A DNA stretch of 64,000 nt from Candidatus Aminicenantota bacterium (GTDB lineage Bacteria; Acidobacteriota; Aminicenantia; UBA2199). A program made the translations under genes and the position numbers. Shown piece after piece: positions 1 to 64,000 of this stretch. Position 1 is the stretch's first letter; every line of letters starts with the position of its first letter. The DNA is taken from positions 4,638,727 to 4,702,726 of the forward strand of contig CP070627.1 in the NCBI GenBank assembly GCA_020355945.1, in the 5' to 3' direction. The notes beneath the pieces were generated by a model. It saw only the letters and a list, made by a program, of their open reading frames with translations, did no database searches and was not told the DNA's origin.

Positions 1-928
1 ACTCGACATCTTTTATACCCACCGGGCAAAATTTTGATAGGTAATTAACACTTATTTCCCGGAGTGGATGGGCAAAAGTCTCATCTCCCGCATCAGAGGC
101 CAGGTAACGGGAAAAGCCGCACAGATCATCCGCCACTACAGTCCCACCTAAATCTTCAATATATTTTATAGGTTCGATTTCTCCATTGATAAAGCCGGAT
201 ACCAGTAGCTTAAGTGATTTTTTCACCTGCTCCTGGTGTTGGTCGGTTGTTTGGAGGGATTCCAGGCAGCGGGTAAGTTCCAACAATATCTGGTTGTGTG
301 CCTGTTTAGGGATAAAATAACCGGCCTTTTGTACAATCAAATAATCGCTGCCGGATATATATCCTTCTGTTAAAAGTCTTTGCAGTTGTTTGAGCAACCT
401 ATGGTTCTGCCTGTAGACAGCAGCGCTTTTTTCCAGGTTCTCTTGAGTTATCTCTACCTGGAATGTTTTTTCCAGGTAGTGGACAAATTTTTCCAGTTCA
501 TGACAGAGAAAATCACACGCATAGGAATGAGTCCCTTTTAGAGGGGTATTGAGATAATAAATCGGTTTTTGCCAGAACCGTTTTATACCACCAAAACATC
601 CCCAGAGAATATCACAGCAGTGGGTGAATATGCAGCCCTCCAGGAAGTCCAACTGCCGGTTTCGGAACGTCTCTAATAGATTCCTGGCAAATTCACAAGA
701 CTGAGCCGGAAGATATTTATCAGTAAAACGGGTGCCTTTATAATCGGCAAACAACCGGATGGGAACAAAACCAGCCGCATGGAGGACCTCTTCCGGTGCA
801 AATATACAACTGTAACCGAAATATCTTGTCTCAGCGTCTTTTTTCTCTGCCAGCCTCCGGTACGGATCATCTATAATTCCGGAGCAGCGCGCAATAATTT
901 GATTCAACTCACTCATTTCAACTGACAT
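1..928 (-). CDS. 2-hydroxyacyl-CoA dehydratase / benzoyl-CoA reductase (HgdB/BcrC) family protein, C-terminus cut by window edge
   Basis: An open minus-strand frame runs from an ATG at 928 to the left edge without a stop, giving about 309 residues. It begins MSVEMSELNQ. The Cys-rich stretch around residues 99-109 (CIFTHCCDILWG) resembles the Cys-Asp region that binds the [4Fe-4S] cluster in HgdB/BcrC-type subunits, and the opening YFGYSCIFAPEEVLHAAG is typical of the family (an aromatic-rich start, then a PEE..HAAG-like helix). Members remove water from 2-hydroxyacyl-CoA or reduce aromatic CoA esters, powered by an ATP-dependent activase that is not visible here. The gene begins 35 bp after the carrier-protein gene and is probably the next cistron of the same leftward operon. 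Only one subunit can be seen, so its real substrate is unknown. Confidence 0.7.
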   Translation of the reverse strand, partial: MSVEMSELNQIIARCSGIIDDPYRRLAEKKDAETRYFGYSCIFAPEEVLHAAGFVPIRLFADYKGTRFTDKYLPAQSCEFARNLLETFRNRQLDFLEGCIFTHCCDILWGCFGGIKRFWQKPIYYLNTPLKGTHSYACDFLCHELEKFVHYLEKTFQVEITQENLEKSAAVYRQNHRLLKQLQRLLTEGYISGSDYLIVQKAGYFIPKQAHNQILLELTRCLESLQTTDQHQEQVKKSLKLLVSGFINGEIEPIKYIEDLGGTVVADDLCGFSRYLASDAGDETFAHPLREISVNYLSKFCPVGIKDVE

Positions 929-963
929 GGGTGTTCTCACATTTCACTTAAATCCAGTGTTGG

Positions 964-1362
964 TTAATTTTTTGACGATTGGGCCAGGATAAACTTACCC
1001 AGATCATTTACAGTGACTTTATTCATCAAATCCAACAGGGGTATCTGCTGGGTTTTTGTTTCTTCCGGGATTTCCAGGGTGGGAATGCGCCGTTTCAACT
1101 CTTCCACACCGGCAGGGGTTAAACAGTTGTTCTCATCAACGAAGTCATTGTTGCCGATGATACCTTCTACAGACAAAAATTCATTGCTGTTCTCCACACC
1201 GAATACTTCGCTGATTTTAAAATTGAGATCAGCAATATCAAAGGACTCAATTCCCAGGTCCTCCATCAATGACGAATCCCCGGTTATCTCCTCGGTTTCC
1301 AGTCCGGTAATCTCGGCCAGGATTTCACTCAATTTCCCGTACATTTCATTTTTCTTTATCAT
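964..1362 (-). CDS. Stand-alone acyl/peptidyl carrier protein with long C-terminal extension
   Basis: This 132-residue protein has an N-terminal carrier-protein fold. The phosphopantetheine attachment site is LGIESFD with Ser40, preceded by the usual acidic helix and followed by DLNFKISEVFGVE. Typical carrier proteins have about 80 residues, so the last 50 (a helical, LxxL-rich tail) are extra. A strong ribosome site, GAGGAGG, lies upstream of the ATG at 1362, inside the end of the preceding radical SAM gene, and the two genes overlap by 17 bp. Its job is to carry an acyl or aminoacyl thioester for the surrounding enzymes. Which enzyme loads it cannot be read from the sequence. It is distinct from the PCP at 2916-3164. 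Confidence 0.8.
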   Translation of the reverse strand: MIKKNEMYGKLSEILAEITGLETEEITGDSSLMEDLGIESFDIADLNFKISEVFGVENSNEFLSVEGIIGNNDFVDENNCLTPAGVEELKRRIPTLEIPEETKTQQIPLLDLMNKVTVNDLGKFILAQSSKN

Positions 1363-2899
1363 TGGATTTTTCCTCCTCGATGATTTTTCGCATTTCTTTC
1401 TTCATTTGATACCTTTGCCTGGCATTGGAGTCATCTTTTAATTTTTTGATCACGGCATACACATTTTCTTCTTTAAAGTTCTCCAGATCAAAAAAATCGT
1501 TGTGCCTGGCAAAGATATCATCCATTATTTTTTCATAAACAAAAACTTTATTATGGTTAAAGTATTTATCTACAGTATTCTTTATGCCCCTGAACATGAT
1601 ATATACCAGGCGAATGAAACCGGAAATATGCCCGGCCCGGCGAAAGTCTTCTTTGGAAAATGTCTCGGTTGAAATAACGTTATAGGGTGGTTTTTCATTA
1701 TAGAGCCAGTTGTATTGGCGCCGTTCCTCCCAAAACAGGGAACCGGGTAATAATTTAAAATGATAGGTGTAAATAAAATAGGGCTGGATGGCGGCTAGAA
1801 CAAACTCCAGGGATTGTTTAAATTTTTCCAGGGAATCCCCGGGTAATCCGTAAATAATTTCGATATAAATACGGGCGCCGCTCTTTTGTTGGAGTTTCCG
1901 GGTGTTTTCGATAAATTTTTCTTTATTGAATCTGCGGTTGGAGAGGCGCAGTACAGTGGGATCAATGCTTTGCAGACCAAACGAATAAATATGGGCGTTC
2001 AATCGCTTCAATTCTTCGATAATTTCATCGTCCAGGTCATCCGGCTGCGTATCGACTTCGATTTGAACCGGGTTGAGTCCTTTTTCCACTCTCTTTTGAT
2101 TCAATTGATTGATATGCCGGATGATGCGCAGCCCACGGTCCCGATGTTTCCTGGCTTTGGCATAAACGGGATTGGTATCGAACAGGATCATCTGTTTGAC
2201 GGCTTGAAGCTTAAAAATGTTCTCCAGGTCTTTAAAAACCTTTTCCAGCGGGTAGTACTTGACAATGCTGCGCCCATGGAAATTAAGCCGGTAGGCGCAA
2301 TATTTGCATTTGAACATACAGCCCCTGGCGGTTTCGAAATAGACAATCGGCAGCCCTTCCAGGTCATCGGTCAATAGGGGATAATGGTGATTGGCAATAT
2401 CGCAGTTGTCCCGGTAGGGATTTTGAAGCACCGGTGCCCCCGGTTCTTTTCGGTAGACAACATTAGGAATGCGGGTGAAATCTAAGTTATTTTTTTCAAT
2501 GTGCTGAAGCAGTTGTAAGAGTGTTTCTTCTCCCTGCCCTTGTACCGCGATATCAAAGGCGGCACATTCTTGCAGCATCTCATCGGCCTGGTAAGTAGGG
2601 ATTGCACCGCCCACGATAATCAGCACATCTTTTTGCCGCTTTTTCACCTGCTTCGCTATGCTGATTATTTTTTCGTGGTTCCAGAGGTATACGGAAAAAC
2701 CGATGATCCGTGCGCCGTGAGCGAGAATCCGTGAAACAATCTCATCCGTGTTACTTTCGATATAAGCCTGGATATGATCAAATGTAAAATTTACCTTTTT
2801 ATGCAGCAGGTAACTTTTTAACTCTACCAGTGCCAGGTAAATACCGCCAAAATGTTCCGGCACCAGCGAACAAAAGAGAATCTTGTTTTCCCCTACCAT
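1346..2899 (-). CDS. B12-binding radical SAM enzyme
   Basis: The protein has 517 residues. The N-terminal ~150 residues form a cobalamin-binding Rossmann domain (IIGFSVYLW, then IVGGAIPTY, then VQGQGEETL). A radical SAM domain follows with the cluster motif C194-x3-C198-x2-C201 (RGCMFKCKYC). This is the architecture of class B methylases and BchE-like enzymes, which use methylcobalamin and a 5'-deoxyadenosyl radical to act on unactivated carbon. The start is the ATG at 2899, with AAGGAG seven bases upstream; the in-frame TTG one codon earlier is less likely. It sits between two carrier-protein genes, so a carrier-bound acyl or aminoacyl thioester is a plausible substrate. Substrate and outcome are unknown. 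Confidence 0.85.
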   Translation of the reverse strand: MVGENKILFCSLVPEHFGGIYLALVELKSYLLHKKVNFTFDHIQAYIESNTDEIVSRILAHGARIIGFSVYLWNHEKIISIAKQVKKRQKDVLIIVGGAIPTYQADEMLQECAAFDIAVQGQGEETLLQLLQHIEKNNLDFTRIPNVVYRKEPGAPVLQNPYRDNCDIANHHYPLLTDDLEGLPIVYFETARGCMFKCKYCAYRLNFHGRSIVKYYPLEKVFKDLENIFKLQAVKQMILFDTNPVYAKARKHRDRGLRIIRHINQLNQKRVEKGLNPVQIEVDTQPDDLDDEIIEELKRLNAHIYSFGLQSIDPTVLRLSNRRFNKEKFIENTRKLQQKSGARIYIEIIYGLPGDSLEKFKQSLEFVLAAIQPYFIYTYHFKLLPGSLFWEERRQYNWLYNEKPPYNVISTETFSKEDFRRAGHISGFIRLVYIMFRGIKNTVDKYFNHNKVFVYEKIMDDIFARHNDFFDLENFKEENVYAVIKKLKDDSNARQRYQMKKEMRKIIEEEKSNDKEK

Positions 2900-2915
2900 C
2901 AAAGGCTCCTTTTCT

Positions 2916-3164
2916 TTACCTGGTTTTTTTATTGGCGATCATTTGACAAATACAATTCATGTCCTGGAAATTTTCCGGGATCATATCGTCTTCATTGATC
3001 TCGATGCCAAATTGTTCTTCGATAAACTCGGCGGTTTTCAACAGGGATAAACTATCGAGGATACCCAATTCCAGGAGTTGGGTCTCTGCGGTTAAATCCT
3101 CCCGGGAACCCTCTAAAAATTCCTGTGCAAAAAAATCAATTAATTTTTCAGTGCTGCTTTCCAT
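2916..3164 (-). CDS. Peptidyl carrier protein, probable prolyl/pyrrolyl carrier (PltL/RedO-like)
   Basis: This compact 82-residue carrier protein has its phosphopantetheine serine at Ser38 in LGILDSLSLL and the usual AEFIEEQFGIEI helix after it. It overlaps the adenylation gene by 25 bp, so the two are probably translationally coupled. The trio of free A domain, acyl-CoA dehydrogenase-like oxidase and small PCP matches the cassette that turns L-proline into pyrrolyl-2-carboxyl-S-PCP in pyoluteorin, prodigiosin and anatoxin pathways. Assigning this PCP as the prolyl carrier rests on that gene order; its sequence alone would only say carrier protein. Confidence 0.82.
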   Translation of the reverse strand: MESSTEKLIDFFAQEFLEGSREDLTAETQLLELGILDSLSLLKTAEFIEEQFGIEINEDDMIPENFQDMNCICQMIANKKTR

Positions 3165-4594
3165 TGGTCACTACCTAAAAAATGCCTGTCAATTTTCCCG
3201 TTCTGATTTCGGGGAAGCTGATCCCACAATTGTAAATAATGGGGAACCATGTATATGGGCAGTGTTTTCCTACAGAAGGTTTTCAATTGGATCAGGGATA
3301 TTTTGGGCACTCCTTTTTTCAATTGGACATGGGCCCGGAGATACTGATGCCCGTCTGTCACTTCCGTGGTGACCACGGCGGCTTCTACTTTTTCCCATTT
3401 TAAAAGCGTGTTTTCGATTTCCCCCAATTCCACGCGATTGCCTCGTATTTTTACCTGGTTATCCTTTCGACCGAGCAGGTGGAGATTTCCCGCTTCATCC
3501 ATTGAAACGCGGTCGCCGGTGGCATAGATTTTCCCTGTCAAATCAGGCTGCCCCACATACCCTTTCATCACACAGGGGCCGTGGATTACCAATTCGTCCT
3601 GTTTGATTTCCGTTTTCACTGATGCATCAATGGCTTTGCCTATAGGAATCGGTTTATCCGGCGGGTGGTCATGGGGCACCCGGTAATAAGTACACACGTT
3701 GGTCTCGGTGGGGCCGTAAAAATTGTAAAGTTCGCAGTGGCCCGGCACAGAAGAGAGCAGCTTGCCAATTTTATTGATCGGATAAGGCTCCCCGGCAAAA
3801 ATAATGCAGCGCAGGGAGTTGATATCCGGCCATGCGCTGTCTTCCACCATGGCGGCCAGGATAGAAGGGACCGAGTACCAGGTGGTGATTCCATGGGTTT
3901 TAATATTGCGGACCAACAGGGAGGCATCCATCATTTCTCTTTCTGTGGAAAGCACCACGGTTCCGCCCACGGCAAAGGCACCGTAGATGTCCAGGGTGCT
4001 TAAATCAAAAATAAAGGGGGCATGATTGCCAAATACATCACTGCTGGTGGTGTTTAAAATCTGCCCGGTCCAGGTGATAAAGCTGCAAATGTTTTGATGG
4101 GTGGTTTGCACCCCCTTGGGAATACCGGTGGAACCGGAGGTATGGAGTACATAGGCCACATCGTGAGCATCCGCGGTTGGTTGGGGGAATTCCCCTGCTG
4201 GAGGTGTCCCATTGGGAAAAAATATCTCTTCGTCTGTCAGCACCAGGACATCCACCGGATGCAGGGCGGTTGGAATTTGTTGACATATAATGGTTTTTAT
4301 ACCACAGTTTTGCAGGATTTTGTTGAGGCGTTCCGCCGGATCTCGAAGATCCATGGGCACATAAATGGCCCCTACTTTCAGGCATCCCAGGAAACTGGCC
4401 ACTGCTGCCGCGCCCTTTCTCATTAAGATACCTACAAAATCGTTTTTACCGATCCCCCGGTCCGTTAATCGATAGGCAATGGCATCGGAAGCAGCATGCA
4501 TTTGGGAATAGGTATATCGGGTGTCCTTCACGATCACCGCCGGTTTTTGCGGGTATTTTGCCGCGGACGTGCTAAATCCTTGCAGCAGATTCAT
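3140..4594 (-). CDS. Stand-alone adenylation enzyme, probable L-prolyl-AMP ligase (PltF/RedM/AnaC-like)
   Basis: The protein has 484 residues and contains the full A-domain core: AYVLHTSGSTGIPKG (A3), NFYGPTET (A5), YATGDR (A7), GRKDNQVKIRGNRVE (A8) and NGKIDR (A10). There is no condensation or carrier domain, so it loads a partner in trans. Reading the ten specificity positions against GrsA by eye gives D-L-L-Y-I-A-F-V-C-K. From memory, prolyl-AMP ligases PltF, RedM and AnaC have DLLYLALVCK, which differs only by L/I and L/F exchanges. It overlaps the oxidase gene by 4 bp (ATGA) and the PCP gene by 25 bp. The predicted reaction is L-proline + ATP to prolyl-AMP, then transfer to the PCP at 2916-3164. 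Other small amino acids cannot be excluded. Confidence 0.85.
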   Translation of the reverse strand: MNLLQGFSTSAAKYPQKPAVIVKDTRYTYSQMHAASDAIAYRLTDRGIGKNDFVGILMRKGAAAVASFLGCLKVGAIYVPMDLRDPAERLNKILQNCGIKTIICQQIPTALHPVDVLVLTDEEIFFPNGTPPAGEFPQPTADAHDVAYVLHTSGSTGIPKGVQTTHQNICSFITWTGQILNTTSSDVFGNHAPFIFDLSTLDIYGAFAVGGTVVLSTEREMMDASLLVRNIKTHGITTWYSVPSILAAMVEDSAWPDINSLRCIIFAGEPYPINKIGKLLSSVPGHCELYNFYGPTETNVCTYYRVPHDHPPDKPIPIGKAIDASVKTEIKQDELVIHGPCVMKGYVGQPDLTGKIYATGDRVSMDEAGNLHLLGRKDNQVKIRGNRVELGEIENTLLKWEKVEAAVVTTEVTDGHQYLRAHVQLKKGVPKISLIQLKTFCRKTLPIYMVPHYLQLWDQLPRNQNGKIDRHFLGSDQWKAALKN

Positions 4595-5727
4595 AGGCCC
4601 AACTCCCTGGCAATCACTTGCCTTTGAATTTCATTGCTGCCGGAGAAAATCCTGGCTGGTATACTGTCCCTGAGCATCATTTCAATACCCGATTCTTTGG
4701 TGTATCCATAAGCCCCGTGAAGTTGTATCGCATGTAATGAATTTTCCACGGCTGCCTGGCTGATGAATACTTTTGACAGCGACGAATGTAATTCGTTGGC
4801 TTTTCCCTTGTTTAAATCATGTGCCGCTTGATAAAGAAGCAGGCGGGAAATTTCCAGGTTTTTTTTCATTTCCACCACCCGGTCCTGGACCAACTGGAAT
4901 TTAGACAATGTTTTTCCAAACCGGCTCTGCACCTTGACGAAATCAGTGACCTCTTGCAACTGCCGCTCCATCATTCCCAGGTAAATGGCAAACAAGCAGG
5001 TTCGTTCCCATTTCATGCTGGTGTTAAAAATCGTGCCTCCCTGGCCATCTTTTCCAATCATCCGGTCTTTGCCCACAGTGCATTGGTCAAAAGAGACATC
5101 TCCCAATAAGGATCCATTTAAACCCATTTTTTCATAGGGTTTGGCGATGGTAATATTTTTTGAATCTTTATGGATTAAAAAACAGGAAATCCCCAGGAAT
5201 CCATAACCGGGTCTGGTTTTGGCATAAGTGACAAAATAATCGGCAATGGGGGCGTTGGTGCCAAAACATTTACTGCCGGTAATGGAATAGGTGCCATTGG
5301 AGGCAGGAACAGCAGTGGTTTGCAGGGCAAAACAGTCGCTGCCGCTCCCGGGTTCGGTCATCAGGTTGGCCAATATCACCTCTCCTTTAAATACCCGGGG
5401 CAAAATTTCCTCTTTTTGCTGTTGGGAACCAAACCGAATAATTGGGATCAAACAGGCAAACAATTGAGCACTGGCAGCAAACAACATGCCAAGATTCTTC
5501 CAGTGTCTCGATATTCCTTGCAAAATCAATACCAGGTCAAAAGCTGAAAACCCCAGGCCGTTGAATTCCGTGGGGACAATGGTTTCAAAAATATTCTTTT
5601 GGGCCATTACTTTCCATAAATCCCGTTGAAATGCTTCAGGATTTTGGTCTTTTTCCTGCAAAAATTTACCCAGGTCGATTCCCCATTGAAGTAACTCCTG
5701 TTCATGACCGGTGTAATCAAAATTCAT
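4591..5727 (-). CDS. Acyl-CoA dehydrogenase-fold flavoprotein, probable prolyl-PCP oxidase (PltE/RedW/AnaB-like)
   Basis: This 378-residue protein has the acyl-CoA dehydrogenase fold: the FAD-binding segment NLMTEPGSGSD near residue 125 and the C-terminal LHGAYGYTKES...SGSNEIQRQVIAREL. The usual catalytic glutamate of medium/short-chain enzymes (I-Y-E-G-T) is replaced by I-F-S-G-S. A glutamate at position 241 (KWERT) sits where isovaleryl-CoA dehydrogenase and, as I recall, AnaB (Glu244) place their base. That supports a prolyl-PCP oxidase over a fatty acyl-CoA dehydrogenase. Such enzymes oxidise prolyl-S-PCP, by two electrons to a pyrroline or by four to pyrrolyl-S-PCP. The start ATG overlaps the upstream stop by 4 bp, indicating coupling. 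Confidence 0.82.
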   Translation of the reverse strand: MNFDYTGHEQELLQWGIDLGKFLQEKDQNPEAFQRDLWKVMAQKNIFETIVPTEFNGLGFSAFDLVLILQGISRHWKNLGMLFAASAQLFACLIPIIRFGSQQQKEEILPRVFKGEVILANLMTEPGSGSDCFALQTTAVPASNGTYSITGSKCFGTNAPIADYFVTYAKTRPGYGFLGISCFLIHKDSKNITIAKPYEKMGLNGSLLGDVSFDQCTVGKDRMIGKDGQGGTIFNTSMKWERTCLFAIYLGMMERQLQEVTDFVKVQSRFGKTLSKFQLVQDRVVEMKKNLEISRLLLYQAAHDLNKGKANELHSSLSKVFISQAAVENSLHAIQLHGAYGYTKESGIEMMLRDSIPARIFSGSNEIQRQVIARELGL

Positions 5728-7184
5728 GGACTGCTCCTTTTGACTGCTTTAAGTGCGTCTGTCATGAGTTTTATCTTCTTTTGCCGGCTGACGATAATCG
5801 GGTCCATTAATTCCCTGAGATTGTACATGCCATCGTGATTGACGCCTCCCATCCGGTAATTCATTTCGCCGGGATAGGTAATCAAGGCAGCTCCTTTGGC
5901 CCCAATCTTTTTGCAGAACTCCTGGTCATCGCCATCATAGCCCATGATCTGCAGATAAGGTGAAAGCTTCATGTTATCGATATATTGAATAACTTCTTCA
6001 AGGTTTTTAATAGGAGAGACGAACAACACCCGGCCATTGCAGGCATTAACATCATCGAAAGTGGGTTTATCTTTCGAGTAAATCACACCCCAGCCAGACT
6101 CTTTTGAAAAATATACCCGTCCTTTCCCGGACAATTCAAGCTTTTTCTTGTAATTTTCCTGCACAGCAATAAAATTTATATGTCCTTTGCCGAGGGTCTT
6201 TGGCATTATTTCCGCCATTCCCGTGAAACTGGCGGCCAATTGGCCGGCGAAATCCTGGCATCCCTTTTCATCTGCCAATACAAAGATAAACCTGGGAGAA
6301 CTGCATGATTGCTGCTCCCACAAAATCACATCGTATTTGGCAATATCATAAGCCATGGTGGGATTTCCATTTTCAATCACTTCAAAGCTGAACCTGGGGC
6401 CGTGATTCACCAATTTCTTTACCTTGTATTTTTCGCAATAGCCTTGAATGGTGGCAGTGGACTTCCCAGCCCCCCATTGGACAACATAATGATCCGCCAG
6501 GTTTGGAAACAACGCTTCATATACCTGGTGGTTTTTGCCGCTCCAATATACGGCATTCAACACCTTACGCAGCGAGGGCTCGATGGACCATAATGACCGT
6601 ACAAAAATATGTCCGAAATAAGGGTCTGCACTGGATAACTTCAGGAGACTTGCCTTTTGAGCAAGCAGCCCGTAAACCGAACTCAATACCGGGACGATAA
6701 TGGTATTCCCCGCCAGGTTGTGAAAAGCAATTCCTGGCCTGGGGGCAATATGGGTCCAGAAGAGCCCTTCATCCACCCAACCCTCAAGGTATTCGAGTCC
6801 CTTATCATTCCTGTTCCCGATTTCATATTTTAATACCCGTTCAATATTTTCACTGGTTAAGAATTCAGCGGTGACATCCAATTCCTCCTCGATCAATTTT
6901 TTAGATTTACCGGAGACAAATGATAATACGCGGACTGCTTCTTTCCTGTAATCGGAATGAGGGTTCAGCCAGATACGACTCGCTTTCTCAAAGATGCGGA
7001 TATACCAGGTGGGGGATTTTGCGGAAACGGTAGGGATATTTTTTTGTAAATCGTCAAAGACATTTTGGATACCTTTAGCATCCACTTCTGTTATGTGGAG
7101 CTCCTGACCGTTAAATACTTTTGATATTTTTTGCCCACTGGTTTTTTTGTTGGTTAAGGGGTCCAACTTAATGATGTCTGTCAT
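5724..7184 (-). CDS. LuxC-type acyl-CoA/acyl-thioester reductase
   Basis: This 486-residue protein resembles the LuxC family: the N-terminal half contains the HIAPRPGIAFHNLAGN segment, and the aldehyde-dehydrogenase-like catalytic cysteine is Cys294 in WEQQSCSSPR. LuxC enzymes reduce an acyl thioester to an aldehyde with NADPH through a cysteine acyl-enzyme. Its stop overlaps the start of the proline oxidase gene by 4 bp, so it belongs to the same transcript as the prolyl cassette. It could release a carrier-bound chain as an aldehyde, or reduce the pyrrolyl or polyketide thioester; the sequence does not say which. No LuxD or LuxE partner is visible in the window. Confidence 0.78.
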   Translation of the reverse strand: MTDIIKLDPLTNKKTSGQKISKVFNGQELHITEVDAKGIQNVFDDLQKNIPTVSAKSPTWYIRIFEKASRIWLNPHSDYRKEAVRVLSFVSGKSKKLIEEELDVTAEFLTSENIERVLKYEIGNRNDKGLEYLEGWVDEGLFWTHIAPRPGIAFHNLAGNTIIVPVLSSVYGLLAQKASLLKLSSADPYFGHIFVRSLWSIEPSLRKVLNAVYWSGKNHQVYEALFPNLADHYVVQWGAGKSTATIQGYCEKYKVKKLVNHGPRFSFEVIENGNPTMAYDIAKYDVILWEQQSCSSPRFIFVLADEKGCQDFAGQLAASFTGMAEIMPKTLGKGHINFIAVQENYKKKLELSGKGRVYFSKESGWGVIYSKDKPTFDDVNACNGRVLFVSPIKNLEEVIQYIDNMKLSPYLQIMGYDGDDQEFCKKIGAKGAALITYPGEMNYRMGGVNHDGMYNLRELMDPIIVSRQKKIKLMTDALKAVKRSSP

Positions 7185-8532
7185 TTTTTATCACCCATTT
7201 TATTTTTTCTCGTCTTTGCCAGGTCACTGCTCTGCAGATGACAAAGACAATCAACATCGCGCCACAATAAAAGCCTAAAAAGAGCAGCGGCCCTAAAGAA
7301 ACGATAAAGGGCAGGAGACCGATTGTCAAGGGAAACACCACCGGGCTGTAAAGAAACATCTTCAAGGCAAAGGCCTCTGCAGCATCTGTCTCAAACCTTG
7401 GGTCTACCATCCTGAGCAGAAGCATTGATTGAGAAATCGAACCTGTACTCTGGCCAAACTCACAGAGTGCTTTTTCAAACCAGGCCCCGGGCAGGATGCG
7501 GGGCGCCAGCCAGGTCGCTTGCCAGAGGTTGAACAAAAGCCCCAGTACCATCATGGTAATGAGCGGTAGGGCGAACACCGCAATCGCCTTAAGGTTTATG
7601 GCAATTAATGAAGCAACAATCAAAACGTCCAACGCAAAAGCCGAGATACCCTCTATTGATCCTCTATCGACATAGATATCCCACCCGGTTTTCTGTAAAA
7701 ACACCTGCAAAACCAACCCTGCCACCAGGACAAAAGGAAAAGAGGGAAGTACCTTCAATGGCGGAACCAGGGTAACAATGCCATTAACAATGAGTTTACC
7801 GCCGATTATTGCCAGGGCCATAAAGCAGAAAGCAAAGGCCAGCGTGCTGGCAGTCTCCGGGCTGGTTATCTCTCGAGCCACTGCCCTGCTCTCATTCTTT
7901 CTGACAAAAACAGAGTACTTCAATTCATTCCCGGGTCCCTGGAATTTCTTCTCGCTAAAGCTGCGGGCAATCCCGATGTTGGCCAAAATCACACCGATAA
8001 GAATTGCAAAAACCAGCCCGAAAATGGCGCAGGTTTCACCAACTGCTGCTGATTCTTGCGCTGACCAGCCCAGTTTTTCAAACATCGGGGCCAGTGCCGT
8101 CGCCGTACCTGGCCCCCCTTGAAATCCGGCAGCCAGTTCTATTGCGAACAGTGGATGCAGCCCAAAACCAACAGCGCTGAAAACGACAACAATCATCAGT
8201 CCGATGGCGATCTGACCGAATGCATTGAAGTAGGCAAAAGCAGCCTGGGCCCCGGCCCTCTTTGTCAATGTGCCAACACCCGGTATCTTCCTGCCAATGA
8301 ATAGGCCAGCAAAGATAACGTCAATCAATGCCACAGCATATTGGGACATTGAATCTGAAGTGGGCACCAAACCAAGCACATTCCTACCCAGTATTAATCC
8401 TAATACGCCGCCAATGACCGAGGCAGGCATGACCAGCTTTTTAAAGACCGTTACCCGGGCCTTTATCACAACCCCTGCCAACAAAAAAAGAGCAATAATA
8501 GAAAGGTCCATCAACGCATCATACTCGCCCAT
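7168..8532 (-). CDS. GltS-type sodium:glutamate symporter family membrane protein
   Basis: The 454-residue polytopic membrane protein has about a dozen hydrophobic segments. The N-terminus SIIALFLLAGVVIKARV and the Gly-rich stretches GFQGGPGTA and FGQSTGSISQ fit the GltS family of Na+-coupled glutamate permeases. The start is the ATG at 8532, with AGGAG seven bases upstream; a TTG one codon earlier also lies in frame. It overlaps the reductase gene by 17 bp. In a biosynthetic operon it could import an amino-acid precursor or act as an exporter of the product; family-level assignment only. Confidence 0.7.
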   Translation of the reverse strand: MGEYDALMDLSIIALFLLAGVVIKARVTVFKKLVMPASVIGGVLGLILGRNVLGLVPTSDSMSQYAVALIDVIFAGLFIGRKIPGVGTLTKRAGAQAAFAYFNAFGQIAIGLMIVVVFSAVGFGLHPLFAIELAAGFQGGPGTATALAPMFEKLGWSAQESAAVGETCAIFGLVFAILIGVILANIGIARSFSEKKFQGPGNELKYSVFVRKNESRAVAREITSPETASTLAFAFCFMALAIIGGKLIVNGIVTLVPPLKVLPSFPFVLVAGLVLQVFLQKTGWDIYVDRGSIEGISAFALDVLIVASLIAINLKAIAVFALPLITMMVLGLLFNLWQATWLAPRILPGAWFEKALCEFGQSTGSISQSMLLLRMVDPRFETDAAEAFALKMFLYSPVVFPLTIGLLPFIVSLGPLLFLGFYCGAMLIVFVICRAVTWQRREKIKWVIKNDRHH

Positions 8533-8546
8533 CAAAGAACTCCTTT

Positions 8547-9362
8547 TTATTCCCTCCGCAGATAGCGGGTGGTAAAATACTCATCGTTAACATCGGGATT
8601 AAACTTGACGTTTTCTATTTCCTGGATCGATTTTCTCCCATTTTGCTTATTTTCCATGATCATATACATGGGACGATACCGGTGTTTTTGGGGGTCCACT
8701 TCTTTTATCGATTTGACTGTCATTTCTTTGTGCAGTGAACCATCCAGGTCGAAATACACCGCTTTTCGAATGACATAATCCGCCTGGCCATAAAAACAGG
8801 TTTTTTTTGAAAATCCATATTCATCGGCAATGTCATCATTAATTGGGACCATATCAATTTTCCAACAGGGGGTACCCGCGATTTCTTCCTGGCCCAACAT
8901 TTTATAGTTAAAGCTGTCGATATTTGGCGGTGTTATATCTCCATATGAAAATTCGCTTCCCATAAAATTTTTTGATTTTTCACTGCTGACAATCCGCCTT
9001 GTTTTCCGTAAGGCCGGCATATAAAACCACATATCATCATCTTTTTTTTCATAATCAAAGGAAAGCAGCCCGATCCCTTTCACGTCGGCAGGTGCCAGGA
9101 AACGGATCAACCGCTTTTCGATTTTACCATTGTCGAAAAGTTTTGAAATTTGGGCAACTTTTCTTATCCGCTTTCTCCCTTTGGAATCAATAATAATCAA
9201 ATTGGCGATATACTCAGCACCATCAAGCTTTATCACTTCTTGACCGATTTCTACAATCCGTTTGGCATCGGGGATACGTTCGCTGGCAGCATAGACATGA
9301 ATTAGACTGAAACATGCCATGATGCATACTGTAAATACAGCTAATTTGAAAAGCAATTTCAT
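8547..9362 (-). CDS. LolA-like periplasmic outer-membrane lipoprotein-sorting protein
   Basis: The start is the ATG at 9362, preceded by AGGAGG, not the ATG at 9380 that overlaps the pump gene. The 271-residue product has a signal peptide (about residues 1-25, KLLFKLAVFTVCIMACFS). A mature region with WFYMPALRKTRRI and GSEFSYGDI follows, characteristic of the LolA-like family often encoded next to MMPL/RND pumps. Such proteins are thought to carry a lipidic or hydrophobic cargo across the periplasm. The gene follows the pump immediately and, with the DUF1302-type barrel, completes a three-part export set. The cargo is presumably the cluster product, which is inference. Confidence 0.8.
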   Translation of the reverse strand: MKLLFKLAVFTVCIMACFSLIHVYAASERIPDAKRIVEIGQEVIKLDGAEYIANLIIIDSKGRKRIRKVAQISKLFDNGKIEKRLIRFLAPADVKGIGLLSFDYEKKDDDMWFYMPALRKTRRIVSSEKSKNFMGSEFSYGDITPPNIDSFNYKMLGQEEIAGTPCWKIDMVPINDDIADEYGFSKKTCFYGQADYVIRKAVYFDLDGSLHKEMTVKSIKEVDPQKHRYRPMYMIMENKQNGRKSIQEIENVKFNPDVNDEYFTTRYLRRE

Positions 9363-9376
9363 TATTCCTCCTATTA

Positions 9377-11656
9377 TCATTTATTAATATGGGGTTCAAG
9401 AAATTTTGGTTTAAACACGATACAGATTGAAGGCAGTACAACCAGTGCACCCACCAGGCAAGTGGAAATAGAGAGCACAATTAAAAACCCAAAAAATTTT
9501 ATTGGTAAAAAATTGGAAAGCAGCAGTACAATGAAACCCACTACCACTGAAAAAGCATTGAAAATAATTCCCCTGCCCACAGTTTTAAACGTCCGCTGTA
9601 CCGCCTTAACACTATTTAAGCCGCGACTTCTTTCCTTCCGATACCGCCATAGAAAGTGGATGGTATAATCGATTCCCACTCCCACCATGATGGAGGAGAG
9701 GAGAGCCGTGGCGAAATTGAGTTCAATTCCTGCATATCCCATTAATCCAAAGAGCAGAACCAGCGAAAGCCCCAGCGGAAGAACGCTTATTAATCCTGCC
9801 CCCAGGGAACGGAACAAAATCATAACCAGTACAGCAACCACGCCAATGGATAGGAGAAGCGAAATGAGTTGACCTTTTATGACTTCATCAACCAGTTGTG
9901 AATACACGGTAGCAAATCCCCCTGCCATGGTAAATACCGGCTCATTGTCAATCTTCTCCTCTATTTTTTCTACAACTTTCTTGATCACAGTGGTACTTTC
10001 CGATTTGATTTGTGCGGTTATCTGGGCAGCCCGATAGGGAAAGTCCACCATCTTTTCAAAATCCTCGGGATCGCCGCTCATGGAATAAAGCTCAAGATAT
10101 TGGGCCACCGCATCCCGGGTTTGGGGTATTTTATTATAGCCTGGCTCATCCTTATGATGAATCGCCCGGGTCATCTGCCGGACAACCCTTCCCAATGATA
10201 AGGTCGCACCGATTTCCGGCATCCGGTTTAATTGGTTCTCAAAATCATCTATTTTTTTAAGAACTGTAGGGTCTTTTATATCTCCCTCTGCAACGACTGA
10301 AATCGCATTTACACCGCCAAATTTCTCATTTACCATTTGTGCCGAGTCAAAAATCGGGTGCCCTTTACTGTAATAGGTGACCGGGTTTGTTTCAACCTTT
10401 ATCAAAGGGATACCAGCAATCAATAGGATCGTGACAATTGCAAAAACAATGGCAATCGGTTTCGCTTTTGATGGAATCATGGTGGACAGTTGATTAAGCA
10501 GCCGATCCATGATGGGGCTTTTTTTGATATCCTCCTTGATAACAGGTTTTCCTTTAGGAAGCAGCGACAGGAGCGCCGGGATTAAGAAGAGGCTTGCCGT
10601 CAGGGCAAAAAATATACCGAACGCCGCCAAAAGCCCCAATTGTTTTGCCGGGACAATGATATGGGCTTGAAGGCACATCATGCCGGCAACAGTGGTAATA
10701 CCGGTTGTAATAATGGGTTTTCCCAGCGTTTGTATCCCCCTGCTGGCCAACTGGTGTTTGGTGAAGGTGCTGCCCTCCTTGTTATTTTCCTGGTAATTAC
10801 TGATGAGATGAATGCCGTAATCATTGGCAACTGCCACCAGTATAATTGGAAGCAAAACGGTTACGATTTGTATTTTCCATCCCAGGAGAGGTATAAGCCC
10901 CATTCCCACCAGTATGGACATAATGACCACCAGGAATGGCAGCATGACACCCCTTAACTGCCGGAAGCAAACAAAAAGAAAGATCAACATGATTAAAATA
11001 CCAATAGGCAGCAATTTTTGGAAGTCCGTACGGATATCTTCGCTGGCAGACTCCCGTGTAAAGGGTACGCCGCCAAAAATCACCGGTTCATCCCCAGGTA
11101 CTTCCTTTACAATTTGCCGCAACTTTTTAGTGATATAGGCATCGCTCACATCGATCTTAAGCTGGGCAATGACAGCGGTGGCTTTAAAATCCTTTGATAC
11201 CACGCTGCCATACACTACATCATTATCTTTCAACCGCTGACGAAGCGCTTCTTTTTGTTCCTTATCCTGGGGTATTTTTTTTACCGCAGGGTTTACAATC
11301 ATTGTGCCAGCGGTTCCAATGATCTCTTTAAGATCAAACAGTGAAAGAACTTTATCCACTCCTTTCACCCGGCTCGTACGTTTGGATATTTTCTTTACTC
11401 GTTCTAAGATTTTTTTTTCAAGTACGTCATCGGAACAGATGATGATCATGGCCATTTCCGTACCGCCGAAGATTTCCTCGATTTTATCCAGGACCAAACG
11501 CGAGGACATATCTTCCGGGAGCATCTTTTTAACATCCGTAACAATCTCCGCCCGGGGAATTTGTGCGGCAAAAAATAGGGTTATGGCAATAAAGAGAATA
11601 ATGATTAACCAGCGGTATTGAATAACTTTTTGTGCAAATCGTTTCATTGGTTCCAT
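9377..11656 (-). CDS. MMPL/RND-superfamily exporter
   Basis: The protein has about 759 residues with the duplicated RND layout. A first transmembrane helix (WLIIILFIAITLFFAAQI) precedes a large periplasmic loop, then five or six helices including the VANDYGIHL segment (TM4-like Asp). A second helix precedes a second loop and helix bundle with VGVGIDYTIHFLWRY. This matches the HpnN/MMPL-type lipid exporters. The ATG at 11656 has an AAGGA ribosome site eight bases upstream and is preferred; a longer start at 11677 exists without one. It lies in the operon between the LolA-like protein and the outer-membrane barrel. Transport of a hydrophobic product is inferred. Confidence 0.85.
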   Translation of the reverse strand: MEPMKRFAQKVIQYRWLIIILFIAITLFFAAQIPRAEIVTDVKKMLPEDMSSRLVLDKIEEIFGGTEMAMIIICSDDVLEKKILERVKKISKRTSRVKGVDKVLSLFDLKEIIGTAGTMIVNPAVKKIPQDKEQKEALRQRLKDNDVVYGSVVSKDFKATAVIAQLKIDVSDAYITKKLRQIVKEVPGDEPVIFGGVPFTRESASEDIRTDFQKLLPIGILIMLIFLFVCFRQLRGVMLPFLVVIMSILVGMGLIPLLGWKIQIVTVLLPIILVAVANDYGIHLISNYQENNKEGSTFTKHQLASRGIQTLGKPIITTGITTVAGMMCLQAHIIVPAKQLGLLAAFGIFFALTASLFLIPALLSLLPKGKPVIKEDIKKSPIMDRLLNQLSTMIPSKAKPIAIVFAIVTILLIAGIPLIKVETNPVTYYSKGHPIFDSAQMVNEKFGGVNAISVVAEGDIKDPTVLKKIDDFENQLNRMPEIGATLSLGRVVRQMTRAIHHKDEPGYNKIPQTRDAVAQYLELYSMSGDPEDFEKMVDFPYRAAQITAQIKSESTTVIKKVVEKIEEKIDNEPVFTMAGGFATVYSQLVDEVIKGQLISLLLSIGVVAVLVMILFRSLGAGLISVLPLGLSLVLLFGLMGYAGIELNFATALLSSIMVGVGIDYTIHFLWRYRKERSRGLNSVKAVQRTFKTVGRGIIFNAFSVVVGFIVLLLSNFLPIKFFGFLIVLSISTCLVGALVVLPSICIVFKPKFLEPHINK

Positions 11657-11754
11657 TTTTTCTATCCTTTGTTTCATTTCTGTTTTATGTTTAAGTATCT
11701 CAATTTTCCACTATTCCAGGAGCTGCCTGAGATATAATCGTGACCGGTAAGATT

Positions 11755-13062
11755 TTAAAATGAAGCTTTTAGCTCTGCATAAACCGTACTCAAGTGAGGG
11801 TCCATGAGGCCAAATAACGTATCATCAGGCCCTTTATAAAGGTCCATACCCAAAGTAAGATTGAATGCATCAGCGATCTTGTAAGTCATCCTGGAGCGAA
11901 GAAATAATTCTTCGGAGATTAAATTGAATAATCCTGACACCTCAAGTTTCAATATTTCATGCAGCAGGCTTAATTCGCCGGTGCAGGAAATCGAATGAGT
12001 GATTTTATACTGCTGGGAATGAAGGAGCCTGTTTTTGCGGGCCAGTTCATACCCGGGTATATCGGTAGGGTCCTTTGGCTCTGTCAATTCGGTGAAGTCA
12101 AAGATATAACTGCCGATATATTGCAGGATAACACTGAGTTTACCGAAGAATTCCCGGTCGACACCAATGACGTAACGAAACTCAGGAAGTGGGATATATA
12201 GGTTGTTTTCACTATTGTTTTCCAGGGGCTTTTTATAGGCCATCTCGCCTCTGAGCCCCAATGTACCAGCCATGGTGGTGGAGAAATCCAGGCCCACAAC
12301 ATGCATTCGATAAGCTCTCAGGAAAATGGCTGTGCTGCTGGCATCGATTCCCGGGAAAGGACTAAACCCGTTAAAATAGGATATAGAACAATCAAACGAT
12401 GCTGCCTCTAAAATGAATTTAACGGCTGCGGTGCTGTGGCGCAATTTCGCCCCTGGAAATTCCGGCTCAGCAAAGGTGATTCCCGGCGGCAGGGGGAAAA
12501 GGGTTGTGGGTATCGGTGATTCCTTAAAAAATGGCACCCAGATGGCTTCAATGACGACAGGGTGAAGGTTGATAAAGGAACGAAAAAGAAAATTTGATTC
12601 CCGTTTATCATCATCTTCTGCTGAACGGGCAAACAGGTTTTTTGGGGTGATATTGTCGGTGGGGTTGAAACCGTCTGCCCTTCCCCACACCACCACCTGC
12701 TGGCCAACTCGCAAATCAAAGGGGCCGATATAGGCATTGACATACGCTTCCCGGAGATAGGTTTCGCTTAGTGCTTCCCCGTTTTCACTACCCTTGCGGA
12801 AGCGAATTTCCGCAAACAGATCACCCAGATGCTGCTTCTTCACCCTTAACTTTAAAGACGTCTCCGCGTATCCACTTTTAATTTCAGCTCCTTTCTTTTG
12901 GAAATCCCTTCCCAAAAATAGGGCACTGCGGACATAACCGTTCAACTGGAAGGATAACGTTTGCCCTTCACCCTTGCCCACCGCCTCCTCAAAAATACCC
13001 CGGGCAGGCATGAGAAATAAAAGAAGGAGTGTTAAGACAACGGTAAATCCTATTTTTTTCAT
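11755..13062 (-). CDS. DUF1302-like outer-membrane beta-barrel protein
   Basis: The 435-residue protein has a signal peptide (MKKIGFTVVLTLLLLFLMPARG). A mature region rich in alternating amphipathic strands follows, including the DUF1302-like segment VGQQVVVWGRADGFNPTDNITP. The C-terminus ends in an aromatic residue (KASF), as outer-membrane barrels do. The ATG at 13062 gives the cleanest signal peptide and has AGGG upstream; a start at 13086 overlaps the previous gene. DUF1302 barrels commonly occur with LolA-like proteins and MMPL pumps, exactly as here, so this is probably the outer-membrane leg of an export route. Confidence 0.75.
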   Translation of the reverse strand: MKKIGFTVVLTLLLLFLMPARGIFEEAVGKGEGQTLSFQLNGYVRSALFLGRDFQKKGAEIKSGYAETSLKLRVKKQHLGDLFAEIRFRKGSENGEALSETYLREAYVNAYIGPFDLRVGQQVVVWGRADGFNPTDNITPKNLFARSAEDDDKRESNFLFRSFINLHPVVIEAIWVPFFKESPIPTTLFPLPPGITFAEPEFPGAKLRHSTAAVKFILEAASFDCSISYFNGFSPFPGIDASSTAIFLRAYRMHVVGLDFSTTMAGTLGLRGEMAYKKPLENNSENNLYIPLPEFRYVIGVDREFFGKLSVILQYIGSYIFDFTELTEPKDPTDIPGYELARKNRLLHSQQYKITHSISCTGELSLLHEILKLEVSGLFNLISEELFLRSRMTYKIADAFNLTLGMDLYKGPDDTLFGLMDPHLSTVYAELKASF

Positions 13063-13079
13063 CCTTTTCCCTATTTCCT

Positions 13080-14720
13080 TCAGCATCCGGCACTTACTGC
13101 ACGATTAAATTGAATAACACTCTCCTCGATTTTTTGAGCATTCCCGGTAATGAACATTTCCCGGTTCAAATCTCTCATTTGAGGTATGGATAGACCAAAT
13201 ATCTGCGCAAACAGGAGAGTTACATCATTGATTCCCGTTAATATTCCCTTTTTTTCCAGGCTGGTATTTAGAAAATCACCGAGGATCATCTGTTGGGTAA
13301 AATCTTTCCCGTCAATGGTGAAAGGAAATGGGTCCCACAGCGGCGGCGGCATCATGAACCGAATCGTATATGCCATCATCCGGGGAAAATAGTCGTCGGC
13401 CAGTTCAAGTCCGTATTTTTCTTTGTTGATGTACCATTCCGCACCCGGGAAAACACCGGGCATACAGAGGCTTACCCCGTCGGGTGAAGTGTCCACCAGG
13501 AATTGATAGGTATCATATAACGATTTCAGTGTCTCCCCGGGTGCAGGCACAATCACACTGGCTGTAGTCCCAATGCTGGCAGATTTACATTTCAATATGG
13601 CCTCTTTCATCCTATCGGGAGAAACTCTTTTATTCATTACATCCCGCAGTATTTCGCGATTACCGGATTCAACCCCAAAAAATAACGAGGAACAACCGGC
13701 CTTTTTTAACAAATGATAATACTCCCCTGAATCATTGACCCCGTGCCCAAAGGCAACAAAATGAATATTTAAGTTGTTGGCAATGATTCGCTTGCAAATA
13801 TCTTCCATTAAATCCGCGGGAGGGTTTGAACCGGCCAATCGGAAACAATAGGTGTTTAATTTTGTTTTTGCATCTTTAATTATTTTCACCACGTTATCCG
13901 GGTTTCGTTTTCTCCATTTCCTGCCGCTCTTTTTAGGGTGAGGGCAAAAGTGGCAATTATTGGGACATCCTCGACTTTCATCGATCATGATCACGTTTAC
14001 TTTTTCATTTCCTATCAAGGAAGGATAAATACCAGGGTCATAGATGGGTTCCGCCGATTCATCCAGGTCCTCTACCCTTTTTAGTGGGGTTCTCACGGCA
14101 GAGCCATTTTTTTTATAGATGATATTGTTAATTTGATCCAACTCTTTTCTGCCAACACTCCATTGGGCCAGGTCCACAATGGTTTCTTCGCATTCACCAT
14201 AGGCTAAAATGTCAAACACATCGGTGAAATCAAACGTATGCTCATGGAAAAAATCGTTATGGGGTCCACCGGCAATCAGTTTGATTTTGGGAAATCTCTT
14301 TTTTATCATTTTCGCAATTTCAATACATCCAAGAAAACCCTCACCCGACCAGAGTTTAAATCCAACAAAATGAGGATCAAAATCCGATATCTTATCACAA
14401 ACCCTTTTGTTTATATATTCGTTGATAACTTCCTGCTTCCTATTCTCTAATTTTTTAAATATATTTTTGAATATGGGAAGAATTTCAGACAATTTTTTTC
14501 TATCTTTATTCAGCTCAAAATATGCCTCTGCTAATTCTTTATGAATTTCATCCGTTATCAAATGCTTAATGTAAGATACCGTACAAAAATCGAGTATTAA
14601 GGTTTGATGCCCGGCTCGATTAAGACTTGCTGAAAGATTTATTAATCCATTGTCTGGCATTAAAGAATCCAGTGAAGATGGCAAACTATTAAAGTTGACT
14701 AAAATACTTCTACTTATCAT
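13080..14720 (-). CDS. B12-binding radical SAM enzyme
   Basis: This 546-residue protein has an N-terminal cobalamin-binding domain (FVGFKLWSGEG, LIAGGPHNDF, AYGECEETI). A radical SAM domain follows with C252-x3-C256-x2-C259 (SRGCPNNCHFC). The order is the normal one for this superfamily. A GAGG ribosome site precedes the ATG at 14720, and the gene runs a few bases into the downstream barrel-protein ORF. The basic stretch after the cluster (KKSGRKWRKR) is unusual. It is one of five stand-alone B12 radical SAM enzymes in this operon; substrate unknown. Confidence 0.85.
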   Translation of the reverse strand: MISRSILVNFNSLPSSLDSLMPDNGLINLSASLNRAGHQTLILDFCTVSYIKHLITDEIHKELAEAYFELNKDRKKLSEILPIFKNIFKKLENRKQEVINEYINKRVCDKISDFDPHFVGFKLWSGEGFLGCIEIAKMIKKRFPKIKLIAGGPHNDFFHEHTFDFTDVFDILAYGECEETIVDLAQWSVGRKELDQINNIIYKKNGSAVRTPLKRVEDLDESAEPIYDPGIYPSLIGNEKVNVIMIDESRGCPNNCHFCPHPKKSGRKWRKRNPDNVVKIIKDAKTKLNTYCFRLAGSNPPADLMEDICKRIIANNLNIHFVAFGHGVNDSGEYYHLLKKAGCSSLFFGVESGNREILRDVMNKRVSPDRMKEAILKCKSASIGTTASVIVPAPGETLKSLYDTYQFLVDTSPDGVSLCMPGVFPGAEWYINKEKYGLELADDYFPRMMAYTIRFMMPPPLWDPFPFTIDGKDFTQQMILGDFLNTSLEKKGILTGINDVTLLFAQIFGLSIPQMRDLNREMFITGNAQKIEESVIQFNRAVSAGC

Positions 14721-14746
14721 TGTAATCCTCGATCTTCATCATTATT

Positions 14747-15799
14747 TTATTTAATCCCGGTAATTAAGCAGTGATTTATCGGTAGTTCGATTTTTCTAAT
14801 TTTCTTATAACCGGCTGCTTTAAGAAAGCGTTTAAATTCTTTTTTTGGATATATCATCCCTTCTCCTGTAGCGATAGTTTGAAAATATGGTGACCCCAAC
14901 GCAGCAGAGACCGGGCCTATTCCATCATCTGAAGACATTACATTTAAAATACACGTCATTCCACCTTTTTGTAAAGCAGCATAAGTTCGTTTAAGTAATT
15001 TAATATTCTTATCTGCAGACCATATCGTCAGTATATGGGCAAAAAGGATACAGTCAACATCCCCGGGAAACTCATCATTGAAAAAATCTCCCGGCAGCAC
15101 ATCAATTTGTTGGCTTAATCCTGCTTCTGCAATTTTTATTTCAGCCTGTTTACAAACAGTGAGATTATCAAAGATTGTCACTTTTAAGTGGGGATTGGCT
15201 TTTGCCAATTCGATAGCATTGCTCCCGTCTCCGCCGCCCATATCTAACAGGTGTTTGAAATGGGTTAAATCTAATTTTTGCGCCAGGATTTTATTTACAG
15301 AACCGGTGATAGAACTCATGGCTTTATGGAATATTTCTTCTAATTCCGGATGGGATGCCAACCGTTCATAAAGTGTATTTCCTTTCCCGGGGAAATGTCT
15401 TAAGCCGATGTTCTTATTTTTCTTCAGTGATTCAACAAGGTCGATCTCTGCGGGATAAACGATGTGATATTTCCAGCCCAGGACATCAACTAAGTTACCC
15501 GGGCTCTGCGGGGTCAACAATTTTTCTACAAGAGGGGCATTCTTATAGGATTTTTTTGTTTTATTTTTTTTGATCAACTTTAGTGCGGTTAATCCGTTTA
15601 AAAGAATTTTTGCCGGTTGGGGTTGGAGTCCAATCTCTTCAGCGATTTCTTCTTCCAGGAGTTGGGGTTGTTTTGATAACAAAGAGAATACATTGAATTG
15701 CACACCAGCCCATAAAAGCTGGAAAGCCGTATGTCCTCCGACAATCAAAGCAAATTCATCAAGGGTTAATTCCCTTTCATAAAAATTTTCTTCTTTCAT
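14747..15799 (-). CDS. SAM-dependent O-methyltransferase (acetylserotonin/CrtF-like family)
   Basis: The protein has 350 residues. The N-terminal winged-helix dimerisation domain (GLQPQPAKILLNGLTALKLI) is followed by a class I methyltransferase domain with motif I LLDMGGGDGSNAIELAK and a later ADKNIKLLKR region. This is the architecture of Methyltransf_2-type small-molecule O-methyltransferases. The start is the ATG at 15799, which has AGGAG nine bases upstream; the longer ORF from 15856 overlaps the previous gene and lacks a ribosome site. It lies between two B12 radical SAM genes and probably tailors a hydroxyl of the cluster product. Confidence 0.82.
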   Translation of the reverse strand: MKEENFYERELTLDEFALIVGGHTAFQLLWAGVQFNVFSLLSKQPQLLEEEIAEEIGLQPQPAKILLNGLTALKLIKKNKTKKSYKNAPLVEKLLTPQSPGNLVDVLGWKYHIVYPAEIDLVESLKKNKNIGLRHFPGKGNTLYERLASHPELEEIFHKAMSSITGSVNKILAQKLDLTHFKHLLDMGGGDGSNAIELAKANPHLKVTIFDNLTVCKQAEIKIAEAGLSQQIDVLPGDFFNDEFPGDVDCILFAHILTIWSADKNIKLLKRTYAALQKGGMTCILNVMSSDDGIGPVSAALGSPYFQTIATGEGMIYPKKEFKRFLKAAGYKKIRKIELPINHCLITGIK

Positions 15800-15821
15800 T
15801 GTTTTTGATCTCCTTCCGATA

Positions 15822-17207
15822 CTAAACTTTGATTTCTTTCCCGGATGAATAACCACTCCTTTTATAGAAAGTGGAATTCCAGGCGCTGTAACGCCAGGAC
15901 CAGTTCCCTTTTATTGTGGATATCGTTGTGACAAGATTCCCCCTGGAGTACATTAACGCGTAAAGGGCCCGTTTAAGTATAGAGGGTGCCGAATAAACTT
16001 TCCTGCTAATCCAGGCTACCTCTTCTTCCAGATATTCCTTAGACAATTGGGGAGTGACAATCATGGCTTGATCCGTACCGATGAAGTGTCTCCAATCGTC
16101 GGGAAATTTATGATAAGGGAGTCTGTCCTCGTTATTCATTCTTTTCCAGAGTTTGGTTCCAGGGAAAGGGGTGAGGAATGATATGGTAGGGATATCAATA
16201 TTATAATCCTTTATAAATCTATATATCATTCGAACGCAGTCGGGTTTATCTTCATCGTTCCCCACGATAAACATACCGATAACCCCAATGCCATATTTAT
16301 GGATGCGCTTGATAAAGTTTCCATCATGGATATATTTAATGTTATGGGTTTTGTTCATATGACCTTTGAGTACATCGTCGAAGATAGATTCGATGCCAAT
16401 TAACACAAAGACACAGCCCGCTTCACTTGCTGCGCGCATTACTTCATCGCTTTTTGAGAAATTTGCCGTCATTTGCGCGACCCATTTTTTTTTCAACTTT
16501 CTTTTTATCATTCCTTCACAGAGAGCGATGAACCGCTCTTCCGCCTTTTTCCCATAGCCCAGTAGATTGTCATCCGAAAACAGTAAAATTTTCTGGGGAA
16601 TCATCTCGATTTCATCCAGTACGTCCCCTAAGGGACGTTGAATGTATTTTGATCCGCAAAAGGCGGTGACTGCACAGAACTCACAGTCCAACGGGCATCC
16701 CATGGAAGTTTGTACGAGGCCCCACTCATAGTTTGGGTTAAGCAAATGATAGGCAGGATGGGGTAATTTTTTAAAGGTTCGTTCCCGGGAACCTGGTTTA
16801 GGTTCATAAACTTTTTTGAGGTCTCCTTTTTCAAAGTCCTCGATCACTTTGGGCCAGGTTTCCACCGCTTCGTATTTCACCACGGCATCGGCGAAATTAA
16901 GGGCTTCCCCAGTACAAAGAGTGGGATGAATACCCCCTAAAACCACGGGTGTCCCCCCCTGGCGAAATTGCTCCGCCAGGTGATAAGCAGAGTTAACCTG
17001 GGGAGTCATGGCAGTGATTCCTACCAGGTCGCAGGGTTCCACCTGCAAATCATCGAAAGTAGAGTCACGGATGACCACCTCCCAATGTTCGGGGGTTACG
17101 GCCGCAACAATCCCCAGCCCGATGGGTGGGTACTGGGTAATACTTTTTTCAGAGACACCGATATTTGGAAATTCGGGGTTCAATAAAACCAGTTTTTTCT
17201 TTTTCAT
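15822..17207 (-). CDS. B12-binding radical SAM enzyme
   Basis: The protein has 461 residues. The N-terminal cobalamin-binding domain (LVGITAMTPQ, VVLGGIHPTL) is linked by LPHPAYHLLN to a radical SAM domain with C171-x3-C175-x2-C178 (MGCPLDCEFC). The opening KLVLLNPEFPNIG is typical of this superfamily. A further Cys follows in AFCGSKY. It sits in the leftward operon between the small membrane protein and the O-methyltransferase. Reaction unknown; methylation and radical rearrangement are both seen in this superfamily. Confidence 0.85.
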   Translation of the reverse strand: MKKKKLVLLNPEFPNIGVSEKSITQYPPIGLGIVAAVTPEHWEVVIRDSTFDDLQVEPCDLVGITAMTPQVNSAYHLAEQFRQGGTPVVLGGIHPTLCTGEALNFADAVVKYEAVETWPKVIEDFEKGDLKKVYEPKPGSRERTFKKLPHPAYHLLNPNYEWGLVQTSMGCPLDCEFCAVTAFCGSKYIQRPLGDVLDEIEMIPQKILLFSDDNLLGYGKKAEERFIALCEGMIKRKLKKKWVAQMTANFSKSDEVMRAASEAGCVFVLIGIESIFDDVLKGHMNKTHNIKYIHDGNFIKRIHKYGIGVIGMFIVGNDEDKPDCVRMIYRFIKDYNIDIPTISFLTPFPGTKLWKRMNNEDRLPYHKFPDDWRHFIGTDQAMIVTPQLSKEYLEEEVAWISRKVYSAPSILKRALYALMYSRGNLVTTISTIKGNWSWRYSAWNSTFYKRSGYSSGKEIKV

Positions 17208-17224
17208 TTGTTTCCTCTATAAAT

Positions 17225-17602
17225 CTACCCCGATGTCATTAAATAAATCGTAACCACTGCCTGGAAAACGGAAAGGATCAAGGCCATTATCAATATAAAA
17301 AGAGACATGGGTGTTTTAAACTCTTCCCGCCCTTTTTTGATGAAGATCACATGAATAGTAAAGGCAAAAACGCCGATGAAACTTAACACCAATGAAAATA
17401 TCAGCCCCGCATCGGTTTGCCGATAAACCAGGATTAACCCATACAACACCAGGAATAAGAGGGGAAAATGGACGATAAGAAAGCCGTTGATGCCACCAGG
17501 TATTTTAAATAATTCCCACTCTTTCCAGTATGCGGAATCGATCTCGTGATTGATTAGAACGACCGCATTGATCAGGTACAGCCAGAATAAATAGTCAATC
17601 AT
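17225..17602 (-). CDS. Small four-helix membrane protein (DUF6713-like)
   Basis: The 125-residue protein has four predicted transmembrane helices and a conserved-looking opening NAVVLINHEIDSAYWKEWELF. It reminds me of the DUF6713 family, but that assignment is from memory. The His-Glu-x-Asp start and the WKEWE motif lie near the first membrane segment, so a membrane-bound metal or substrate site is conceivable. It is encoded between the E1-like enzyme and a B12 radical SAM enzyme. No function can be given. Confidence 0.65.
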   Translation of the reverse strand: MIDYLFWLYLINAVVLINHEIDSAYWKEWELFKIPGGINGFLIVHFPLLFLVLYGLILVYRQTDAGLIFSLVLSFIGVFAFTIHVIFIKKGREEFKTPMSLFILIMALILSVFQAVVTIYLMTSG

Positions 17603-17641
17603 TTTGGTTTTTCCTCCTTCTGGTTATAGTCTTTAAAGCGT

Positions 17642-18451
17642 TTACTCGAGGATCTTCCTGATATCCTCGATCGTATATTTCATATTAAAAAAATCAACCA
17701 TTATGATCTTCGGTAATATCACCGGTTTTCTTGCTCCTGGTAAACCTGTTTTGATTAGTATTAATAATGATTCTGTTGACGCCACACTGGGGATTACGTT
17801 TGTGGCAATGCCCAGTGAAGGTATAAACCCCTTTTTAATGCCATCTTCAACGATCCGGACATGTTCCGGTACAAAGGTTTCTTTCAATTTTGCAGGAATC
17901 TTTGCCTTCATTGCCCGTGATAAAAGTGTCAAAAAGATATCCATTGACATTCCGTCGGGTGAGGAAGTGGCGCATAGACCTCCAAAGCCCAGTATGGGGA
18001 AGGTGATGGCATAAATGCCTTTTTTCCTGGCACAATCATACAGCTTTCCTCTCAGGTTAATATCCACTTTAGCATCCAGGCAATCGGCAATTAACTCAAC
18101 CTGTTGGACAAAGTCTCCGGCATTTTCATGGGTGATTCCCCTCGTATACGTTAAGATTTTTATTTTGGGATTAATATTTTTCAATATGGTTTCGTAAACC
18201 ACCGCTTTATTTTGGCCCAGCGTTTCAGTGGATGCGGCCCATTGGCGGTTGATATCCGGGGGATCGAATACACCGGGATCGGCCAGCAAGAAACTTCTTA
18301 CTCCCAACCTGGCCAAGGTAACCGCATATGTACCACCAACCCCACCACATCCTGCCACCCCTACCGTGACTTTTTGCAATTTCTTTATCCCTGCTTCCGT
18401 TAGTATGGGGAGACTCCTGGTTAAAAAGTCCGGGATATAGTTATTGTTCAT
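17642..18451 (-). CDS. ThiF/MoeB/HesA-family E1-like adenylyltransferase
   Basis: This 269-residue protein has the nucleotide-binding motif VGVAGCGGVGGTYAVTLARLG, the acidic strand end LLADPGVFDPPDINRQ with the Asn-Arg-Gln signature, and TLGQNKAVV. These are the core E1 features that adenylate the C-terminal carboxylate of a small protein or peptide. The zinc-binding CxxC pairs of MoeB and ThiF are absent; one Cys (GGLCATSS) could be the thioester residue. The ATG at 18451 with AGGAG upstream is preferred over the ATG at 18469, which overlaps the previous stop by 4 bp. No ubiquitin-like partner is visible. In this operon it might activate an amino acid or peptide carboxylate. Confidence 0.8.
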   Translation of the reverse strand: MNNNYIPDFLTRSLPILTEAGIKKLQKVTVGVAGCGGVGGTYAVTLARLGVRSFLLADPGVFDPPDINRQWAASTETLGQNKAVVYETILKNINPKIKILTYTRGITHENAGDFVQQVELIADCLDAKVDINLRGKLYDCARKKGIYAITFPILGFGGLCATSSPDGMSMDIFLTLLSRAMKAKIPAKLKETFVPEHVRIVEDGIKKGFIPSLGIATNVIPSVASTESLLILIKTGLPGARKPVILPKIIMVDFFNMKYTIEDIRKILE

Positions 18452-18465
18452 GGTATTGGCTCCTA

Positions 18466-19662
18466 TCATTCGATATTTTTTAGATGAGTTGAATAATTTG
18501 GGAAACCCAGTATATCAGCGAGCTTTTTTCTTACCTGTTGATATCCCTGTTCCAACTCTTCCGCCGACATCTTTGCCGGTGTATGAACCACCCCGTTTTG
18601 GTGATATAGATTCCAATCGCAGGTCTTGAGTCGATTTTCTTTTTGCAGCCGATTAAATATCGGTGTATTGGGGAAAGGAGCCATCACGGTTAACGACAGC
18701 ACTTTCATATCGACTTTTTTTACAAAATCCACCACTCGTTCGAAGATAGTGGCATCCTGGTCCTCGAAGCCGAACATAAAATAGCCCCACACATCGATCC
18801 CGGCTGAATGGATGGTTTGAACGGTGTTGACTTCCTCTGCTGTAAAGGTACTGGGCATATTCAAGCATATGGAAAAGCAGCCTGCATCGGCCAGTGCAGC
18901 GATCATTTTATCATCCAATACCTGGAAATCCGAAATAATGATAAATTGAAGCCCCAGTTTCTTCATTTCCAGGAGCAGGGTATGAATGAATTCTTTATCC
19001 CCGGCGCCAAATATATCATCGCAAAAAAGAATTTTTTTATTTTCTATATCAATGACTGCTTTGATTTCACTGACCACCTGTTTCACTCTTTTGAGTCTAA
19101 ATACACCGCCAAACATTTGTTTGGTGGGGCAAAATTCACAATCCAACGAGCAGCCCCTGGAAGCTTGAATGGCATGGAGATGGTATTTTGAATTGTCCAG
19201 CAAGTCAAAACGGGGAATCGGCTGTTGGGTCAAATCCGCCAGTTCATCGGCCTGGTATATACGTTGAAGTTTATTTCTTTTAAAGTCATCGAGCAATCGT
19301 TTCCAGTTGATTTCACCTTCTCCTACCACCACCGCATCAAAATATTCCAGGAGTTCATTGGGAACAAGAGAGGCATGGATACCACCGGCTGCGATTGGTA
19401 TTTTTTCTTTCTTGGCTTTTAAAGCAATATCCTGGGCTGCTTTTAAGGAAAATGATTTGAAACTCACACCGATTAAGTCTGCGTCCAGGTTTTCCAGGGG
19501 CTGCACTTTTTGATCGATGATGGTAACATCATCATCCGTCAGGGATGCAATAATAGGCAGGGAGAGTGAAGGGCAAAAAAATTTCTCACCATTGGCATCG
19601 AACCAATCGGCGGCTGCTTCACCGGCATCCTGTCTTTGGACTTCAATTAACTGGATTTTCAC
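18466..19662 (-). CDS. B12-binding radical SAM enzyme (GTG start)
   Basis: The protein has 398 residues if translation starts at the GTG at 19662. The long ORF start at 19794 lies inside the previous gene and adds a non-homologous, Cys/Arg-rich leader. From the GTG, the sequence reads directly into a cobalamin-binding domain (LIGVSFKSFS, IAAGGIHASL, VVGEGEINW). The linker PIPRFDLLDNSKY then leads to a radical SAM domain with C171-x3-C175-x2-C178 (RGCSLDCEFC). An AAAGGAAAC ribosome site precedes the GTG, and the gene overlaps the previous one by 20 bp. This intact order is a useful reference for the permuted units inside the NRPSs. Confidence 0.83.
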   Translation of the reverse strand: MKIQLIEVQRQDAGEAAADWFDANGEKFFCPSLSLPIIASLTDDDVTIIDQKVQPLENLDADLIGVSFKSFSLKAAQDIALKAKKEKIPIAAGGIHASLVPNELLEYFDAVVVGEGEINWKRLLDDFKRNKLQRIYQADELADLTQQPIPRFDLLDNSKYHLHAIQASRGCSLDCEFCPTKQMFGGVFRLKRVKQVVSEIKAVIDIENKKILFCDDIFGAGDKEFIHTLLLEMKKLGLQFIIISDFQVLDDKMIAALADAGCFSICLNMPSTFTAEEVNTVQTIHSAGIDVWGYFMFGFEDQDATIFERVVDFVKKVDMKVLSLTVMAPFPNTPIFNRLQKENRLKTCDWNLYHQNGVVHTPAKMSAEELEQGYQQVRKKLADILGFPNYSTHLKNIE

Positions 19663-21190
19663 TTCCGTTTCCTTTAATGGTTTTCTCCATTTCCAAAATG
19701 GTAGGCGCATTATAGTAATTGATGGGATTGTAGGTCTGGCGCAGTGACACGGGGAGTTTATGCTGCTCCTTTTGGTAATTAAACCTCTTCTCATGGTAGA
19801 TTTGCCGAGTGATATTCAATATATATTTGGGCATCATCTTGCCGGCCAGGTTGGATATGGCAGAAACAATATGTTCATTATAGGTAGGACTCAGGCGTTT
19901 TCTCTTTTTTCGAGTGACCCTGGAGCCGGATTTGGCGTAGAGACTGAAAAATTTTTTGTAAAATCTCCACTTTGGGAGATGAGTTTTCATCACCATATAC
20001 ATTAAATTGTAGAAACCATAATCAAATGTAGATAATTGATTTTCTTCCTTTGCTTTAAAAAACAGGGGCGTACCCGGGACCGGTGTCAAAGGAACAAAAA
20101 TCGGATAACATATGTTTAATTCATCGATAAACTTCCATGTCCTATCAAAGTCGGCTTCTTCAAAATCCGGCATGAATATAAAATGCGCATAATTCCGAAT
20201 GCCGATCTCTTCAAGAATCAGATGGGCTCGAGCATTTTCGTCCTCTGTGGTTTTCTTGTTTAAATATTTCAAATGGTCATCGGAACAGGCTTCCATTCCC
20301 ACTACCAATTCAGCCAACCCTATTTCCTTCCAGGCTTCAAATATATGACGTTTCTTTACAATTGTATCTGCTCGTGCATAGGCAAGATATTCTTTCCGTA
20401 CATTCTTTCTTTTTAGTAGTTCCAACAGTTGCATGGCTTGTTTTTCATCATGAAACGTATTGTCGTCCGTAATATGAATAAAGTCATAGGGCTGACCGGC
20501 AAAGTCTTCGGCAATCTCCTCCGGGCTGCGGCGCCGGTATGTCCCCCGCGCCGCCACCCATAGTGAACAGAACGTACAGCGGAAGGGACATCCCATGGAA
20601 GATAACGTAAATCCCACCGGCATGCGAAGAAAGGTGTTGTAATAGTGTTTCCTGTATTTATCCGCGTAAGAATGATCCACTTCGAGCCATGAAATGACGC
20701 CAGATTTTGGCGGTCGCGGCTCAGTCAGGATATACTCCTCCCCGACCCGAAGCGCAATACCGGAAACGTTTCGATAATCTCCCTTTTCAATATACGTTTC
20801 CACTATTTCATGGATGGCCTCTTCTCCCGGACCGATGCAGATAATATCTGTTTGCGGTGCATAAAAATCTTCAGGTAAAAGTGTGGCATGCTGCCCACCG
20901 ACGATAGTCAGAATTTGGGGATTGATTTGTTTAGCCACCTGCATAATCCGCAGTGCGGTAAACAACTCTCCGGCGGTGTGGGTGCGAGTAGCAACGATAT
21001 CGGGTTTAAAGTCCCCAATCGTTCGCATTAAATATTTCTCTGACTCAAAACGCCTATCAACCACTTTTATTGTGGCCAGATCTTTAATAAAAGATGCCAG
21101 CAGCATGCACACCAGCGGTTCATAATGAGGGAGAAATCTTAAGTAATACTTATAGTAATTGGGCTGTACAAAAAGGACTTTTGGTTTCAA
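19643..21190 (-). CDS. B12-binding radical SAM enzyme
   Basis: The protein has 515 residues. The opening KPKVLFVQPNYYKYYL leads into a cobalamin-binding domain (IVATRTHTAGE, IVGGQHATLL, CIGPGEEAI). A radical SAM domain follows with C201-x3-C205-x2-C208 (MGCPFRCTFC). The C-terminal ~100 residues are basic and extend beyond the radical SAM core. It is the second gene after the FeeM-like acyltransferase in the leftward operon. Function unknown. Confidence 0.85.
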   Translation of the reverse strand: MKPKVLFVQPNYYKYYLRFLPHYEPLVCMLLASFIKDLATIKVVDRRFESEKYLMRTIGDFKPDIVATRTHTAGELFTALRIMQVAKQINPQILTIVGGQHATLLPEDFYAPQTDIICIGPGEEAIHEIVETYIEKGDYRNVSGIALRVGEEYILTEPRPPKSGVISWLEVDHSYADKYRKHYYNTFLRMPVGFTLSSMGCPFRCTFCSLWVAARGTYRRRSPEEIAEDFAGQPYDFIHITDDNTFHDEKQAMQLLELLKRKNVRKEYLAYARADTIVKKRHIFEAWKEIGLAELVVGMEACSDDHLKYLNKKTTEDENARAHLILEEIGIRNYAHFIFMPDFEEADFDRTWKFIDELNICYPIFVPLTPVPGTPLFFKAKEENQLSTFDYGFYNLMYMVMKTHLPKWRFYKKFFSLYAKSGSRVTRKKRKRLSPTYNEHIVSAISNLAGKMMPKYILNITRQIYHEKRFNYQKEQHKLPVSLRQTYNPINYYNAPTILEMEKTIKGNGSENPVN

Positions 21191-21212
21191 TGGTTACTCC
21201 TTATACTTTGTA

Positions 21213-22049
21213 TTAGTTGGCTGTCAATAAAGGCTTCCAAAGATATTCCGGGATAAATTTTTTTAGGGATTGCTTTTTGTCTAACGTCGTGTTTTCCAAT
21301 ATATCGGCTTTTCCCTTGAGAAAATAACGAAATTCCTCTTTCGACCATGGTTTATGAGATTCTTTCAAAAAATGAACAAATTCCTCTTCTTCTTGTTTCT
21401 TATGAAAATATTTATAAAGTAATGGTGAATGATCTGGGCCGGTCCCTTGAGGGGCATTTTTAAGTGGCATATGGTTTTGAATGGTTTCGACATCAAGTTT
21501 TAATAGAATTGCCGGCGCATTATTTACCCATCCATAATACCGAAAACCTCCAATTTTTTCAAACAGGAAAAATCTTTTATAAAAATTTTCATAACGGGGA
21601 TTCACTGAGATAACAAAATCAGTGGCTTTTTTCCCTGATAAACCATATAATGCAATCAAATATGCGTAGTTCAAAAACCTGGCCATTAGAAATAACGCTT
21701 CATGATTTTTTGAGGCATCAAGAGCTAAAGAACTGAGTTCTGCCAATTTCATTTTAGAATGACGGAGTTTATCGTTTTCTTGCTTATAAATACTATCCGT
21801 GGGTAATCCAATCGGAGAATCCAAAATCAACGTTATTGTTCCTATTATCCGTTTGTTTTTTTTGATCAATAAAGTCATTGTTGTTGCAAGGGCGTTAAAT
21901 TCCGAAACCCATAATTTATGTTGAGTTCTTTTATTTATCAAACCTTTTTTCAGGTATGATTTATAAACCAGTTGATAGGCAGAAAGTCTTGTTTCCAGGT
22001 TATTGGCAACTTGTATAGAAAAAATTCCATCAATCTTTTTACATTTCAT
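21213..22049 (-). CDS. FeeM-like N-acyl amino acid synthase / GNAT-fold acyltransferase
   Basis: The 278-residue protein has a GNAT-like N-terminal half (residues 10-190): LSAYQLVYKSYLKKGL, then the central strand IGTITLILDSPIGLPTDSIY, then MKLAELSSLALD. These resemble FeeM/autoinducer-synthase-type N-acyltransferases, which transfer an acyl chain from an acyl carrier protein to an amino acid. The C-terminal 80 residues are helical and charged. A clear AGGAGG ribosome site precedes the ATG at 22049. It heads the 21-kb leftward operon, facing the divergent crotonase gene. It could join a carrier-bound acyl chain to an amine in the final product. Confidence 0.7.
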   Translation of the reverse strand: MKCKKIDGIFSIQVANNLETRLSAYQLVYKSYLKKGLINKRTQHKLWVSEFNALATTMTLLIKKNKRIIGTITLILDSPIGLPTDSIYKQENDKLRHSKMKLAELSSLALDASKNHEALFLMARFLNYAYLIALYGLSGKKATDFVISVNPRYENFYKRFFLFEKIGGFRYYGWVNNAPAILLKLDVETIQNHMPLKNAPQGTGPDHSPLLYKYFHKKQEEEEFVHFLKESHKPWSKEEFRYFLKGKADILENTTLDKKQSLKKFIPEYLWKPLLTAN

Positions 22050-22105
22050 ATTACCTCCTGGCCGCCCGGGTGTTTTTTATTTTTAATTTTTTTCACCAAT
22101 GCCTC

Positions 22106-22134
22106 TTGAACGGAAAGCTTATTTCCTTTAATAT
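22106..22134 (+). promoter_or_regulatory. Sigma-70-like promoter for the rightward crotonase gene
   Basis: The -35 TTGAAC (22106-22111) and -10 TAATAT (22129-22134) are separated by exactly 17 bp. Transcription would start near 22141, leaving a leader of about 16 nt that contains the AAGGAG ribosome site. The spacer holds GGAAAGCTTATTTCC, a 5-bp inverted repeat around a 5-base centre that could be a repressor or activator site. Confidence 0.65.
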
Positions 22135-22156
22135 ATTTGTTTATAAGGAGCATTAA

Positions 22157-22978
22157 ATGAGTAATAGCGAATTCTACCTGGTAGAGAAAAAACCACCGGT
22201 TGCCTGGGTGTATTTGAATCGACCGGGCAAAAAAAACGCCATGAATACGTCTGCCTGGACGGAAAGCCCGGGGATTTTCGCCAGCCTGGACCAGGACCAG
22301 GATATCCGGGTCATTATTATTGCGGGAAAGGGACCTTGCTTTTCGGTGGGAATTGATCTTAAAGATATGACAGCGAATATCCCCGAGGTAATGGAAAAAC
22401 AGCAGATGGGCGGCATCAAATGGAAACTGCTTGAAAAGATTTATCAATTGCAGGGTGCCATCAGTTGTATCGAAGAGTGCAGGAAGCCTGTGATTGCAGC
22501 CATTCATGGTTACTGCCTCGGTGCCGGTCTTGACATGATTACCGCGTGTGACTTTCGGCTTTGCTCTGCTGATGCGGTTTTCTCTCTCAAAGAAACCGCA
22601 ATAGGATTTGTCGCTGATGTTGGGGTACTGCAGCGCCTTCCTTTGATCGTGGGACAGGGCATTGCCCGCGAACTCGCCTTTACTGCCCGGGACATCTCCG
22701 CAAAGCAAGCAAAAGAGATACACCTGGTCAATCATGTCTATAAAAACTCCGATGAACTGCTCAAAAGCACTGAAAAAATAGCTCTTCAAATTGCTCATCA
22801 CTCACCATTAGCTGTGCAGGCCTCAAAAGACGTATTAAACTACGGCGTAGGTAAATCCATCCATGACGGTCTTAAATACGTTGCTGCCATCAGTGCCAAT
22901 ATCATCCCTTCTCATGATTTCATGGAGGCAATAACCGCTTTTTTTGAAAAGAGAAAACCTCATTTTACCGGTGAATAA
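22157..22978 (+). CDS. Crotonase, dienoyl-CoA isomerase (ECH1)-like
   Basis: This is the only convincing plus-strand gene, with 273 residues. It has the crotonase oxyanion-hole segment FSVGIDLKDM and the helix GYCLGAGLDMITACDFRLCS. The later KETAIGFVADVGVLQRLP closely resembles delta(3,5)-delta(2,4)-dienoyl-CoA isomerases, which carry Asp or Glu at these two sites. It would move double bonds along a conjugated acyl chain. AAGGAG lies seven bases before the ATG, with its own promoter upstream. It converges with the KAS III-SDR gene (47 bp apart) and diverges from the FeeM-like gene, splitting the two leftward operons. Confidence 0.8.
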   Translation: MSNSEFYLVEKKPPVAWVYLNRPGKKNAMNTSAWTESPGIFASLDQDQDIRVIIIAGKGPCFSVGIDLKDMTANIPEVMEKQQMGGIKWKLLEKIYQLQGAISCIEECRKPVIAAIHGYCLGAGLDMITACDFRLCSADAVFSLKETAIGFVADVGVLQRLPLIVGQGIARELAFTARDISAKQAKEIHLVNHVYKNSDELLKSTEKIALQIAHHSPLAVQASKDVLNYGVGKSIHDGLKYVAAISANIIPSHDFMEAITAFFEKRKPHFTGE

Positions 22979-23025
22979 TTTCACTGTTTTCTCCATATTG
23001 ACATGTGACCGATTACCGGTTTTCA

Positions 23026-24918
23026 TTAATTATTTAATGGCTGGGATTGAGGTGATACCCGATACCCGTCTCGCCGCACCAGCAAAGACCCTTCGTAACG
23101 ATCGTCAACCCTTAGTATTTTTGGAATATAGAGGGATCTGACAATTCGTTCGGCCACCTGCTCGGTTTTTAACAGTGCGGGTTGGTTTATCGCGCTTAAA
23201 GCTGCTGATTTTGCTTTCCCATCAAGGATGTTTGTCATTCCACTGTCCAGGAGCCCTGGCATATAATAAATGGAGCGTATTCCTGCCCCATTTGTCTCTT
23301 CACTAAAACGGGCAGCAAACCCATGCAAACTTTTCTTTGAAACAACATAAGCAGAAGAACCGGAAAATTGAGCATCTTCGGCACCGGAACCGACATATAA
23401 AATAACCCCGGAAATCTTGTTTTTTAACCCTTTTGTAATGGCAGTGGGAGCAAACAGGTTCGTTTGCGATACGTCTTCCATTTCATCATAGGAAACAAAG
23501 CTGGGGCGACTTAAGCTGCCGGGTACCCCTGCGATATGTATCAGGTAATCAATTTTTTTGGTGTTACGATTGATTTGCCGGATGAGGGTTTCCACTTCTG
23601 CCGGATGTGAAAAATCGGCTTTGAAGAATTGAAAATTCGTGGTTATTTTTTCCAATTGCTGCTGAAGTGCCTGTGCTTTTTTTTCGTTGGCGTTATAGTG
23701 GAGAATCAGTTGGCAGCCCTGCCGAGCTAGTTTTTTAGCTACTTCTGTTCCCAATCCCCCGGTGCTGCCGGTAAGAACTGCTGTTTTACCTTCTAAGTTC
23801 CTGGTATTGTAATGTTTTTTTGGTTTTATGCCGTTATTTTCTGGAACGATATAGGTAAACGCCCCATACTCGCCGCCCACCCCTACTGTGGAACTTAATA
23901 ATTTGAATCCAGGTGCCAGCCGATTTTGGTGTTTTAGTAACGATAATCCCAGTCCAACCCCTGAACCGGACAAATTCCCATGATTTACCTGGACGTCCCG
24001 GTAAAGCTTTTCCCCTGGAATACCTAATTTTTCCCCGACATTTTTTATTATAGAATCCCCGGTTTGATGAGGGATAAATAAGTCCACTGCATCAACATCC
24101 CAATTGGAGTTTTTTAATACCTGTTTTGCTGCCAGGAAAAGGTTAGCGATACCGCGTTCTTTGATCACTTGATTATTTAAATGAAGTTTGCTTTTTTTAT
24201 TAACGCCGACAAAGTCGATCATTTTGGGATCATGGTAGTTGACAATCGATATGAATCCTTCTTGCCTGTTGGTTTGCTTTCGACTCAACACCACTGCCGC
24301 GGCAGCATCTCCGAAAGTAACAAATAAACTAAATTCGGTAACATCTCGCAGAAAACTGGTCATGGTTTCCGTATGGGTCACCACCACATGGTTGATTCCC
24401 GGGCTGCAGGTTAGAAATTCAAGTGCTGACTGCAAGTTGATATTAAACCCGCAGCATCCGGAAGTTAATGTCAGCGTGGCTGACTGGTTGGAGTGATTCA
24501 CAAAATGAGACTTGATGGTGGCAGCCAGACCAGGGGCCAGTTCAGGCGGTGAAACCGTACCTACAATCCAGGCACCAATTTCTCCAGGACTGATGTCGGC
24601 ATCTTGCAGGGCACGATCAATCGCTTTCACTCCCAGGTCCAGAGAGTTTTCAAAGCAATATTTTTTATTGGTGGGGAAAGGAAAGGGCGTCACATAATTT
24701 CGTGTTTTAAAGCCCATTTTGGTTTCTACAAAATAATCAAAGGGACTTACCCCGGGATGGGTTTGCAAGAATTCCCGGTAACCTTTATTATAACTCATCC
24801 GTTCTTCATCAAACCCATCCAGGTACCCGGCTTTGAGCCCCTCATTTAATTCCTGGTTGGATATTTTATGGGCTCCCAACGCATGGCCAAAACCTGAAAT
24901 AATATAATTGTCTTTCAT
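23026..24918 (-). CDS. KAS III (FabH-like)-SDR fusion protein, SDR domain intact
   Basis: The protein has 630 residues. Residues 1-360 are a beta-ketoacyl-ACP synthase III-like condensing domain with Cys155 (SGCCGFNINLQ), the His motif IPHQTGDSI and the Asn motif VNHGNLSGSG, so the Cys-His-Asn triad is complete. Residues 380-630 are a short-chain reductase with TGSTGGLG and an intact catalytic Tyr524-x3-Lys528 (SAYVVSKK). Fusion suggests condensation followed by ketoreduction of the same beta-keto thioester. The ATG at 24918 matches the start of its paralog and has GGAAGG upstream; the ORF start at 24945 overlaps the previous gene. It is the third gene of the operon starting at 27566. Confidence 0.83.
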   Translation of the reverse strand: MKDNYIISGFGHALGAHKISNQELNEGLKAGYLDGFDEERMSYNKGYREFLQTHPGVSPFDYFVETKMGFKTRNYVTPFPFPTNKKYCFENSLDLGVKAIDRALQDADISPGEIGAWIVGTVSPPELAPGLAATIKSHFVNHSNQSATLTLTSGCCGFNINLQSALEFLTCSPGINHVVVTHTETMTSFLRDVTEFSLFVTFGDAAAAVVLSRKQTNRQEGFISIVNYHDPKMIDFVGVNKKSKLHLNNQVIKERGIANLFLAAKQVLKNSNWDVDAVDLFIPHQTGDSIIKNVGEKLGIPGEKLYRDVQVNHGNLSGSGVGLGLSLLKHQNRLAPGFKLLSSTVGVGGEYGAFTYIVPENNGIKPKKHYNTRNLEGKTAVLTGSTGGLGTEVAKKLARQGCQLILHYNANEKKAQALQQQLEKITTNFQFFKADFSHPAEVETLIRQINRNTKKIDYLIHIAGVPGSLSRPSFVSYDEMEDVSQTNLFAPTAITKGLKNKISGVILYVGSGAEDAQFSGSSAYVVSKKSLHGFAARFSEETNGAGIRSIYYMPGLLDSGMTNILDGKAKSAALSAINQPALLKTEQVAERIVRSLYIPKILRVDDRYEGSLLVRRDGYRVSPQSQPLNN

Positions 24919-24928
24919 TTGCCTTCCC

Positions 24929-26803
24929 TCATATATAGTATCCATCCTTCCTTACCAGCAGCATATTCTCGTAACAATCCCTGACGTTTTTGATCTTTGA
25001 TAAATAAAGTGATTTGACAATTCGTTCGGCGATCTCCCGGGGGTCTATTATTTTTTGTTGATTGATGGATATCATGGCTGCCTTTATTTCACTTTCATCA
25101 CGGATATTTGCCATACCCGGCTCGATAATCCCCGGCATATAATAAATGCTTTTTATACCGGCGCTGTAAGCTTCCGGGGAAAAGGCAGCAGCAAACCCAT
25201 GCAGGCCTTTTTGGGCGGAGACAAGAGAAGAGGACTCGGGAAGTGGAGCTTCTTCAGCAGCAGAACCGACATACAGGATAACCCCTGAGATTTTATCTTT
25301 TAGTCGTTTGGTTAACTCCACCAGGCTAAACTGGTTGACTCGTGCCACTTCTTTTAATACATGTTCGGATGCATCACTCACCCGGTTGATGCCATCGATA
25401 ATTACCGTTGTATGGACCAGGTAATCAATGGTGTCGTAATCCTGTTCCAGTTGCTTGACCAGGTCTTTAACGTCTTGTTTTTCTGCAAAATTTGCCTGAT
25501 AAATTTTAAAATCCGCCCGCATTTCTTCCAGTTGTGGGACCAGTTTTTTTATGGTTTCCTCGTCGGAGTTACAATGGAGAATCAGTTGGCTTCCCCTTTT
25601 GGCTAACGCTTTAACGATTTCCAATCCCAGGCTGCCGGTGCTTCCTGTAATGAAAGTACTCTTTCCTGCTAAATCCTTACTCCAATCGATTCCTTTATTG
25701 GTCCATGTATTGGCACGGGTCTGCTGGGGGACCAAATAAGAAAAGGCCCCATACTCGCCGCCAAGACCTGCGGTAGGGCACACAATTTTTTTCCCTTCTT
25801 TTAATTGCCCTTGCTCTTTAAGTAATGATAAACAAAAGGGGATCGAAGCACCGGAGATATTCCCATAATTTACCTGTACGTCCTGGAATAGTTTTTCCCT
25901 GGGTATACCCAAAATTTCGGCAGAGGGATGAAGGATAGCATTCCCGGTTTGATGGGGAGCCAGGATATCGATATCATTAATCTCCCAGTGGGATTTTTTC
26001 AATACTTCTCTGGTGGCTTTTACAATATCTTTGGTGGCCCTGATTTTAACGATTTGGGGGGTCATGTAGAGATTCCAATCTTCATCAGCGCCCAGGTGGT
26101 CAATCATATAAGGGTCTTCGTAATTTAGCACGGATAAAACGCCTTGCTTTCTTCCTGTGGGCACCCTGCTGAGAACCACTGCCGAAGCCGCGTCAGCAAA
26201 GGTGACATAATTTATAAAATTGATTCTCCTGGTCAGTAAATGAGACAAGGTGTCAGCATGGGCAATGATGATATGAGTGGCCTGGGGATGACATTTAAAA
26301 TATTCAATGGCTCGTTGAAGATTAATATTAAATCCCACGCAAGCAGAAGTGATTGTAGTGGCTGGGGTTTGATTGGTATCGGTAACAAAATAGCACTTTA
26401 GGGTTGCGGCGATTCCCGGTGCTTTTTGCGGCGGAGTGGCAGAACTGACAAACCAGGCATCGATTTTTTCAGGATGAATAACTGAATCGCTGAGTGCATG
26501 TTCTATCGCTGTTAATGCAAGGTCTATCCCATTTTCCGAATGACGAATTTTTTCATCGCTGGCAGGAAACGGGACCACATGATTCCGGGTTTTGAAACCC
26601 ATTTTACGCTCTACAAAATAACAAAAGGGAGAAGAACCAGGATGAATGGCTGCTAATTCCTGGTATTCCGGGCTTGCTTTTATCCTGGCTTCAGTAAAAC
26701 CGATTAAATAGCCTTTTTTGACGGCGGCCTCTAACTCTTCATTGGTGATTTGATGTTTCCCGGCCGCATATCCAAAACCGGAGAATACATAGCTTTCAGC
26801 CAT
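24929..26803 (-). CDS. KAS III-SDR fusion paralog with degenerate SDR active site
   Basis: The 624-residue protein is colinear with its neighbour: condensing domain with Cys155 (SACVGFNINLQ), His (PHQTGNAI) and Asn (VNYGNISGAS) all kept, then an SDR domain with TGSTGSLG. In the SDR domain the catalytic YxxxK is lost. The aligned segment reads SSSLVSAQKG, with Leu527 and Gln531 where the paralog has Tyr524 and Lys528. The condensing half should be active while the reductase half is probably only structural or binding. It overlaps the enoyl-CoA hydratase gene by 8 bp, and AGGGAG lies before its ATG. Confidence 0.83.
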   Translation of the reverse strand: MAESYVFSGFGYAAGKHQITNEELEAAVKKGYLIGFTEARIKASPEYQELAAIHPGSSPFCYFVERKMGFKTRNHVVPFPASDEKIRHSENGIDLALTAIEHALSDSVIHPEKIDAWFVSSATPPQKAPGIAATLKCYFVTDTNQTPATTITSACVGFNINLQRAIEYFKCHPQATHIIIAHADTLSHLLTRRINFINYVTFADAASAVVLSRVPTGRKQGVLSVLNYEDPYMIDHLGADEDWNLYMTPQIVKIRATKDIVKATREVLKKSHWEINDIDILAPHQTGNAILHPSAEILGIPREKLFQDVQVNYGNISGASIPFCLSLLKEQGQLKEGKKIVCPTAGLGGEYGAFSYLVPQQTRANTWTNKGIDWSKDLAGKSTFITGSTGSLGLEIVKALAKRGSQLILHCNSDEETIKKLVPQLEEMRADFKIYQANFAEKQDVKDLVKQLEQDYDTIDYLVHTTVIIDGINRVSDASEHVLKEVARVNQFSLVELTKRLKDKISGVILYVGSAAEEAPLPESSSLVSAQKGLHGFAAAFSPEAYSAGIKSIYYMPGIIEPGMANIRDESEIKAAMISINQQKIIDPREIAERIVKSLYLSKIKNVRDCYENMLLVRKDGYYI

Positions 26804-27566
26804 TTGTTTTCACTCCCTGGGTTCTTTCAAGCAAAGTCCCCAATGCTTCGGATTCCAACTGACACCCTTTTTCAAAACCGAACCGCAGCCCGGTACGGGT
26901 TACGGACTTGAGCCGGCGGATGGCATCCGGGTCTTTGCCAGTTATTTTTTTTGCGATGCCCATTGCCTCATCCATCAATTGGTGGTGGTTGACAACTTTT
27001 TGCACCAAATGGATGCGGAATGCTTCCTGGGCGGAAATCAGGCTTGCGGTTAGCAGCATGTAAAGGGCATTGGATAAGCCGATTAGCCTGGGAAGTCGTT
27101 GGGAGCCACCACCTCCGGGGATAACGCCCATATTCACCTCTGGTAACCCGAATTTAGCCTCTGTACTGGCAATACGAATATCGCAAGCCATGGCTAACTC
27201 ACATCCGCCACCAATGGCACAGCCATTTACTGCTGCTATAACAGGTATCTCCATATTTTCAATTTTATTAAACGAAGCCTGGACAATTCGTGAAGATTGT
27301 CTGGCCTTTTCCGGGCTCATGCCAATCATTTCAGAAATATCACCACCAGCAGAAAATGCCTCTCCTTCGCCAGTAATAACCAGTGCGTTAATTTCTCTCT
27401 TTAATACCACTTTGCCAAGCAGAACATCCATTTCATGAAAGAATTCAAGGCACATCGCATTAAAAACGTCCGGTCGATTGAGGGTGAGTATTCCGATACG
27501 ATTCTCTATATCAACTTTTAAAAACCGATATAACATGAGTTGGTTAATTTTAGTGCTTTCGTTCAT
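26796..27566 (-). CDS. Enoyl-CoA hydratase/isomerase (crotonase)
   Basis: The 256-residue protein has the oxyanion-hole segment FSAGGDISEM and both catalytic glutamates: IGGGCELAMACDIRIAS and LPEVNMGVIPGGGG. The pair of glutamates marks a true hydratase, which adds or removes water across a 2-enoyl-CoA. It is the first gene of the leftward operon with the two KAS III-SDR fusions and lies about 215 nt downstream of a consensus promoter. The ATG at 27566 has only a weak ribosome site; an internal ATG at 27536 would start at MLYRFLKVD and is a possible alternative. Confidence 0.85.
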   Translation of the reverse strand: MNESTKINQLMLYRFLKVDIENRIGILTLNRPDVFNAMCLEFFHEMDVLLGKVVLKREINALVITGEGEAFSAGGDISEMIGMSPEKARQSSRIVQASFNKIENMEIPVIAAVNGCAIGGGCELAMACDIRIASTEAKFGLPEVNMGVIPGGGGSQRLPRLIGLSNALYMLLTASLISAQEAFRIHLVQKVVNHHQLMDEAMGIAKKITGKDPDAIRRLKSVTRTGLRFGFEKGCQLESEALGTLLERTQGVKTNG

Positions 27567-27569
27567 TCT

Positions 27570-27783
27570 CGGTTTGAGATAAGCTTCCGCCGTTGAGGTT
27601 TGTCCGATTCCTCTAAAAAGAGAAAATCTTCTCTAACCCCTATGAATGACCCAGAGCATAGAAGATTTTGGCATTAAATGTGTGTGAAGTTTTTAATTTT
27701 TCACATGTAGGACTTTAATAGCCTTGTAATCTTCACCTTTCTATTGAATGATATCAGTATAAGCTGGAATGGAAGGTGAAGTA
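27570..27783 (-). promoter_or_regulatory. Structured 5' leader of the KAS III-SDR operon (candidate attenuator or riboswitch)
   Basis: The predicted transcript has a leader of about 215 nt with several inverted repeats. A perfect 9-bp repeat (27731-27739 with 27773-27781) forms a hairpin right at the 5' end. A second repeat is TGTGAA/TTCACA near 27690-27710. A perfect 10-bp repeat (27623-27632 with 27660-27669) is followed on the minus strand by TTTTCTCTTTTT. The last one looks like a weak intrinsic terminator ahead of the first gene. I recognise no cobalamin-riboswitch B12 box or other known class. Confidence 0.45.
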
Positions 27784-27790
27784 ATGTTAT

Positions 27791-27819
27791 ATTATATCAA
27801 AAGAGGGGATTTTTGTCAA
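27791..27819 (-). promoter_or_regulatory. Perfect consensus sigma-70 promoter for the KAS III-SDR operon
   Basis: On the minus strand TTGACA (27814-27819) and TATAAT (27791-27796) are separated by exactly 17 bp, the full consensus. Transcription would start near 27783 and run leftward into the crotonase and KAS III-SDR genes. It lies in an AT-rich stretch. Confidence 0.8.
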
Positions 27820-27921
27820 TAGTTTTGAACAAAAAATTTTTTTTTTGTTGAATGCTAAAAATTTTTGTTTATTTTCATTGGTCTGCGGGAGAAGTACAGC
27901 ATCATGATTGACTTTTAACAA

Positions 27922-27970
27922 CTCCGGCGGCCAAGGGGCTCTTTTTTTAAAAGATGCCCCCACTTGAAGG
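27922..27970. repeat. Dispersed hairpin repeat, degenerate copy
   Basis: The stretch starts CTCCGGCGGCCAAGGGG and has complementary T-rich/A-rich and G/C arms ending in GCCCCCACTT. It matches, with decay, the copies at 30552-30620 and 60645-60720. It truncates the small secreted ORF at 27947-28090. Confidence 0.6.
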
Positions 27971-28090
27971 TTTCGTAACCATGGGCGGATATGAGTTGAC
28001 AGTCTGTGCCCCCAGCACCCAACTTCCTTGAAAAAGCATAAAAAACAATGCCCAAATAGCTGTGATTAATTTTACTAATGGCTGTTTCAT
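27947..28090 (-). pseudogene. Short secreted ORF, probably the 5' remnant of a larger gene cut by a repeat
   Basis: The stretch after the hydroxyproline dehydratase gene encodes a 47-residue ORF. It has a textbook signal peptide: basic start (MKQPLVK), hydrophobic core (ITAIWALFFMLF), likely cleavage after VLGA, then QTVNSYPPMVTKP. The reading frame ends inside the dispersed repeat. The short mature part resembles the opening of secreted or pilus-associated proteins, but it is too short to name. No ribosome site is evident. It is more likely a decayed gene than a working small protein. Confidence 0.45.
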
Positions 28091-28107
28091 TTTGTGATTT
28101 TTTATTT

Positions 28108-29148
28108 CTAACGAAAAATGAATCCTTTTTTCAAGGGGTCTGTGGGATCGAAATAAAACTCATTCCTGCCTGTTATCCACGCACTGCCGGATACTTCGGG
28201 TATCACCGCCTGATAAGGCCCATATCGGGTGGTTTCCACGATTTTAACATCCATACATGTTCCTAAAATGCTTTCAATTGTAATGCTTTCTCCTTTTTTT
28301 AATTCTCCTTTGGCATAATGAATTGCTGCCCGACCACTGACCCCGGAACCTGTTGCTGACCGGTCCAGTTCACCCTCGGCAAAGATACATACATTTCGGC
28401 TGTGATGGGACTCATCATAAGCATCGCCAATAAAAATAGTACCATATAGAAAACTTAAATCTTCTTCAAAGGGGTGTTTGATTTCAAAATTATCCATTAC
28501 CGCATACTTAATCCGTCGGCCATAATCAATCAATCGTTCATAATCAGCGGCGTCCAATTTTAACCCTAGAGGTCGGGCATCACAATAAGCATAAAAAGCA
28601 CCGCCATAGCCTATATCAAAAGTAACATTTCCTATCCCCGGGACTTCTACTTGCTGGTTCTGCATGGGCATAAATGAAGGGACGTTTTGGAAGGAGACAT
28701 ATTTAACTTTGTGGTTCTCTCGGTGTCCTACAGCAGTAATTCGTCCTGGTGGTGCATCTATTTTGATTATCGGATTGTCACCTTCTTTTGTAATTATCCC
28801 GGTATCCAACACCAATGTTACTAATGCCAGCATGGCATGGCCGCACATGGTGCTGTATCCTTCATTGTGCATGAAAAAAACTCCGAAATCGCCATCTGTG
28901 GTTGTAGGTTCTGTAATAATTGCGCCATACATGTCGGCGTGGCCGCGGGGTTCCCACATGGTGCCTGTACGGATATGATCGTAATTGTCCCGGAAGTAGC
29001 GGCGTTTTTCAAGGATGGTTTTGCCTTTTATTTCGGGTAATCCATTGATAAAAACCCTTAACGGTTCGCCGCCTGTGTGCATATCAATGGTCCTGATCAC
29101 CCGCCAATCCTTTGGCGGCTGCCATTGCCAGTTTTTTAATTCTATCAT
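28108..29148 (-). CDS. Proline racemase-family enzyme, probable trans-3-hydroxy-L-proline dehydratase
   Basis: The 346-residue protein is a proline racemase fold with MHTGGEPLRV near the start, MWEPRGHADMYGA, and the first catalytic residue Cys102 in MCGHA. The second catalytic cysteine of racemases and epimerases (DRSPCGTG) is Thr266 here (DRSATGSG). Cys plus Thr is the pattern of trans-3-hydroxy-L-proline dehydratases, which give delta-1-pyrroline-2-carboxylate. The gene has its own promoter and appears to be translated from a leaderless message. It sits near HypD, another hydroxyproline dehydratase, suggesting use of host- or collagen-derived hydroxyprolines. Confidence 0.85.
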   Translation of the reverse strand: MIELKNWQWQPPKDWRVIRTIDMHTGGEPLRVFINGLPEIKGKTILEKRRYFRDNYDHIRTGTMWEPRGHADMYGAIITEPTTTDGDFGVFFMHNEGYSTMCGHAMLALVTLVLDTGIITKEGDNPIIKIDAPPGRITAVGHRENHKVKYVSFQNVPSFMPMQNQQVEVPGIGNVTFDIGYGGAFYAYCDARPLGLKLDAADYERLIDYGRRIKYAVMDNFEIKHPFEEDLSFLYGTIFIGDAYDESHHSRNVCIFAEGELDRSATGSGVSGRAAIHYAKGELKKGESITIESILGTCMDVKIVETTRYGPYQAVIPEVSGSAWITGRNEFYFDPTDPLKKGFIFR

Positions 29149-29154
29149 AGAGTT

Positions 29155-29183
29155 ATTTTACCAGTATGGTTGAGAGAATTCAA
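29155..29183 (-). promoter_or_regulatory. Promoter for the hydroxyproline dehydratase gene, probably giving a leaderless mRNA
   Basis: On the minus strand TTGAAT (29178-29183) and TAAAAT (29155-29160) are separated by 17 bp. The -10 box ends only 6 bases before the ATG at 29148, so the predicted first transcribed base falls on or next to the start codon. No ribosome site precedes the ATG, which fits. Confidence 0.6.
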
Positions 29184-29199
29184 GGGGAGGAGAGTTGGA

Positions 29200-29363
29200 A
29201 CTTAGTTCGCTTCGCTCATAACGGGAATGATGGAATGTTGGAATATTGGAATGATAGGATGGCGCCCTTCGGGCATATTTGTTGACGCCTGCGGCGGGAA
29301 GCAGCAAATGAAATTTTTAAGTTCCTGATCATGTTCACACCCAGTCCCGGTTTTTCTTGTATA
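29200..29363. repeat. Intergenic degenerate GGAATGATG-type tandem repeat and short hairpins
   Basis: Positions 29229-29263 hold loosely repeated units of the GGAATGATGGAATGTTGG type. A small hairpin GCCCTTCGGGC and GC-rich segments follow. A related run recurs at 33898-33931 and traces of it near 30315-30330. Nothing protein-coding is apparent in this stretch. Confidence 0.5.
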
Positions 29364-29849
29364 TTATTTCTCTCCTGCGATTATTAGAATGCGCTGGTGA
29401 ATTTCATCGGATATCCACATCCCTGTATCCTTCAATCTATCTACTAAAGAAGCTATTTCCCCGGTCAGCCCTTGCGCTTTGGCTTCCAGCAAAATCTTGA
29501 GTGTTCCCCATACGGTCAATCCTGCGGCTTTAGCAGTTCTACGTGCCAGCATCTCATCCAACAAAACAATACGATCCTGATTTTCAAGCGTCAGGGCCAT
29601 TGCGGCAAGTTCGCCTGGGCCTAAATCCAATGATAACCACTCAGAAGGCATAACACGAGGATTGACCATCTTAACCCAACTGTAATTTCTTAGAATAGGG
29701 ACATCATAACCTTTACGCTGGCCTTCTTTCAATTCATCAAATACAGCAGAGGGTACCCAGAATTCCCGGAACAACCGGGGCAGCCATTCTAACAACCCTA
29801 TACGGTAAAGATAAAGCAGTGGAGAAGTATTACTGATGGCGTTAGGCAT
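29364..29849 (-). CDS. PIN-domain toxin (DUF3368 type)
   Basis: The 161-residue protein has the PIN-like start ISNTSPLLYLYRIGLL, a central PSAVFDELKEGQ, the acidic LGPGELAAMAL and VLLDEMLARRTAKAAGL. These are the hallmarks of the DUF3368 branch of PIN ribonucleases. It overlaps the UPF0175 antitoxin gene by 8 bp, the usual order for this toxin-antitoxin type. Its predicted action is RNA cleavage when freed from the antitoxin. Target unknown. Confidence 0.85.
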   Translation of the reverse strand: MPNAISNTSPLLYLYRIGLLEWLPRLFREFWVPSAVFDELKEGQRKGYDVPILRNYSWVKMVNPRVMPSEWLSLDLGPGELAAMALTLENQDRIVLLDEMLARRTAKAAGLTVWGTLKILLEAKAQGLTGEIASLVDRLKDTGMWISDEIHQRILIIAGEK

Positions 29850-30093
29850 GCTGATCTTCTAAATCCTCCAATTCAGATTGAAAAGGAAATACTTTATAAC
29901 GACCCAGGGTTAACAGGAATTCTACGCGGGGCATACCCGCTAATTCAGCAGCACGACCTGATGATAGCCTCCCAAGTTCATATAACTTTATAGCAGCTAA
30001 CGTACGTAATTCTCGCGCAAAAGATGTTTCATCCATTTTTTCAGCAAGCAGTACTTTTTCAGGAATATTGATTAAGATTTGACGTGAAGTCAT
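29842..30093 (-). CDS. UPF0175-family antitoxin
   Basis: The 83-residue protein starts with a beta-strand (ILINIPEKVLL). It continues with AAIKLYELGRLSSGRAAELAGMPRVEFLLTLGRYKV, the characteristic helix-turn-helix region of UPF0175 antitoxins. It precedes and overlaps the PIN toxin gene, so it probably binds both the toxin and their shared promoter. GAGGAGG lies upstream of the ATG. A promoter is present about 110 bp upstream. Confidence 0.85.
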   Translation of the reverse strand: MTSRQILINIPEKVLLAEKMDETSFARELRTLAAIKLYELGRLSSGRAAELAGMPRVEFLLTLGRYKVFPFQSELEDLEDQHA

Positions 30094-30211
30094 CGCATCT
30101 GCCTCCTCATTTCATTCTATAAGACTTCATGTCTTCAAGATTTCCTGCTGGCACCGAATTTCGTCTCGACATGTCAGCATACTTTTTAATATTTATTCTA
30201 TCCATAGAAGA

Positions 30212-30240
30212 ATTCTAATTGAAAACATTTTGAAAGTCAA
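30212..30240 (-). promoter_or_regulatory. Promoter for the UPF0175-PIN toxin-antitoxin operon
   Basis: On the minus strand TTGACT (30235-30240) and TAGAAT (30212-30217) are separated by 17 bp. Transcription would start near 30205, giving a leader of about 110 nt to the antitoxin ATG at 30093. The leader contains a short imperfect palindrome GACTTCATGTC at 30123-30133. Confidence 0.55.
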
Positions 30241-30453
30241 GATTGAAAGGTTGCAAAATTCATTGTTTTCAGATGTAACAAAAGTACAAAGCAACGGTGA
30301 AATATATTACCTGTCCCCATCATCCCATCATTTATAAAAGAGTGTATATTATTAATTTGTGCTGCGCATGCTTTTTTATTTCAGAACTTTGTGCCGAACG
30401 GAGCACTTTAAAGCAATTCCTTCGGTCAATCTTGAGAAGGCGTACGCGTATCA

Positions 30454-30505
30454 CGAATGGGCAATAATAGAAGAACTTTATAGAATATTTAAAATTGCCC
30501 ATTCG
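30454..30505. repeat. Perfect 12-bp inverted repeat in a gene-free stretch
   Basis: CGAATGGGCAAT (30454-30465) is repeated in reverse complement as ATTGCCCATTCG (30494-30505) around a 28-base AT-rich loop. It lies in the 30094-30618 gap, which contains no gene I believe in. It could be a small hairpin RNA, a transposon remnant or a protein-binding site. Confidence 0.55.
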
Positions 30506-30551
30506 CATTATTTCAGTGCTTTATCTAATCTTGAGGAGTACTCAGTTCTAT

Positions 30552-30620
30552 GCCAGGGGGGCGCTTTTTGAAAAAACTGCCCCCGTGAAGCATCTGGACC
30601 CCCCGCAAAAACTTTTTATT
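30552..30620. repeat. Dispersed hairpin repeat copy downstream of hypD
   Basis: The stretch contains a G-rich arm (GCCAGGGGGGCGC), a TTTTTGAAAAA centre and a complementary ACTGCCCCC arm. GGACCCCCCGCAAAAACTTTTTATT follows. It is nearly identical to 60645-60720, which lies inside an NRPS gene, and related to 27922-27970. Here it directly abuts the stop codon of hypD and may act as its transcription end. Confidence 0.75.
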
Positions 30621-32982
30621 AAAACGACTCATGTTCGGTGCGCTGGATGATTTCGTTTTGGAGTTCCTCGGTAAGGTCTACAAAATAGTCACTGTATCCT
30701 GCTACCCTGACGATTAGGTTCCTGTATTGTTCGGGATTCTTTTGGGCTTTTCGTAAGGTATCTGCGTCTATTACGTTGAATTGCATATGATGACCGTCCA
30801 TTTTGAAGTAAGAACGGATCAGGTGCAGTAATTTAGTGATCCCTGTGTCATCTTCCAGGATTTGAGGGGTAAATTTTTGATTCAACAGGGTGCCCCCTGT
30901 CTTAATATGGTCCATTTTAGCAGCGGATTTGATTACGGAGGTGGGGCCGTTTTTGTCGGCTCCTTGAACCGGTGATATGCCTTCGGAGAGAGGCGTTCCT
31001 GCTTTCCTGCCATCAGGCAATGCACCAATGACACTGCCGAAATAAACATGAGAAGTAGTAGGCAGCATCAAGATGTGATGGGTTCCGTAAAGACCGGCAG
31101 GACGCCCATCTACCGCGCTGCAAAACATATTAAATACTTCCCTCATGATGTCGTCGGCATAGTCATTATCATTGCCGTATTTGGGGGTACGATGAACAAG
31201 CTCATCCCTGAGTTCTTCATAACCGGCAAAATTTGCTTTTAATGCTTCTAATATGTCTTTTATATTTATGTTTTTACCATCAAAGACATGGTATTTGAGG
31301 GCGGCTAATGAGTCAGTGGTGCTGCCGATACCAACACCCTGGATGTAGCGGGTATTGTACCGGGCCCCGCCGTTATTGTAGTCTTTGCCCCTGGCAATAC
31401 AATCATCGATGAGCAAAGATAAAAACGGAACCGGCATGTATTTGGCATAAATACGGGAGATAATATTATTCCCTTTTATTTTAATATCGATGAAATGGTT
31501 TAGTTGTTTTTGATAGGCTGCCATTAGTTGATCAAAGGTTTTAAAATGTTGGCTTTCACCGGTTTCCAGGCCGATTTTTTTTTGGGTCCTGGGGTCGGTG
31601 CCGTTATGCAGGGAGATTTCGAGAATTTTGGCCAGGTTAAAGTAGCCGGTGAGGATATAGGCTTCGGTGCCGAAGGCACCGGCTTCCACGCAGCCGCTGG
31701 CACCACCTTTCCGGGCGTCTTCAATGGATTTACCCTGGCGAGTCAACTCCTGGGTAATGGCATCGGTATTAAATATAGAGGGCTGACCAAAACCTGTTCT
31801 TACGATTTTTAATGCTCGTTTTAAAAATCGGTCCGGGTTTTTTTTGCTCACCTGGACCATGGAACTGGGCTGGACCAGGCGCATCTCTTCAATGACATCC
31901 AGGATAAGATAAGAAAGCTCATTCACCGCATCCGCACCATCTTCCTTTACTCCTCCTACATTGATAAGACAGAAATCTGTATATGTATTGCTTTCTTTTG
32001 CTGTGATGCCTACTTTTGGGGGGGCAGGATGGTTGTTAAATTTCACCCAGAAAGCCTGGACCAGTTCCCTGGCTCTCTCTTCTGTCAGGGTTCCTTCTGC
32101 CAGCTCCTTTTTATAAAAGGGGTATAAATGTTGATCCAATCGACCGGGATTAAAGGCATCCCAGGGATTCAACTCTGTAACCACCCCGACGTGAACAAAC
32201 CAATAATATTGCAGGGCTTCATGGAAATTCCGCGGCGGGTAAGCGGGTACGTGAAAACATATCTCTGTCATGGTTTCCAGTTCTTTCTTCCGATTTTGAT
32301 CGGTTTCTGAGGCGGCCAGTTCCTTGAGCTTTTCCCCATGACGGCGGGCAAACATAATTAGCGCATCGGCTGCTAAAACCATAGCTTCCAGTTCTTCTTT
32401 CTTGTCTAAGGCCTCCTGGTCATGAAAAAAATCAAGTGATTGCAAGTGGGTTTCTATCTCTTTTTTTAGATCGAAAAATCCCTTTTTGTAGATTTTGTCT
32501 CCCAGTACCGTATGCCCGGGTGGACGCTGTTCCTGGAATTCAGTAAATACCCCGGTTGCAAATGCATTTTTCCAATCTTCGGGCAATTCATTAAAAATTC
32601 GATCTCGAATGCTTTTGCCTTTCCAAAAGGGGATGATTTCCTCTTTATACAATTCCCGGGTTTCATTATTCACTGAGAAAGGGATTTTTTTCCTGGTATC
32701 CAGGGTATCCAGGTCCTGGCGGGAGTGAAGGCAGATTTCAGGGTAAGTGGGGACGGCTTTAGGTGCGCTGCCCCGCTCACCTACGATAAGTTCACCAGGA
32801 TTAATACATATGCTCTTATGTTCCATTAAATACTTAAAAGCCAATGCCCGCTGCCTGGGTATTGATATACCTTGCGCTTCGGGGCTTTTATAGAATTCTG
32901 TCAGCAGTCGGGCTCGTTCGGGGCAGACCCGGTTCTCTGCATGCAAACTCTGTTCCCTCAGTTTTTTTATTCTCTCATTCAT
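30619..32982 (-). CDS. hypD: Glycyl radical enzyme, trans-4-hydroxy-L-proline dehydratase (HypD)
   Basis: The 787-residue protein has the catalytic thiyl residue Cys431 (GGASGCVEAGAFG) and the glycyl radical residue Gly762 (RVAGYSDYF). The length and both positions are close to Clostridioides HypD (about 789 residues, Cys434 and Gly765 from memory). Segments such as TELNPWDAFNPGRLDQHL and YNTRYIQGVGIGSTTDSL match HypD better than pyruvate formate-lyase or choline lyase. HypD removes water from trans-4-hydroxy-L-proline to give delta-1-pyrroline-5-carboxylate, which ProC-type enzymes turn into proline. It lies 22 bp after its activase gene. The radical makes it strictly oxygen-sensitive. Confidence 0.88.
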   Translation of the reverse strand: MNERIKKLREQSLHAENRVCPERARLLTEFYKSPEAQGISIPRQRALAFKYLMEHKSICINPGELIVGERGSAPKAVPTYPEICLHSRQDLDTLDTRKKIPFSVNNETRELYKEEIIPFWKGKSIRDRIFNELPEDWKNAFATGVFTEFQEQRPPGHTVLGDKIYKKGFFDLKKEIETHLQSLDFFHDQEALDKKEELEAMVLAADALIMFARRHGEKLKELAASETDQNRKKELETMTEICFHVPAYPPRNFHEALQYYWFVHVGVVTELNPWDAFNPGRLDQHLYPFYKKELAEGTLTEERARELVQAFWVKFNNHPAPPKVGITAKESNTYTDFCLINVGGVKEDGADAVNELSYLILDVIEEMRLVQPSSMVQVSKKNPDRFLKRALKIVRTGFGQPSIFNTDAITQELTRQGKSIEDARKGGASGCVEAGAFGTEAYILTGYFNLAKILEISLHNGTDPRTQKKIGLETGESQHFKTFDQLMAAYQKQLNHFIDIKIKGNNIISRIYAKYMPVPFLSLLIDDCIARGKDYNNGGARYNTRYIQGVGIGSTTDSLAALKYHVFDGKNINIKDILEALKANFAGYEELRDELVHRTPKYGNDNDYADDIMREVFNMFCSAVDGRPAGLYGTHHILMLPTTSHVYFGSVIGALPDGRKAGTPLSEGISPVQGADKNGPTSVIKSAAKMDHIKTGGTLLNQKFTPQILEDDTGITKLLHLIRSYFKMDGHHMQFNVIDADTLRKAQKNPEQYRNLIVRVAGYSDYFVDLTEELQNEIIQRTEHESF

Positions 32983-33004
32983 TAATAAATCGCGTCCCTA
33001 CACC

Positions 33005-33787
33005 TTATTCTCTTTTTATTTTAATATGGGGTGCGGTATATTTTTCAAAAAGTCGTTGAATTTTATTCATTTGTTCATCAGTGGGAGGCATAACCGCCAT
33101 TTCTTTCATTTTATTTTCTTTTTTTAAATGCCGGTATTTTCCCTCTGCTGTGCGGTGATACGGGAGCAGATCAATCTCATCTATATTTTTTAATGATGCC
33201 ACAAAGGTGCCTAGTTTCTTAATATTTTCCTTCGTATCCGTAATGCCGGGAATAACCGGGAAACGGATGATGACTTTTTTTCCTTTTTTGGAAAGGATTC
33301 TAAGATTTTCAATTACCGGGCGGTTGGAAACCCCGGTGTAGCGGATGTGTGTTTGCTCGTCCATAATTTTCAGATCATACAAAAACAGGTCTACTTTATC
33401 GATAATCGATTTGAATATCCTGGGTGAAACATAGCCGGTGGTGTCCAAAGTGGTGTGAATATCTCTCTTTCGGCATTCCTGCAGCAATGCCTGTAAAAAT
33501 TTTGGCTGTACCAGGGGTTCACCACCGGAAAAGGTGACTCCCCCTTTGGATTCATCATAAAATACCACTTCCTTGTCGATCTCGCGCATCACCTCATCAA
33601 CCGATCGTTTCTCTCCGATGATTTCTTTTTTCCCGTTATTCCACCCTCTTTCCGGGCATTTTTTTTGGCCTTCCGGGTTGTGGCACCAGGGGCATTTCAT
33701 GGGGCAGCCTTTTAAGAAAACCGTGGTGCGGATGCCCGGACCATCATGAATGGCAAAGCGTTTGATATCAAAAATAATACCTTGCAT
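33005..33787 (-). CDS. Glycyl radical enzyme activase for HypD
   Basis: The 260-residue radical SAM protein has the activase signature IHDGPGIRTTVFLKGC, with cluster cysteines Cys28, Cys32 and Cys35 (CPMKCPWC) and TFSGGEPLVQP later. It cleaves SAM to place the glycyl radical on HypD. Only one further cysteine follows the CxxxCxxC motif, so the ferredoxin-like insert with two extra [4Fe-4S] clusters found in many such activases is missing. The ATG at 33787 has AGGTGA eight bases upstream; a GTG at 33799 is less likely. Confidence 0.85.
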   Translation of the reverse strand: MQGIIFDIKRFAIHDGPGIRTTVFLKGCPMKCPWCHNPEGQKKCPERGWNNGKKEIIGEKRSVDEVMREIDKEVVFYDESKGGVTFSGGEPLVQPKFLQALLQECRKRDIHTTLDTTGYVSPRIFKSIIDKVDLFLYDLKIMDEQTHIRYTGVSNRPVIENLRILSKKGKKVIIRFPVIPGITDTKENIKKLGTFVASLKNIDEIDLLPYHRTAEGKYRHLKKENKMKEMAVMPPTDEQMNKIQRLFEKYTAPHIKIKRE

Positions 33788-33829
33788 CGATTTCTTCACC
33801 TGCTTAAAAACTTAAAAAATCTAATATCT

Positions 33830-33858
33830 AATATATCAGATACCAATTAAAAAGTCAA
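33830..33858 (-). promoter_or_regulatory. Promoter for the hypD activase-hypD operon
   Basis: On the minus strand TTGACT (33853-33858) and TATATT (33830-33835) are separated by 17 bp. Transcription would start near 33823, about 36 nt before the activase ATG. Confidence 0.6.
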
Positions 33859-33879
33859 GGGGTATAGAGAAAAAGATTT

Positions 33880-34017
33880 GGGATTTGTCAAAATTCGGGA
33901 TGATGGAGTATGGGAGTATTGGAATGCCTGGGAAGAAGAAACCCAGGCACCCGGATAATCAAAAATATCAAAGAAGATGACGTGGTGCCAGGAAAAAATG
34001 GAATGTTCGTTTAAAGG
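33880..34017. repeat. Gap holding a degenerate GGAATGATG-type repeat
   Basis: Positions 33898-33931 repeat GGGATGATGGAGTATGGGAGTATT-like units related to 29229-29263. The rest has no ORF or hairpin with a T-run that I trust. It lies between the end of the PKS gene and the hypD promoter. Confidence 0.45.
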
Positions 34018-37000
34018 CTAAGCGGCTTCTAGAATTTTTCGAATAATCGCGGCATTTTTTTCTACGAAACCGGGAGAGAACATTTTTTCATGCACCCCAA
34101 AGCCTTCATAAACCGCATAACTGGTTCCCACATCTTTCCAATCCATGTTTTGTATGACGCCGGATTCGCTTTCCGCTGTCAGGACGGGGTTCTCTTTCCT
34201 ATTGATGGCGGTGATCAGGTGGACCCGGGCGTTTACTTTTCCCCTGTCAGAGCGGCTGTGATAGTATTGGGCATAATGTCTCGCTCTTTCTAAGACCCTT
34301 TCTTTTAAATGCCCCAATCCCAATTGCTCCATTTCGGTTTCCACCCAGTTTACAAAATTGACGTTTTTGTTTTCAAAGCTTTCCGGGGTAAGTATTAACA
34401 CTTCATTCCTAAAAGTTGAATCCCCGATAATGATGTCGGAAACCTGTTCTCCCCGTTGTTCCAGTTCCAGGGCGGTTTCCAAGGCCAGGTTTCCTCCTGA
34501 GGAATATCCAAACAAACAGTAAGGTCCCTTTTCCTGGATTTCCATTATTGTGTCTGCATATTGCCGGACACACCGGTCATCTTCGATGAAATTAAACGAA
34601 TATATGTTGTATTCGGTCAATTGGAGCGCTAAGTTCATATAAGCTGCCCCGGTCCCGATGCCCGGTGGGAAACAGAAAACATTCATATATTTTTCGTCCG
34701 GGGTATTCAGGAGTACGAATTTCCCATCGATGGCGGCATCGATTGTTTCCCTATATTGTTCATGGAAAATATAGGTGGACAGTTTATTTATGGTGGGGTT
34801 CGAAAATAATTGTACCACGGGTATTTTTATGTTAAATTCACGTTTTATTTCAGCAGCCATTTTTAATAACCCAAGCGAATCTCCGCCCAATTCGAAAAAA
34901 TTATCCTGGATACCGATCTTTTCAAATCCAAATATCTTTTTCCAGATATCCGCAATTATTTCTTGTTTTTCATTTGTTGGTGGCTCATAGGCATTTAACA
35001 ATTGAGGACGAGGGTAAAGAAGAGGTTTTTTTTCTTCTCCCGCAAGCTCCTCTCCCCTTAAATATTCCAGTTTTACCCACTGATCGATACGATCCTGGAG
35101 ATTCCCTCCTTTGGAGACCACCACCTGCCGGACATGACGAAGAGATAAAATACGAGTAAAAGCCTGGATGGTTTCTTCCGGGGGCATACCGTTCCAATCC
35201 ACACTGATGCAGCGCATCCCGGTTTCCCGTTTCAACCGGTAAACATACGCATCCATAAAGGCATTGGCTGCAGCATAAGCAGCAAACCGCAGGCCACCCA
35301 ATACCGTCGATAAAGAGGACATGAGCCATAAAAAATCCAACTTTTTCTTATGAAAAAGTTTATCCAATACCAGCGTTCCAAAGACCTTGGCCCGGAATTG
35401 TTCCTCCACCTGGATTTTTTCTATTTCATCGATCACATTAAATGATGAACCTCTAATGATTCCAGCACAGTGAATAACACCATGAATCGTTCCGAACTGT
35501 GCTTCTGCCCGGGCAATAACATCTGCCATCTCTTGCATATCCGCAGTATCCACGGCAAACGTCATAATCTTCGCCCCTAATGCTTCAAGTTCCTGTAATT
35601 TTCGTATTTTATTTTCATCTCCGGCGGGAAACTGCGAACGTCCTGTCAATATCAAACGGGCCTTTACTGTCCTGGCCAGGAATTCCGCTAAAACCAAACC
35701 GATTTTGCCAAGACCACCGGTCACCAGGTATACTCCCTCTTCCCTGAGGGGGAGGGATTCTTTCTTGACCTCTGGCAGCGAGATCGGTTCCTGGACTTGA
35801 ATCCATCGGTAATTACCGCGGAAAGCCGTTGTTGTGCCTGTATCTTTTCTACTTCCTTCGATTTCTTCCAGCAGCCGGTTCAGCAATTCCTCTCGCTGCA
35901 CTCCCCCGGGTTCCGGCCAAACAATATCGATGCTGCTGCAGTTGATGTTGGAATACTCCTGGGGTATAACTTTTATCGGACCTATCATCGTGGATTTGGA
36001 TGGCTCTATTGATTCCTCGCCTGTGAGTTCGTGCAAATGATCGGTAATAACAATCAAGTGGAAGGACGCATTAACTCCCAGTTTCCCAATTGCTTTTGCG
36101 ATGTTGATAAGGCTGTAAAAACCCATATCCTGGACCTTTTCAAACGGTTCCCCGGGAATTTTCCTCGACCAATGACGGCGGTTCCCTGAAAGGCTCCATA
36201 AATGAAGAACCCGGTAAAATTTTTTCCCGGGGGAGATGAATGCATTAAATAGTGGCTGAAGATCATCCGGCTGCTGCGGATTAACGGTATATTGACCCGG
36301 TTTTGGGTTGTCAAATGAAGTACCGATACTTACTGTCACGACTTCATGACCATTCATTATTAATCGATGTGCCAGTAGAGAACCGATGCCGCCGGAATCG
36401 AGAAATACCAGCCATTGATGGCGCTCCTGCTGCGAATTTTCTTCTTCCTGGCGAAACTCCTCCCGCTCCCATGTAGGTATGTAGAACCAATCGGCTATGT
36501 CCGCTTCTTTCGCTGCCTGTGAATCTCCAGTAAATGCCGGCCTGCCCCTGGTAGAGGAATCGGTATCGATCCAGTAAGGCTGCCTTTCAAAGGGATAGGA
36601 GGGCAGCAGGATACGGTATCTCTCTGCGTTTGCATTAAAAGTAGACCAATCGATACGAACACCGCCAAGCCATAAACGCCCAATTTTGTTTAAAAGGTAA
36701 TAACTATCGGGGACCTCTCTGGTGGAAGGCCTAACCAGGTTGATTATCCGTTGAATGGCGCGATTTGCGTCATATTCATCCCCTATATACCGGGCCGCCA
36801 GGGCGGTAAGGTCGCTGCCGGGGCCGATTTCTACCAATAGGGCGTTAGGGTTTTTAACCAGTTCCCTCATACCCTCGGCAAAACGAACGGTTCTCTGTAA
36901 ATGCTCCATCCAATACTGCGAATCGATTACTGTTTCCGATGTGATCCATCCCCCGGTGACATTGGATATGTAAGGAATCCGGGGGGAATTACAGGTGATA

Positions 37001-39279
37001 CCTCGGAGCTTTCTTTCAAACTCGGCTAATATGGGTTCCATCATGTGTGAGTGTGGGGCACGGGACGCAGATAAAGGTATTGCCAAAATCCCCCTGTTTT
37101 TCATCTTCTCTTCAAAAGCAGCGATTGCTTCCGGTGTCCCGGCTGCAATACAGGATGAACCATTATCGACGGCCAACGACAATTCGGTTGGGAGCAGCGG
37201 GTTTAATTCCTCTATGGGAAGGGGAATACTCAGCATAGTCCCGGCGGGTAATCGGCTCATCAACTGCCCCCGGATGACCACCACTTTTAGCGCATCCTCC
37301 AACGAAAAGACTCCGGCTGTACAGGCTGCCGCATATTCGCCAAAACTGTAACCAATCAGCGCCTGGGGTTGGATACCCCATTTCATTAGGGTTTTTGCCA
37401 GGGCATATTCAAATATAAAGACCACCAACTGCGATATATCGAAGTGATGAATGCCCAATGATGAATGATGATTTTTTTTCCCGGGTTCACTCGATAAATC
37501 ATTCCCGGGGTAAAGAATTTCTTTTATATCGTAATCGACAATATCTTTTAAAATTTCAAAACACCGATCCATTTCCAGGCGAAATATCGGCTCTTCCCGG
37601 TAAAGTTCCACTCCCATATTTACATACTGCGCGCCTAAACCGGAGAACATAAATACCAGGAACGGTTTATCATCCTGGACTATGCTGGTTTGTGTTTTCG
37701 GGTGATGGGATGAACCGAGTGCAGCGATGGCCTCTTCAACCTTAGAACATACCAGCGTTTTGCGATAGGGGAATTCCCGGCGCCCCACCTGCAGTGTATA
37801 TGCAGCGTCGGACAGGTTAATGCCAGGATTTAGTTTCAAGAATTCCGCCAGGTTTTTAGACGCTTTATCCAGTGCGGTTTCAGTTCTTGCGGATAATAAA
37901 ATCAATCGATATTTACTGCCTTCTGCCGTGTGCTCGACACCTTCGACCCTTTGTAACCTGTCCACCGGGGCTTCTTCCAGTATGACATGGACGTTTGTGC
38001 CACCGATGCCAAAAGAACTTATCCCGGCTCTTAAGGGATATTTGTTGTTTTTCCATTCTCTCAATTTTGTATTCACATAAAAAGGGCTATTTTTAAAGTC
38101 AATTTTCGGATTAGGGTCTTTAAAATGTAAAGCGGGGGGGATTAATTTATTTTTTAAGGCCATGACAGTTTTAATAAACCCGGTAACGCCGGCGGCGATA
38201 TCCAGGTGGCCCACATTGGCTTTGACTGCCCCGATTGCACAAAAACCTTTACCATCGGTATCAAATGTTGATTTTAACCCTTCGATTTCCACGGGGTCTC
38301 CCAGTTCGGTACCTGTTCCATGGGCTTCGATATAGGTAATACTTTCCGGTTCTACGCGAGCCATGTGCAGGGCAGTGCGGATGGCTTCCGCCTGTCCTTC
38401 GATACTTGGGGCTAAGAACCCGACTTTTCGCATTCCATCATTATTAATTGCAGAGCTTTTGATTACCGCATAAATATGATCTCTGTCTTCAATTGCCTCT
38501 TCAAGCCGTTTTAGAATAACAACTCCCACACCGTTCCCGGAAATAACACCCCGGGCGCTTTTATCAAAAGCTCTACAATGTCCATCCGGGGAATTGACCA
38601 TACCGGGCTCGTATAAATAGCCAACTCTGTTGGGAAGCGCAATCCTTACACCGCCTGCCATTGCCATATCACATTCTCCATTCAATAGGGCCTGGCATGC
38701 CATGTGTATGGCGACCAATGATGTTGAACAGGCCGTATAAACCATTGAACTGGGGCCTTTTAGTCCAAGTTTATAGGAGACCAACAAACTCACAAAATCT
38801 TTGTTAGCTAAAAATGCTTTTGCGAATTGATCGATTTTATCTCCGGGGGAAGACAATATCCTGGCCCTCCAGAAAATATTCTCGGCAGCGCCGGCAAATA
38901 TCCCGATTAGTCCCTTATAAGAGCCGGGGTCATACCCGGCGTCTTCCAGGGCTTCCCATGAACATTCAATGAAAAAGCGGACCTGGGGGTCCAGTATGGA
39001 TGCTTCCCTGGGAGTATACCCAAAAAAAAATGCATCAAAATGCTCGACATCTGCAATACTTCCTTTTGCTTTTACATAATCGGGATTTTTTAATAATTGG
39101 GGGTCCACTCCTTGTGCTGTCAATTCTTCATCCGAGAAAAATGAGATCGCTTCGACACCATTCTTTAAATTATCCCAGAATTCATTAATATTTCTAGCGC
39201 CAGGAAACCTCCCGGACATACCGATAACTGCAATTTCCAGTCCTGTTGTTCCCGGGGATTCTTGTTCATTGAACATCAT
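34018..39279 (-). CDS. Type I PKS module KS-AT-KR-ACP with terminal thioesterase
   Basis: The protein has 1753 residues. KS (10-440) carries Cys184 (YTACSTSL) and His motifs EAHGTGTELGDP and NVGHLDIAAG. AT (about 545-860) has Ser645 in GYSFGEYAAA. KR (about 1190-1400) has TGGLGKIG and the catalytic Ser/Tyr/Asn region AAYAAANAF. The carrier protein has Ser1468 (LGGDSLGLL). TE (about 1510-1753) has Ser1593 in FGYSSGGN. There is no DH or ER, so one extender is added and reduced to a beta-hydroxy group. Fed by NRPS-3, it would make a gamma-amino-beta-hydroxy (statine-like) end, then hydrolyse or cyclise it off. AAGGAG precedes the ATG. Confidence 0.92.
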   Translation of the reverse strand: MMFNEQESPGTTGLEIAVIGMSGRFPGARNINEFWDNLKNGVEAISFFSDEELTAQGVDPQLLKNPDYVKAKGSIADVEHFDAFFFGYTPREASILDPQVRFFIECSWEALEDAGYDPGSYKGLIGIFAGAAENIFWRARILSSPGDKIDQFAKAFLANKDFVSLLVSYKLGLKGPSSMVYTACSTSLVAIHMACQALLNGECDMAMAGGVRIALPNRVGYLYEPGMVNSPDGHCRAFDKSARGVISGNGVGVVILKRLEEAIEDRDHIYAVIKSSAINNDGMRKVGFLAPSIEGQAEAIRTALHMARVEPESITYIEAHGTGTELGDPVEIEGLKSTFDTDGKGFCAIGAVKANVGHLDIAAGVTGFIKTVMALKNKLIPPALHFKDPNPKIDFKNSPFYVNTKLREWKNNKYPLRAGISSFGIGGTNVHVILEEAPVDRLQRVEGVEHTAEGSKYRLILLSARTETALDKASKNLAEFLKLNPGINLSDAAYTLQVGRREFPYRKTLVCSKVEEAIAALGSSHHPKTQTSIVQDDKPFLVFMFSGLGAQYVNMGVELYREEPIFRLEMDRCFEILKDIVDYDIKEILYPGNDLSSEPGKKNHHSSLGIHHFDISQLVVFIFEYALAKTLMKWGIQPQALIGYSFGEYAAACTAGVFSLEDALKVVVIRGQLMSRLPAGTMLSIPLPIEELNPLLPTELSLAVDNGSSCIAAGTPEAIAAFEEKMKNRGILAIPLSASRAPHSHMMEPILAEFERKLRGITCNSPRIPYISNVTGGWITSETVIDSQYWMEHLQRTVRFAEGMRELVKNPNALLVEIGPGSDLTALAARYIGDEYDANRAIQRIINLVRPSTREVPDSYYLLNKIGRLWLGGVRIDWSTFNANAERYRILLPSYPFERQPYWIDTDSSTRGRPAFTGDSQAAKEADIADWFYIPTWEREEFRQEEENSQQERHQWLVFLDSGGIGSLLAHRLIMNGHEVVTVSIGTSFDNPKPGQYTVNPQQPDDLQPLFNAFISPGKKFYRVLHLWSLSGNRRHWSRKIPGEPFEKVQDMGFYSLINIAKAIGKLGVNASFHLIVITDHLHELTGEESIEPSKSTMIGPIKVIPQEYSNINCSSIDIVWPEPGGVQREELLNRLLEEIEGSRKDTGTTTAFRGNYRWIQVQEPISLPEVKKESLPLREEGVYLVTGGLGKIGLVLAEFLARTVKARLILTGRSQFPAGDENKIRKLQELEALGAKIMTFAVDTADMQEMADVIARAEAQFGTIHGVIHCAGIIRGSSFNVIDEIEKIQVEEQFRAKVFGTLVLDKLFHKKKLDFLWLMSSLSTVLGGLRFAAYAAANAFMDAYVYRLKRETGMRCISVDWNGMPPEETIQAFTRILSLRHVRQVVVSKGGNLQDRIDQWVKLEYLRGEELAGEEKKPLLYPRPQLLNAYEPPTNEKQEIIADIWKKIFGFEKIGIQDNFFELGGDSLGLLKMAAEIKREFNIKIPVVQLFSNPTINKLSTYIFHEQYRETIDAAIDGKFVLLNTPDEKYMNVFCFPPGIGTGAAYMNLALQLTEYNIYSFNFIEDDRCVRQYADTIMEIQEKGPYCLFGYSSGGNLALETALELEQRGEQVSDIIIGDSTFRNEVLILTPESFENKNVNFVNWVETEMEQLGLGHLKERVLERARHYAQYYHSRSDRGKVNARVHLITAINRKENPVLTAESESGVIQNMDWKDVGTSYAVYEGFGVHEKMFSPGFVEKNAAIIRKILEAA

Positions 39280-39304
39280 GTTCTTCTCCTTTACTTATTA
39301 CTTA

Positions 39305-39328
39305 AACAAGGGGGCAAGCCCCCTTGTT
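39305..39328. repeat. Strong hairpin between NRPS-3 and the PKS gene
   Basis: AACAAGGGGGC and GCCCCCTTGTT form an 11-bp perfect stem with a two-base loop in the 55-bp gap. On the transcribed strand no T-run follows, so it is not a standard terminator. It might set relative expression by processing or mRNA protection. Confidence 0.6.
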
Positions 39329-39334
39329 CCCTTT

Positions 39335-42300
39335 TTAATTTCTTATTTTTTTTCTCATTTGCAGTCTTTTGTTTCGATCTCTTTCTCCTCGTTCCAACGC
39401 CTCAGTCCGGTCATTTTTTACAGGAGTATCCTCTTCTCCTTCAGGTTGTGAAAAATACCGGGCCAGGGAACGGATGGTGGGATATTTAAACATCGATACC
39501 ACGGAAATATCTTTCTCACATATTTCTTTCAACCGGCTGTTCACTTTAATAATATCCAGTGAATTACCTCCCAGGTCAAAAAAGTTTTCGTTCATTCCTA
39601 CTTTTTCTAATTTTAGAATATCTTTCCAGATATTGGCGATCAATTTCTCGATTTCATTAGCGGGCGGCGCATAAGCGGTTTCCTGGTTTACAAGACTGCT
39701 TCTAATTCCCGGGAGAGCCTTTAAGTCGACTTTACCGTGCTTTGTCAGCGGTATCTCTTCCAATGGTATAAAATATGAAGGGATCATATAATCCGGTAAT
39801 TTCTTTTTTAAAAAATCCCTCAATTCACTGATCTTCAGGATTTCTTCGTCTCCTGGTGTTTTATCAATTAAATAATCGCTCTTTTCCGCGTTCACCCTAT
39901 CATCGCTGAACAATTTCCGATAAAAGGAATTATGTTTATAAACGCTTTCGTAATAAGGTAAATTATAATCAAACTCGAGATTGTCGTCCTGCTGCCGTTT
40001 CAGGATGCCTTTGATTCTATAATCCGGGGAGATGCCATTTTTACTGGTGATACGGATACAATTTGCACTTATAATATCTCCTTTTGAAACCTCAATCCCT
40101 GGATAAAATACGGGGATAAACACGGGTAACCAACTGTACCTCCTGGCTAATGTATCGATAATTTCTCCTTCAATGGTATGTAAATTCAGCCATAAAATGA
40201 AACCGTCTATTTTCGATTTCTCATTAATGATCAAATTCACATTTTGGTTACTTTCCAATTCAATGGTTTCTAAAAGATTTAACTCTTCAAAATTTTCAGC
40301 AGTTGACCTGACATGGGTTTTGGGGAAATTTTCAATGCAAATCCTTAAGTCAAATGGTTGGCCGAATTTTTTGAAGACTTTCTCGGGATAAATGCCGGAA
40401 ATTTCAGAAAATTCAGGGTTTTCATACAAACCTTCCGGGAGGGAAACCGCTGCTATTTTGGTTATACATTTCCCGGGAATGACTACCCCATCTTCCTTTA
40501 GAAACCTCCTGGCGTTATTATGAATATAAATTGCCCCTTCTGCACTTCCAATTGTCCCGATTTGATTGGATAGACAGACATCGACTTTTTCCGGTAATTC
40601 AACTTTTGTGGAATCTCCATGAATCACGACAATTTTTTCTTCCCAGCCAAGTTTTTTTACCGTTTCTTTTGCTTTTTCAACGTACTCTTCAAGAATTTCA
40701 ATCGCATATATTTTCTTTGCCCCGGCTTCCACACAAAACCTTGACAGGATGGCATCCGGGCCAGTGCCGATTTCTACGACCGTTTTATCCTTTGCTAACT
40801 GTTTGATTGCATATATGAAACTCTTATTCCTCAAATAATCACTACTCATTGCATTATAAATCAGATCATCCCATATAAAATAATCACCCACCGATGGCCA
40901 TATTTGGGGACGTTTTTTAGAATCAGCAACATAGTACGCACATAAATCCATCCTGTCTTCCTTCCATTTCCCGGCAATGACGACTGTTTCTTTGATTTTA
41001 TGGTGTTTTCGCAACAGATTTTCTATTTCTCCCAATTCGATACGGAATCCCCTTATTTTTACCTGGTGGTCGATTCGTCCTAAAAATTCGATGTTACCAT
41101 CCGGCAGCCACCGGGCCAAATCACCGGTTTTGTAGATTTTTTTAGAAAAATAGGACTTATAGGACCGATAGGACCTATATAAGATTGGGAGGAATTTTTC
41201 TGCGGTTAATTCGGGCCTGTTTAAATATCCCCGGGCAACTCCTTCTCCACCGATATACATCTCTCCTACTACTCCTAAGGGGACCAATTTCATACCTTTT
41301 CCCAACAAATATACCCGGGTATTACCGATGGGCCTACCTATCGATAATATCGGTATCTTCTCATCCATCTGTTTTACTTTTAATATGATCGAGGTTACTG
41401 TGGTTTCGGTGGGACCATAGGCATTATAAAAATCACAATGTTCAATCCATCTTTTAGCTAATGATGCGGGACAAATGTCGCCTCCTGAGATTACCCGTTT
41501 TAAATGATAATTATTCAATGGCATTATATTATTCAAGAACGAAGGCACTGCATTAATATGGGTAACCTGTTGATTGGCTGTATATTCATTAAATTTATCG
41601 ACCTCCAGCAGGGTATTTTTATCGATTAAGACTGATGCCGCTCCGCTGGAAAGCGCTGTAAATATCTGCTCCACAGAGGCATCAAAACAAAAGGAGGAAA
41701 ATTGAAGGATTCGATCTGACTCTTTGATATTATAATATTTATCCTGGTTACAAATCAAATTCACCACCGAACCATGCCGGGTGAGTACTCCTTTGGGCTT
41801 CCCGCTGGAACCTGAAGTGAAAATAACGTATGATATATCCCCCGGGCGATTGGTGTGGGATAAATTTGTAACATGACCTTCTTTAATATCTTCGGGGAAA
41901 GAATCCATCATTAAAATTTCCCTTTTTCTTTTACCGTGTCTTATTTTTCCAGGCTTAAAGACAATTCCCGGTATTTCTCCGAGGGTATTTTCATCCGGCA
42001 GGGTGTTGTTATTCTCGATCATTTTTTCCAGTATCCGGCTCAGGGTGATTTCACCTTCTCCCAATACCGCAAGGTCGATATCAGGATCCCGGAGCAGGGT
42101 TTCATAACTGCTGGTGGCATAAGGACCTCCTGCGATAATGGGAACATCTATTCCCCACTGTCGTATAAGGTTCACTGTTTTATGGAAGAAATTTTTGTAA
42201 AAAGTCAATGTCCGAATCCCGATCACATGGGGTTTGAATTCCATTACCTGTTGTTTTAACCCGGTGTAATTATCGAAATCAATCCTGGATTTAGCTATCC

Positions 42301-45300
42301 GTCCGTTGATGCGATTACCAAAGTGTCGATTCAAAAAAGTCATAAGGTACATCAACCCGAGGGGCGGCTCCACCACGTTATAGAGTATTTTCTCATGATC
42401 GCTGAAGAATTGGGATAAATCCAGGAGCAAAATCCTTAACGCATCACCTGAAGGCTGGTGTGCAGGGAAACATCCGGCTAATTTCTTGTTCAAGTGAGGG
42501 ACAGATGCTGCCTGCTCATCCACGAATCCCTGTGCTCCCAATTCAACTTCCGTTATTCCTGCCAATTGCAATAGGTCTGAAAAGCTCTTAATGTCCTCAT
42601 TCAAATAGCTGTCATATTTTTGCACCAACTCATCTTCTGTTAAAACCTTCATTTGATAAGGTAATACATGGAGCAATCTTTCCTTTTTTAAGAAATATTC
42701 ATCGAGGAATTCAGCCTGGTATTTTATTGTAAAACTTTTGTCAAAAGGTAATGTTTCCGGTAGTTCATGCCAGGCCAGGTCTTCCGACCTGGAAATCGCT
42801 TCACTGGAAATACCATTTTGAATGGCTAATTCTGACATCTCTGTATGGGGATAGATTCTCAAAATAAAAACATAAGGGAAATGCACCCATTTCAATGATT
42901 TTATAAAATCCAGTGTCATTTGGGCTTCTTCTTCGGTTTCAGTGGGAAAGCCGTGCATGGTAAAAAGTTCCAATATAACATGGGGATGTTTCCTGGCGAT
43001 ATACTCGATATTTTTACGAAGGTTTTGCAGGTTCAAGTTTTTCTTAATCAGGGTTTGTAATCGCGGTGAAGCAGTTTCTAGGGCCAGGGCTATGTTCACC
43101 GTACCGGCTTGAACCATGAGGTCTATATACTCCTCGGTCAAGATATCCCCCCGTATTCCATTGGGAAAAAAGAAGTTCACATCTAACTGGTTTTGAATAA
43201 CCAATTCAAAGAACCGTTTACTATTTTCAATATCCAGGTTAAAGATATCGTCTATGAATACAAACCGTTTGATACCCATTTGATAGCAGAGCATTACTTC
43301 GGCAAAAATGTTCTCAGCGGAACGTACGATATGTTTCCTGGACCAAATTTTAAAGCAGTATATACAATTATATGGACAACCTCGAGTGGCCTGTAATGCC
43401 ACAGAATTTTTCACCATTGCCTGGCCAATATATCGGTTGTACTTTTCATAATCTACCAGGGAACGATTGGGATGTGGTAAATCGTCGATATTATCGATTC
43501 TTTGCCGCGGTTTGGTTCGACAGGATTCTATCTCGGGTAAATGGCAGGAGTGCAGCCGCGTATACGAACTCTCCTGGACAAGATCGCTTTGGGTTAATAA
43601 GAAAAATGCGCCGGAATCTTCCAGCATACTTTGAATACGGTTTAAGGGAGAATCCTGGTGGATTGGCATATAAGCTCCCCCGGCTTTTAATATGCCTAAT
43701 ATTCCTGTAATCATATCGACGGAACGTTCCAGCATGATGCCTACAATGCTGTCCGCTTTGACTCCTTTTTCCCTTAACCAATAGGCCAATTGGTTGGATT
43801 TTTTATTCAATTCCCGGTAAGATAATTGAAGGGTATGCCGGGAGTGGGGATAAGAACGCAAATCATTTGTCCTTGCGGTTAAACCAGGACCCACCACGGC
43901 AATATTGTCCGGCCTTTGTTCTACCTGGTCTTCAAACAATTGATGGAGTGTTTTATCTTGCGGATAAGATGCAAACGTATCATTAAATTCATCCAATAAT
44001 TTTTCCCGTTCTTCTCCTGGTATGATTTCTATATCCACTATTTTCTCACCGGGATTTTCGATTACCGATGATATGATATTCTTGAAATATCGAATAAATC
44101 GTAATATGGTTTCTTCTTTAAAGAGTTTTGTGCAGTATGTAAACGAGAAATACAATTTCTCTCCTATTTCAACACCGGTGAGGGTTATATCGAATTTCGA
44201 TATCTTACTTTTAAAAGGATAGGCTCCGATAAGCAGGTTTTTAACCTTTTTTGCGGGAGAATATCCAGGGTCTGCGGAAATATTTTTTAGCTCAAAAGCT
44301 GCATCAAATATGGGATTACGACTCATATCTCTTTTCACTACCACTTTTTCTATGATATCTTCAAATTGATAGTCCTGGTTTTCAAACACTTCCAATGTCC
44401 TCGCTTTTAGTTCCTGCAGGAATCCGCTGGATGTTTTCTCCCCTGCCGGGTAATTTCGCATCGCCAGGGTATTGACAAACATGCCGACTATTTTCTCTAA
44501 GTCCGCATGTCTGCGGGATGCGATGGGGGACCCCACTACAATATCTTCCTGGCTGCTTAGTTTGGCGAGGAATATATTATATATGGCTAATATTACCATG
44601 AATAACGTAGCCCCGTTGGTGTGGGCTATTTCATTTAACAATCCTGTCTCTTCAACATTTAATTCAAACGGGACAGTATTTCCCTCATAGTTTTGAACCG
44701 GTGGTCTTGTATAATCGGTGGGCATATATAATACAGGAACCTGTTCTTCAAATTCCTTTAACCAGAATTCTTCCTGTTTCCTGGTATTTTTTTTGACCGG
44801 TTCACTTTGCTGCCACTCCGAATAATCTTTATAATGAAGCCGCAGCGGAAAGAGTGCCTCTCCTGCATATAAGGCTGCAAAATCACTATTCAATACTTTC
44901 TCCGATTGACCGTCTCTTACAATATGATGCATATCCACATAAAAGATATACTTCATCTCCCCTGCCTTTATTAAACCGGCTCGCACCAGGGGCGCCCGGG
45001 ACAAATCAAAGGGATATACAAAATTTTTAATGATTTCTTCACTCTTTTGACTGCCTGATTGTGCATCATAATACCGGATGTCGAATTCTACTGTTTTATG
45101 TACCCGTTGGACAGGCTCTCCGTTTACCATTTCAAATGATGTCCTCAAACTTTCATGGCGGGACAACAGGTCTTTATATGCTTTATTAATCTTATTTAAA
45201 TCGATATCGCCTTCTATCGATAATACAAGCGGCAAATTATAAGATACATTATCAGTTGTCATTTGTTGTAATAAATATAATCTCCTCTGGGTTGAAGATA

Positions 45301-47905
45301 GGGCATAATACTCTTTCTCTTCTATCGGTTCGATGGAAGCGTATTTATCCTCTCTCGATGCGGTAATAATTTCCGAAAGTCCCTTTACCGTGGGAGATTT
45401 AAATAATTCAAGGAGCGGTACCTGGGTATTACATTCTTTGTGAATTTTCGCTATCAATGTGGTGGCTTTTAACGAATCACCACCCAATTCAAAAAAGTTT
45501 GCCTCTATGCTGATGTTTTCTTTCGCTGTGCCCAACACCCGACTCCATAAATCCACCAACTTCTCCTGCTGCTCATCCTGGGGAGCCTTGTAATTGGTGT
45601 CTTTACCTCGTTTCGGTTCCGGCAATTCCCGATGGTCTACTTTTCCATTTGGAGTAACGGGAATTTTATTTAACGCCATAAAAACCGAAGGTATCATATA
45701 TAATGGCAATTTTGGGGATAGATATTCCCGCAGCCCGGCAGCATCAATTGGGGTTGAACAAACATAATACGCACAAAGATACTTCCCTCCGTTGTCATCT
45801 CCCCTGGCAATGACGACAGCATTTTTAATACATTGGTGTTTAAGTAATTGATTTTCGATCTCTTCCAACTCGATTCGAAAGCCTCGTATCTTTACCTGCG
45901 AATCGATCCTGCCCAAAAACTCGATATATCCGTCCGCTGTCCATCTGGCCAGGTCACCGGTGCGATAAAACCGGTCATTGGCAGTTCTTACAAATTTCTC
46001 TGCGGTTAATTCCGTGCGGTTTAGATACCCCGCAGCTAAACCGGTGCCGGATATACATAACTCACCGGGCACACCTATGGGCACAAGTTTTAAATTTTCA
46101 TCCGATATGTAGATATCCGTATTATCGATGGGTTTACCTATGGTGGCGGTTTGTTTGTATTCTTCAAATTGGTTAAAATCGATAAACCGGGCAATCGACC
46201 CGATGGTAGTTTCTGTGGGGCCGTAATGATTCATTATTTGAAAATGATCGCAGACCAGGTGCGCCCGCTCCACATCCTGGGTATTGATGGGTTCACCTCC
46301 TAACACCACCAGCCTTAATGATGCACATGTGTCCCTGGAAAAACCAGGGGAATTAACAATTACTGAAAATAGGGAAGGTGTTAATTTTATATAAGTAATT
46401 GCATTTTCTTTTATGTAATCCAGTAATTTATCGGGAACGAGAAAAATTTCTTTAGGAATTAAGTGCAGTTCCCCTCCTGCTAAAATCGACGGGTATATGC
46501 AGGTGTACCCCAGGTCAAAGGCAAGGGAGGATATCAACATTGCTTTATCTTTCCCTGTTAAACCGGTTTTTTTCAAAAACCAGGAAGCATAATTTACCAG
46601 GTTTTCATTTTTAACCAGGACACCTTTGGGTCTCCCGGAGGTACCGGAGGTATAAATCACATAAACAATCTCCCCGGGTATACTTTTTCTCTTCAAGTTT
46701 GAACCATCTCCATTATATATCGTTTCATCATGGATATTTATCAATTCACAGCGGGTGGCCAGTTGCTCATGGAAATGATGTGAGGTTAATATCAAATGAG
46801 CCTGGCTGTCTTTTAGCATAAAATTGATGCGCTCCGCCGGGAAATCCGGATCGATGGGCAAATAGGCGCCGCCAGCTTTTAATACCGACAATATCGCTAT
46901 TATGGTTTGAATGGAAGGCAGTGCCGATACCGCAGCAATTGAACCCGCTTTTATACCCTTCTCCCCCAGTATTCTTGCCAATTGATTGGCTTTTTCATTT
47001 AATTCCCTGTAGCTCAAGGGGGCCGGGTAGCCATCCCCTGCTGCCGCAATATTTCCTCCTCTTCTTTCTACTTGTTCTTCAAACAACTCATGGATTGTCC
47101 TGTCTTTGGGAAAATTCGTTTTGGTTTGATTGAAAATCGTCAGCAGCCGGTGCCTTTCTTGGTCCGATAATATCTCGATTTCAGACACCTGGAGATTTAA
47201 GTTATTTAAAATTATTTCCAATAAATAAACGAAATGCCCCGCTATTCTCTTTATCGTATCTTTCTTATATAGGTGGAAGTTGTACTCTATAGAACCTTCG
47301 ATATACTCCCCTGTTCTTAAGAAAGAAAACAAGATATAAGGATTTAAATGCTTGATATATTTCTTATAATGGATATTTTCAAGCGAAATCCCGGTTTCAA
47401 ATAAAGATCCATCCCTTGAACATGGAAGTTCCAGGTCATTGACAAACCGTTCAACCGGGAAATTTAAATGTTCATTGGCTTCAAAAATCGTTTTTTTGCA
47501 TAGTAATATTAATTCTTTCACAGGTTCTTTACCGGTCAATTGAAGTCTTATGGCTAGAGCAGTATTGATAAATTCACCATCGATTTCCTGTTTATAAATA
47601 GGAGCGGCAACGATAATATCTTTATTCCCGGTATATTTGTTTAGCAAAATAGTTAAACAGGTCAATAGGACAATGTATAGATTATTATCGGACCCTTTGG
47701 CCAGTTGAATCAACCTGGCTGATAAATTACCCGGGATTCTAAAATGAAAATCATCTATATTCCTGGTTAAGCCATCCGGGGCAATATGATCATAGGGGAA
47801 GTATGTCTTCACCAACTGGCCGGCCAATTTATTCATCCAGTAGTTTTTTTCATTTTCCACATGTTTACTTTGAAGCATTAATCCTTTTGAAATATTTGTC
47901 GTCAT
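39335..47905 (-). CDS. NRPS-3: half-C, A(Asp?), PCP, C, A with B12-radical SAM and methyltransferase inserts, PCP
   Basis: The protein has 2856 residues. Residues 1-260 are only the C-terminal half of a condensation domain, without HHxxxDG. The first A domain (265-780) has code D-L-T-K-V-L-H-I-G-K, close to the Asp code DLTKVGHIGK. PCP1 has Ser811. A full C domain carries His993-His994 (HHIVRDG). The second A domain (from about 1330) is interrupted twice. Between A2 (GGAYMPI) and A3 (IFTSGSSGKPKG) lies a radical SAM/B12 unit, about residues 1440-2010. Between A8 and A10 lies a methyltransferase, about 2325-2680. Its code reads D-A-E-N-V-S-A-V-T-K, which I cannot assign. PCP2 has Ser2782. It passes the peptide to the KS of the PKS. 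Confidence 0.92.
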   Translation of the reverse strand: MTTNISKGLMLQSKHVENEKNYWMNKLAGQLVKTYFPYDHIAPDGLTRNIDDFHFRIPGNLSARLIQLAKGSDNNLYIVLLTCLTILLNKYTGNKDIIVAAPIYKQEIDGEFINTALAIRLQLTGKEPVKELILLCKKTIFEANEHLNFPVERFVNDLELPCSRDGSLFETGISLENIHYKKYIKHLNPYILFSFLRTGEYIEGSIEYNFHLYKKDTIKRIAGHFVYLLEIILNNLNLQVSEIEILSDQERHRLLTIFNQTKTNFPKDRTIHELFEEQVERRGGNIAAAGDGYPAPLSYRELNEKANQLARILGEKGIKAGSIAAVSALPSIQTIIAILSVLKAGGAYLPIDPDFPAERINFMLKDSQAHLILTSHHFHEQLATRCELINIHDETIYNGDGSNLKRKSIPGEIVYVIYTSGTSGRPKGVLVKNENLVNYASWFLKKTGLTGKDKAMLISSLAFDLGYTCIYPSILAGGELHLIPKEIFLVPDKLLDYIKENAITYIKLTPSLFSVIVNSPGFSRDTCASLRLVVLGGEPINTQDVERAHLVCDHFQIMNHYGPTETTIGSIARFIDFNQFEEYKQTATIGKPIDNTDIYISDENLKLVPIGVPGELCISGTGLAAGYLNRTELTAEKFVRTANDRFYRTGDLARWTADGYIEFLGRIDSQVKIRGFRIELEEIENQLLKHQCIKNAVVIARGDDNGGKYLCAYYVCSTPIDAAGLREYLSPKLPLYMIPSVFMALNKIPVTPNGKVDHRELPEPKRGKDTNYKAPQDEQQEKLVDLWSRVLGTAKENISIEANFFELGGDSLKATTLIAKIHKECNTQVPLLELFKSPTVKGLSEIITASREDKYASIEPIEEKEYYALSSTQRRLYLLQQMTTDNVSYNLPLVLSIEGDIDLNKINKAYKDLLSRHESLRTSFEMVNGEPVQRVHKTVEFDIRYYDAQSGSQKSEEIIKNFVYPFDLSRAPLVRAGLIKAGEMKYIFYVDMHHIVRDGQSEKVLNSDFAALYAGEALFPLRLHYKDYSEWQQSEPVKKNTRKQEEFWLKEFEEQVPVLYMPTDYTRPPVQNYEGNTVPFELNVEETGLLNEIAHTNGATLFMVILAIYNIFLAKLSSQEDIVVGSPIASRRHADLEKIVGMFVNTLAMRNYPAGEKTSSGFLQELKARTLEVFENQDYQFEDIIEKVVVKRDMSRNPIFDAAFELKNISADPGYSPAKKVKNLLIGAYPFKSKISKFDITLTGVEIGEKLYFSFTYCTKLFKEETILRFIRYFKNIISSVIENPGEKIVDIEIIPGEEREKLLDEFNDTFASYPQDKTLHQLFEDQVEQRPDNIAVVGPGLTARTNDLRSYPHSRHTLQLSYRELNKKSNQLAYWLREKGVKADSIVGIMLERSVDMITGILGILKAGGAYMPIHQDSPLNRIQSMLEDSGAFFLLTQSDLVQESSYTRLHSCHLPEIESCRTKPRQRIDNIDDLPHPNRSLVDYEKYNRYIGQAMVKNSVALQATRGCPYNCIYCFKIWSRKHIVRSAENIFAEVMLCYQMGIKRFVFIDDIFNLDIENSKRFFELVIQNQLDVNFFFPNGIRGDILTEEYIDLMVQAGTVNIALALETASPRLQTLIKKNLNLQNLRKNIEYIARKHPHVILELFTMHGFPTETEEEAQMTLDFIKSLKWVHFPYVFILRIYPHTEMSELAIQNGISSEAISRSEDLAWHELPETLPFDKSFTIKYQAEFLDEYFLKKERLLHVLPYQMKVLTEDELVQKYDSYLNEDIKSFSDLLQLAGITEVELGAQGFVDEQAASVPHLNKKLAGCFPAHQPSGDALRILLLDLSQFFSDHEKILYNVVEPPLGLMYLMTFLNRHFGNRINGRIAKSRIDFDNYTGLKQQVMEFKPHVIGIRTLTFYKNFFHKTVNLIRQWGIDVPIIAGGPYATSSYETLLRDPDIDLAVLGEGEITLSRILEKMIENNNTLPDENTLGEIPGIVFKPGKIRHGKRKREILMMDSFPEDIKEGHVTNLSHTNRPGDISYVIFTSGSSGKPKGVLTRHGSVVNLICNQDKYYNIKESDRILQFSSFCFDASVEQIFTALSSGAASVLIDKNTLLEVDKFNEYTANQQVTHINAVPSFLNNIMPLNNYHLKRVISGGDICPASLAKRWIEHCDFYNAYGPTETTVTSIILKVKQMDEKIPILSIGRPIGNTRVYLLGKGMKLVPLGVVGEMYIGGEGVARGYLNRPELTAEKFLPILYRSYRSYKSYFSKKIYKTGDLARWLPDGNIEFLGRIDHQVKIRGFRIELGEIENLLRKHHKIKETVVIAGKWKEDRMDLCAYYVADSKKRPQIWPSVGDYFIWDDLIYNAMSSDYLRNKSFIYAIKQLAKDKTVVEIGTGPDAILSRFCVEAGAKKIYAIEILEEYVEKAKETVKKLGWEEKIVVIHGDSTKVELPEKVDVCLSNQIGTIGSAEGAIYIHNNARRFLKEDGVVIPGKCITKIAAVSLPEGLYENPEFSEISGIYPEKVFKKFGQPFDLRICIENFPKTHVRSTAENFEELNLLETIELESNQNVNLIINEKSKIDGFILWLNLHTIEGEIIDTLARRYSWLPVFIPVFYPGIEVSKGDIISANCIRITSKNGISPDYRIKGILKRQQDDNLEFDYNLPYYESVYKHNSFYRKLFSDDRVNAEKSDYLIDKTPGDEEILKISELRDFLKKKLPDYMIPSYFIPLEEIPLTKHGKVDLKALPGIRSSLVNQETAYAPPANEIEKLIANIWKDILKLEKVGMNENFFDLGGNSLDIIKVNSRLKEICEKDISVVSMFKYPTIRSLARYFSQPEGEEDTPVKNDRTEALERGERDRNKRLQMRKKIRN
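39868..40933 (-). other. PRMT-like methyltransferase insert in the second A domain of NRPS-3
   Basis: The domain begins near RPQIWPSVGDYFIWDD. It contains the SAM-binding motif VVEIGTGPDAILSRFC, an acidic strand end (YAIEILEEY) and LKEDGVVIPGK, a layout like protein-arginine-type methyltransferases. It sits between A8 (GFRIELGEIENLL) and A10 (KHGKVDLKALP). That is the site where N-, O- or C-methyltransferases are known to interrupt A domains. Whether it methylates nitrogen or oxygen of the bound residue is not decidable here. Confidence 0.8.
41151..41181. repeat. Short tandem repeat inside NRPS-3
   Basis: Units of TAGGACTTAT/AGGACCGATAGGACCTATAT encode the Tyr-Arg-Ser-Tyr-rich stretch YRSYRSYKSYF. 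It comes just before the A7 motif (YKTGDL) of the second A domain. Two other A domains in the window have repeat-derived sequence at the same place. Confidence 0.65.
41880..43580 (-). other. Inserted B12-radical SAM unit in NRPS-3, domains in reversed order
   Basis: After the A2 motif comes the linker DDLPHPNRSLVDYEKY, normally found just before radical SAM domains. A radical SAM domain with Cys1510, Cys1514 and Cys1517 (RGCPYNCIYC) follows, then an alpha-helical stretch. Only then comes the cobalamin-binding domain (LRILLLDLSQF, VIGIRTLTFY, PIIAGGPYAT, LGEGEITL). The A domain resumes at A3. The unit is about 570 residues and closely resembles the one in NRPS-1. Confidence 0.88.
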
Positions 47906-47952
47906 ATTAACATCTCCTTCTCCTGGTATTTTCGTTCTTTATAAATATTTAT

Positions 47953-49668
47953 TTAAAAATCAAAGTCCACATCTTCGACCTGGTTATTCCTGGCAGCATA
48001 GATTCGGATTACATTTTCATTTTCCCCCAAATACTTTTCCGGGTTATTATTCAGATCCATAATCGCCGGGACTGCATTGGGTTGGATTTTTTGCCAGCGC
48101 CTGTCTGCGGTCATGATATCGCGGATCGAATAAGGATTGGGGATGCCCAGTTTTTTACATTTTTCTTTAAACCTGCATTGCCGGTCATAGATGATTTCCC
48201 TGGGAGGGTAGGCATTTAACGAATAAGATTGAGTGATAAGCATATCCGTGGCTTCCCCCGGGTATAGGAGGCGATTGCCTTTTTGTTTTAGCCATTCTTC
48301 GGCATTTACCTGGCCGGTATGGAAATAGCGAAACGGGTCGCATTCGGCTTCAAATATGCTGTCCTGTAGTTCCTCCAGTAAATCCAGGGTTTGTTGAAAG
48401 TCCTCTTCGGTTTCGCCGGGGTGCCCGGCAATCCAATAGGTGGTGGTTTTAATCCCGGCGGATGCCAGGCTGCGCAGTCCATCCTTAATTTGTTGAAGGG
48501 TTATTTTTTTATCGATCATGTCCAATACCTTTTGAGAACCGCTCTCAATCCCTAACCTGGCCCGGTAAAAACCCCCTCTTCTCCATAATAATGTTTGATC
48601 CGGATCGCATACCTGCCTGTCGATTTTGATATAGACATCCCAATAAACTTTTAAATTTCGTTTGATTATTTCTTGTGAAAGGGGTGTCACCAGCGGGTTG
48701 ATCATACAATCGGTCAGTACAAATAACCGCCTGCCGTACTTACGGATCAATTCTTCAAATTCGTCGGTTACTTTTTGGGCACTTTTCCTATTATATCGCT
48801 TCCAGTATACGGTTTCCGCGCAAAAGCTGCATCTATATATACATCCCCGGGAGGTAAACCCGGGCAAGAGCGGGTATGAGGATAAATTAAAATCCGAATA
48901 ATCAGGCAGGGGTACGGTGTTAAGGTCCAACAACCGGTCATCGATATCTTTCAGGGTATATACTTTTTTATCATCCGTTAATTCACCGCGAAGATATTTC
49001 AAAAATATGGTTTCACTCTCCCCGATAAATATCTTATCGATAAATGAGGCTTTTTCTAAGAAATAATTAAAATTCGGCGTACCGGGATAAAGCTCCTGGG
49101 AAAAGATCGTTCCTCCCATCACAATTTTGATTCCCGGGAACTTCTCTTTGATTAGCCTGGCTGCAAAATAAGAAGCAGCCAGCGTGCCTTTATACACGGA
49201 AAGTCCTAACACCGCTGGTTTTTCCCGGTTGAATAATTCAATCAAATATCTTGCCAATTGGGAGAAAAACATTCCCACTATGCCGTTTAACTCCCGGACT
49301 TTTTCATCATCCACCTGGACAAAAAAATTCTGTGACACCAAAATTTTTACCAATGCGATATACTTTTGCTCGTCTTTATAATTGACATGTGCCATAAAGT
49401 GATTGTACAGGACATCCAGTCCGACATTAAAAAAATGACCTTGTTTCTTCTCGGGAATATACCCCTGCAGTGTATCGAAATAGAGATAACATAATTCCCT
49501 GATTTCCATATTTGACATCACATCCACGGTTTTCACACGATAGCCGTTTTCCTCCAGGTACCCCTTAAGACACGAGATTCCCATGGGGGGAATTAAGGGG
49601 GTAAGGAAAGGTAATGTCATTAAAAGAATTTTTTCCGTGTGGTGTTTGGTGTTATTTATTGCTGCCAT
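47953..49668 (-). CDS. Stand-alone B12-binding radical SAM enzyme with F-D-F tail
   Basis: The protein has 571 residues. The N-terminus (ILLMTLPFLTPLIPPMGISCLKGYL) starts a cobalamin-binding domain that has a long helical insertion and ends with IVMGGTIFSQ and IGESETIF. The radical SAM domain has Cys276, Cys280 and Cys283 (RGCIYRCSFC), followed by a C-terminal region with DRQCRFKEKCKKLGIPNPYS. It is a paralog of the protein at 56919-58616. The last residues, VEDVDFDF, match the tails of the neighbouring NRPSs. It lies between NRPS-2 and NRPS-3 and probably modifies a PCP-bound residue in trans. Confidence 0.87.
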   Translation of the reverse strand: MAAINNTKHHTEKILLMTLPFLTPLIPPMGISCLKGYLEENGYRVKTVDVMSNMEIRELCYLYFDTLQGYIPEKKQGHFFNVGLDVLYNHFMAHVNYKDEQKYIALVKILVSQNFFVQVDDEKVRELNGIVGMFFSQLARYLIELFNREKPAVLGLSVYKGTLAASYFAARLIKEKFPGIKIVMGGTIFSQELYPGTPNFNYFLEKASFIDKIFIGESETIFLKYLRGELTDDKKVYTLKDIDDRLLDLNTVPLPDYSDFNLSSYPLLPGFTSRGCIYRCSFCAETVYWKRYNRKSAQKVTDEFEELIRKYGRRLFVLTDCMINPLVTPLSQEIIKRNLKVYWDVYIKIDRQVCDPDQTLLWRRGGFYRARLGIESGSQKVLDMIDKKITLQQIKDGLRSLASAGIKTTTYWIAGHPGETEEDFQQTLDLLEELQDSIFEAECDPFRYFHTGQVNAEEWLKQKGNRLLYPGEATDMLITQSYSLNAYPPREIIYDRQCRFKEKCKKLGIPNPYSIRDIMTADRRWQKIQPNAVPAIMDLNNNPEKYLGENENVIRIYAARNNQVEDVDFDF

Positions 49669-49706
49669 GACAATTTCTCCTCTTCCTGCTTTTCATACTT
49701 AATATT

Positions 49707-52700
49707 TTAAAAATCGAAAGCCACATCATTTTCTTTAGTGACATGACTTCCATGCAGTAAACTACTGGAAAGTATAATTTCTCCCGGTTTGATACCCGGG
49801 TTGTTGGTCACCTGGTCGATTATTTCGATGTAGTGTTCTCCCAATTTTCTCATGGTTTCCTCTTTAAATAAAGCCGTAGAATACCGGGTTAGAATATGAA
49901 TATCTTCATTGACTTCCCTGGCAAAGAACGTCAGGCCAAATCGTTCGATGATCGTGTTAGATGGATAATGGCTTAATTTCAAATCATCCCGATGTGCTGT
50001 AAAAACCCTATCGGTTTCCGAGGTATCAATATTTTGCACTGCCAGGACCACATTGAATAATGGATTTTTATCGGATTTTCGGTCGATTCCCAGTTTTCTT
50101 ACCAGTTCATCGAATTGATAATCCTGGTTCTCAAAGGCTTCCATTATATTTTGCTTCACTTCTTTAAGAAATTCCACAAACGTTTTTCTTCCGTTGGGCC
50201 TGTTTCTTAATGACAGCATATTGATAAACATACCGATTATATTCTGCAAATCGATATGGTTTCTACCTGTGATGGGAGACCCGATTATGATGTCCTCCTG
50301 TCCGGTATAGAGGAATAACAATATATTAAGCGCCGCGGCCATAAATATGAATAAAGTTGTTCCTGTTTGATTGTTCAAATCTTTCAATCTTTGAGATATC
50401 TGCCGGGGAATTAAAAAATGTATCGACTTTCCTTCATAATTACTTCTTTCAGGCATCTCATAATCGGTGGGGAGATTTAATGTGGGGATTTCTCCCTTGA
50501 ATTTTTGTATCCAATATTCTTCCTGCCTTTCTAATAATTCTTTTTTGCTGGCAGTGTTATACCACTCTGAAAAATCTTTATATTGTAGTTTTATAGGTGG
50601 TAATTGTTCTTTTGCATACACCAGTATAAAATCCCTGTTCAATATTGTATTGGATACTCCATCGGTCATGATGTGATGCATATCTACGACTAATATATAT
50701 TCTTTTTGTTTTTGTTTTATCAATCCGACACGCATCATCGGAGCTTTTGCCAGGTCAAAGGGCCGGATGAAATTTTTGATTATAGACTCAGCGGTATGAA
50801 CGGATTGAAGGGAAGTATCATAATACTCTATTTCAAAATCCATTTCATCATGAATTCTCTGCACCGGTTCCTCTTCAACCATAATAAAGGAAGTTCTCAA
50901 ACTATCATGCCGTTTTATTAATCCGTTAAAGGCAGCGGAAAGTCTATCTTTATCGATATCACCTTCCAGGATAAAGGCCAAAGGCATGTTATATGCGATG
51001 GAACCGGGATTTATTTGCTGGATAATATACAATCGTTGTTGTGCCGCTGATAAAGCATAGTACTCCTTTGCCTCCACCGGTTCTATGGCGATAAATTTAT
51101 CTTTTATCGCTCCGGTTATATATTTAGCCATCCCCCTGATGGTAGGAGCTTTAAATATTTCTACCAGCGGGAGTTTTATATTTAATTCTTTATGTATCCT
51201 GGCAGCCATTATTGCTGCACTTAACGAATGACCTCCCCGTTGGAAAAAATTATCATCGATTCCCGGAGCCTCTTTTAATGGGGCGATGCTCACCAGCCCG
51301 GACCATATCTCTGCCAATTTTTCTTCGATTTGGTCACGAGGGGCGGCATACCCATCCACCATTTTCAACCGGGGTTCCGGCAGTAACTTCCGGTTTATTT
51401 TCCCGTTGGGGGTCAAGGGAATTCGTTCCATTTCTACAAAATACGAAGGAATCATATATTCCGGCAATTTCCCGGGGAGTAATTCTTTTAATTGCTGTAA
51501 TTGGGCCTCTTTATCCGTCACTTTACCCGGTTTCCAGACAATATAGGCACAAAGATAATTATCACCGGAGGAAAACTGGCGGGGAATGACGGCTGCTTCT
51601 TTTATTGCTTCATGTTTTAACAGGTGGTTCTCTATTTCCCCGGTCTCTATACGGTAGCCCCTGATTTTGACCTGGCTGTCGATCCGCCCCAGGAACTGGA
51701 GGGCTCCGGGTTCAATCCATCTGGCCATATCACCGGTGCGGTAGATATAGGACATATGGGACGTATATGACATATGCAGGGTGTCACTTGCTGTCTTTTT
51801 TATAAATTTTTCCGCTGTCAATTGCGGCCGGTTCAAATAACCCCTGCCCACACTGCTGCCGCAAACACACAACTCTCCTGAAATCCCAACAGGAACCACC
51901 ATTAAACCTTTATCCAGGATGTAAATCCTCATATTATGGATGGGATGACCAATCACCGGTCGCTTTTTATACTGTTCAAACCGTTCAAAATCGATTTTCC
52001 GGGCTGCACAACCGATAGTGGCTTCTGTGGGTCCGTAATGATTCAGGATTTCAATACCGGGTAGTGCGGCATGGAATTTTTCCACATCTTTTATTTTGAT
52101 CTCCTCTCCGCCCAACACAACCAGCCGCAGCGAACCGCGGTTCATCGTGGTAAAGTCCGAACCTTCAACAATCGTACTGAAAAGTGACGGCGTCATCTTG
52201 AGATAGGTGATGCGGTGACGGATAATATAACCGATCAAATTTTCCAGTGATAAGTACATGTCACGAGGGATTACATGTAGTTGGCATCCGCTTATAATAG
52301 AGGGGTAAACAACAGTATAGCCCAGGTCGAAACAAAAAGAGGAGGTCAATACACTTCGATCATTCCCGGTTAGATTGACTTTGTTCCTGAACCAATGGCT
52401 GTAATTGACTAAATTTTTATTTTCGATCAATGTGCCTTTGGGTTTCCCGGTGGTGCCGGAGGTGTAAATGACATAAACCAGGTTATCGGGGGTAACCCGG
52501 TTTATGGTTGAGGTTAAGGTTGAGGTATTTAACCGATCTTTTATTTCACTGCCGGTAACCAGGATTTTGGCGGCGCTGTCTTCTAACATGTAATTGATTC
52601 TTTCCTGCGGATATTCCGGGTCTATGGGTAAATAGGCTCCCCCGGCCTTCAATATCCCCAGTACCCCGACGATCATCTCCGGCGAATGTTCAATCATAAT

Positions 52701-55700
52701 AGCTGCTATGGTATCGGGTTGGACACCCTTTCTTTTTAACTGGTGGCACAATCGATCGGATTTTTCCTTTACCTGTCTGTATGTGATTTGTATCGGCGAT
52801 TCATCAGCCTTGCCTTCGGATAAAATAGGGCCAACCAGTGAAATTCGATCCGGTGTCTTTTCCACCTGTTCTGCAAATAGGTGGTGGATGGTTTTATTTT
52901 GTGGATATTCCGTATGAGTATCATTAAAATCATACAATACCCGGTTCTTTTCTTCTCCTGATATGATTTCTATTTCCGCCAGTTTTTTCCCGGGGTTATT
53001 AATTATAGATGCCATGACCTTTTTGAAGTAATCAATAAACCGTACGATGGTTTCTTCCTTAAAAAGTTTGGTACCGTATACAACTGAAAAATACAATTTC
53101 TCTCCAATTTCAGTGACTCCCAGGGTTAAATCGAATTTCGAGGTTCTCTTTTCATAGGAATAAGGTTTTATTTTCAAATCGTTTGTTTTTTGTTCCCGGG
53201 TATCCCTTAATGACTCCAAACTACTTTGAAATACCAACATAACATCAAATAAAGGGTTACGACTGATATCTCTTTTCAATTCCACTTTTTCTACGAGGTC
53301 TTCAAATAGATAGTCCTGGTTTTCAAATGCTCCCAGAACCCGTTCTCGCAGTTCCCGGAAAAATGTTTTAAAAGTTTTCTCTCCGGGCAGATGATTTCGC
53401 AGTGCAATCGTGTTAACAAACATCCCGTTGATCTTTTCAAGGTCTGCATGGCGGCGGCTGGCTACTGGCGTTCCGATTACAATATCTTCCTGGCTGCTTA
53501 TTTTAGATAAAAATATCGTATATATGGCCAGTAATACCATAAATAATGTAGCATCTTCCAACTGGGCCATCTCATTTAACGCCGCAGTTTCTTTTTCACC
53601 AAACTCAAAATCGACTTTATTTCCTTCAAAGCTTTGAATTGATGGTCTTATATAATCAGTTGGCAAATTTAATACGGGGATCTCTCCACTAAACTCCTTC
53701 AGCCAAAACTCCTCCTCCTTCTTGAGAGCTTCTTTTACAGGGTCACTTTGCTGCCATTGCGAATAATCTTTATACTGGAGTTTAAATCCCGGTAATCGAA
53801 CATCATTATATAAGGCCATGAAGTCTTTTATTAATATACTGTGCGAAATAAGATCGGTTATAATATGATGCAAATCTACTATGAGTATTTGCCTCAACGA
53901 ATCAATTTTTATCGAACCCAACCGTATTAATGGCGCTTTGGCCAGATCAAAAGGACCGATAAAACGTTCAATTATGCTCGTTACCAGATGCGGGTCGGGA
54001 GCTGCGCTGTCCGAAATGTCATAATACTCTATCTCCAATTCCGCCTCCTGGTGAATCTTCTGCACAGGGACATCTTCTACAATAATAAATGAGGTTCTCA
54101 AACTTTCATGCCTATCGATTAATTTTCCAAAAGTTTCCTTCAATTTTTCCTTATTTACTTCCCCTTCCCATTCAACCGCCAGAGGGACATTGTAAGCGGT
54201 TGATTTTATATTCATCTGCTGCAAAATGTATAAACGGTATTGAGAAGAGGACACGGCATAATACTCTTTTTTTTCAACGGGTTCTACAGCGACGAATTCA
54301 TTTTTTACCGACTCTTTTAAGATGGCCGCCAACTCCCTGATTGTGGGTGATTTAAATATTTCTTTTAATGGAATTTTCACATTGAATTGTTTGTGTATCT
54401 TAGATACCAATATAGTGGCCGATAATGAGTGCCCTCCCAAATTAAAGAAATCGGAATCAATGCCGATGATTCCTGGTTGTAAACCCAATACATTGGCCCA
54501 TATTTCAACAAACTTTCTCTCAATTTCATCTCGCGGCGGAGTGTACTCTTCACCTGCATCGACTTCCGGTTCCGGTAATGCTTTTCGATCTACTTTTCCG
54601 TTTACTAAAAGCGGGAAGCGATTCAATTGAATAAATTTTGAAGGTATCATATAATACGGCAGATCCTTTGATAAACTTTCTTTTAATCCAGGCACATTTA
54701 TCTTTTTGTCAGAGGCCAGGTACGCACAGAGATACTTTTCGCCTTTTTCATCCTCTTTCATTATGACTACAGCTTCATTAACGGTTTCATGTTTTAACAA
54801 TCTCTCTTCCACTTCTCCCGGTTCAATTCGGAATCCCCTGATTTTAACCTGGTGGTCGTCTCTGCCTGAAAATTCTATATTCCCGTCCGGTTTCCATCGG
54901 GCCACATCACCGGTTAAATACATTCGCTTCCCTTCCAGGAATGGATTATCCACAAATTTTTCTGAGGTAAGTCCCGGGTTATTCAGGTAGCCGCGCGCCA
55001 ATCCTTTACCGGAAACACACAATTCTCCATAGACTCCCACCGCTGCCAACATTCCCACGGCGCTGCATATAAAGCAAGATACATTGGTTATGGGTTTGCC
55101 GATTAATACCTTTGTTTTATTTATGCTAAACTCATACACAGTCGAACATACACTATTCTCTGTGGGTCCGTATTCATTATACATTTTGACATTGGGCAGC
55201 GCCTCGAAATGTTCTTTTACCAGGTTTGCAGTGAATCCCTCACCCGCCACCGTTACACTCTTTAGACGTTTTAAAACCCGGGGAATCTCTGTTAAAAGTA
55301 TCTTAAAAAAACCCGGGACAATTAAAAAATGAGTGATGCTGTTTTTTTCGATCAGGGTTTTTATGTATTCTACATTGTACCGGTTCTCTTCTTGCAGCAG
55401 CACAAGACCGGATCCGCTAATCAAGGGTGTAAATATATCTTCAACCGAACTATCGAATGAAAAAGAGGGAATTTGCATTACCCGGTCATGCTCATTAAAT
55501 TGATAAAAATTTTTCCGCCAGAACAGGGTATTGACAATGGAACGGTGTTCCACCATGACCCCTTTGGGCCTCCCTGTGGAACCGGATGTGTAAATAACAT
55601 AAGCGATATTCTCGGCTCTTGATACTGCTTCCCACTGCGAAGGTTCCACATCATAAATAGAATTCTCCAGGTGGATGGAAATCGTTTCCATTTCGCTGTC

Positions 55701-56876
55701 TATTCTTTTTGCCAGGCCTTCTTTTATCAGCAGCAGTTTGGCATTACTATCCCGAAGTATATATTGTATCCTTCCATGCGGGTATTCCGGATCGATTGGC
55801 AGATAAGCCCCGCCGACCTTTAAAACACCCAACATTGCCACGATCATTTCCAGGGACCGTTTCATCATAATTCCAATAATGTCCCCATTGATTATTCCCT
55901 TTTTTATTAAAAGGTCGGCCAATTGATTCACTTTCCTAGCCAGCATTTCGTAGGTTAAGGTTTCCTCCTGCGCCGGGGTGGGGGTAAAAACAGGGGGGCC
56001 CTTTACAGCCAGATTCCCGGGACTTTTCTTTACCTGGTCTGAAAATAATGAATAAATAGTCTTCCCTTCCAGGTATTCGCTTCGGGCAGAAGTATCATTA
56101 AAATCATCGATCAATTGCCTTCTTTCCGCTTCCGATAAAATTTGAATATTAGCCATCGGCATATCGATATTGAAGAGTGCTGTGTTTAAAAAATTTACCA
56201 GGTGGTTAATATACCTTTCCACCGATTGCCTGAGGTAGCGCTGCGGGTTATATTCCAGTTTTCCTTCAATGGAATTCCCTGTTCTAAGAAAAGAAAAAAT
56301 CATATTGAGGTTGATATCCCGGATATACTTTTTGTCATGGATATTTTCCAGTAAAACGGCGATATCGGCTAAAGGGAATTCACCTTCGATATATTCGATG
56401 TTCAATTTGTACAATAAGGTTTCAAGCGGGTAATTTTGATGTTCCACCGCTTCGATAAGGGTTTTTCGCACCAGTAATAATAGCTCTTTAAAAGTCCGGG
56501 CTTCTTCGATTTGATGCCTGAGGACCAGGAAGGTATTTATAAACCGCCCCTCATCTTTTTGTTTATAAATAGGGGCACCTATCATAATATCGTTACTGGC
56601 CGTGTATTTTTCCAGGATGGCGACGATCCCGGCGATCAGGATCATATGAAGGTTGTAATCCAGTTGCTTACTTAACTGCATGAATCTCGAAGAGATTTCG
56701 TTGGAAAACTGGAAAGTGATTATGTCCATTTTCCCCTCATGTACCGTTTGTGGATAATCGTAAGGGAAAAAAGCTCTCTCAAGTCTTCCTCCCAGTTTTT
56801 CAAGCCAATAATTTCTTTCTTTTATATTTTGACTGGCTGCTGCGACAACTTCTCCTGAAATGCTTTCATGTCTCAT
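49707..56876 (-). CDS. NRPS-2: half-C, A(X), PCP, C, A(Asp?), PCP, terminal C
   Basis: The protein has 2389 residues. Residues 1-260 are a C-terminal half condensation domain without HHxxxDG. The first A domain has code D-S-E-L-T-A-E-V-C-K, unassigned; two acidic positions hint at a basic or polar substrate. PCP1 has Ser817. The C domain has His1003-His1004 but reads HHIITDL, so the final Gly of HHxxxDG is Leu. The second A domain has code D-L-T-K-V-L-H-I-G-K, identical to the first A domain of NRPS-3 and Asp-like. PCP2 has Ser1884. A terminal C domain carries His2067 (HHIMTDG), and the protein ends NDVAFDF. Neither A domain is interrupted. The terminal C should condense onto the first residue of NRPS-3. 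Confidence 0.92.
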   Translation of the reverse strand: MRHESISGEVVAAASQNIKERNYWLEKLGGRLERAFFPYDYPQTVHEGKMDIITFQFSNEISSRFMQLSKQLDYNLHMILIAGIVAILEKYTASNDIMIGAPIYKQKDEGRFINTFLVLRHQIEEARTFKELLLLVRKTLIEAVEHQNYPLETLLYKLNIEYIEGEFPLADIAVLLENIHDKKYIRDINLNMIFSFLRTGNSIEGKLEYNPQRYLRQSVERYINHLVNFLNTALFNIDMPMANIQILSEAERRQLIDDFNDTSARSEYLEGKTIYSLFSDQVKKSPGNLAVKGPPVFTPTPAQEETLTYEMLARKVNQLADLLIKKGIINGDIIGIMMKRSLEMIVAMLGVLKVGGAYLPIDPEYPHGRIQYILRDSNAKLLLIKEGLAKRIDSEMETISIHLENSIYDVEPSQWEAVSRAENIAYVIYTSGSTGRPKGVMVEHRSIVNTLFWRKNFYQFNEHDRVMQIPSFSFDSSVEDIFTPLISGSGLVLLQEENRYNVEYIKTLIEKNSITHFLIVPGFFKILLTEIPRVLKRLKSVTVAGEGFTANLVKEHFEALPNVKMYNEYGPTENSVCSTVYEFSINKTKVLIGKPITNVSCFICSAVGMLAAVGVYGELCVSGKGLARGYLNNPGLTSEKFVDNPFLEGKRMYLTGDVARWKPDGNIEFSGRDDHQVKIRGFRIEPGEVEERLLKHETVNEAVVIMKEDEKGEKYLCAYLASDKKINVPGLKESLSKDLPYYMIPSKFIQLNRFPLLVNGKVDRKALPEPEVDAGEEYTPPRDEIERKFVEIWANVLGLQPGIIGIDSDFFNLGGHSLSATILVSKIHKQFNVKIPLKEIFKSPTIRELAAILKESVKNEFVAVEPVEKKEYYAVSSSQYRLYILQQMNIKSTAYNVPLAVEWEGEVNKEKLKETFGKLIDRHESLRTSFIIVEDVPVQKIHQEAELEIEYYDISDSAAPDPHLVTSIIERFIGPFDLAKAPLIRLGSIKIDSLRQILIVDLHHIITDLISHSILIKDFMALYNDVRLPGFKLQYKDYSQWQQSDPVKEALKKEEEFWLKEFSGEIPVLNLPTDYIRPSIQSFEGNKVDFEFGEKETAALNEMAQLEDATLFMVLLAIYTIFLSKISSQEDIVIGTPVASRRHADLEKINGMFVNTIALRNHLPGEKTFKTFFRELRERVLGAFENQDYLFEDLVEKVELKRDISRNPLFDVMLVFQSSLESLRDTREQKTNDLKIKPYSYEKRTSKFDLTLGVTEIGEKLYFSVVYGTKLFKEETIVRFIDYFKKVMASIINNPGKKLAEIEIISGEEKNRVLYDFNDTHTEYPQNKTIHHLFAEQVEKTPDRISLVGPILSEGKADESPIQITYRQVKEKSDRLCHQLKRKGVQPDTIAAIMIEHSPEMIVGVLGILKAGGAYLPIDPEYPQERINYMLEDSAAKILVTGSEIKDRLNTSTLTSTINRVTPDNLVYVIYTSGTTGKPKGTLIENKNLVNYSHWFRNKVNLTGNDRSVLTSSFCFDLGYTVVYPSIISGCQLHVIPRDMYLSLENLIGYIIRHRITYLKMTPSLFSTIVEGSDFTTMNRGSLRLVVLGGEEIKIKDVEKFHAALPGIEILNHYGPTEATIGCAARKIDFERFEQYKKRPVIGHPIHNMRIYILDKGLMVVPVGISGELCVCGSSVGRGYLNRPQLTAEKFIKKTASDTLHMSYTSHMSYIYRTGDMARWIEPGALQFLGRIDSQVKIRGYRIETGEIENHLLKHEAIKEAAVIPRQFSSGDNYLCAYIVWKPGKVTDKEAQLQQLKELLPGKLPEYMIPSYFVEMERIPLTPNGKINRKLLPEPRLKMVDGYAAPRDQIEEKLAEIWSGLVSIAPLKEAPGIDDNFFQRGGHSLSAAIMAARIHKELNIKLPLVEIFKAPTIRGMAKYITGAIKDKFIAIEPVEAKEYYALSAAQQRLYIIQQINPGSIAYNMPLAFILEGDIDKDRLSAAFNGLIKRHDSLRTSFIMVEEEPVQRIHDEMDFEIEYYDTSLQSVHTAESIIKNFIRPFDLAKAPMMRVGLIKQKQKEYILVVDMHHIMTDGVSNTILNRDFILVYAKEQLPPIKLQYKDFSEWYNTASKKELLERQEEYWIQKFKGEIPTLNLPTDYEMPERSNYEGKSIHFLIPRQISQRLKDLNNQTGTTLFIFMAAALNILLFLYTGQEDIIIGSPITGRNHIDLQNIIGMFINMLSLRNRPNGRKTFVEFLKEVKQNIMEAFENQDYQFDELVRKLGIDRKSDKNPLFNVVLAVQNIDTSETDRVFTAHRDDLKLSHYPSNTIIERFGLTFFAREVNEDIHILTRYSTALFKEETMRKLGEHYIEIIDQVTNNPGIKPGEIILSSSLLHGSHVTKENDVAFDF
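51746..51778. repeat. Short tandem repeat inside NRPS-2
   Basis: ATAGGACATATGGGACGTATATGACATATG-like units encode HMSYTSHMSYIY immediately before the A7 motif (YRTGDM) of the second A domain. It is the same site as the repeat in NRPS-3 and the hairpin repeat in NRPS-1. Confidence 0.6.
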
Positions 56877-56918
56877 GGTTTCTTCCTTATTTATTTAAAA
56901 ATTTTTTTTATTTATTCT

Positions 56919-58616
56919 TTAAAAATCGAAGTCAACAAGTTCCAGACCTGTATTTCGCACGGTAAGAAGTTTCTCGACATATCGACACTCATCCGTATCT
57001 GCTCCTTTTTCCGTTAAGTCTACCAATGGGGGTGCGCCATTGGGATGCAATTTTTTCCAACGTTCATCCGCGTGGTATATCTCATTCAAACTGTAAGGAT
57101 TGGGTATCCCCAATTTTGTACAATGCCGGACAAATCGGTTTAAACGATCAAAGGTCACTTCCCTGGAGGGTTCCGTATCCACTATCCAGGTTTGGGATAT
57201 CAGCATATCCCTGGCGCTGGCAGGATAAAGTAGTTTGCTCTTACTCACCCATTTATCAAAATCCACCTGGCCGGCGTAAAAATAAGTAAAGGGGTTGAAT
57301 TCAGCTTCATAAATATCGTCTTTTAATTCTTCGACAAAATCCAGGGTCATCTGGAAATCGTCTTCTGTTTCTCCCGGGTAACCGATAATCCAAAAAGTTG
57401 TTGTCTTTATACCGGCATAGGCAAGGCTTGCCAGTGCTTGACGAATTTCATCGAGGGTAATGCGTTTATCCATCAGGTCCAATATGCGCTGGGACCCGCT
57501 TTCGGTTCCGATTCTTGCCCGGAGGAATCCCGCTCTCCTCCATTTCAACGTATTTTCGATGCTGCATACCTCTTTACCGATTCGCAAATATGCATCCCAA
57601 TAAAAGATTTTATCCACTTTAAGTAATGCTTCGGAAATGTCATCGATAATCGGGTTAACCAGGGAATCCATGAGAAGGAACACTTTTTTGCCGTACAATT
57701 CATTCATCTTCAACATCTCTTCGACTAACCGTGGGGGATCCTTTTTAATAAAATCCCCATAATATAGATTTATCGTACAAAATTTGCAGCGATAAGGACA
57801 ACTGGTGGAGGCCTGGGTGGCCAGGTACGGATATTGCTCTATGTTCAACCCGGTATGATCGGGGATACCGATTTCACTATAAGTCAATTTTTTATTATCG
57901 ATATCTTTTCTCGTGTACACCCGTTGGCATCCCGGCAACTTTCCCTGCAAATATTTTAGCAGTAAATGTTGACCTTCACCTATAAATAATTTATCAATAT
58001 AAGAGGCTGTTTTCTCCAGGAAAAAGTCCAGTTCGGGACTTCCGTGAGGTAATTGCCACATGAAAATCCCTCCGCCCATAAGAGTCTCGAGGTGAGGATA
58101 TTTCTCTTTCACCAGTCGGAATGCAAACAGCGATGCCGGGAGCGTATGATTGTATACGGTCAAACCGAACATATCCGGTTCCAGTGTTTCTACGAGGCGG
58201 CTCACATATTCTCCCAGGAGCGAATAAAACCTGTCCAATACCCGGTTTAACCGGGATATCTGCTGCTCATTTATATTGACAAAATAATTCCGGTATATTA
58301 ATATCTTTACCAATTCCACATACCGGGTTTCATCTTCGCAGTGAATATGTGCGGTCATGTGATTCTGTAAAACATCATGGCCAATGTTGTAAAAGTTGAC
58401 CCTTTTGTTCCCCTCCACGAACTCTTTCAATTTATTGAAATAAGAATGGTATAACTCTTTAAACTCCACTTCAATGTTAAGGTCCGCAATCGTCACCGGG
58501 TAATCGTATTTTTCCAGGTATCTCTTCAGATAAGATATGGCCATAGGGGGGATCAGCGGCGTCCAATATGGCAGCAGACCTAACAAAATTTTCTTTTTTT
58601 TCTTTAATTCATTCAT
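56919..58616 (-). CDS. Stand-alone B12-binding radical SAM enzyme with F-D-F tail
   Basis: The 565-residue protein is a paralog of the product of 47953-49668. Shared features include ILLGLLPYWTPLIPPMAISYLKRYL at the start, a cobalamin-binding domain with LMGGGIFMWQ and FIGEGQHLL, and a radical SAM domain with Cys273, Cys277 and Cys280 (TSCPYRCKFC). The residue before the first cysteine is Ser rather than the common Gly. It ends LELVDFDF. It lies between NRPS-1 and NRPS-2, so each NRPS junction has one such enzyme beside it. Substrate unknown. Confidence 0.87.
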   Translation of the reverse strand: MNELKKKKKILLGLLPYWTPLIPPMAISYLKRYLEKYDYPVTIADLNIEVEFKELYHSYFNKLKEFVEGNKRVNFYNIGHDVLQNHMTAHIHCEDETRYVELVKILIYRNYFVNINEQQISRLNRVLDRFYSLLGEYVSRLVETLEPDMFGLTVYNHTLPASLFAFRLVKEKYPHLETLMGGGIFMWQLPHGSPELDFFLEKTASYIDKLFIGEGQHLLLKYLQGKLPGCQRVYTRKDIDNKKLTYSEIGIPDHTGLNIEQYPYLATQASTSCPYRCKFCTINLYYGDFIKKDPPRLVEEMLKMNELYGKKVFLLMDSLVNPIIDDISEALLKVDKIFYWDAYLRIGKEVCSIENTLKWRRAGFLRARIGTESGSQRILDLMDKRITLDEIRQALASLAYAGIKTTTFWIIGYPGETEDDFQMTLDFVEELKDDIYEAEFNPFTYFYAGQVDFDKWVSKSKLLYPASARDMLISQTWIVDTEPSREVTFDRLNRFVRHCTKLGIPNPYSLNEIYHADERWKKLHPNGAPPLVDLTEKGADTDECRYVEKLLTVRNTGLELVDFDF

Positions 58617-58642
58617 ATTCTATCCTTGCCTCTTGTTTTATA

Positions 58643-61600
58643 TTAAAATCCGAAGGATTCCGCTTCATTTCCGGGGAATACGGATTCTACTCTAATTAAA
58701 GCATGAGAAATTGTGATGTCCTTCAACATGACACCATCATCTTCACTAATCTTTTCCAGTATCTCCGCCAGGTGTTGGAGCATTTTTTCGGCATTGGCGG
58801 ACTTATATAATGATACCGAATAATTGAGATTAAAATGAATGGAATCTTCTCCTTCCCATGCATCAAGCAATAAATCGAATTTCAAACCTGAAAATTCATA
58901 ATCATACCGTTGGACATGAAAATCTTCATTTTCACTATCTCCGGGTTCCGGGGTACCCACTGCCAAAACAGCATCGAACAAAGGATGCCGCGAAAGGTCC
59001 TTCGGTATATCCAGTTTAGCAACCAATTCCGTGAATTGGTAATCCTGGTTTTCATAAGCATTAAAAGCATTGGTTTTTACCTCTTTAAGAAAATCCTGGA
59101 ACCGAAGGTTCTCTTTCGGGAAATTTCTCATGGGCAGCATATTGGCAAATAAACCGATTATATTGTATAAATCCGGGTGAGTTCTTCCTGAAATCGGCGA
59201 TCCCACCACAATGTCATCCTGCCCGGAATACTTCGATAACAAAATGGTGTATACGGCCAACATCAAAATATAAAGCGTAGTCCCTGATTCACGCAAATAT
59301 TTTTTTATCTTATTGGTAAGCTCTATATCCAATTTTAAATGAATACGGCTGCCCTGGAAATTTTTCTCTCCAGGTCTGGGAAAATCAGTGGCCATTGTCA
59401 GCAAAGGTATTTCATCGCTAAACCTCTTCAACCAGTACGCCTCCTGGCTGGCCAATTCTCCCGATTGAATCAACCGAAAATGCCATTGGGAATAGCTGCT
59501 GTAATGAATGCGTAAAGGAGGCAATTCATTGTGTCTATTTGAATATAATTTCATGAAGTCACTGATCATTACATGATCGGAGAAGGCGTCTGAAATAACA
59601 TGATGGAGGTCAAAAAATAAGAGATGATTTCCATCGCTGATCTTTATTAATTTTACCCGCATCAGTGGGGCCATACTGAGGTCAAAGGGTTTTATAAAAC
59701 TCATAACCGCCTTTCTAACTTCTTCTACATCCATCTCATAATACTCAACCTCAACCATGACATCATGATGCACTACCTGGACAGGTTGATCATCTATCAT
59801 TTCAAAGGACATCCGTAGAATCTCATGCCTGTTTATAAGTCCCACTAAAGCTTCTTCAAATTTTTCTCGTTGAATATCTCCCTTCAACATAAATGCCCTG
59901 GGCATGTTGTAACTGATACTTTCAGGGTCGAATTTCTGGATAAAGTATAAACCCTTTTGCTGAAAAGACATCGGATAGTATTCTTTTTCTTCTACGGGTT
60001 CTATTGCTGTATATATAGTTATTCCTGTAGATTCAATATATTTCGACATACTTTTTATGGTGGGATTTTTAAATACTTCTGTCAAGTGCATTTTCACATT
60101 TAATTCCCTGTAAATCTTTGATGTGAGCAGCATGGCTTTTAAAGAATGCCCTCCCAACTGGAAAAAGATGTCATGGATACTGATTTTATCTTTTCCGATT
60201 CCGAGAACTTCCGCCCAGATCCCGGCCAGTTTTTTTTCTATCTTATTCCTGGGGGCATCATAACTTTCAACCACTTTCCACCCCGGTTTCGGTAATGATT
60301 TCCGGTCTATTTTCCCATTCGGGGTTAACGGGATTTTTTCCAGCGGCTCAAAATACGAAGGTATCATATAATCCGGTAATTCCATGGACAAATAGTCTCG
60401 CAATTCCGAGATCACACATTCGCTGTGGGAAACGATATAGGCACATAAATATTTATCCCCTTTCTCTTCCTCGCCAACCAGCACCACTGTCTCTTTTATT
60501 CCCGGATGATTCAACAGCCGGTTCTCTATCTCTCCCAATTCGATCCGATATCCCCTGATTTTGAATTGGTTATCGATCCTTCCCAAAAAGAGTATATTTC
60601 CATCCGGGAGCCACTTAGCCAGGTCCCCGGTCTTGTAGATTTTTGGCCTCCGGCGGCCAGGGGGAGCGCTTTTTGAAAAAACTGCCCCCCCTGAACCCCC
60701 CCGCAAAAACTTTTTATTATTTTTTTCGTGTAATTCGTGGGCTTCTCCAGTGCCGTCTTCCTCGACCTTAACCTCTATCTCCATAAATCTTTCTGCAGTT
60801 AACTCCGAATTGTTTAAATACCCCCTGGCAACCCCGGAACCAGCAATACCCAATTCCCCCGCCACACCCACCGGCTGCAATTTATTCTTCTTATCAAGGA
60901 TATATACCCGGTGATTGAGCATCGGTTTACCGATGGGAATATCTCCCGGTAGATTTATATTTTCTGTGGTTATTTTATACGAGGTGGCATCGACACAGCA
61001 TTCTGTGGGTCCATAAACATTGGTAATGATTGGACTATGCGGCTCAACGGCCTTTAAAAAATCTGCCGCCTGTTGGCGAGGCAAGGCTTCACCCCCGATA
61101 ATAAAGTGTTTAACAGTGAAGCCCCCTTTCAATCCTGTCTTCTCTTGATTATGCTTCATTTCAATACTTTCCAGCATCAGTTGAAGATGGATGGGGGTCC
61201 CGTCTGAAATGTCGATTTGATGTTTTTTATAAAATTGAAGCAAAAGGTCACCATCAATCCTGGTTTCTTCCGGTACAATATACAAACTATGCCCCAGTAC
61301 CAGTGCTGCGAAAACCTGCTTGACGGATGCGTCAAATACAACCGGAGATACCAGGGCCGCCTTCCGGGGGTCGTTATAACTTTTATAAATTCTCTCATTT
61401 AACCCGGTGACAAGATTGGTGACATTTCGATGCTCCAGCACCACCCCTTTGGGTCTGCCGGTGGAACCGGAAGTAAAAATGGTATAGGCCGGGTCTGCCG
61501 GCTGATTAACAGGCTCCGGGTTGACTCTGGCTTCCGATGGTAACCCCGGGTTTAATACATCCGACATAAGTAACTCCCTGGCAAAAGCGGTTCCCGGGCC

Positions 61601-64000
61601 TTTTTCTCCTGCTGCCAGGGCAAGGCCTTTGATTTTCTTCAAAATCTTTTCTCCCGGCAATTTCCCTTCATTTTCAAGCATCCCCTTGATCAGTTCACTG
61701 AGGGTAATTTCTCCTTCTCCCATCACCACCAGGTCAATATTGACATCCTGTAGAATCGCTTTGTAATCGCTTGTGGCATAAGGACCACCAGCAATAATCG
61801 GCACTTCTATTCCCCAATGCCGGATCATGGCTGCTGTCCTGTGAAAAAATCTCCTGTAATAGGTTAAAGTGCGGATTCCAATGACGTCAGGTGAAAATTC
61901 CTCCACCAGGACTTTTAATTCGTTATAATTATCAAAATCGATCCTGGATTTGGCGATTTTTCCGGTTATTCGGTCCCCAAACTGTTTGTCCAGGTAGGTC
62001 ATAATATACATCAGTCCCAAAGGCGCCTCCACCACATCGTAGAGCATATTACTGCTGTGAGCACTGAAAAATTGGGACAGGTCCAGCAGTAAAATCCTTA
62101 GTGCGTTGGCTGCGGTAGATTTTGGCTTAAAATGTTCTTTCAGCTTCCTATTGAAACCAGGAACCATGACGCTTTTCTCTTCCAGGAAGTCTTCCCTTCC
62201 CAGTTCCTTCCTGGAGATCCCGGTAAATTCCAATAGATCATCAAAGCATTGAATATCAACTGGCAGATAGCTGTTGTATTTTTGTACCAGTTCATCTTCT
62301 GATAACACCTTTAACTGGAAAGGAAGCACGTGGACCAGCCGTTCCTTTGACAAAAAATACTCATCGAGGAATTCTGACTGGTACTTTATAGTAAAACTTT
62401 TATCAAAGGGTAAGGTGTCGGGGAGTTCGTGATAGGCAAGGTCGGCGGAAGTGGAAATGGCTTCGGGGGAAATCCCGTTCTCAAGGGCCAGTTTCTCCAT
62501 TTCCGTATTTTGATAAATTTTTAAAATATTGACGTAGGGGAAATGAATCCATTTGATTTTCTTGATAAATTCCAGTGTCATCCGTGCTTCTGTTTCGGTT
62601 TCGGTGGGAAAGCCGTGCATGGTATTCAGTTCTAAAATAACCTGGGGATATTTTTTACTGATATACGCCATATTTTCGAAAAATTTTTCCAGGTTTAAAT
62701 TTTTGCCAATCAATTTTTGCAACCGGGACGAAGCGGTCTCCAGGGCCATTGCCATTCGTAGGGTCCCGGCTTTTACCATCAGGTCGATATAATCCCTGGT
62801 TAAAATATCACCCCTCAGACATAAAGAAAGTTGAAGGTCTAATCCATGTCCAATGATCAATTCAAAAAACCTGGTGGTGTTTTTTACATTCAAATTGAAA
62901 ACATCATCCAGGAAAACAAACCGGCGGACGCCCATATTGTAATAAAGCTGGACTTCTGAAAACATATTCTCGGCTGAACGGGTTTCCTGTTTATTGGGCC
63001 AGATTTTATGGCAATAGGCACAGTGAAATGGGCAGCCGCGGGTTCCCAGCATTGAAATGCTGTGTTTGATCAGTGACTGGCCAATATACCGGTGGTATTT
63101 CTCATAATTAACCAATGAACGGTCAGGGATGGGTAAACGGTCCAGCTCGGTTATGATGGGCCTGGGCTCGGTGAGATACACGTTCTGCCAGTTTAATTGG
63201 ATACCTTGTAAATCGAAAAATGAGTGATGTTCAATGATGGTGCTTTTTGTTAATAAAAGGAAGATGTTACAATCATTGAGTATCCCCAGGATACTGGCTT
63301 TGGGTGCTGCGGTATCGATGGGTACGTATGAACCGCCTGCTTTTAATATGCCAAAGATCCCGATTATCATATCCGGGGAACGGTCCATCATCAGGCCCAC
63401 CATAGCACCGGGTTTGACCCGTTTTTCCCGCAGGATAAAGGCCAGTTGGTTGGACTTTTTATTTAATTCCCTATAAGTCAAGGCATAGAGGGGGGCGCCT
63501 GGTGCGGGGTGTGTGTTCTGGTGTGCTTTGTGCCCGGTATCTTGCGCCCGGCCAACCACGGCAATATTGTCCGGGGTCCTCTCCACCTGGTCTTCAAACA
63601 ATTGATGAAGGGTTTTATCTTTGGGATAATATCCCCGGGTGTCATTAAACTCATACAATATTCTCTCTTTTTCTTCCTGGGTCAATATCTCGATGTCCGA
63701 TATCTTTTTTCCCGGGTTTTCCATCACCGACGATATGATCTTGTTGAAATATTGAATAAATCTTAAAATGGTTTCTTCTTTAAATAGCCTGGTGCAATAT
63801 TCGAATGAAAGATACAGGCTCTCTCCCCTTTCAATCACAGTCAGTGTCAGATCAAATTTCGATGTCCCGGGTTCAAAACGATAGGGTTTGATTTTCAAAT
63901 GCTCTCTTTCTTTTGTCGGTTCGGGCTCATCGAAAATATCCTGGAAAACAAAAATCACATCAAATAAGGGGTTTCGACTCAAATCCCTTTTCACTACTAT
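58643..64000 (-). CDS. NRPS-1 (5' part beyond window): C, A(Glu) with B12-radical SAM insert, PCP, terminal C
   Basis: The visible part has about 1785 residues; the ORF is still open at the right edge and the first residues seen (KRDLSRNPLFDV) are inside a condensation domain. The A domain is interrupted between A2 (GGSYVPID) and A3 (IFTSGSTGRPKG) by a B12-radical SAM unit. Its code reads D-A-K-D-I-G-V-V-D-K, one conservative change from the Glu code DAKDLGVVDK. The PCP serine codon is at 60143-60145 (GGHSLKAML). The terminal C domain reads HHVISDA, with Ala for the last Gly. The protein ends NEAESFGF. An in-frame dispersed repeat lies just before A7. Confidence 0.9.
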   Translation of the reverse strand: MVVKRDLSRNPLFDVIFVFQDIFDEPEPTKEREHLKIKPYRFEPGTSKFDLTLTVIERGESLYLSFEYCTRLFKEETILRFIQYFNKIISSVMENPGKKISDIEILTQEEKERILYEFNDTRGYYPKDKTLHQLFEDQVERTPDNIAVVGRAQDTGHKAHQNTHPAPGAPLYALTYRELNKKSNQLAFILREKRVKPGAMVGLMMDRSPDMIIGIFGILKAGGSYVPIDTAAPKASILGILNDCNIFLLLTKSTIIEHHSFFDLQGIQLNWQNVYLTEPRPIITELDRLPIPDRSLVNYEKYHRYIGQSLIKHSISMLGTRGCPFHCAYCHKIWPNKQETRSAENMFSEVQLYYNMGVRRFVFLDDVFNLNVKNTTRFFELIIGHGLDLQLSLCLRGDILTRDYIDLMVKAGTLRMAMALETASSRLQKLIGKNLNLEKFFENMAYISKKYPQVILELNTMHGFPTETETEARMTLEFIKKIKWIHFPYVNILKIYQNTEMEKLALENGISPEAISTSADLAYHELPDTLPFDKSFTIKYQSEFLDEYFLSKERLVHVLPFQLKVLSEDELVQKYNSYLPVDIQCFDDLLEFTGISRKELGREDFLEEKSVMVPGFNRKLKEHFKPKSTAANALRILLLDLSQFFSAHSSNMLYDVVEAPLGLMYIMTYLDKQFGDRITGKIAKSRIDFDNYNELKVLVEEFSPDVIGIRTLTYYRRFFHRTAAMIRHWGIEVPIIAGGPYATSDYKAILQDVNIDLVVMGEGEITLSELIKGMLENEGKLPGEKILKKIKGLALAAGEKGPGTAFARELLMSDVLNPGLPSEARVNPEPVNQPADPAYTIFTSGSTGRPKGVVLEHRNVTNLVTGLNERIYKSYNDPRKAALVSPVVFDASVKQVFAALVLGHSLYIVPEETRIDGDLLLQFYKKHQIDISDGTPIHLQLMLESIEMKHNQEKTGLKGGFTVKHFIIGGEALPRQQAADFLKAVEPHSPIITNVYGPTECCVDATSYKITTENINLPGDIPIGKPMLNHRVYILDKKNKLQPVGVAGELGIAGSGVARGYLNNSELTAERFMEIEVKVEEDGTGEAHELHEKNNKKFLRGGSGGAVFSKSAPPGRRRPKIYKTGDLAKWLPDGNILFLGRIDNQFKIRGYRIELGEIENRLLNHPGIKETVVLVGEEEKGDKYLCAYIVSHSECVISELRDYLSMELPDYMIPSYFEPLEKIPLTPNGKIDRKSLPKPGWKVVESYDAPRNKIEKKLAGIWAEVLGIGKDKISIHDIFFQLGGHSLKAMLLTSKIYRELNVKMHLTEVFKNPTIKSMSKYIESTGITIYTAIEPVEEKEYYPMSFQQKGLYFIQKFDPESISYNMPRAFMLKGDIQREKFEEALVGLINRHEILRMSFEMIDDQPVQVVHHDVMVEVEYYEMDVEEVRKAVMSFIKPFDLSMAPLMRVKLIKISDGNHLLFFDLHHVISDAFSDHVMISDFMKLYSNRHNELPPLRIHYSSYSQWHFRLIQSGELASQEAYWLKRFSDEIPLLTMATDFPRPGEKNFQGSRIHLKLDIELTNKIKKYLRESGTTLYILMLAVYTILLSKYSGQDDIVVGSPISGRTHPDLYNIIGLFANMLPMRNFPKENLRFQDFLKEVKTNAFNAYENQDYQFTELVAKLDIPKDLSRHPLFDAVLAVGTPEPGDSENEDFHVQRYDYEFSGLKFDLLLDAWEGEDSIHFNLNYSVSLYKSANAEKMLQHLAEILEKISEDDGVMLKDITISHALIRVESVFPGNEAESFGF
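60645..60720. repeat. Dispersed hairpin repeat inserted in frame in NRPS-1
   Basis: The 76-bp stretch from GGCCTCCGGCGGCCAG to CAAAAACTTTTTATTAT is almost the same as 30552-30620. On the coding strand it is read through without a stop as KKFLRGGSGGAVFSKSAPPG. It falls between the A6-A7 region and the A7 motif (YKTGDL). Confidence 0.85.
61550..63200 (-). other. Inserted B12-radical SAM unit in the Glu A domain of NRPS-1, domains in reversed order
   Basis: The order along the protein is linker LDRLPIPDRSLVNYEKY, radical SAM domain (RGCPFHCAYC, cysteine codons at 63011-63034), helical stretch, and cobalamin-binding domain (LRILLLDLSQF, VIGIRTLTYY, PIIAGGPYAT, MGEGEITL). The A domain then resumes at A3. 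It is clearly homologous to the unit in NRPS-3 across its whole length. Confidence 0.88.

What the first reader, a model, noticed from the sequence alone, without database searches (positions are those of the whole stretch)
41880..43580. Circularly permuted B12-radical SAM enzyme embedded in an NRPS adenylation domain
Stand-alone enzymes in this window (for example 18466-19662) have B12 domain, linker (PIPRFDLL), radical SAM. In both NRPS inserts the order is linker (LPxPxRSL), radical SAM, B12 domain. The cut lies in the natural linker between the two domains. Such a permutation would bring the ends of the unit together, which is what an insertion into a loop of an A domain needs. I know of A domains interrupted by methyltransferases or oxygenases, but not by a B12-radical SAM unit.
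Basis: partly seen in the sequence, partly recalled or inferred. Interest (0 to 1): 0.95.

Follow-up and report, generated by a model that had tools for sequence, protein, structure and literature searches.

The report
Radical methylase inside an NRPS domain
A bacterial peptide-building enzyme carries, inside the domain that picks one of its amino acids, a whole unit of the vitamin-B12 radical enzyme family whose two halves are in swapped order; over a hundred relatives share this layout, and the unit is predicted to add a methyl group to the picked amino acid, likely on a carbon that ordinary methyl-transferring enzymes cannot touch.

The parts
39335..47905 (-). NRPS, 2856 aa: half-C - A - T - C - A(interrupted twice) - T
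43535..43936 (-). N-terminal part of the host A domain (motifs A1-A2), residues 1324-1457
   Evidence: HMM AN; GGAYMPI at 1409
43457..43495 (-). linker DNIDDLPHPNRSL at the start of the insert, the cut point of the permutation
   Evidence: in the classical outgroup ORFs the rSAM profile, which begins here, starts soon after the B12 domain
42524..43486 (-). radical SAM domain of the insert, residues 1474-1794; CxxxCxxC at 43355-43378
   Evidence: Pfam PF04055; HMM; fold match to AprD4, TsrM, OxsB
41945..42448 (-). B12-binding domain of the insert, residues 1820-1987
   Evidence: Pfam PF02310 above cut-off; HMM; five-stranded Rossmann pattern in the models
40820..41839 (-). host A domain resumes: A3 to A8, residues 2023-2362; specificity code D-A-E-N-I-G-A-V-T
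39947..40912 (-). second interruption: S-adenosylmethionine methyltransferase-like stretch between A8 and the A10 end (about residues 2332-2653)
   Evidence: Pfam Methyltransf_31, Methyltransf_25 and PRMT5, all at or just below their cut-offs, residues 2372-2485; 16 of 151 embedded A domains show such an extra stretch
39731..39946 (-). end of the host A domain (A10, residues 2654-2725)
39455..39646 (-). carrier (T) domain of the module, residues 2754-2817, proposed place of the substrate
58643..63994 (-). second NRPS, runs off the window: part-C - A[rSAM-B12] - T - C; code D-A-K-D-I-G-V-V-D (Glu-like)
61559..63154 (-). second insert: linker ITELDRLPIPDRSL, rSAM (Pfam 62564-63043), B12 (Pfam 61691-62026)

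Best explanation
A circularly permuted unit of the B12-dependent radical-SAM family (radical SAM domain first, B12 domain second) is inserted between motifs A2 and A3 of an NRPS adenylation domain, and it is predicted to C-methylate, likely at the beta carbon, the amino acid that this A domain selects. Shown from sequence: the domain order, the insertion site, the intact three-cysteine motif, the family size, and free-standing permuted relatives that branch first. Predicted: the fold of the A domain and of the insert. Inferred steps: the A domain adenylates the amino acid and loads it on the neighbouring carrier domain; cob(I)alamin in the insert takes a methyl from one S-adenosylmethionine; a second is split by the [4Fe-4S] cluster to a deoxyadenosyl radical, which takes a hydrogen from the tethered amino acid; methylcobalamin gives its methyl to the carbon radical; the C domain then passes the residue on. 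In the window protein a second, ordinary methyltransferase at A8-A9 would modify the same residue, possibly on nitrogen.
Against: No product or assay is known. The closest solved relative of the rSAM half, AprD4, is a diol dehydratase, not a methylase. No NCBIfam model, methylase or other, reaches its cut-off on the two free-standing relatives scanned (for the window protein only 25 of 133 rows were shown, none of them rSAM). Cobalamin binding is inferred from Pfam and predicted fold. The code/insert link could be plain co-transfer of neighbouring DNA. The missing Gly/Ser/Cys codes were noticed before they were tested. Ten of 113 C domains after embedded modules lie on the D-accepting side of the tree. 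Beta carbon is a guess from the list of substrates.
Confidence: 0.62

Rival explanations
1. The insert is a radical epimerase that turns the loaded L amino acid into D.
For: B12-radical-SAM epimerases exist (recalled); the substrate range is broad, as an alpha-carbon reaction would allow; 10 of 113 C domains after embedded modules lie on the side of the tree that holds all 12 C domains following E domains (2 inside that clade, 8 in its sister).
Against: 96 of 113 C domains after embedded modules group with 73 of 77 C domains after ordinary modules, apart from the 12 that follow E domains; 10 embedded modules have their own E domain by motif, and 7 of the 113 are E-like by tree position.
Confidence: 0.08
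2. The insert does another radical reaction (oxidation, dehydration, ring or cross-link formation) and not methylation.
For: Closest PDB sequence is the AprD4 dehydratase; B12-radical-SAM enzymes also do ring contraction, ring formation and thioether formation (PMC13331322, section 3); no methylase family model is matched above its cut-off by the free-standing relatives.
Against: A common reaction across Thr, Ile, Leu, Val, Pro, Glu and Asn is most easily a C-H methylation (inference); the B12 domain scores above Pfam's cut-off in both window inserts; methylations are the most common reactions of this subclass (PMC11659888, start of abstract in the listing).
Confidence: 0.22
3. The insert works in trans: the A domain is only an anchor, and the unit modifies other residues, or the finished peptide, as free-standing DscE does.
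For: Free-standing relatives with conserved tails exist; units occur next to or in incomplete A-like stretches; DscE methylates a finished nonribosomal peptide (PMC12858407, section 10).
Against: Inserts follow the specificity half and its code; 115 of 119 listed proteins have the unit flanked by both parts of the host A domain.
Confidence: 0.15
4. The order is an assembly or annotation artefact, or a decayed hitch-hiker.
For: Many records are metagenome assemblies.
Against: 115 of 119 listed proteins from many records share it; Abyssisolibacter fermentans, a named species not marked as a MAG, has it in a 2953-aa protein (P0055); cysteines intact in 169/170.
Confidence: 0.01

Closest known systems
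Interrupted adenylation domains (TioN, MarQ at a2-a3; TioS, KtzH at a8-a9)
   Different: Inserts named in the two reviews are methyltransferase, oxidase, monooxygenase or reductase domains (PMC11355689, PMC8949500, passages); here a two-domain unit of a metalloenzyme family that uses cobalamin and a [4Fe-4S] cluster.
Class 1 cobalamin-dependent radical SAM enzymes (TsrM, TokK, OxsB, CysS, PoyC)
   Same: Homologous domains; rSAM half matches the folds of TsrM, OxsB and CysS; five-stranded Rossmann plus hairpin in the model.
   Different: Domain order is reversed by circular permutation; inserted in another protein.
Mmp10 (class 2, C-terminal cobalamin domain)
   Same: rSAM first, cobalamin domain second (PMC13331322, PMC8828468, passages).
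   Different: Mmp10 has a four-stranded cobalamin domain, grouped with DUF512 enzymes, and is called the only characterised case with that order; here the domain is predicted to be of the five-stranded class 1 type and matches Pfam B12-binding.
DscE, trans-acting B12-rSAM methylase of the discodermin NRPS cluster
   Same: Radical C-methylation in a nonribosomal pathway (PMC12858407, section 10).
   Different: Separate enzyme acting on the finished peptide.

Membership tests
Interrupted adenylation domain | catalytic domain between core motifs of one A domain | tested here: met
   A2 before, A3 after, 115 of 119 listed homologues
Interrupted adenylation domain | A domain keeps its fold and substrate-binding aspartate | tested here: met
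Interrupted adenylation domain | both activities shown on the loaded carrier | not testable with these tools
   needs biochemistry
Class 1 cobalamin-dependent radical SAM enzyme | CxxxCxxC motif in a TIM-type barrel | tested here: met
   cysteines in 169/170 embedded units; predicted fold matches solved rSAM enzymes
Class 1 cobalamin-dependent radical SAM enzyme | five-stranded Rossmann B12 domain with hairpin | tested here: met
   predicted strands at model residues 502-508, 545-552, 573-577, 602-605, 624-626 and 660-662/675-678; Pfam PF02310; not confirmed by a fold search of this domain alone
Class 1 cobalamin-dependent radical SAM enzyme | B12 domain N-terminal to rSAM domain | tested here: not met
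   order reversed in both window inserts and in 147 of 147 listed close relatives
Class 1 cobalamin-dependent radical SAM enzyme | binds cobalamin | not testable with these tools
   inferred from homology
Class 2 (Mmp10/DUF512) enzyme | rSAM first, cobalamin domain C-terminal | tested here: met
Class 2 (Mmp10/DUF512) enzyme | four-stranded DUF512-like cobalamin domain | tested here: not met
   five-strand pattern and Pfam B12-binding match; no DUF512 match was listed by Pfam for the window protein
NRPS epimerase | downstream C domain of the D-accepting type | tested here: not met
   96 of 113 in the ordinary clade, 10 on the D side, 7 are E-like themselves

The most novel reading that the evidence does not exclude
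Nature has made a plug-in radical C-methylation cassette for NRPS: a class 1 B12-radical-SAM enzyme was circularly permuted, lived as a free enzyme, and was then built into A domains, where insert and substrate-specificity half move as one cassette matched to the amino acid. It amplified to about thirty copies per genome in a large-genome Aminicenantes and would give peptides rich in beta-methylated residues (tert-leucine-like, 3-methyl-Ile, 3-methyl-Glu), one residue per module.
Probability: 0.45. Interest if true: 0.92.

Novelty: new variant of a known kind. Interest (0 to 1): 0.82.

Why it matters
It joins two fields. For radical enzymes, it is a permuted class 1 B12-radical-SAM family; the 2025 review consulted here (passages and section 3) sorts the family by domain order, and a search of its main text for 'permut' found nothing. 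For peptide synthetases, it would be a built-in way to methylate unactivated carbons during chain growth, of which I found no earlier report, with over a hundred natural examples, many predicted substrates and at least one host with a species name. It makes testable whether a loaded amino acid is the substrate, and offers a natural part for making beta-branched peptides.

Tried and rejected
Epimerase role: tested by C-domain tree, rejected as the general rule. Mmp10-type enzyme: rejected by predicted strand number and Pfam family. Permutation as a result of the insertion: rejected, free permuted enzymes branch first; the number of insertions or excisions stays open (14 changes; 11 between embedded and free rows, where 41 of 80 inner branches are weak). 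Single substrate: rejected. In the phylum sample 1 of 297 genomes matched, but at most 4 candidates per genome were scored; in the family 7 of 34. Rows dropped: 15 of 277 modules with unclear flanks; modules with unrecognised codes and near copies, leaving 125 of 151; 68 of 275 C domains (first in their protein, after a post-A unit, other or unclear) were not counted in the comparison, and 23 of the 32 first ones lie on the D-side of the tree. A recount without near copies changed 151 embedded modules to 149 and 14 post-A modules to 12, nothing else of weight. 1185 of 1305 hits, 708 of 828 and 1097 of 1217 are not listed by the tool and were not examined.

Papers: searches. No title or start of abstract in their listings reports a B12-radical-SAM unit in an A domain; PMC9259500, the one paper with both terms, holds them as unrelated items (passages). 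Seen: PMC13331322 passages and section 3; PMC8828468, PMC11355689, PMC8949500, PMC12846815, PMC11285071 passages; PMC12858407 passages and section 10; PMC11659888 only in the listing. A survey of interrupted A domains (Lundy 2020, PMC8341866, cited in PMC11355689) is not held, so prior mention there is not excluded. Specificity codes, their positions in GrsA, the place of B12 domains in TsrM, AprD4 and OxsB, and the existence of B12-radical epimerases are recalled.
Full report
What was checked. The ORF at 39335-47905(-) encodes a 2856-residue NRPS. Pfam places a radical SAM domain (residues 1506-1668) and a B12-binding domain (1846-1958) inside its second A domain, both above Pfam's own cut-offs. 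The N-terminal part of the A domain ends near residue 1457, the linker LPHPNRSL and the rSAM motif CPYNCIYC follow, then the B12 domain to residue 1987, and the A domain resumes with the motif TSGSSG just after residue 2026. ORF 58643-63994(-) repeats this. Six stand-alone B12-rSAM proteins of the window have the usual order, B12 first (one B12 match is below Pfam's cut-off).

The layout is a large family. A search of about 5.8 billion proteins with the insert region gave 828 hits, of which 120 are listed, including the window's own protein. With my own domain profiles, 115 of the other 119 carry at least one A(N)-rSAM-B12-A(C) unit, 8 of them two or more; one more (P0024) begins inside the rSAM domain, and three have only the related layout described below. 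Names include Candidatus Aminicenantes, Acidobacteriota, Ruminiclostridium and Abyssisolibacter fermentans; shorter pieces come from Bacteroidales, Desulfobacula and Deferrimicrobium records. One 10.4-Mb genome has 34 matches and another of 5.7 Mb has 19, partial ones included; in their family 7 of 34 genomes have matches, all of 4.7 Mb or more. The window's contig is given as 9.13 Mb.

The order is a circular permutation. Profiles of the two domains, made from the permuted family, find both domains in 111 ORFs of the 78 outgroup loci; all 111 have B12 before rSAM (20 more ORFs had one domain only). All 120 listed relatives and all 27 new ones listed have rSAM before B12. These lists are ordered by similarity to permuted queries, so they show the family, not its share among all enzymes. 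In the free-standing relative P0220, NCBI's models of classical enzymes match crosswise: their rSAM part to the protein's start, their B12 part to its end. Free-standing permuted proteins start near the linker and end just after the B12 domain, or with a short tail such as FNDDLEDE.

Which came first. A tree of 330 units rooted on 14 classical enzymes puts free-standing permuted enzymes, and one A(N)-rSAM-B12-T protein without the second half of an A domain (P0255), on the deepest branches; all 170 embedded units fall in one clade of 280 that also holds 79 free forms (support 0.82). A quick IQ-TREE run on 83 chosen rows agrees: the permuted family is one clade (SH-aLRT 100) and all 31 embedded units lie in a clade of 59 (SH-aLRT 91) that holds 23 free forms, with 15 free forms outside it. 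So permutation came before insertion. Fitch parsimony needs 14 changes between embedded and other states; gains and losses cannot be told apart.

What it acts on. Nine-position specificity codes were read for 151 embedded and 111 uninterrupted A domains (positions and reference codes recalled). Embedded: Thr-like 39, Ile 25, Glu 9, Val 9, Pro 9, Leu 6, Gln 6, Asn 5, Lys 3, Asp 3, Tyr 1, unassigned 36. Without near copies 149 embedded modules remain; 0 of 149 has a Gly, Ser or Cys code, against 13 of 111 (Fisher p 1e-5, the classes chosen after seeing the data). Asp235, which binds the amino group, is kept in 149 of 149 (98 of 111 in the others). So the insert serves many alpha-amino acids; a beta carbon with hydrogen is common to those named. 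Bottromycin and polytheonamide enzymes of the same superfamily methylate Val, Ile, Phe and Pro residues (PMC11285071, passages).

Inserts and code are linked. Among 125 non-redundant embedded modules, the nearest insert has the same code in 65% (14% when codes are shuffled), against 46% for the A1-A2 part and 45% for a piece near A8, both also above shuffling. Along the module, insert distances correlate with A3 to about A6 (r 0.21-0.31) and not with A1-A2 (-0.06 to 0.08), A8 (-0.04 to -0.09), T (-0.02) or C (0.09). Insert and specificity half thus travel or evolve together. That fits an enzyme that must recognise the chosen amino acid; simple linkage during recombination would give part or all of the same picture.

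Not an epimerase in general. C domains after embedded modules: 96 of 113 lie with 73 of 77 that follow uninterrupted modules; the 12 that follow E domains form another clade, with 2 from embedded modules, and 8 more in its sister; 7 of the 113 fall among the E domains. Ten embedded modules have an E domain by motif.

Related layouts. Five units sit between a complete A domain and T, and seven in a second A-like stretch in which my profile finds no second half. Of the 12 A domains in front of such units, 10 have Cys in place of Asp235. Here the unit is not part of the A domain that loads the carrier, which favours the carrier-bound residue as substrate (inference). Sixteen of 151 embedded A domains have a further stretch of about 300 to 640 residues before T, as in the window protein, where it matches methyltransferase families at or near their cut-offs; a double interruption at a2-a3 and a8-a9 had been engineered (PMC11355689, passages).

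Verdict. The architecture is real, widespread and, as far as the searched open-access papers go, undescribed. It is an interrupted A domain with a new kind of insert, and a class 1 B12-radical-SAM enzyme with permuted order. C-methylation of the loaded amino acid is the best reading (0.62); the carbon and the stage need an experiment.

Noticed in passing
39947-40912 (-): Second interruption of the same A domain, a methyltransferase-like stretch with PRMT5/PrmA-like matches at or below cut-off at A8-A9; 16 of 151 embedded A domains look doubly interrupted.
   Followed up: partly
L001, L127, L139, L140, L144; P0010, P0016, P0019, P0022, P0031, P0038, P0067: rSAM-B12 units placed after a complete A domain or in an incomplete second A-like stretch; 10 of the 12 preceding A domains read CVQ[YF][IV]AHV, with Cys instead of Asp235, so the substrate may lack an alpha-amino group.
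   Followed up: partly
47953-49668 (-), 56919-58616 (-), and C-termini of the NRPS genes at 49707 and 58643: Two NRPS proteins and the two classical B12-rSAM enzymes between NRPS genes end alike (VAFDF, ESFGF, DVDFDF, LVDFDF); 46 of 87 free permuted enzymes share a LEDE/LENE-type end. Possible docking tails.
   Followed up: partly
39335-47905 (-) residues 7-253; 49707-56876 (-) N-terminus: These NRPS proteins begin with only the C-terminal part of a condensation domain, although the NRPS encoded before each ends in a full one.
   Followed up: no
13080-21190 (-), 47953-49668, 56919-58616: Six classical B12-rSAM enzymes plus two embedded units in 64 kb; ORFs 18466-19794 and 19643-21190 overlap, so the first likely starts later.
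   Followed up: no
30619-33799 (-): Pyruvate-formate-lyase-like glycyl radical enzyme and a radical SAM protein, perhaps its activase, directly after the PKS gene.
   Followed up: no
3140-8535 (-), 21213-22049 (-): AMP-ligase, acyl-CoA dehydrogenase, LuxC reductase and a FeeM-type N-acyl amino acid synthase near the NRPS genes.
   Followed up: no
P0034, P0069, P0070, P0085: A further B12 domain lies between the first C-domain piece and the interrupted A domain; in P0034 a radical SAM motif follows it (classical order), so one NRPS can hold both orders.
   Followed up: partly
P0129, P0140, P0149, P0152, P0159, P0167: Proteins of about 720 aa made of the first part of an A domain plus rSAM-B12 and a short tail, without the rest of the A domain.
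   Followed up: partly
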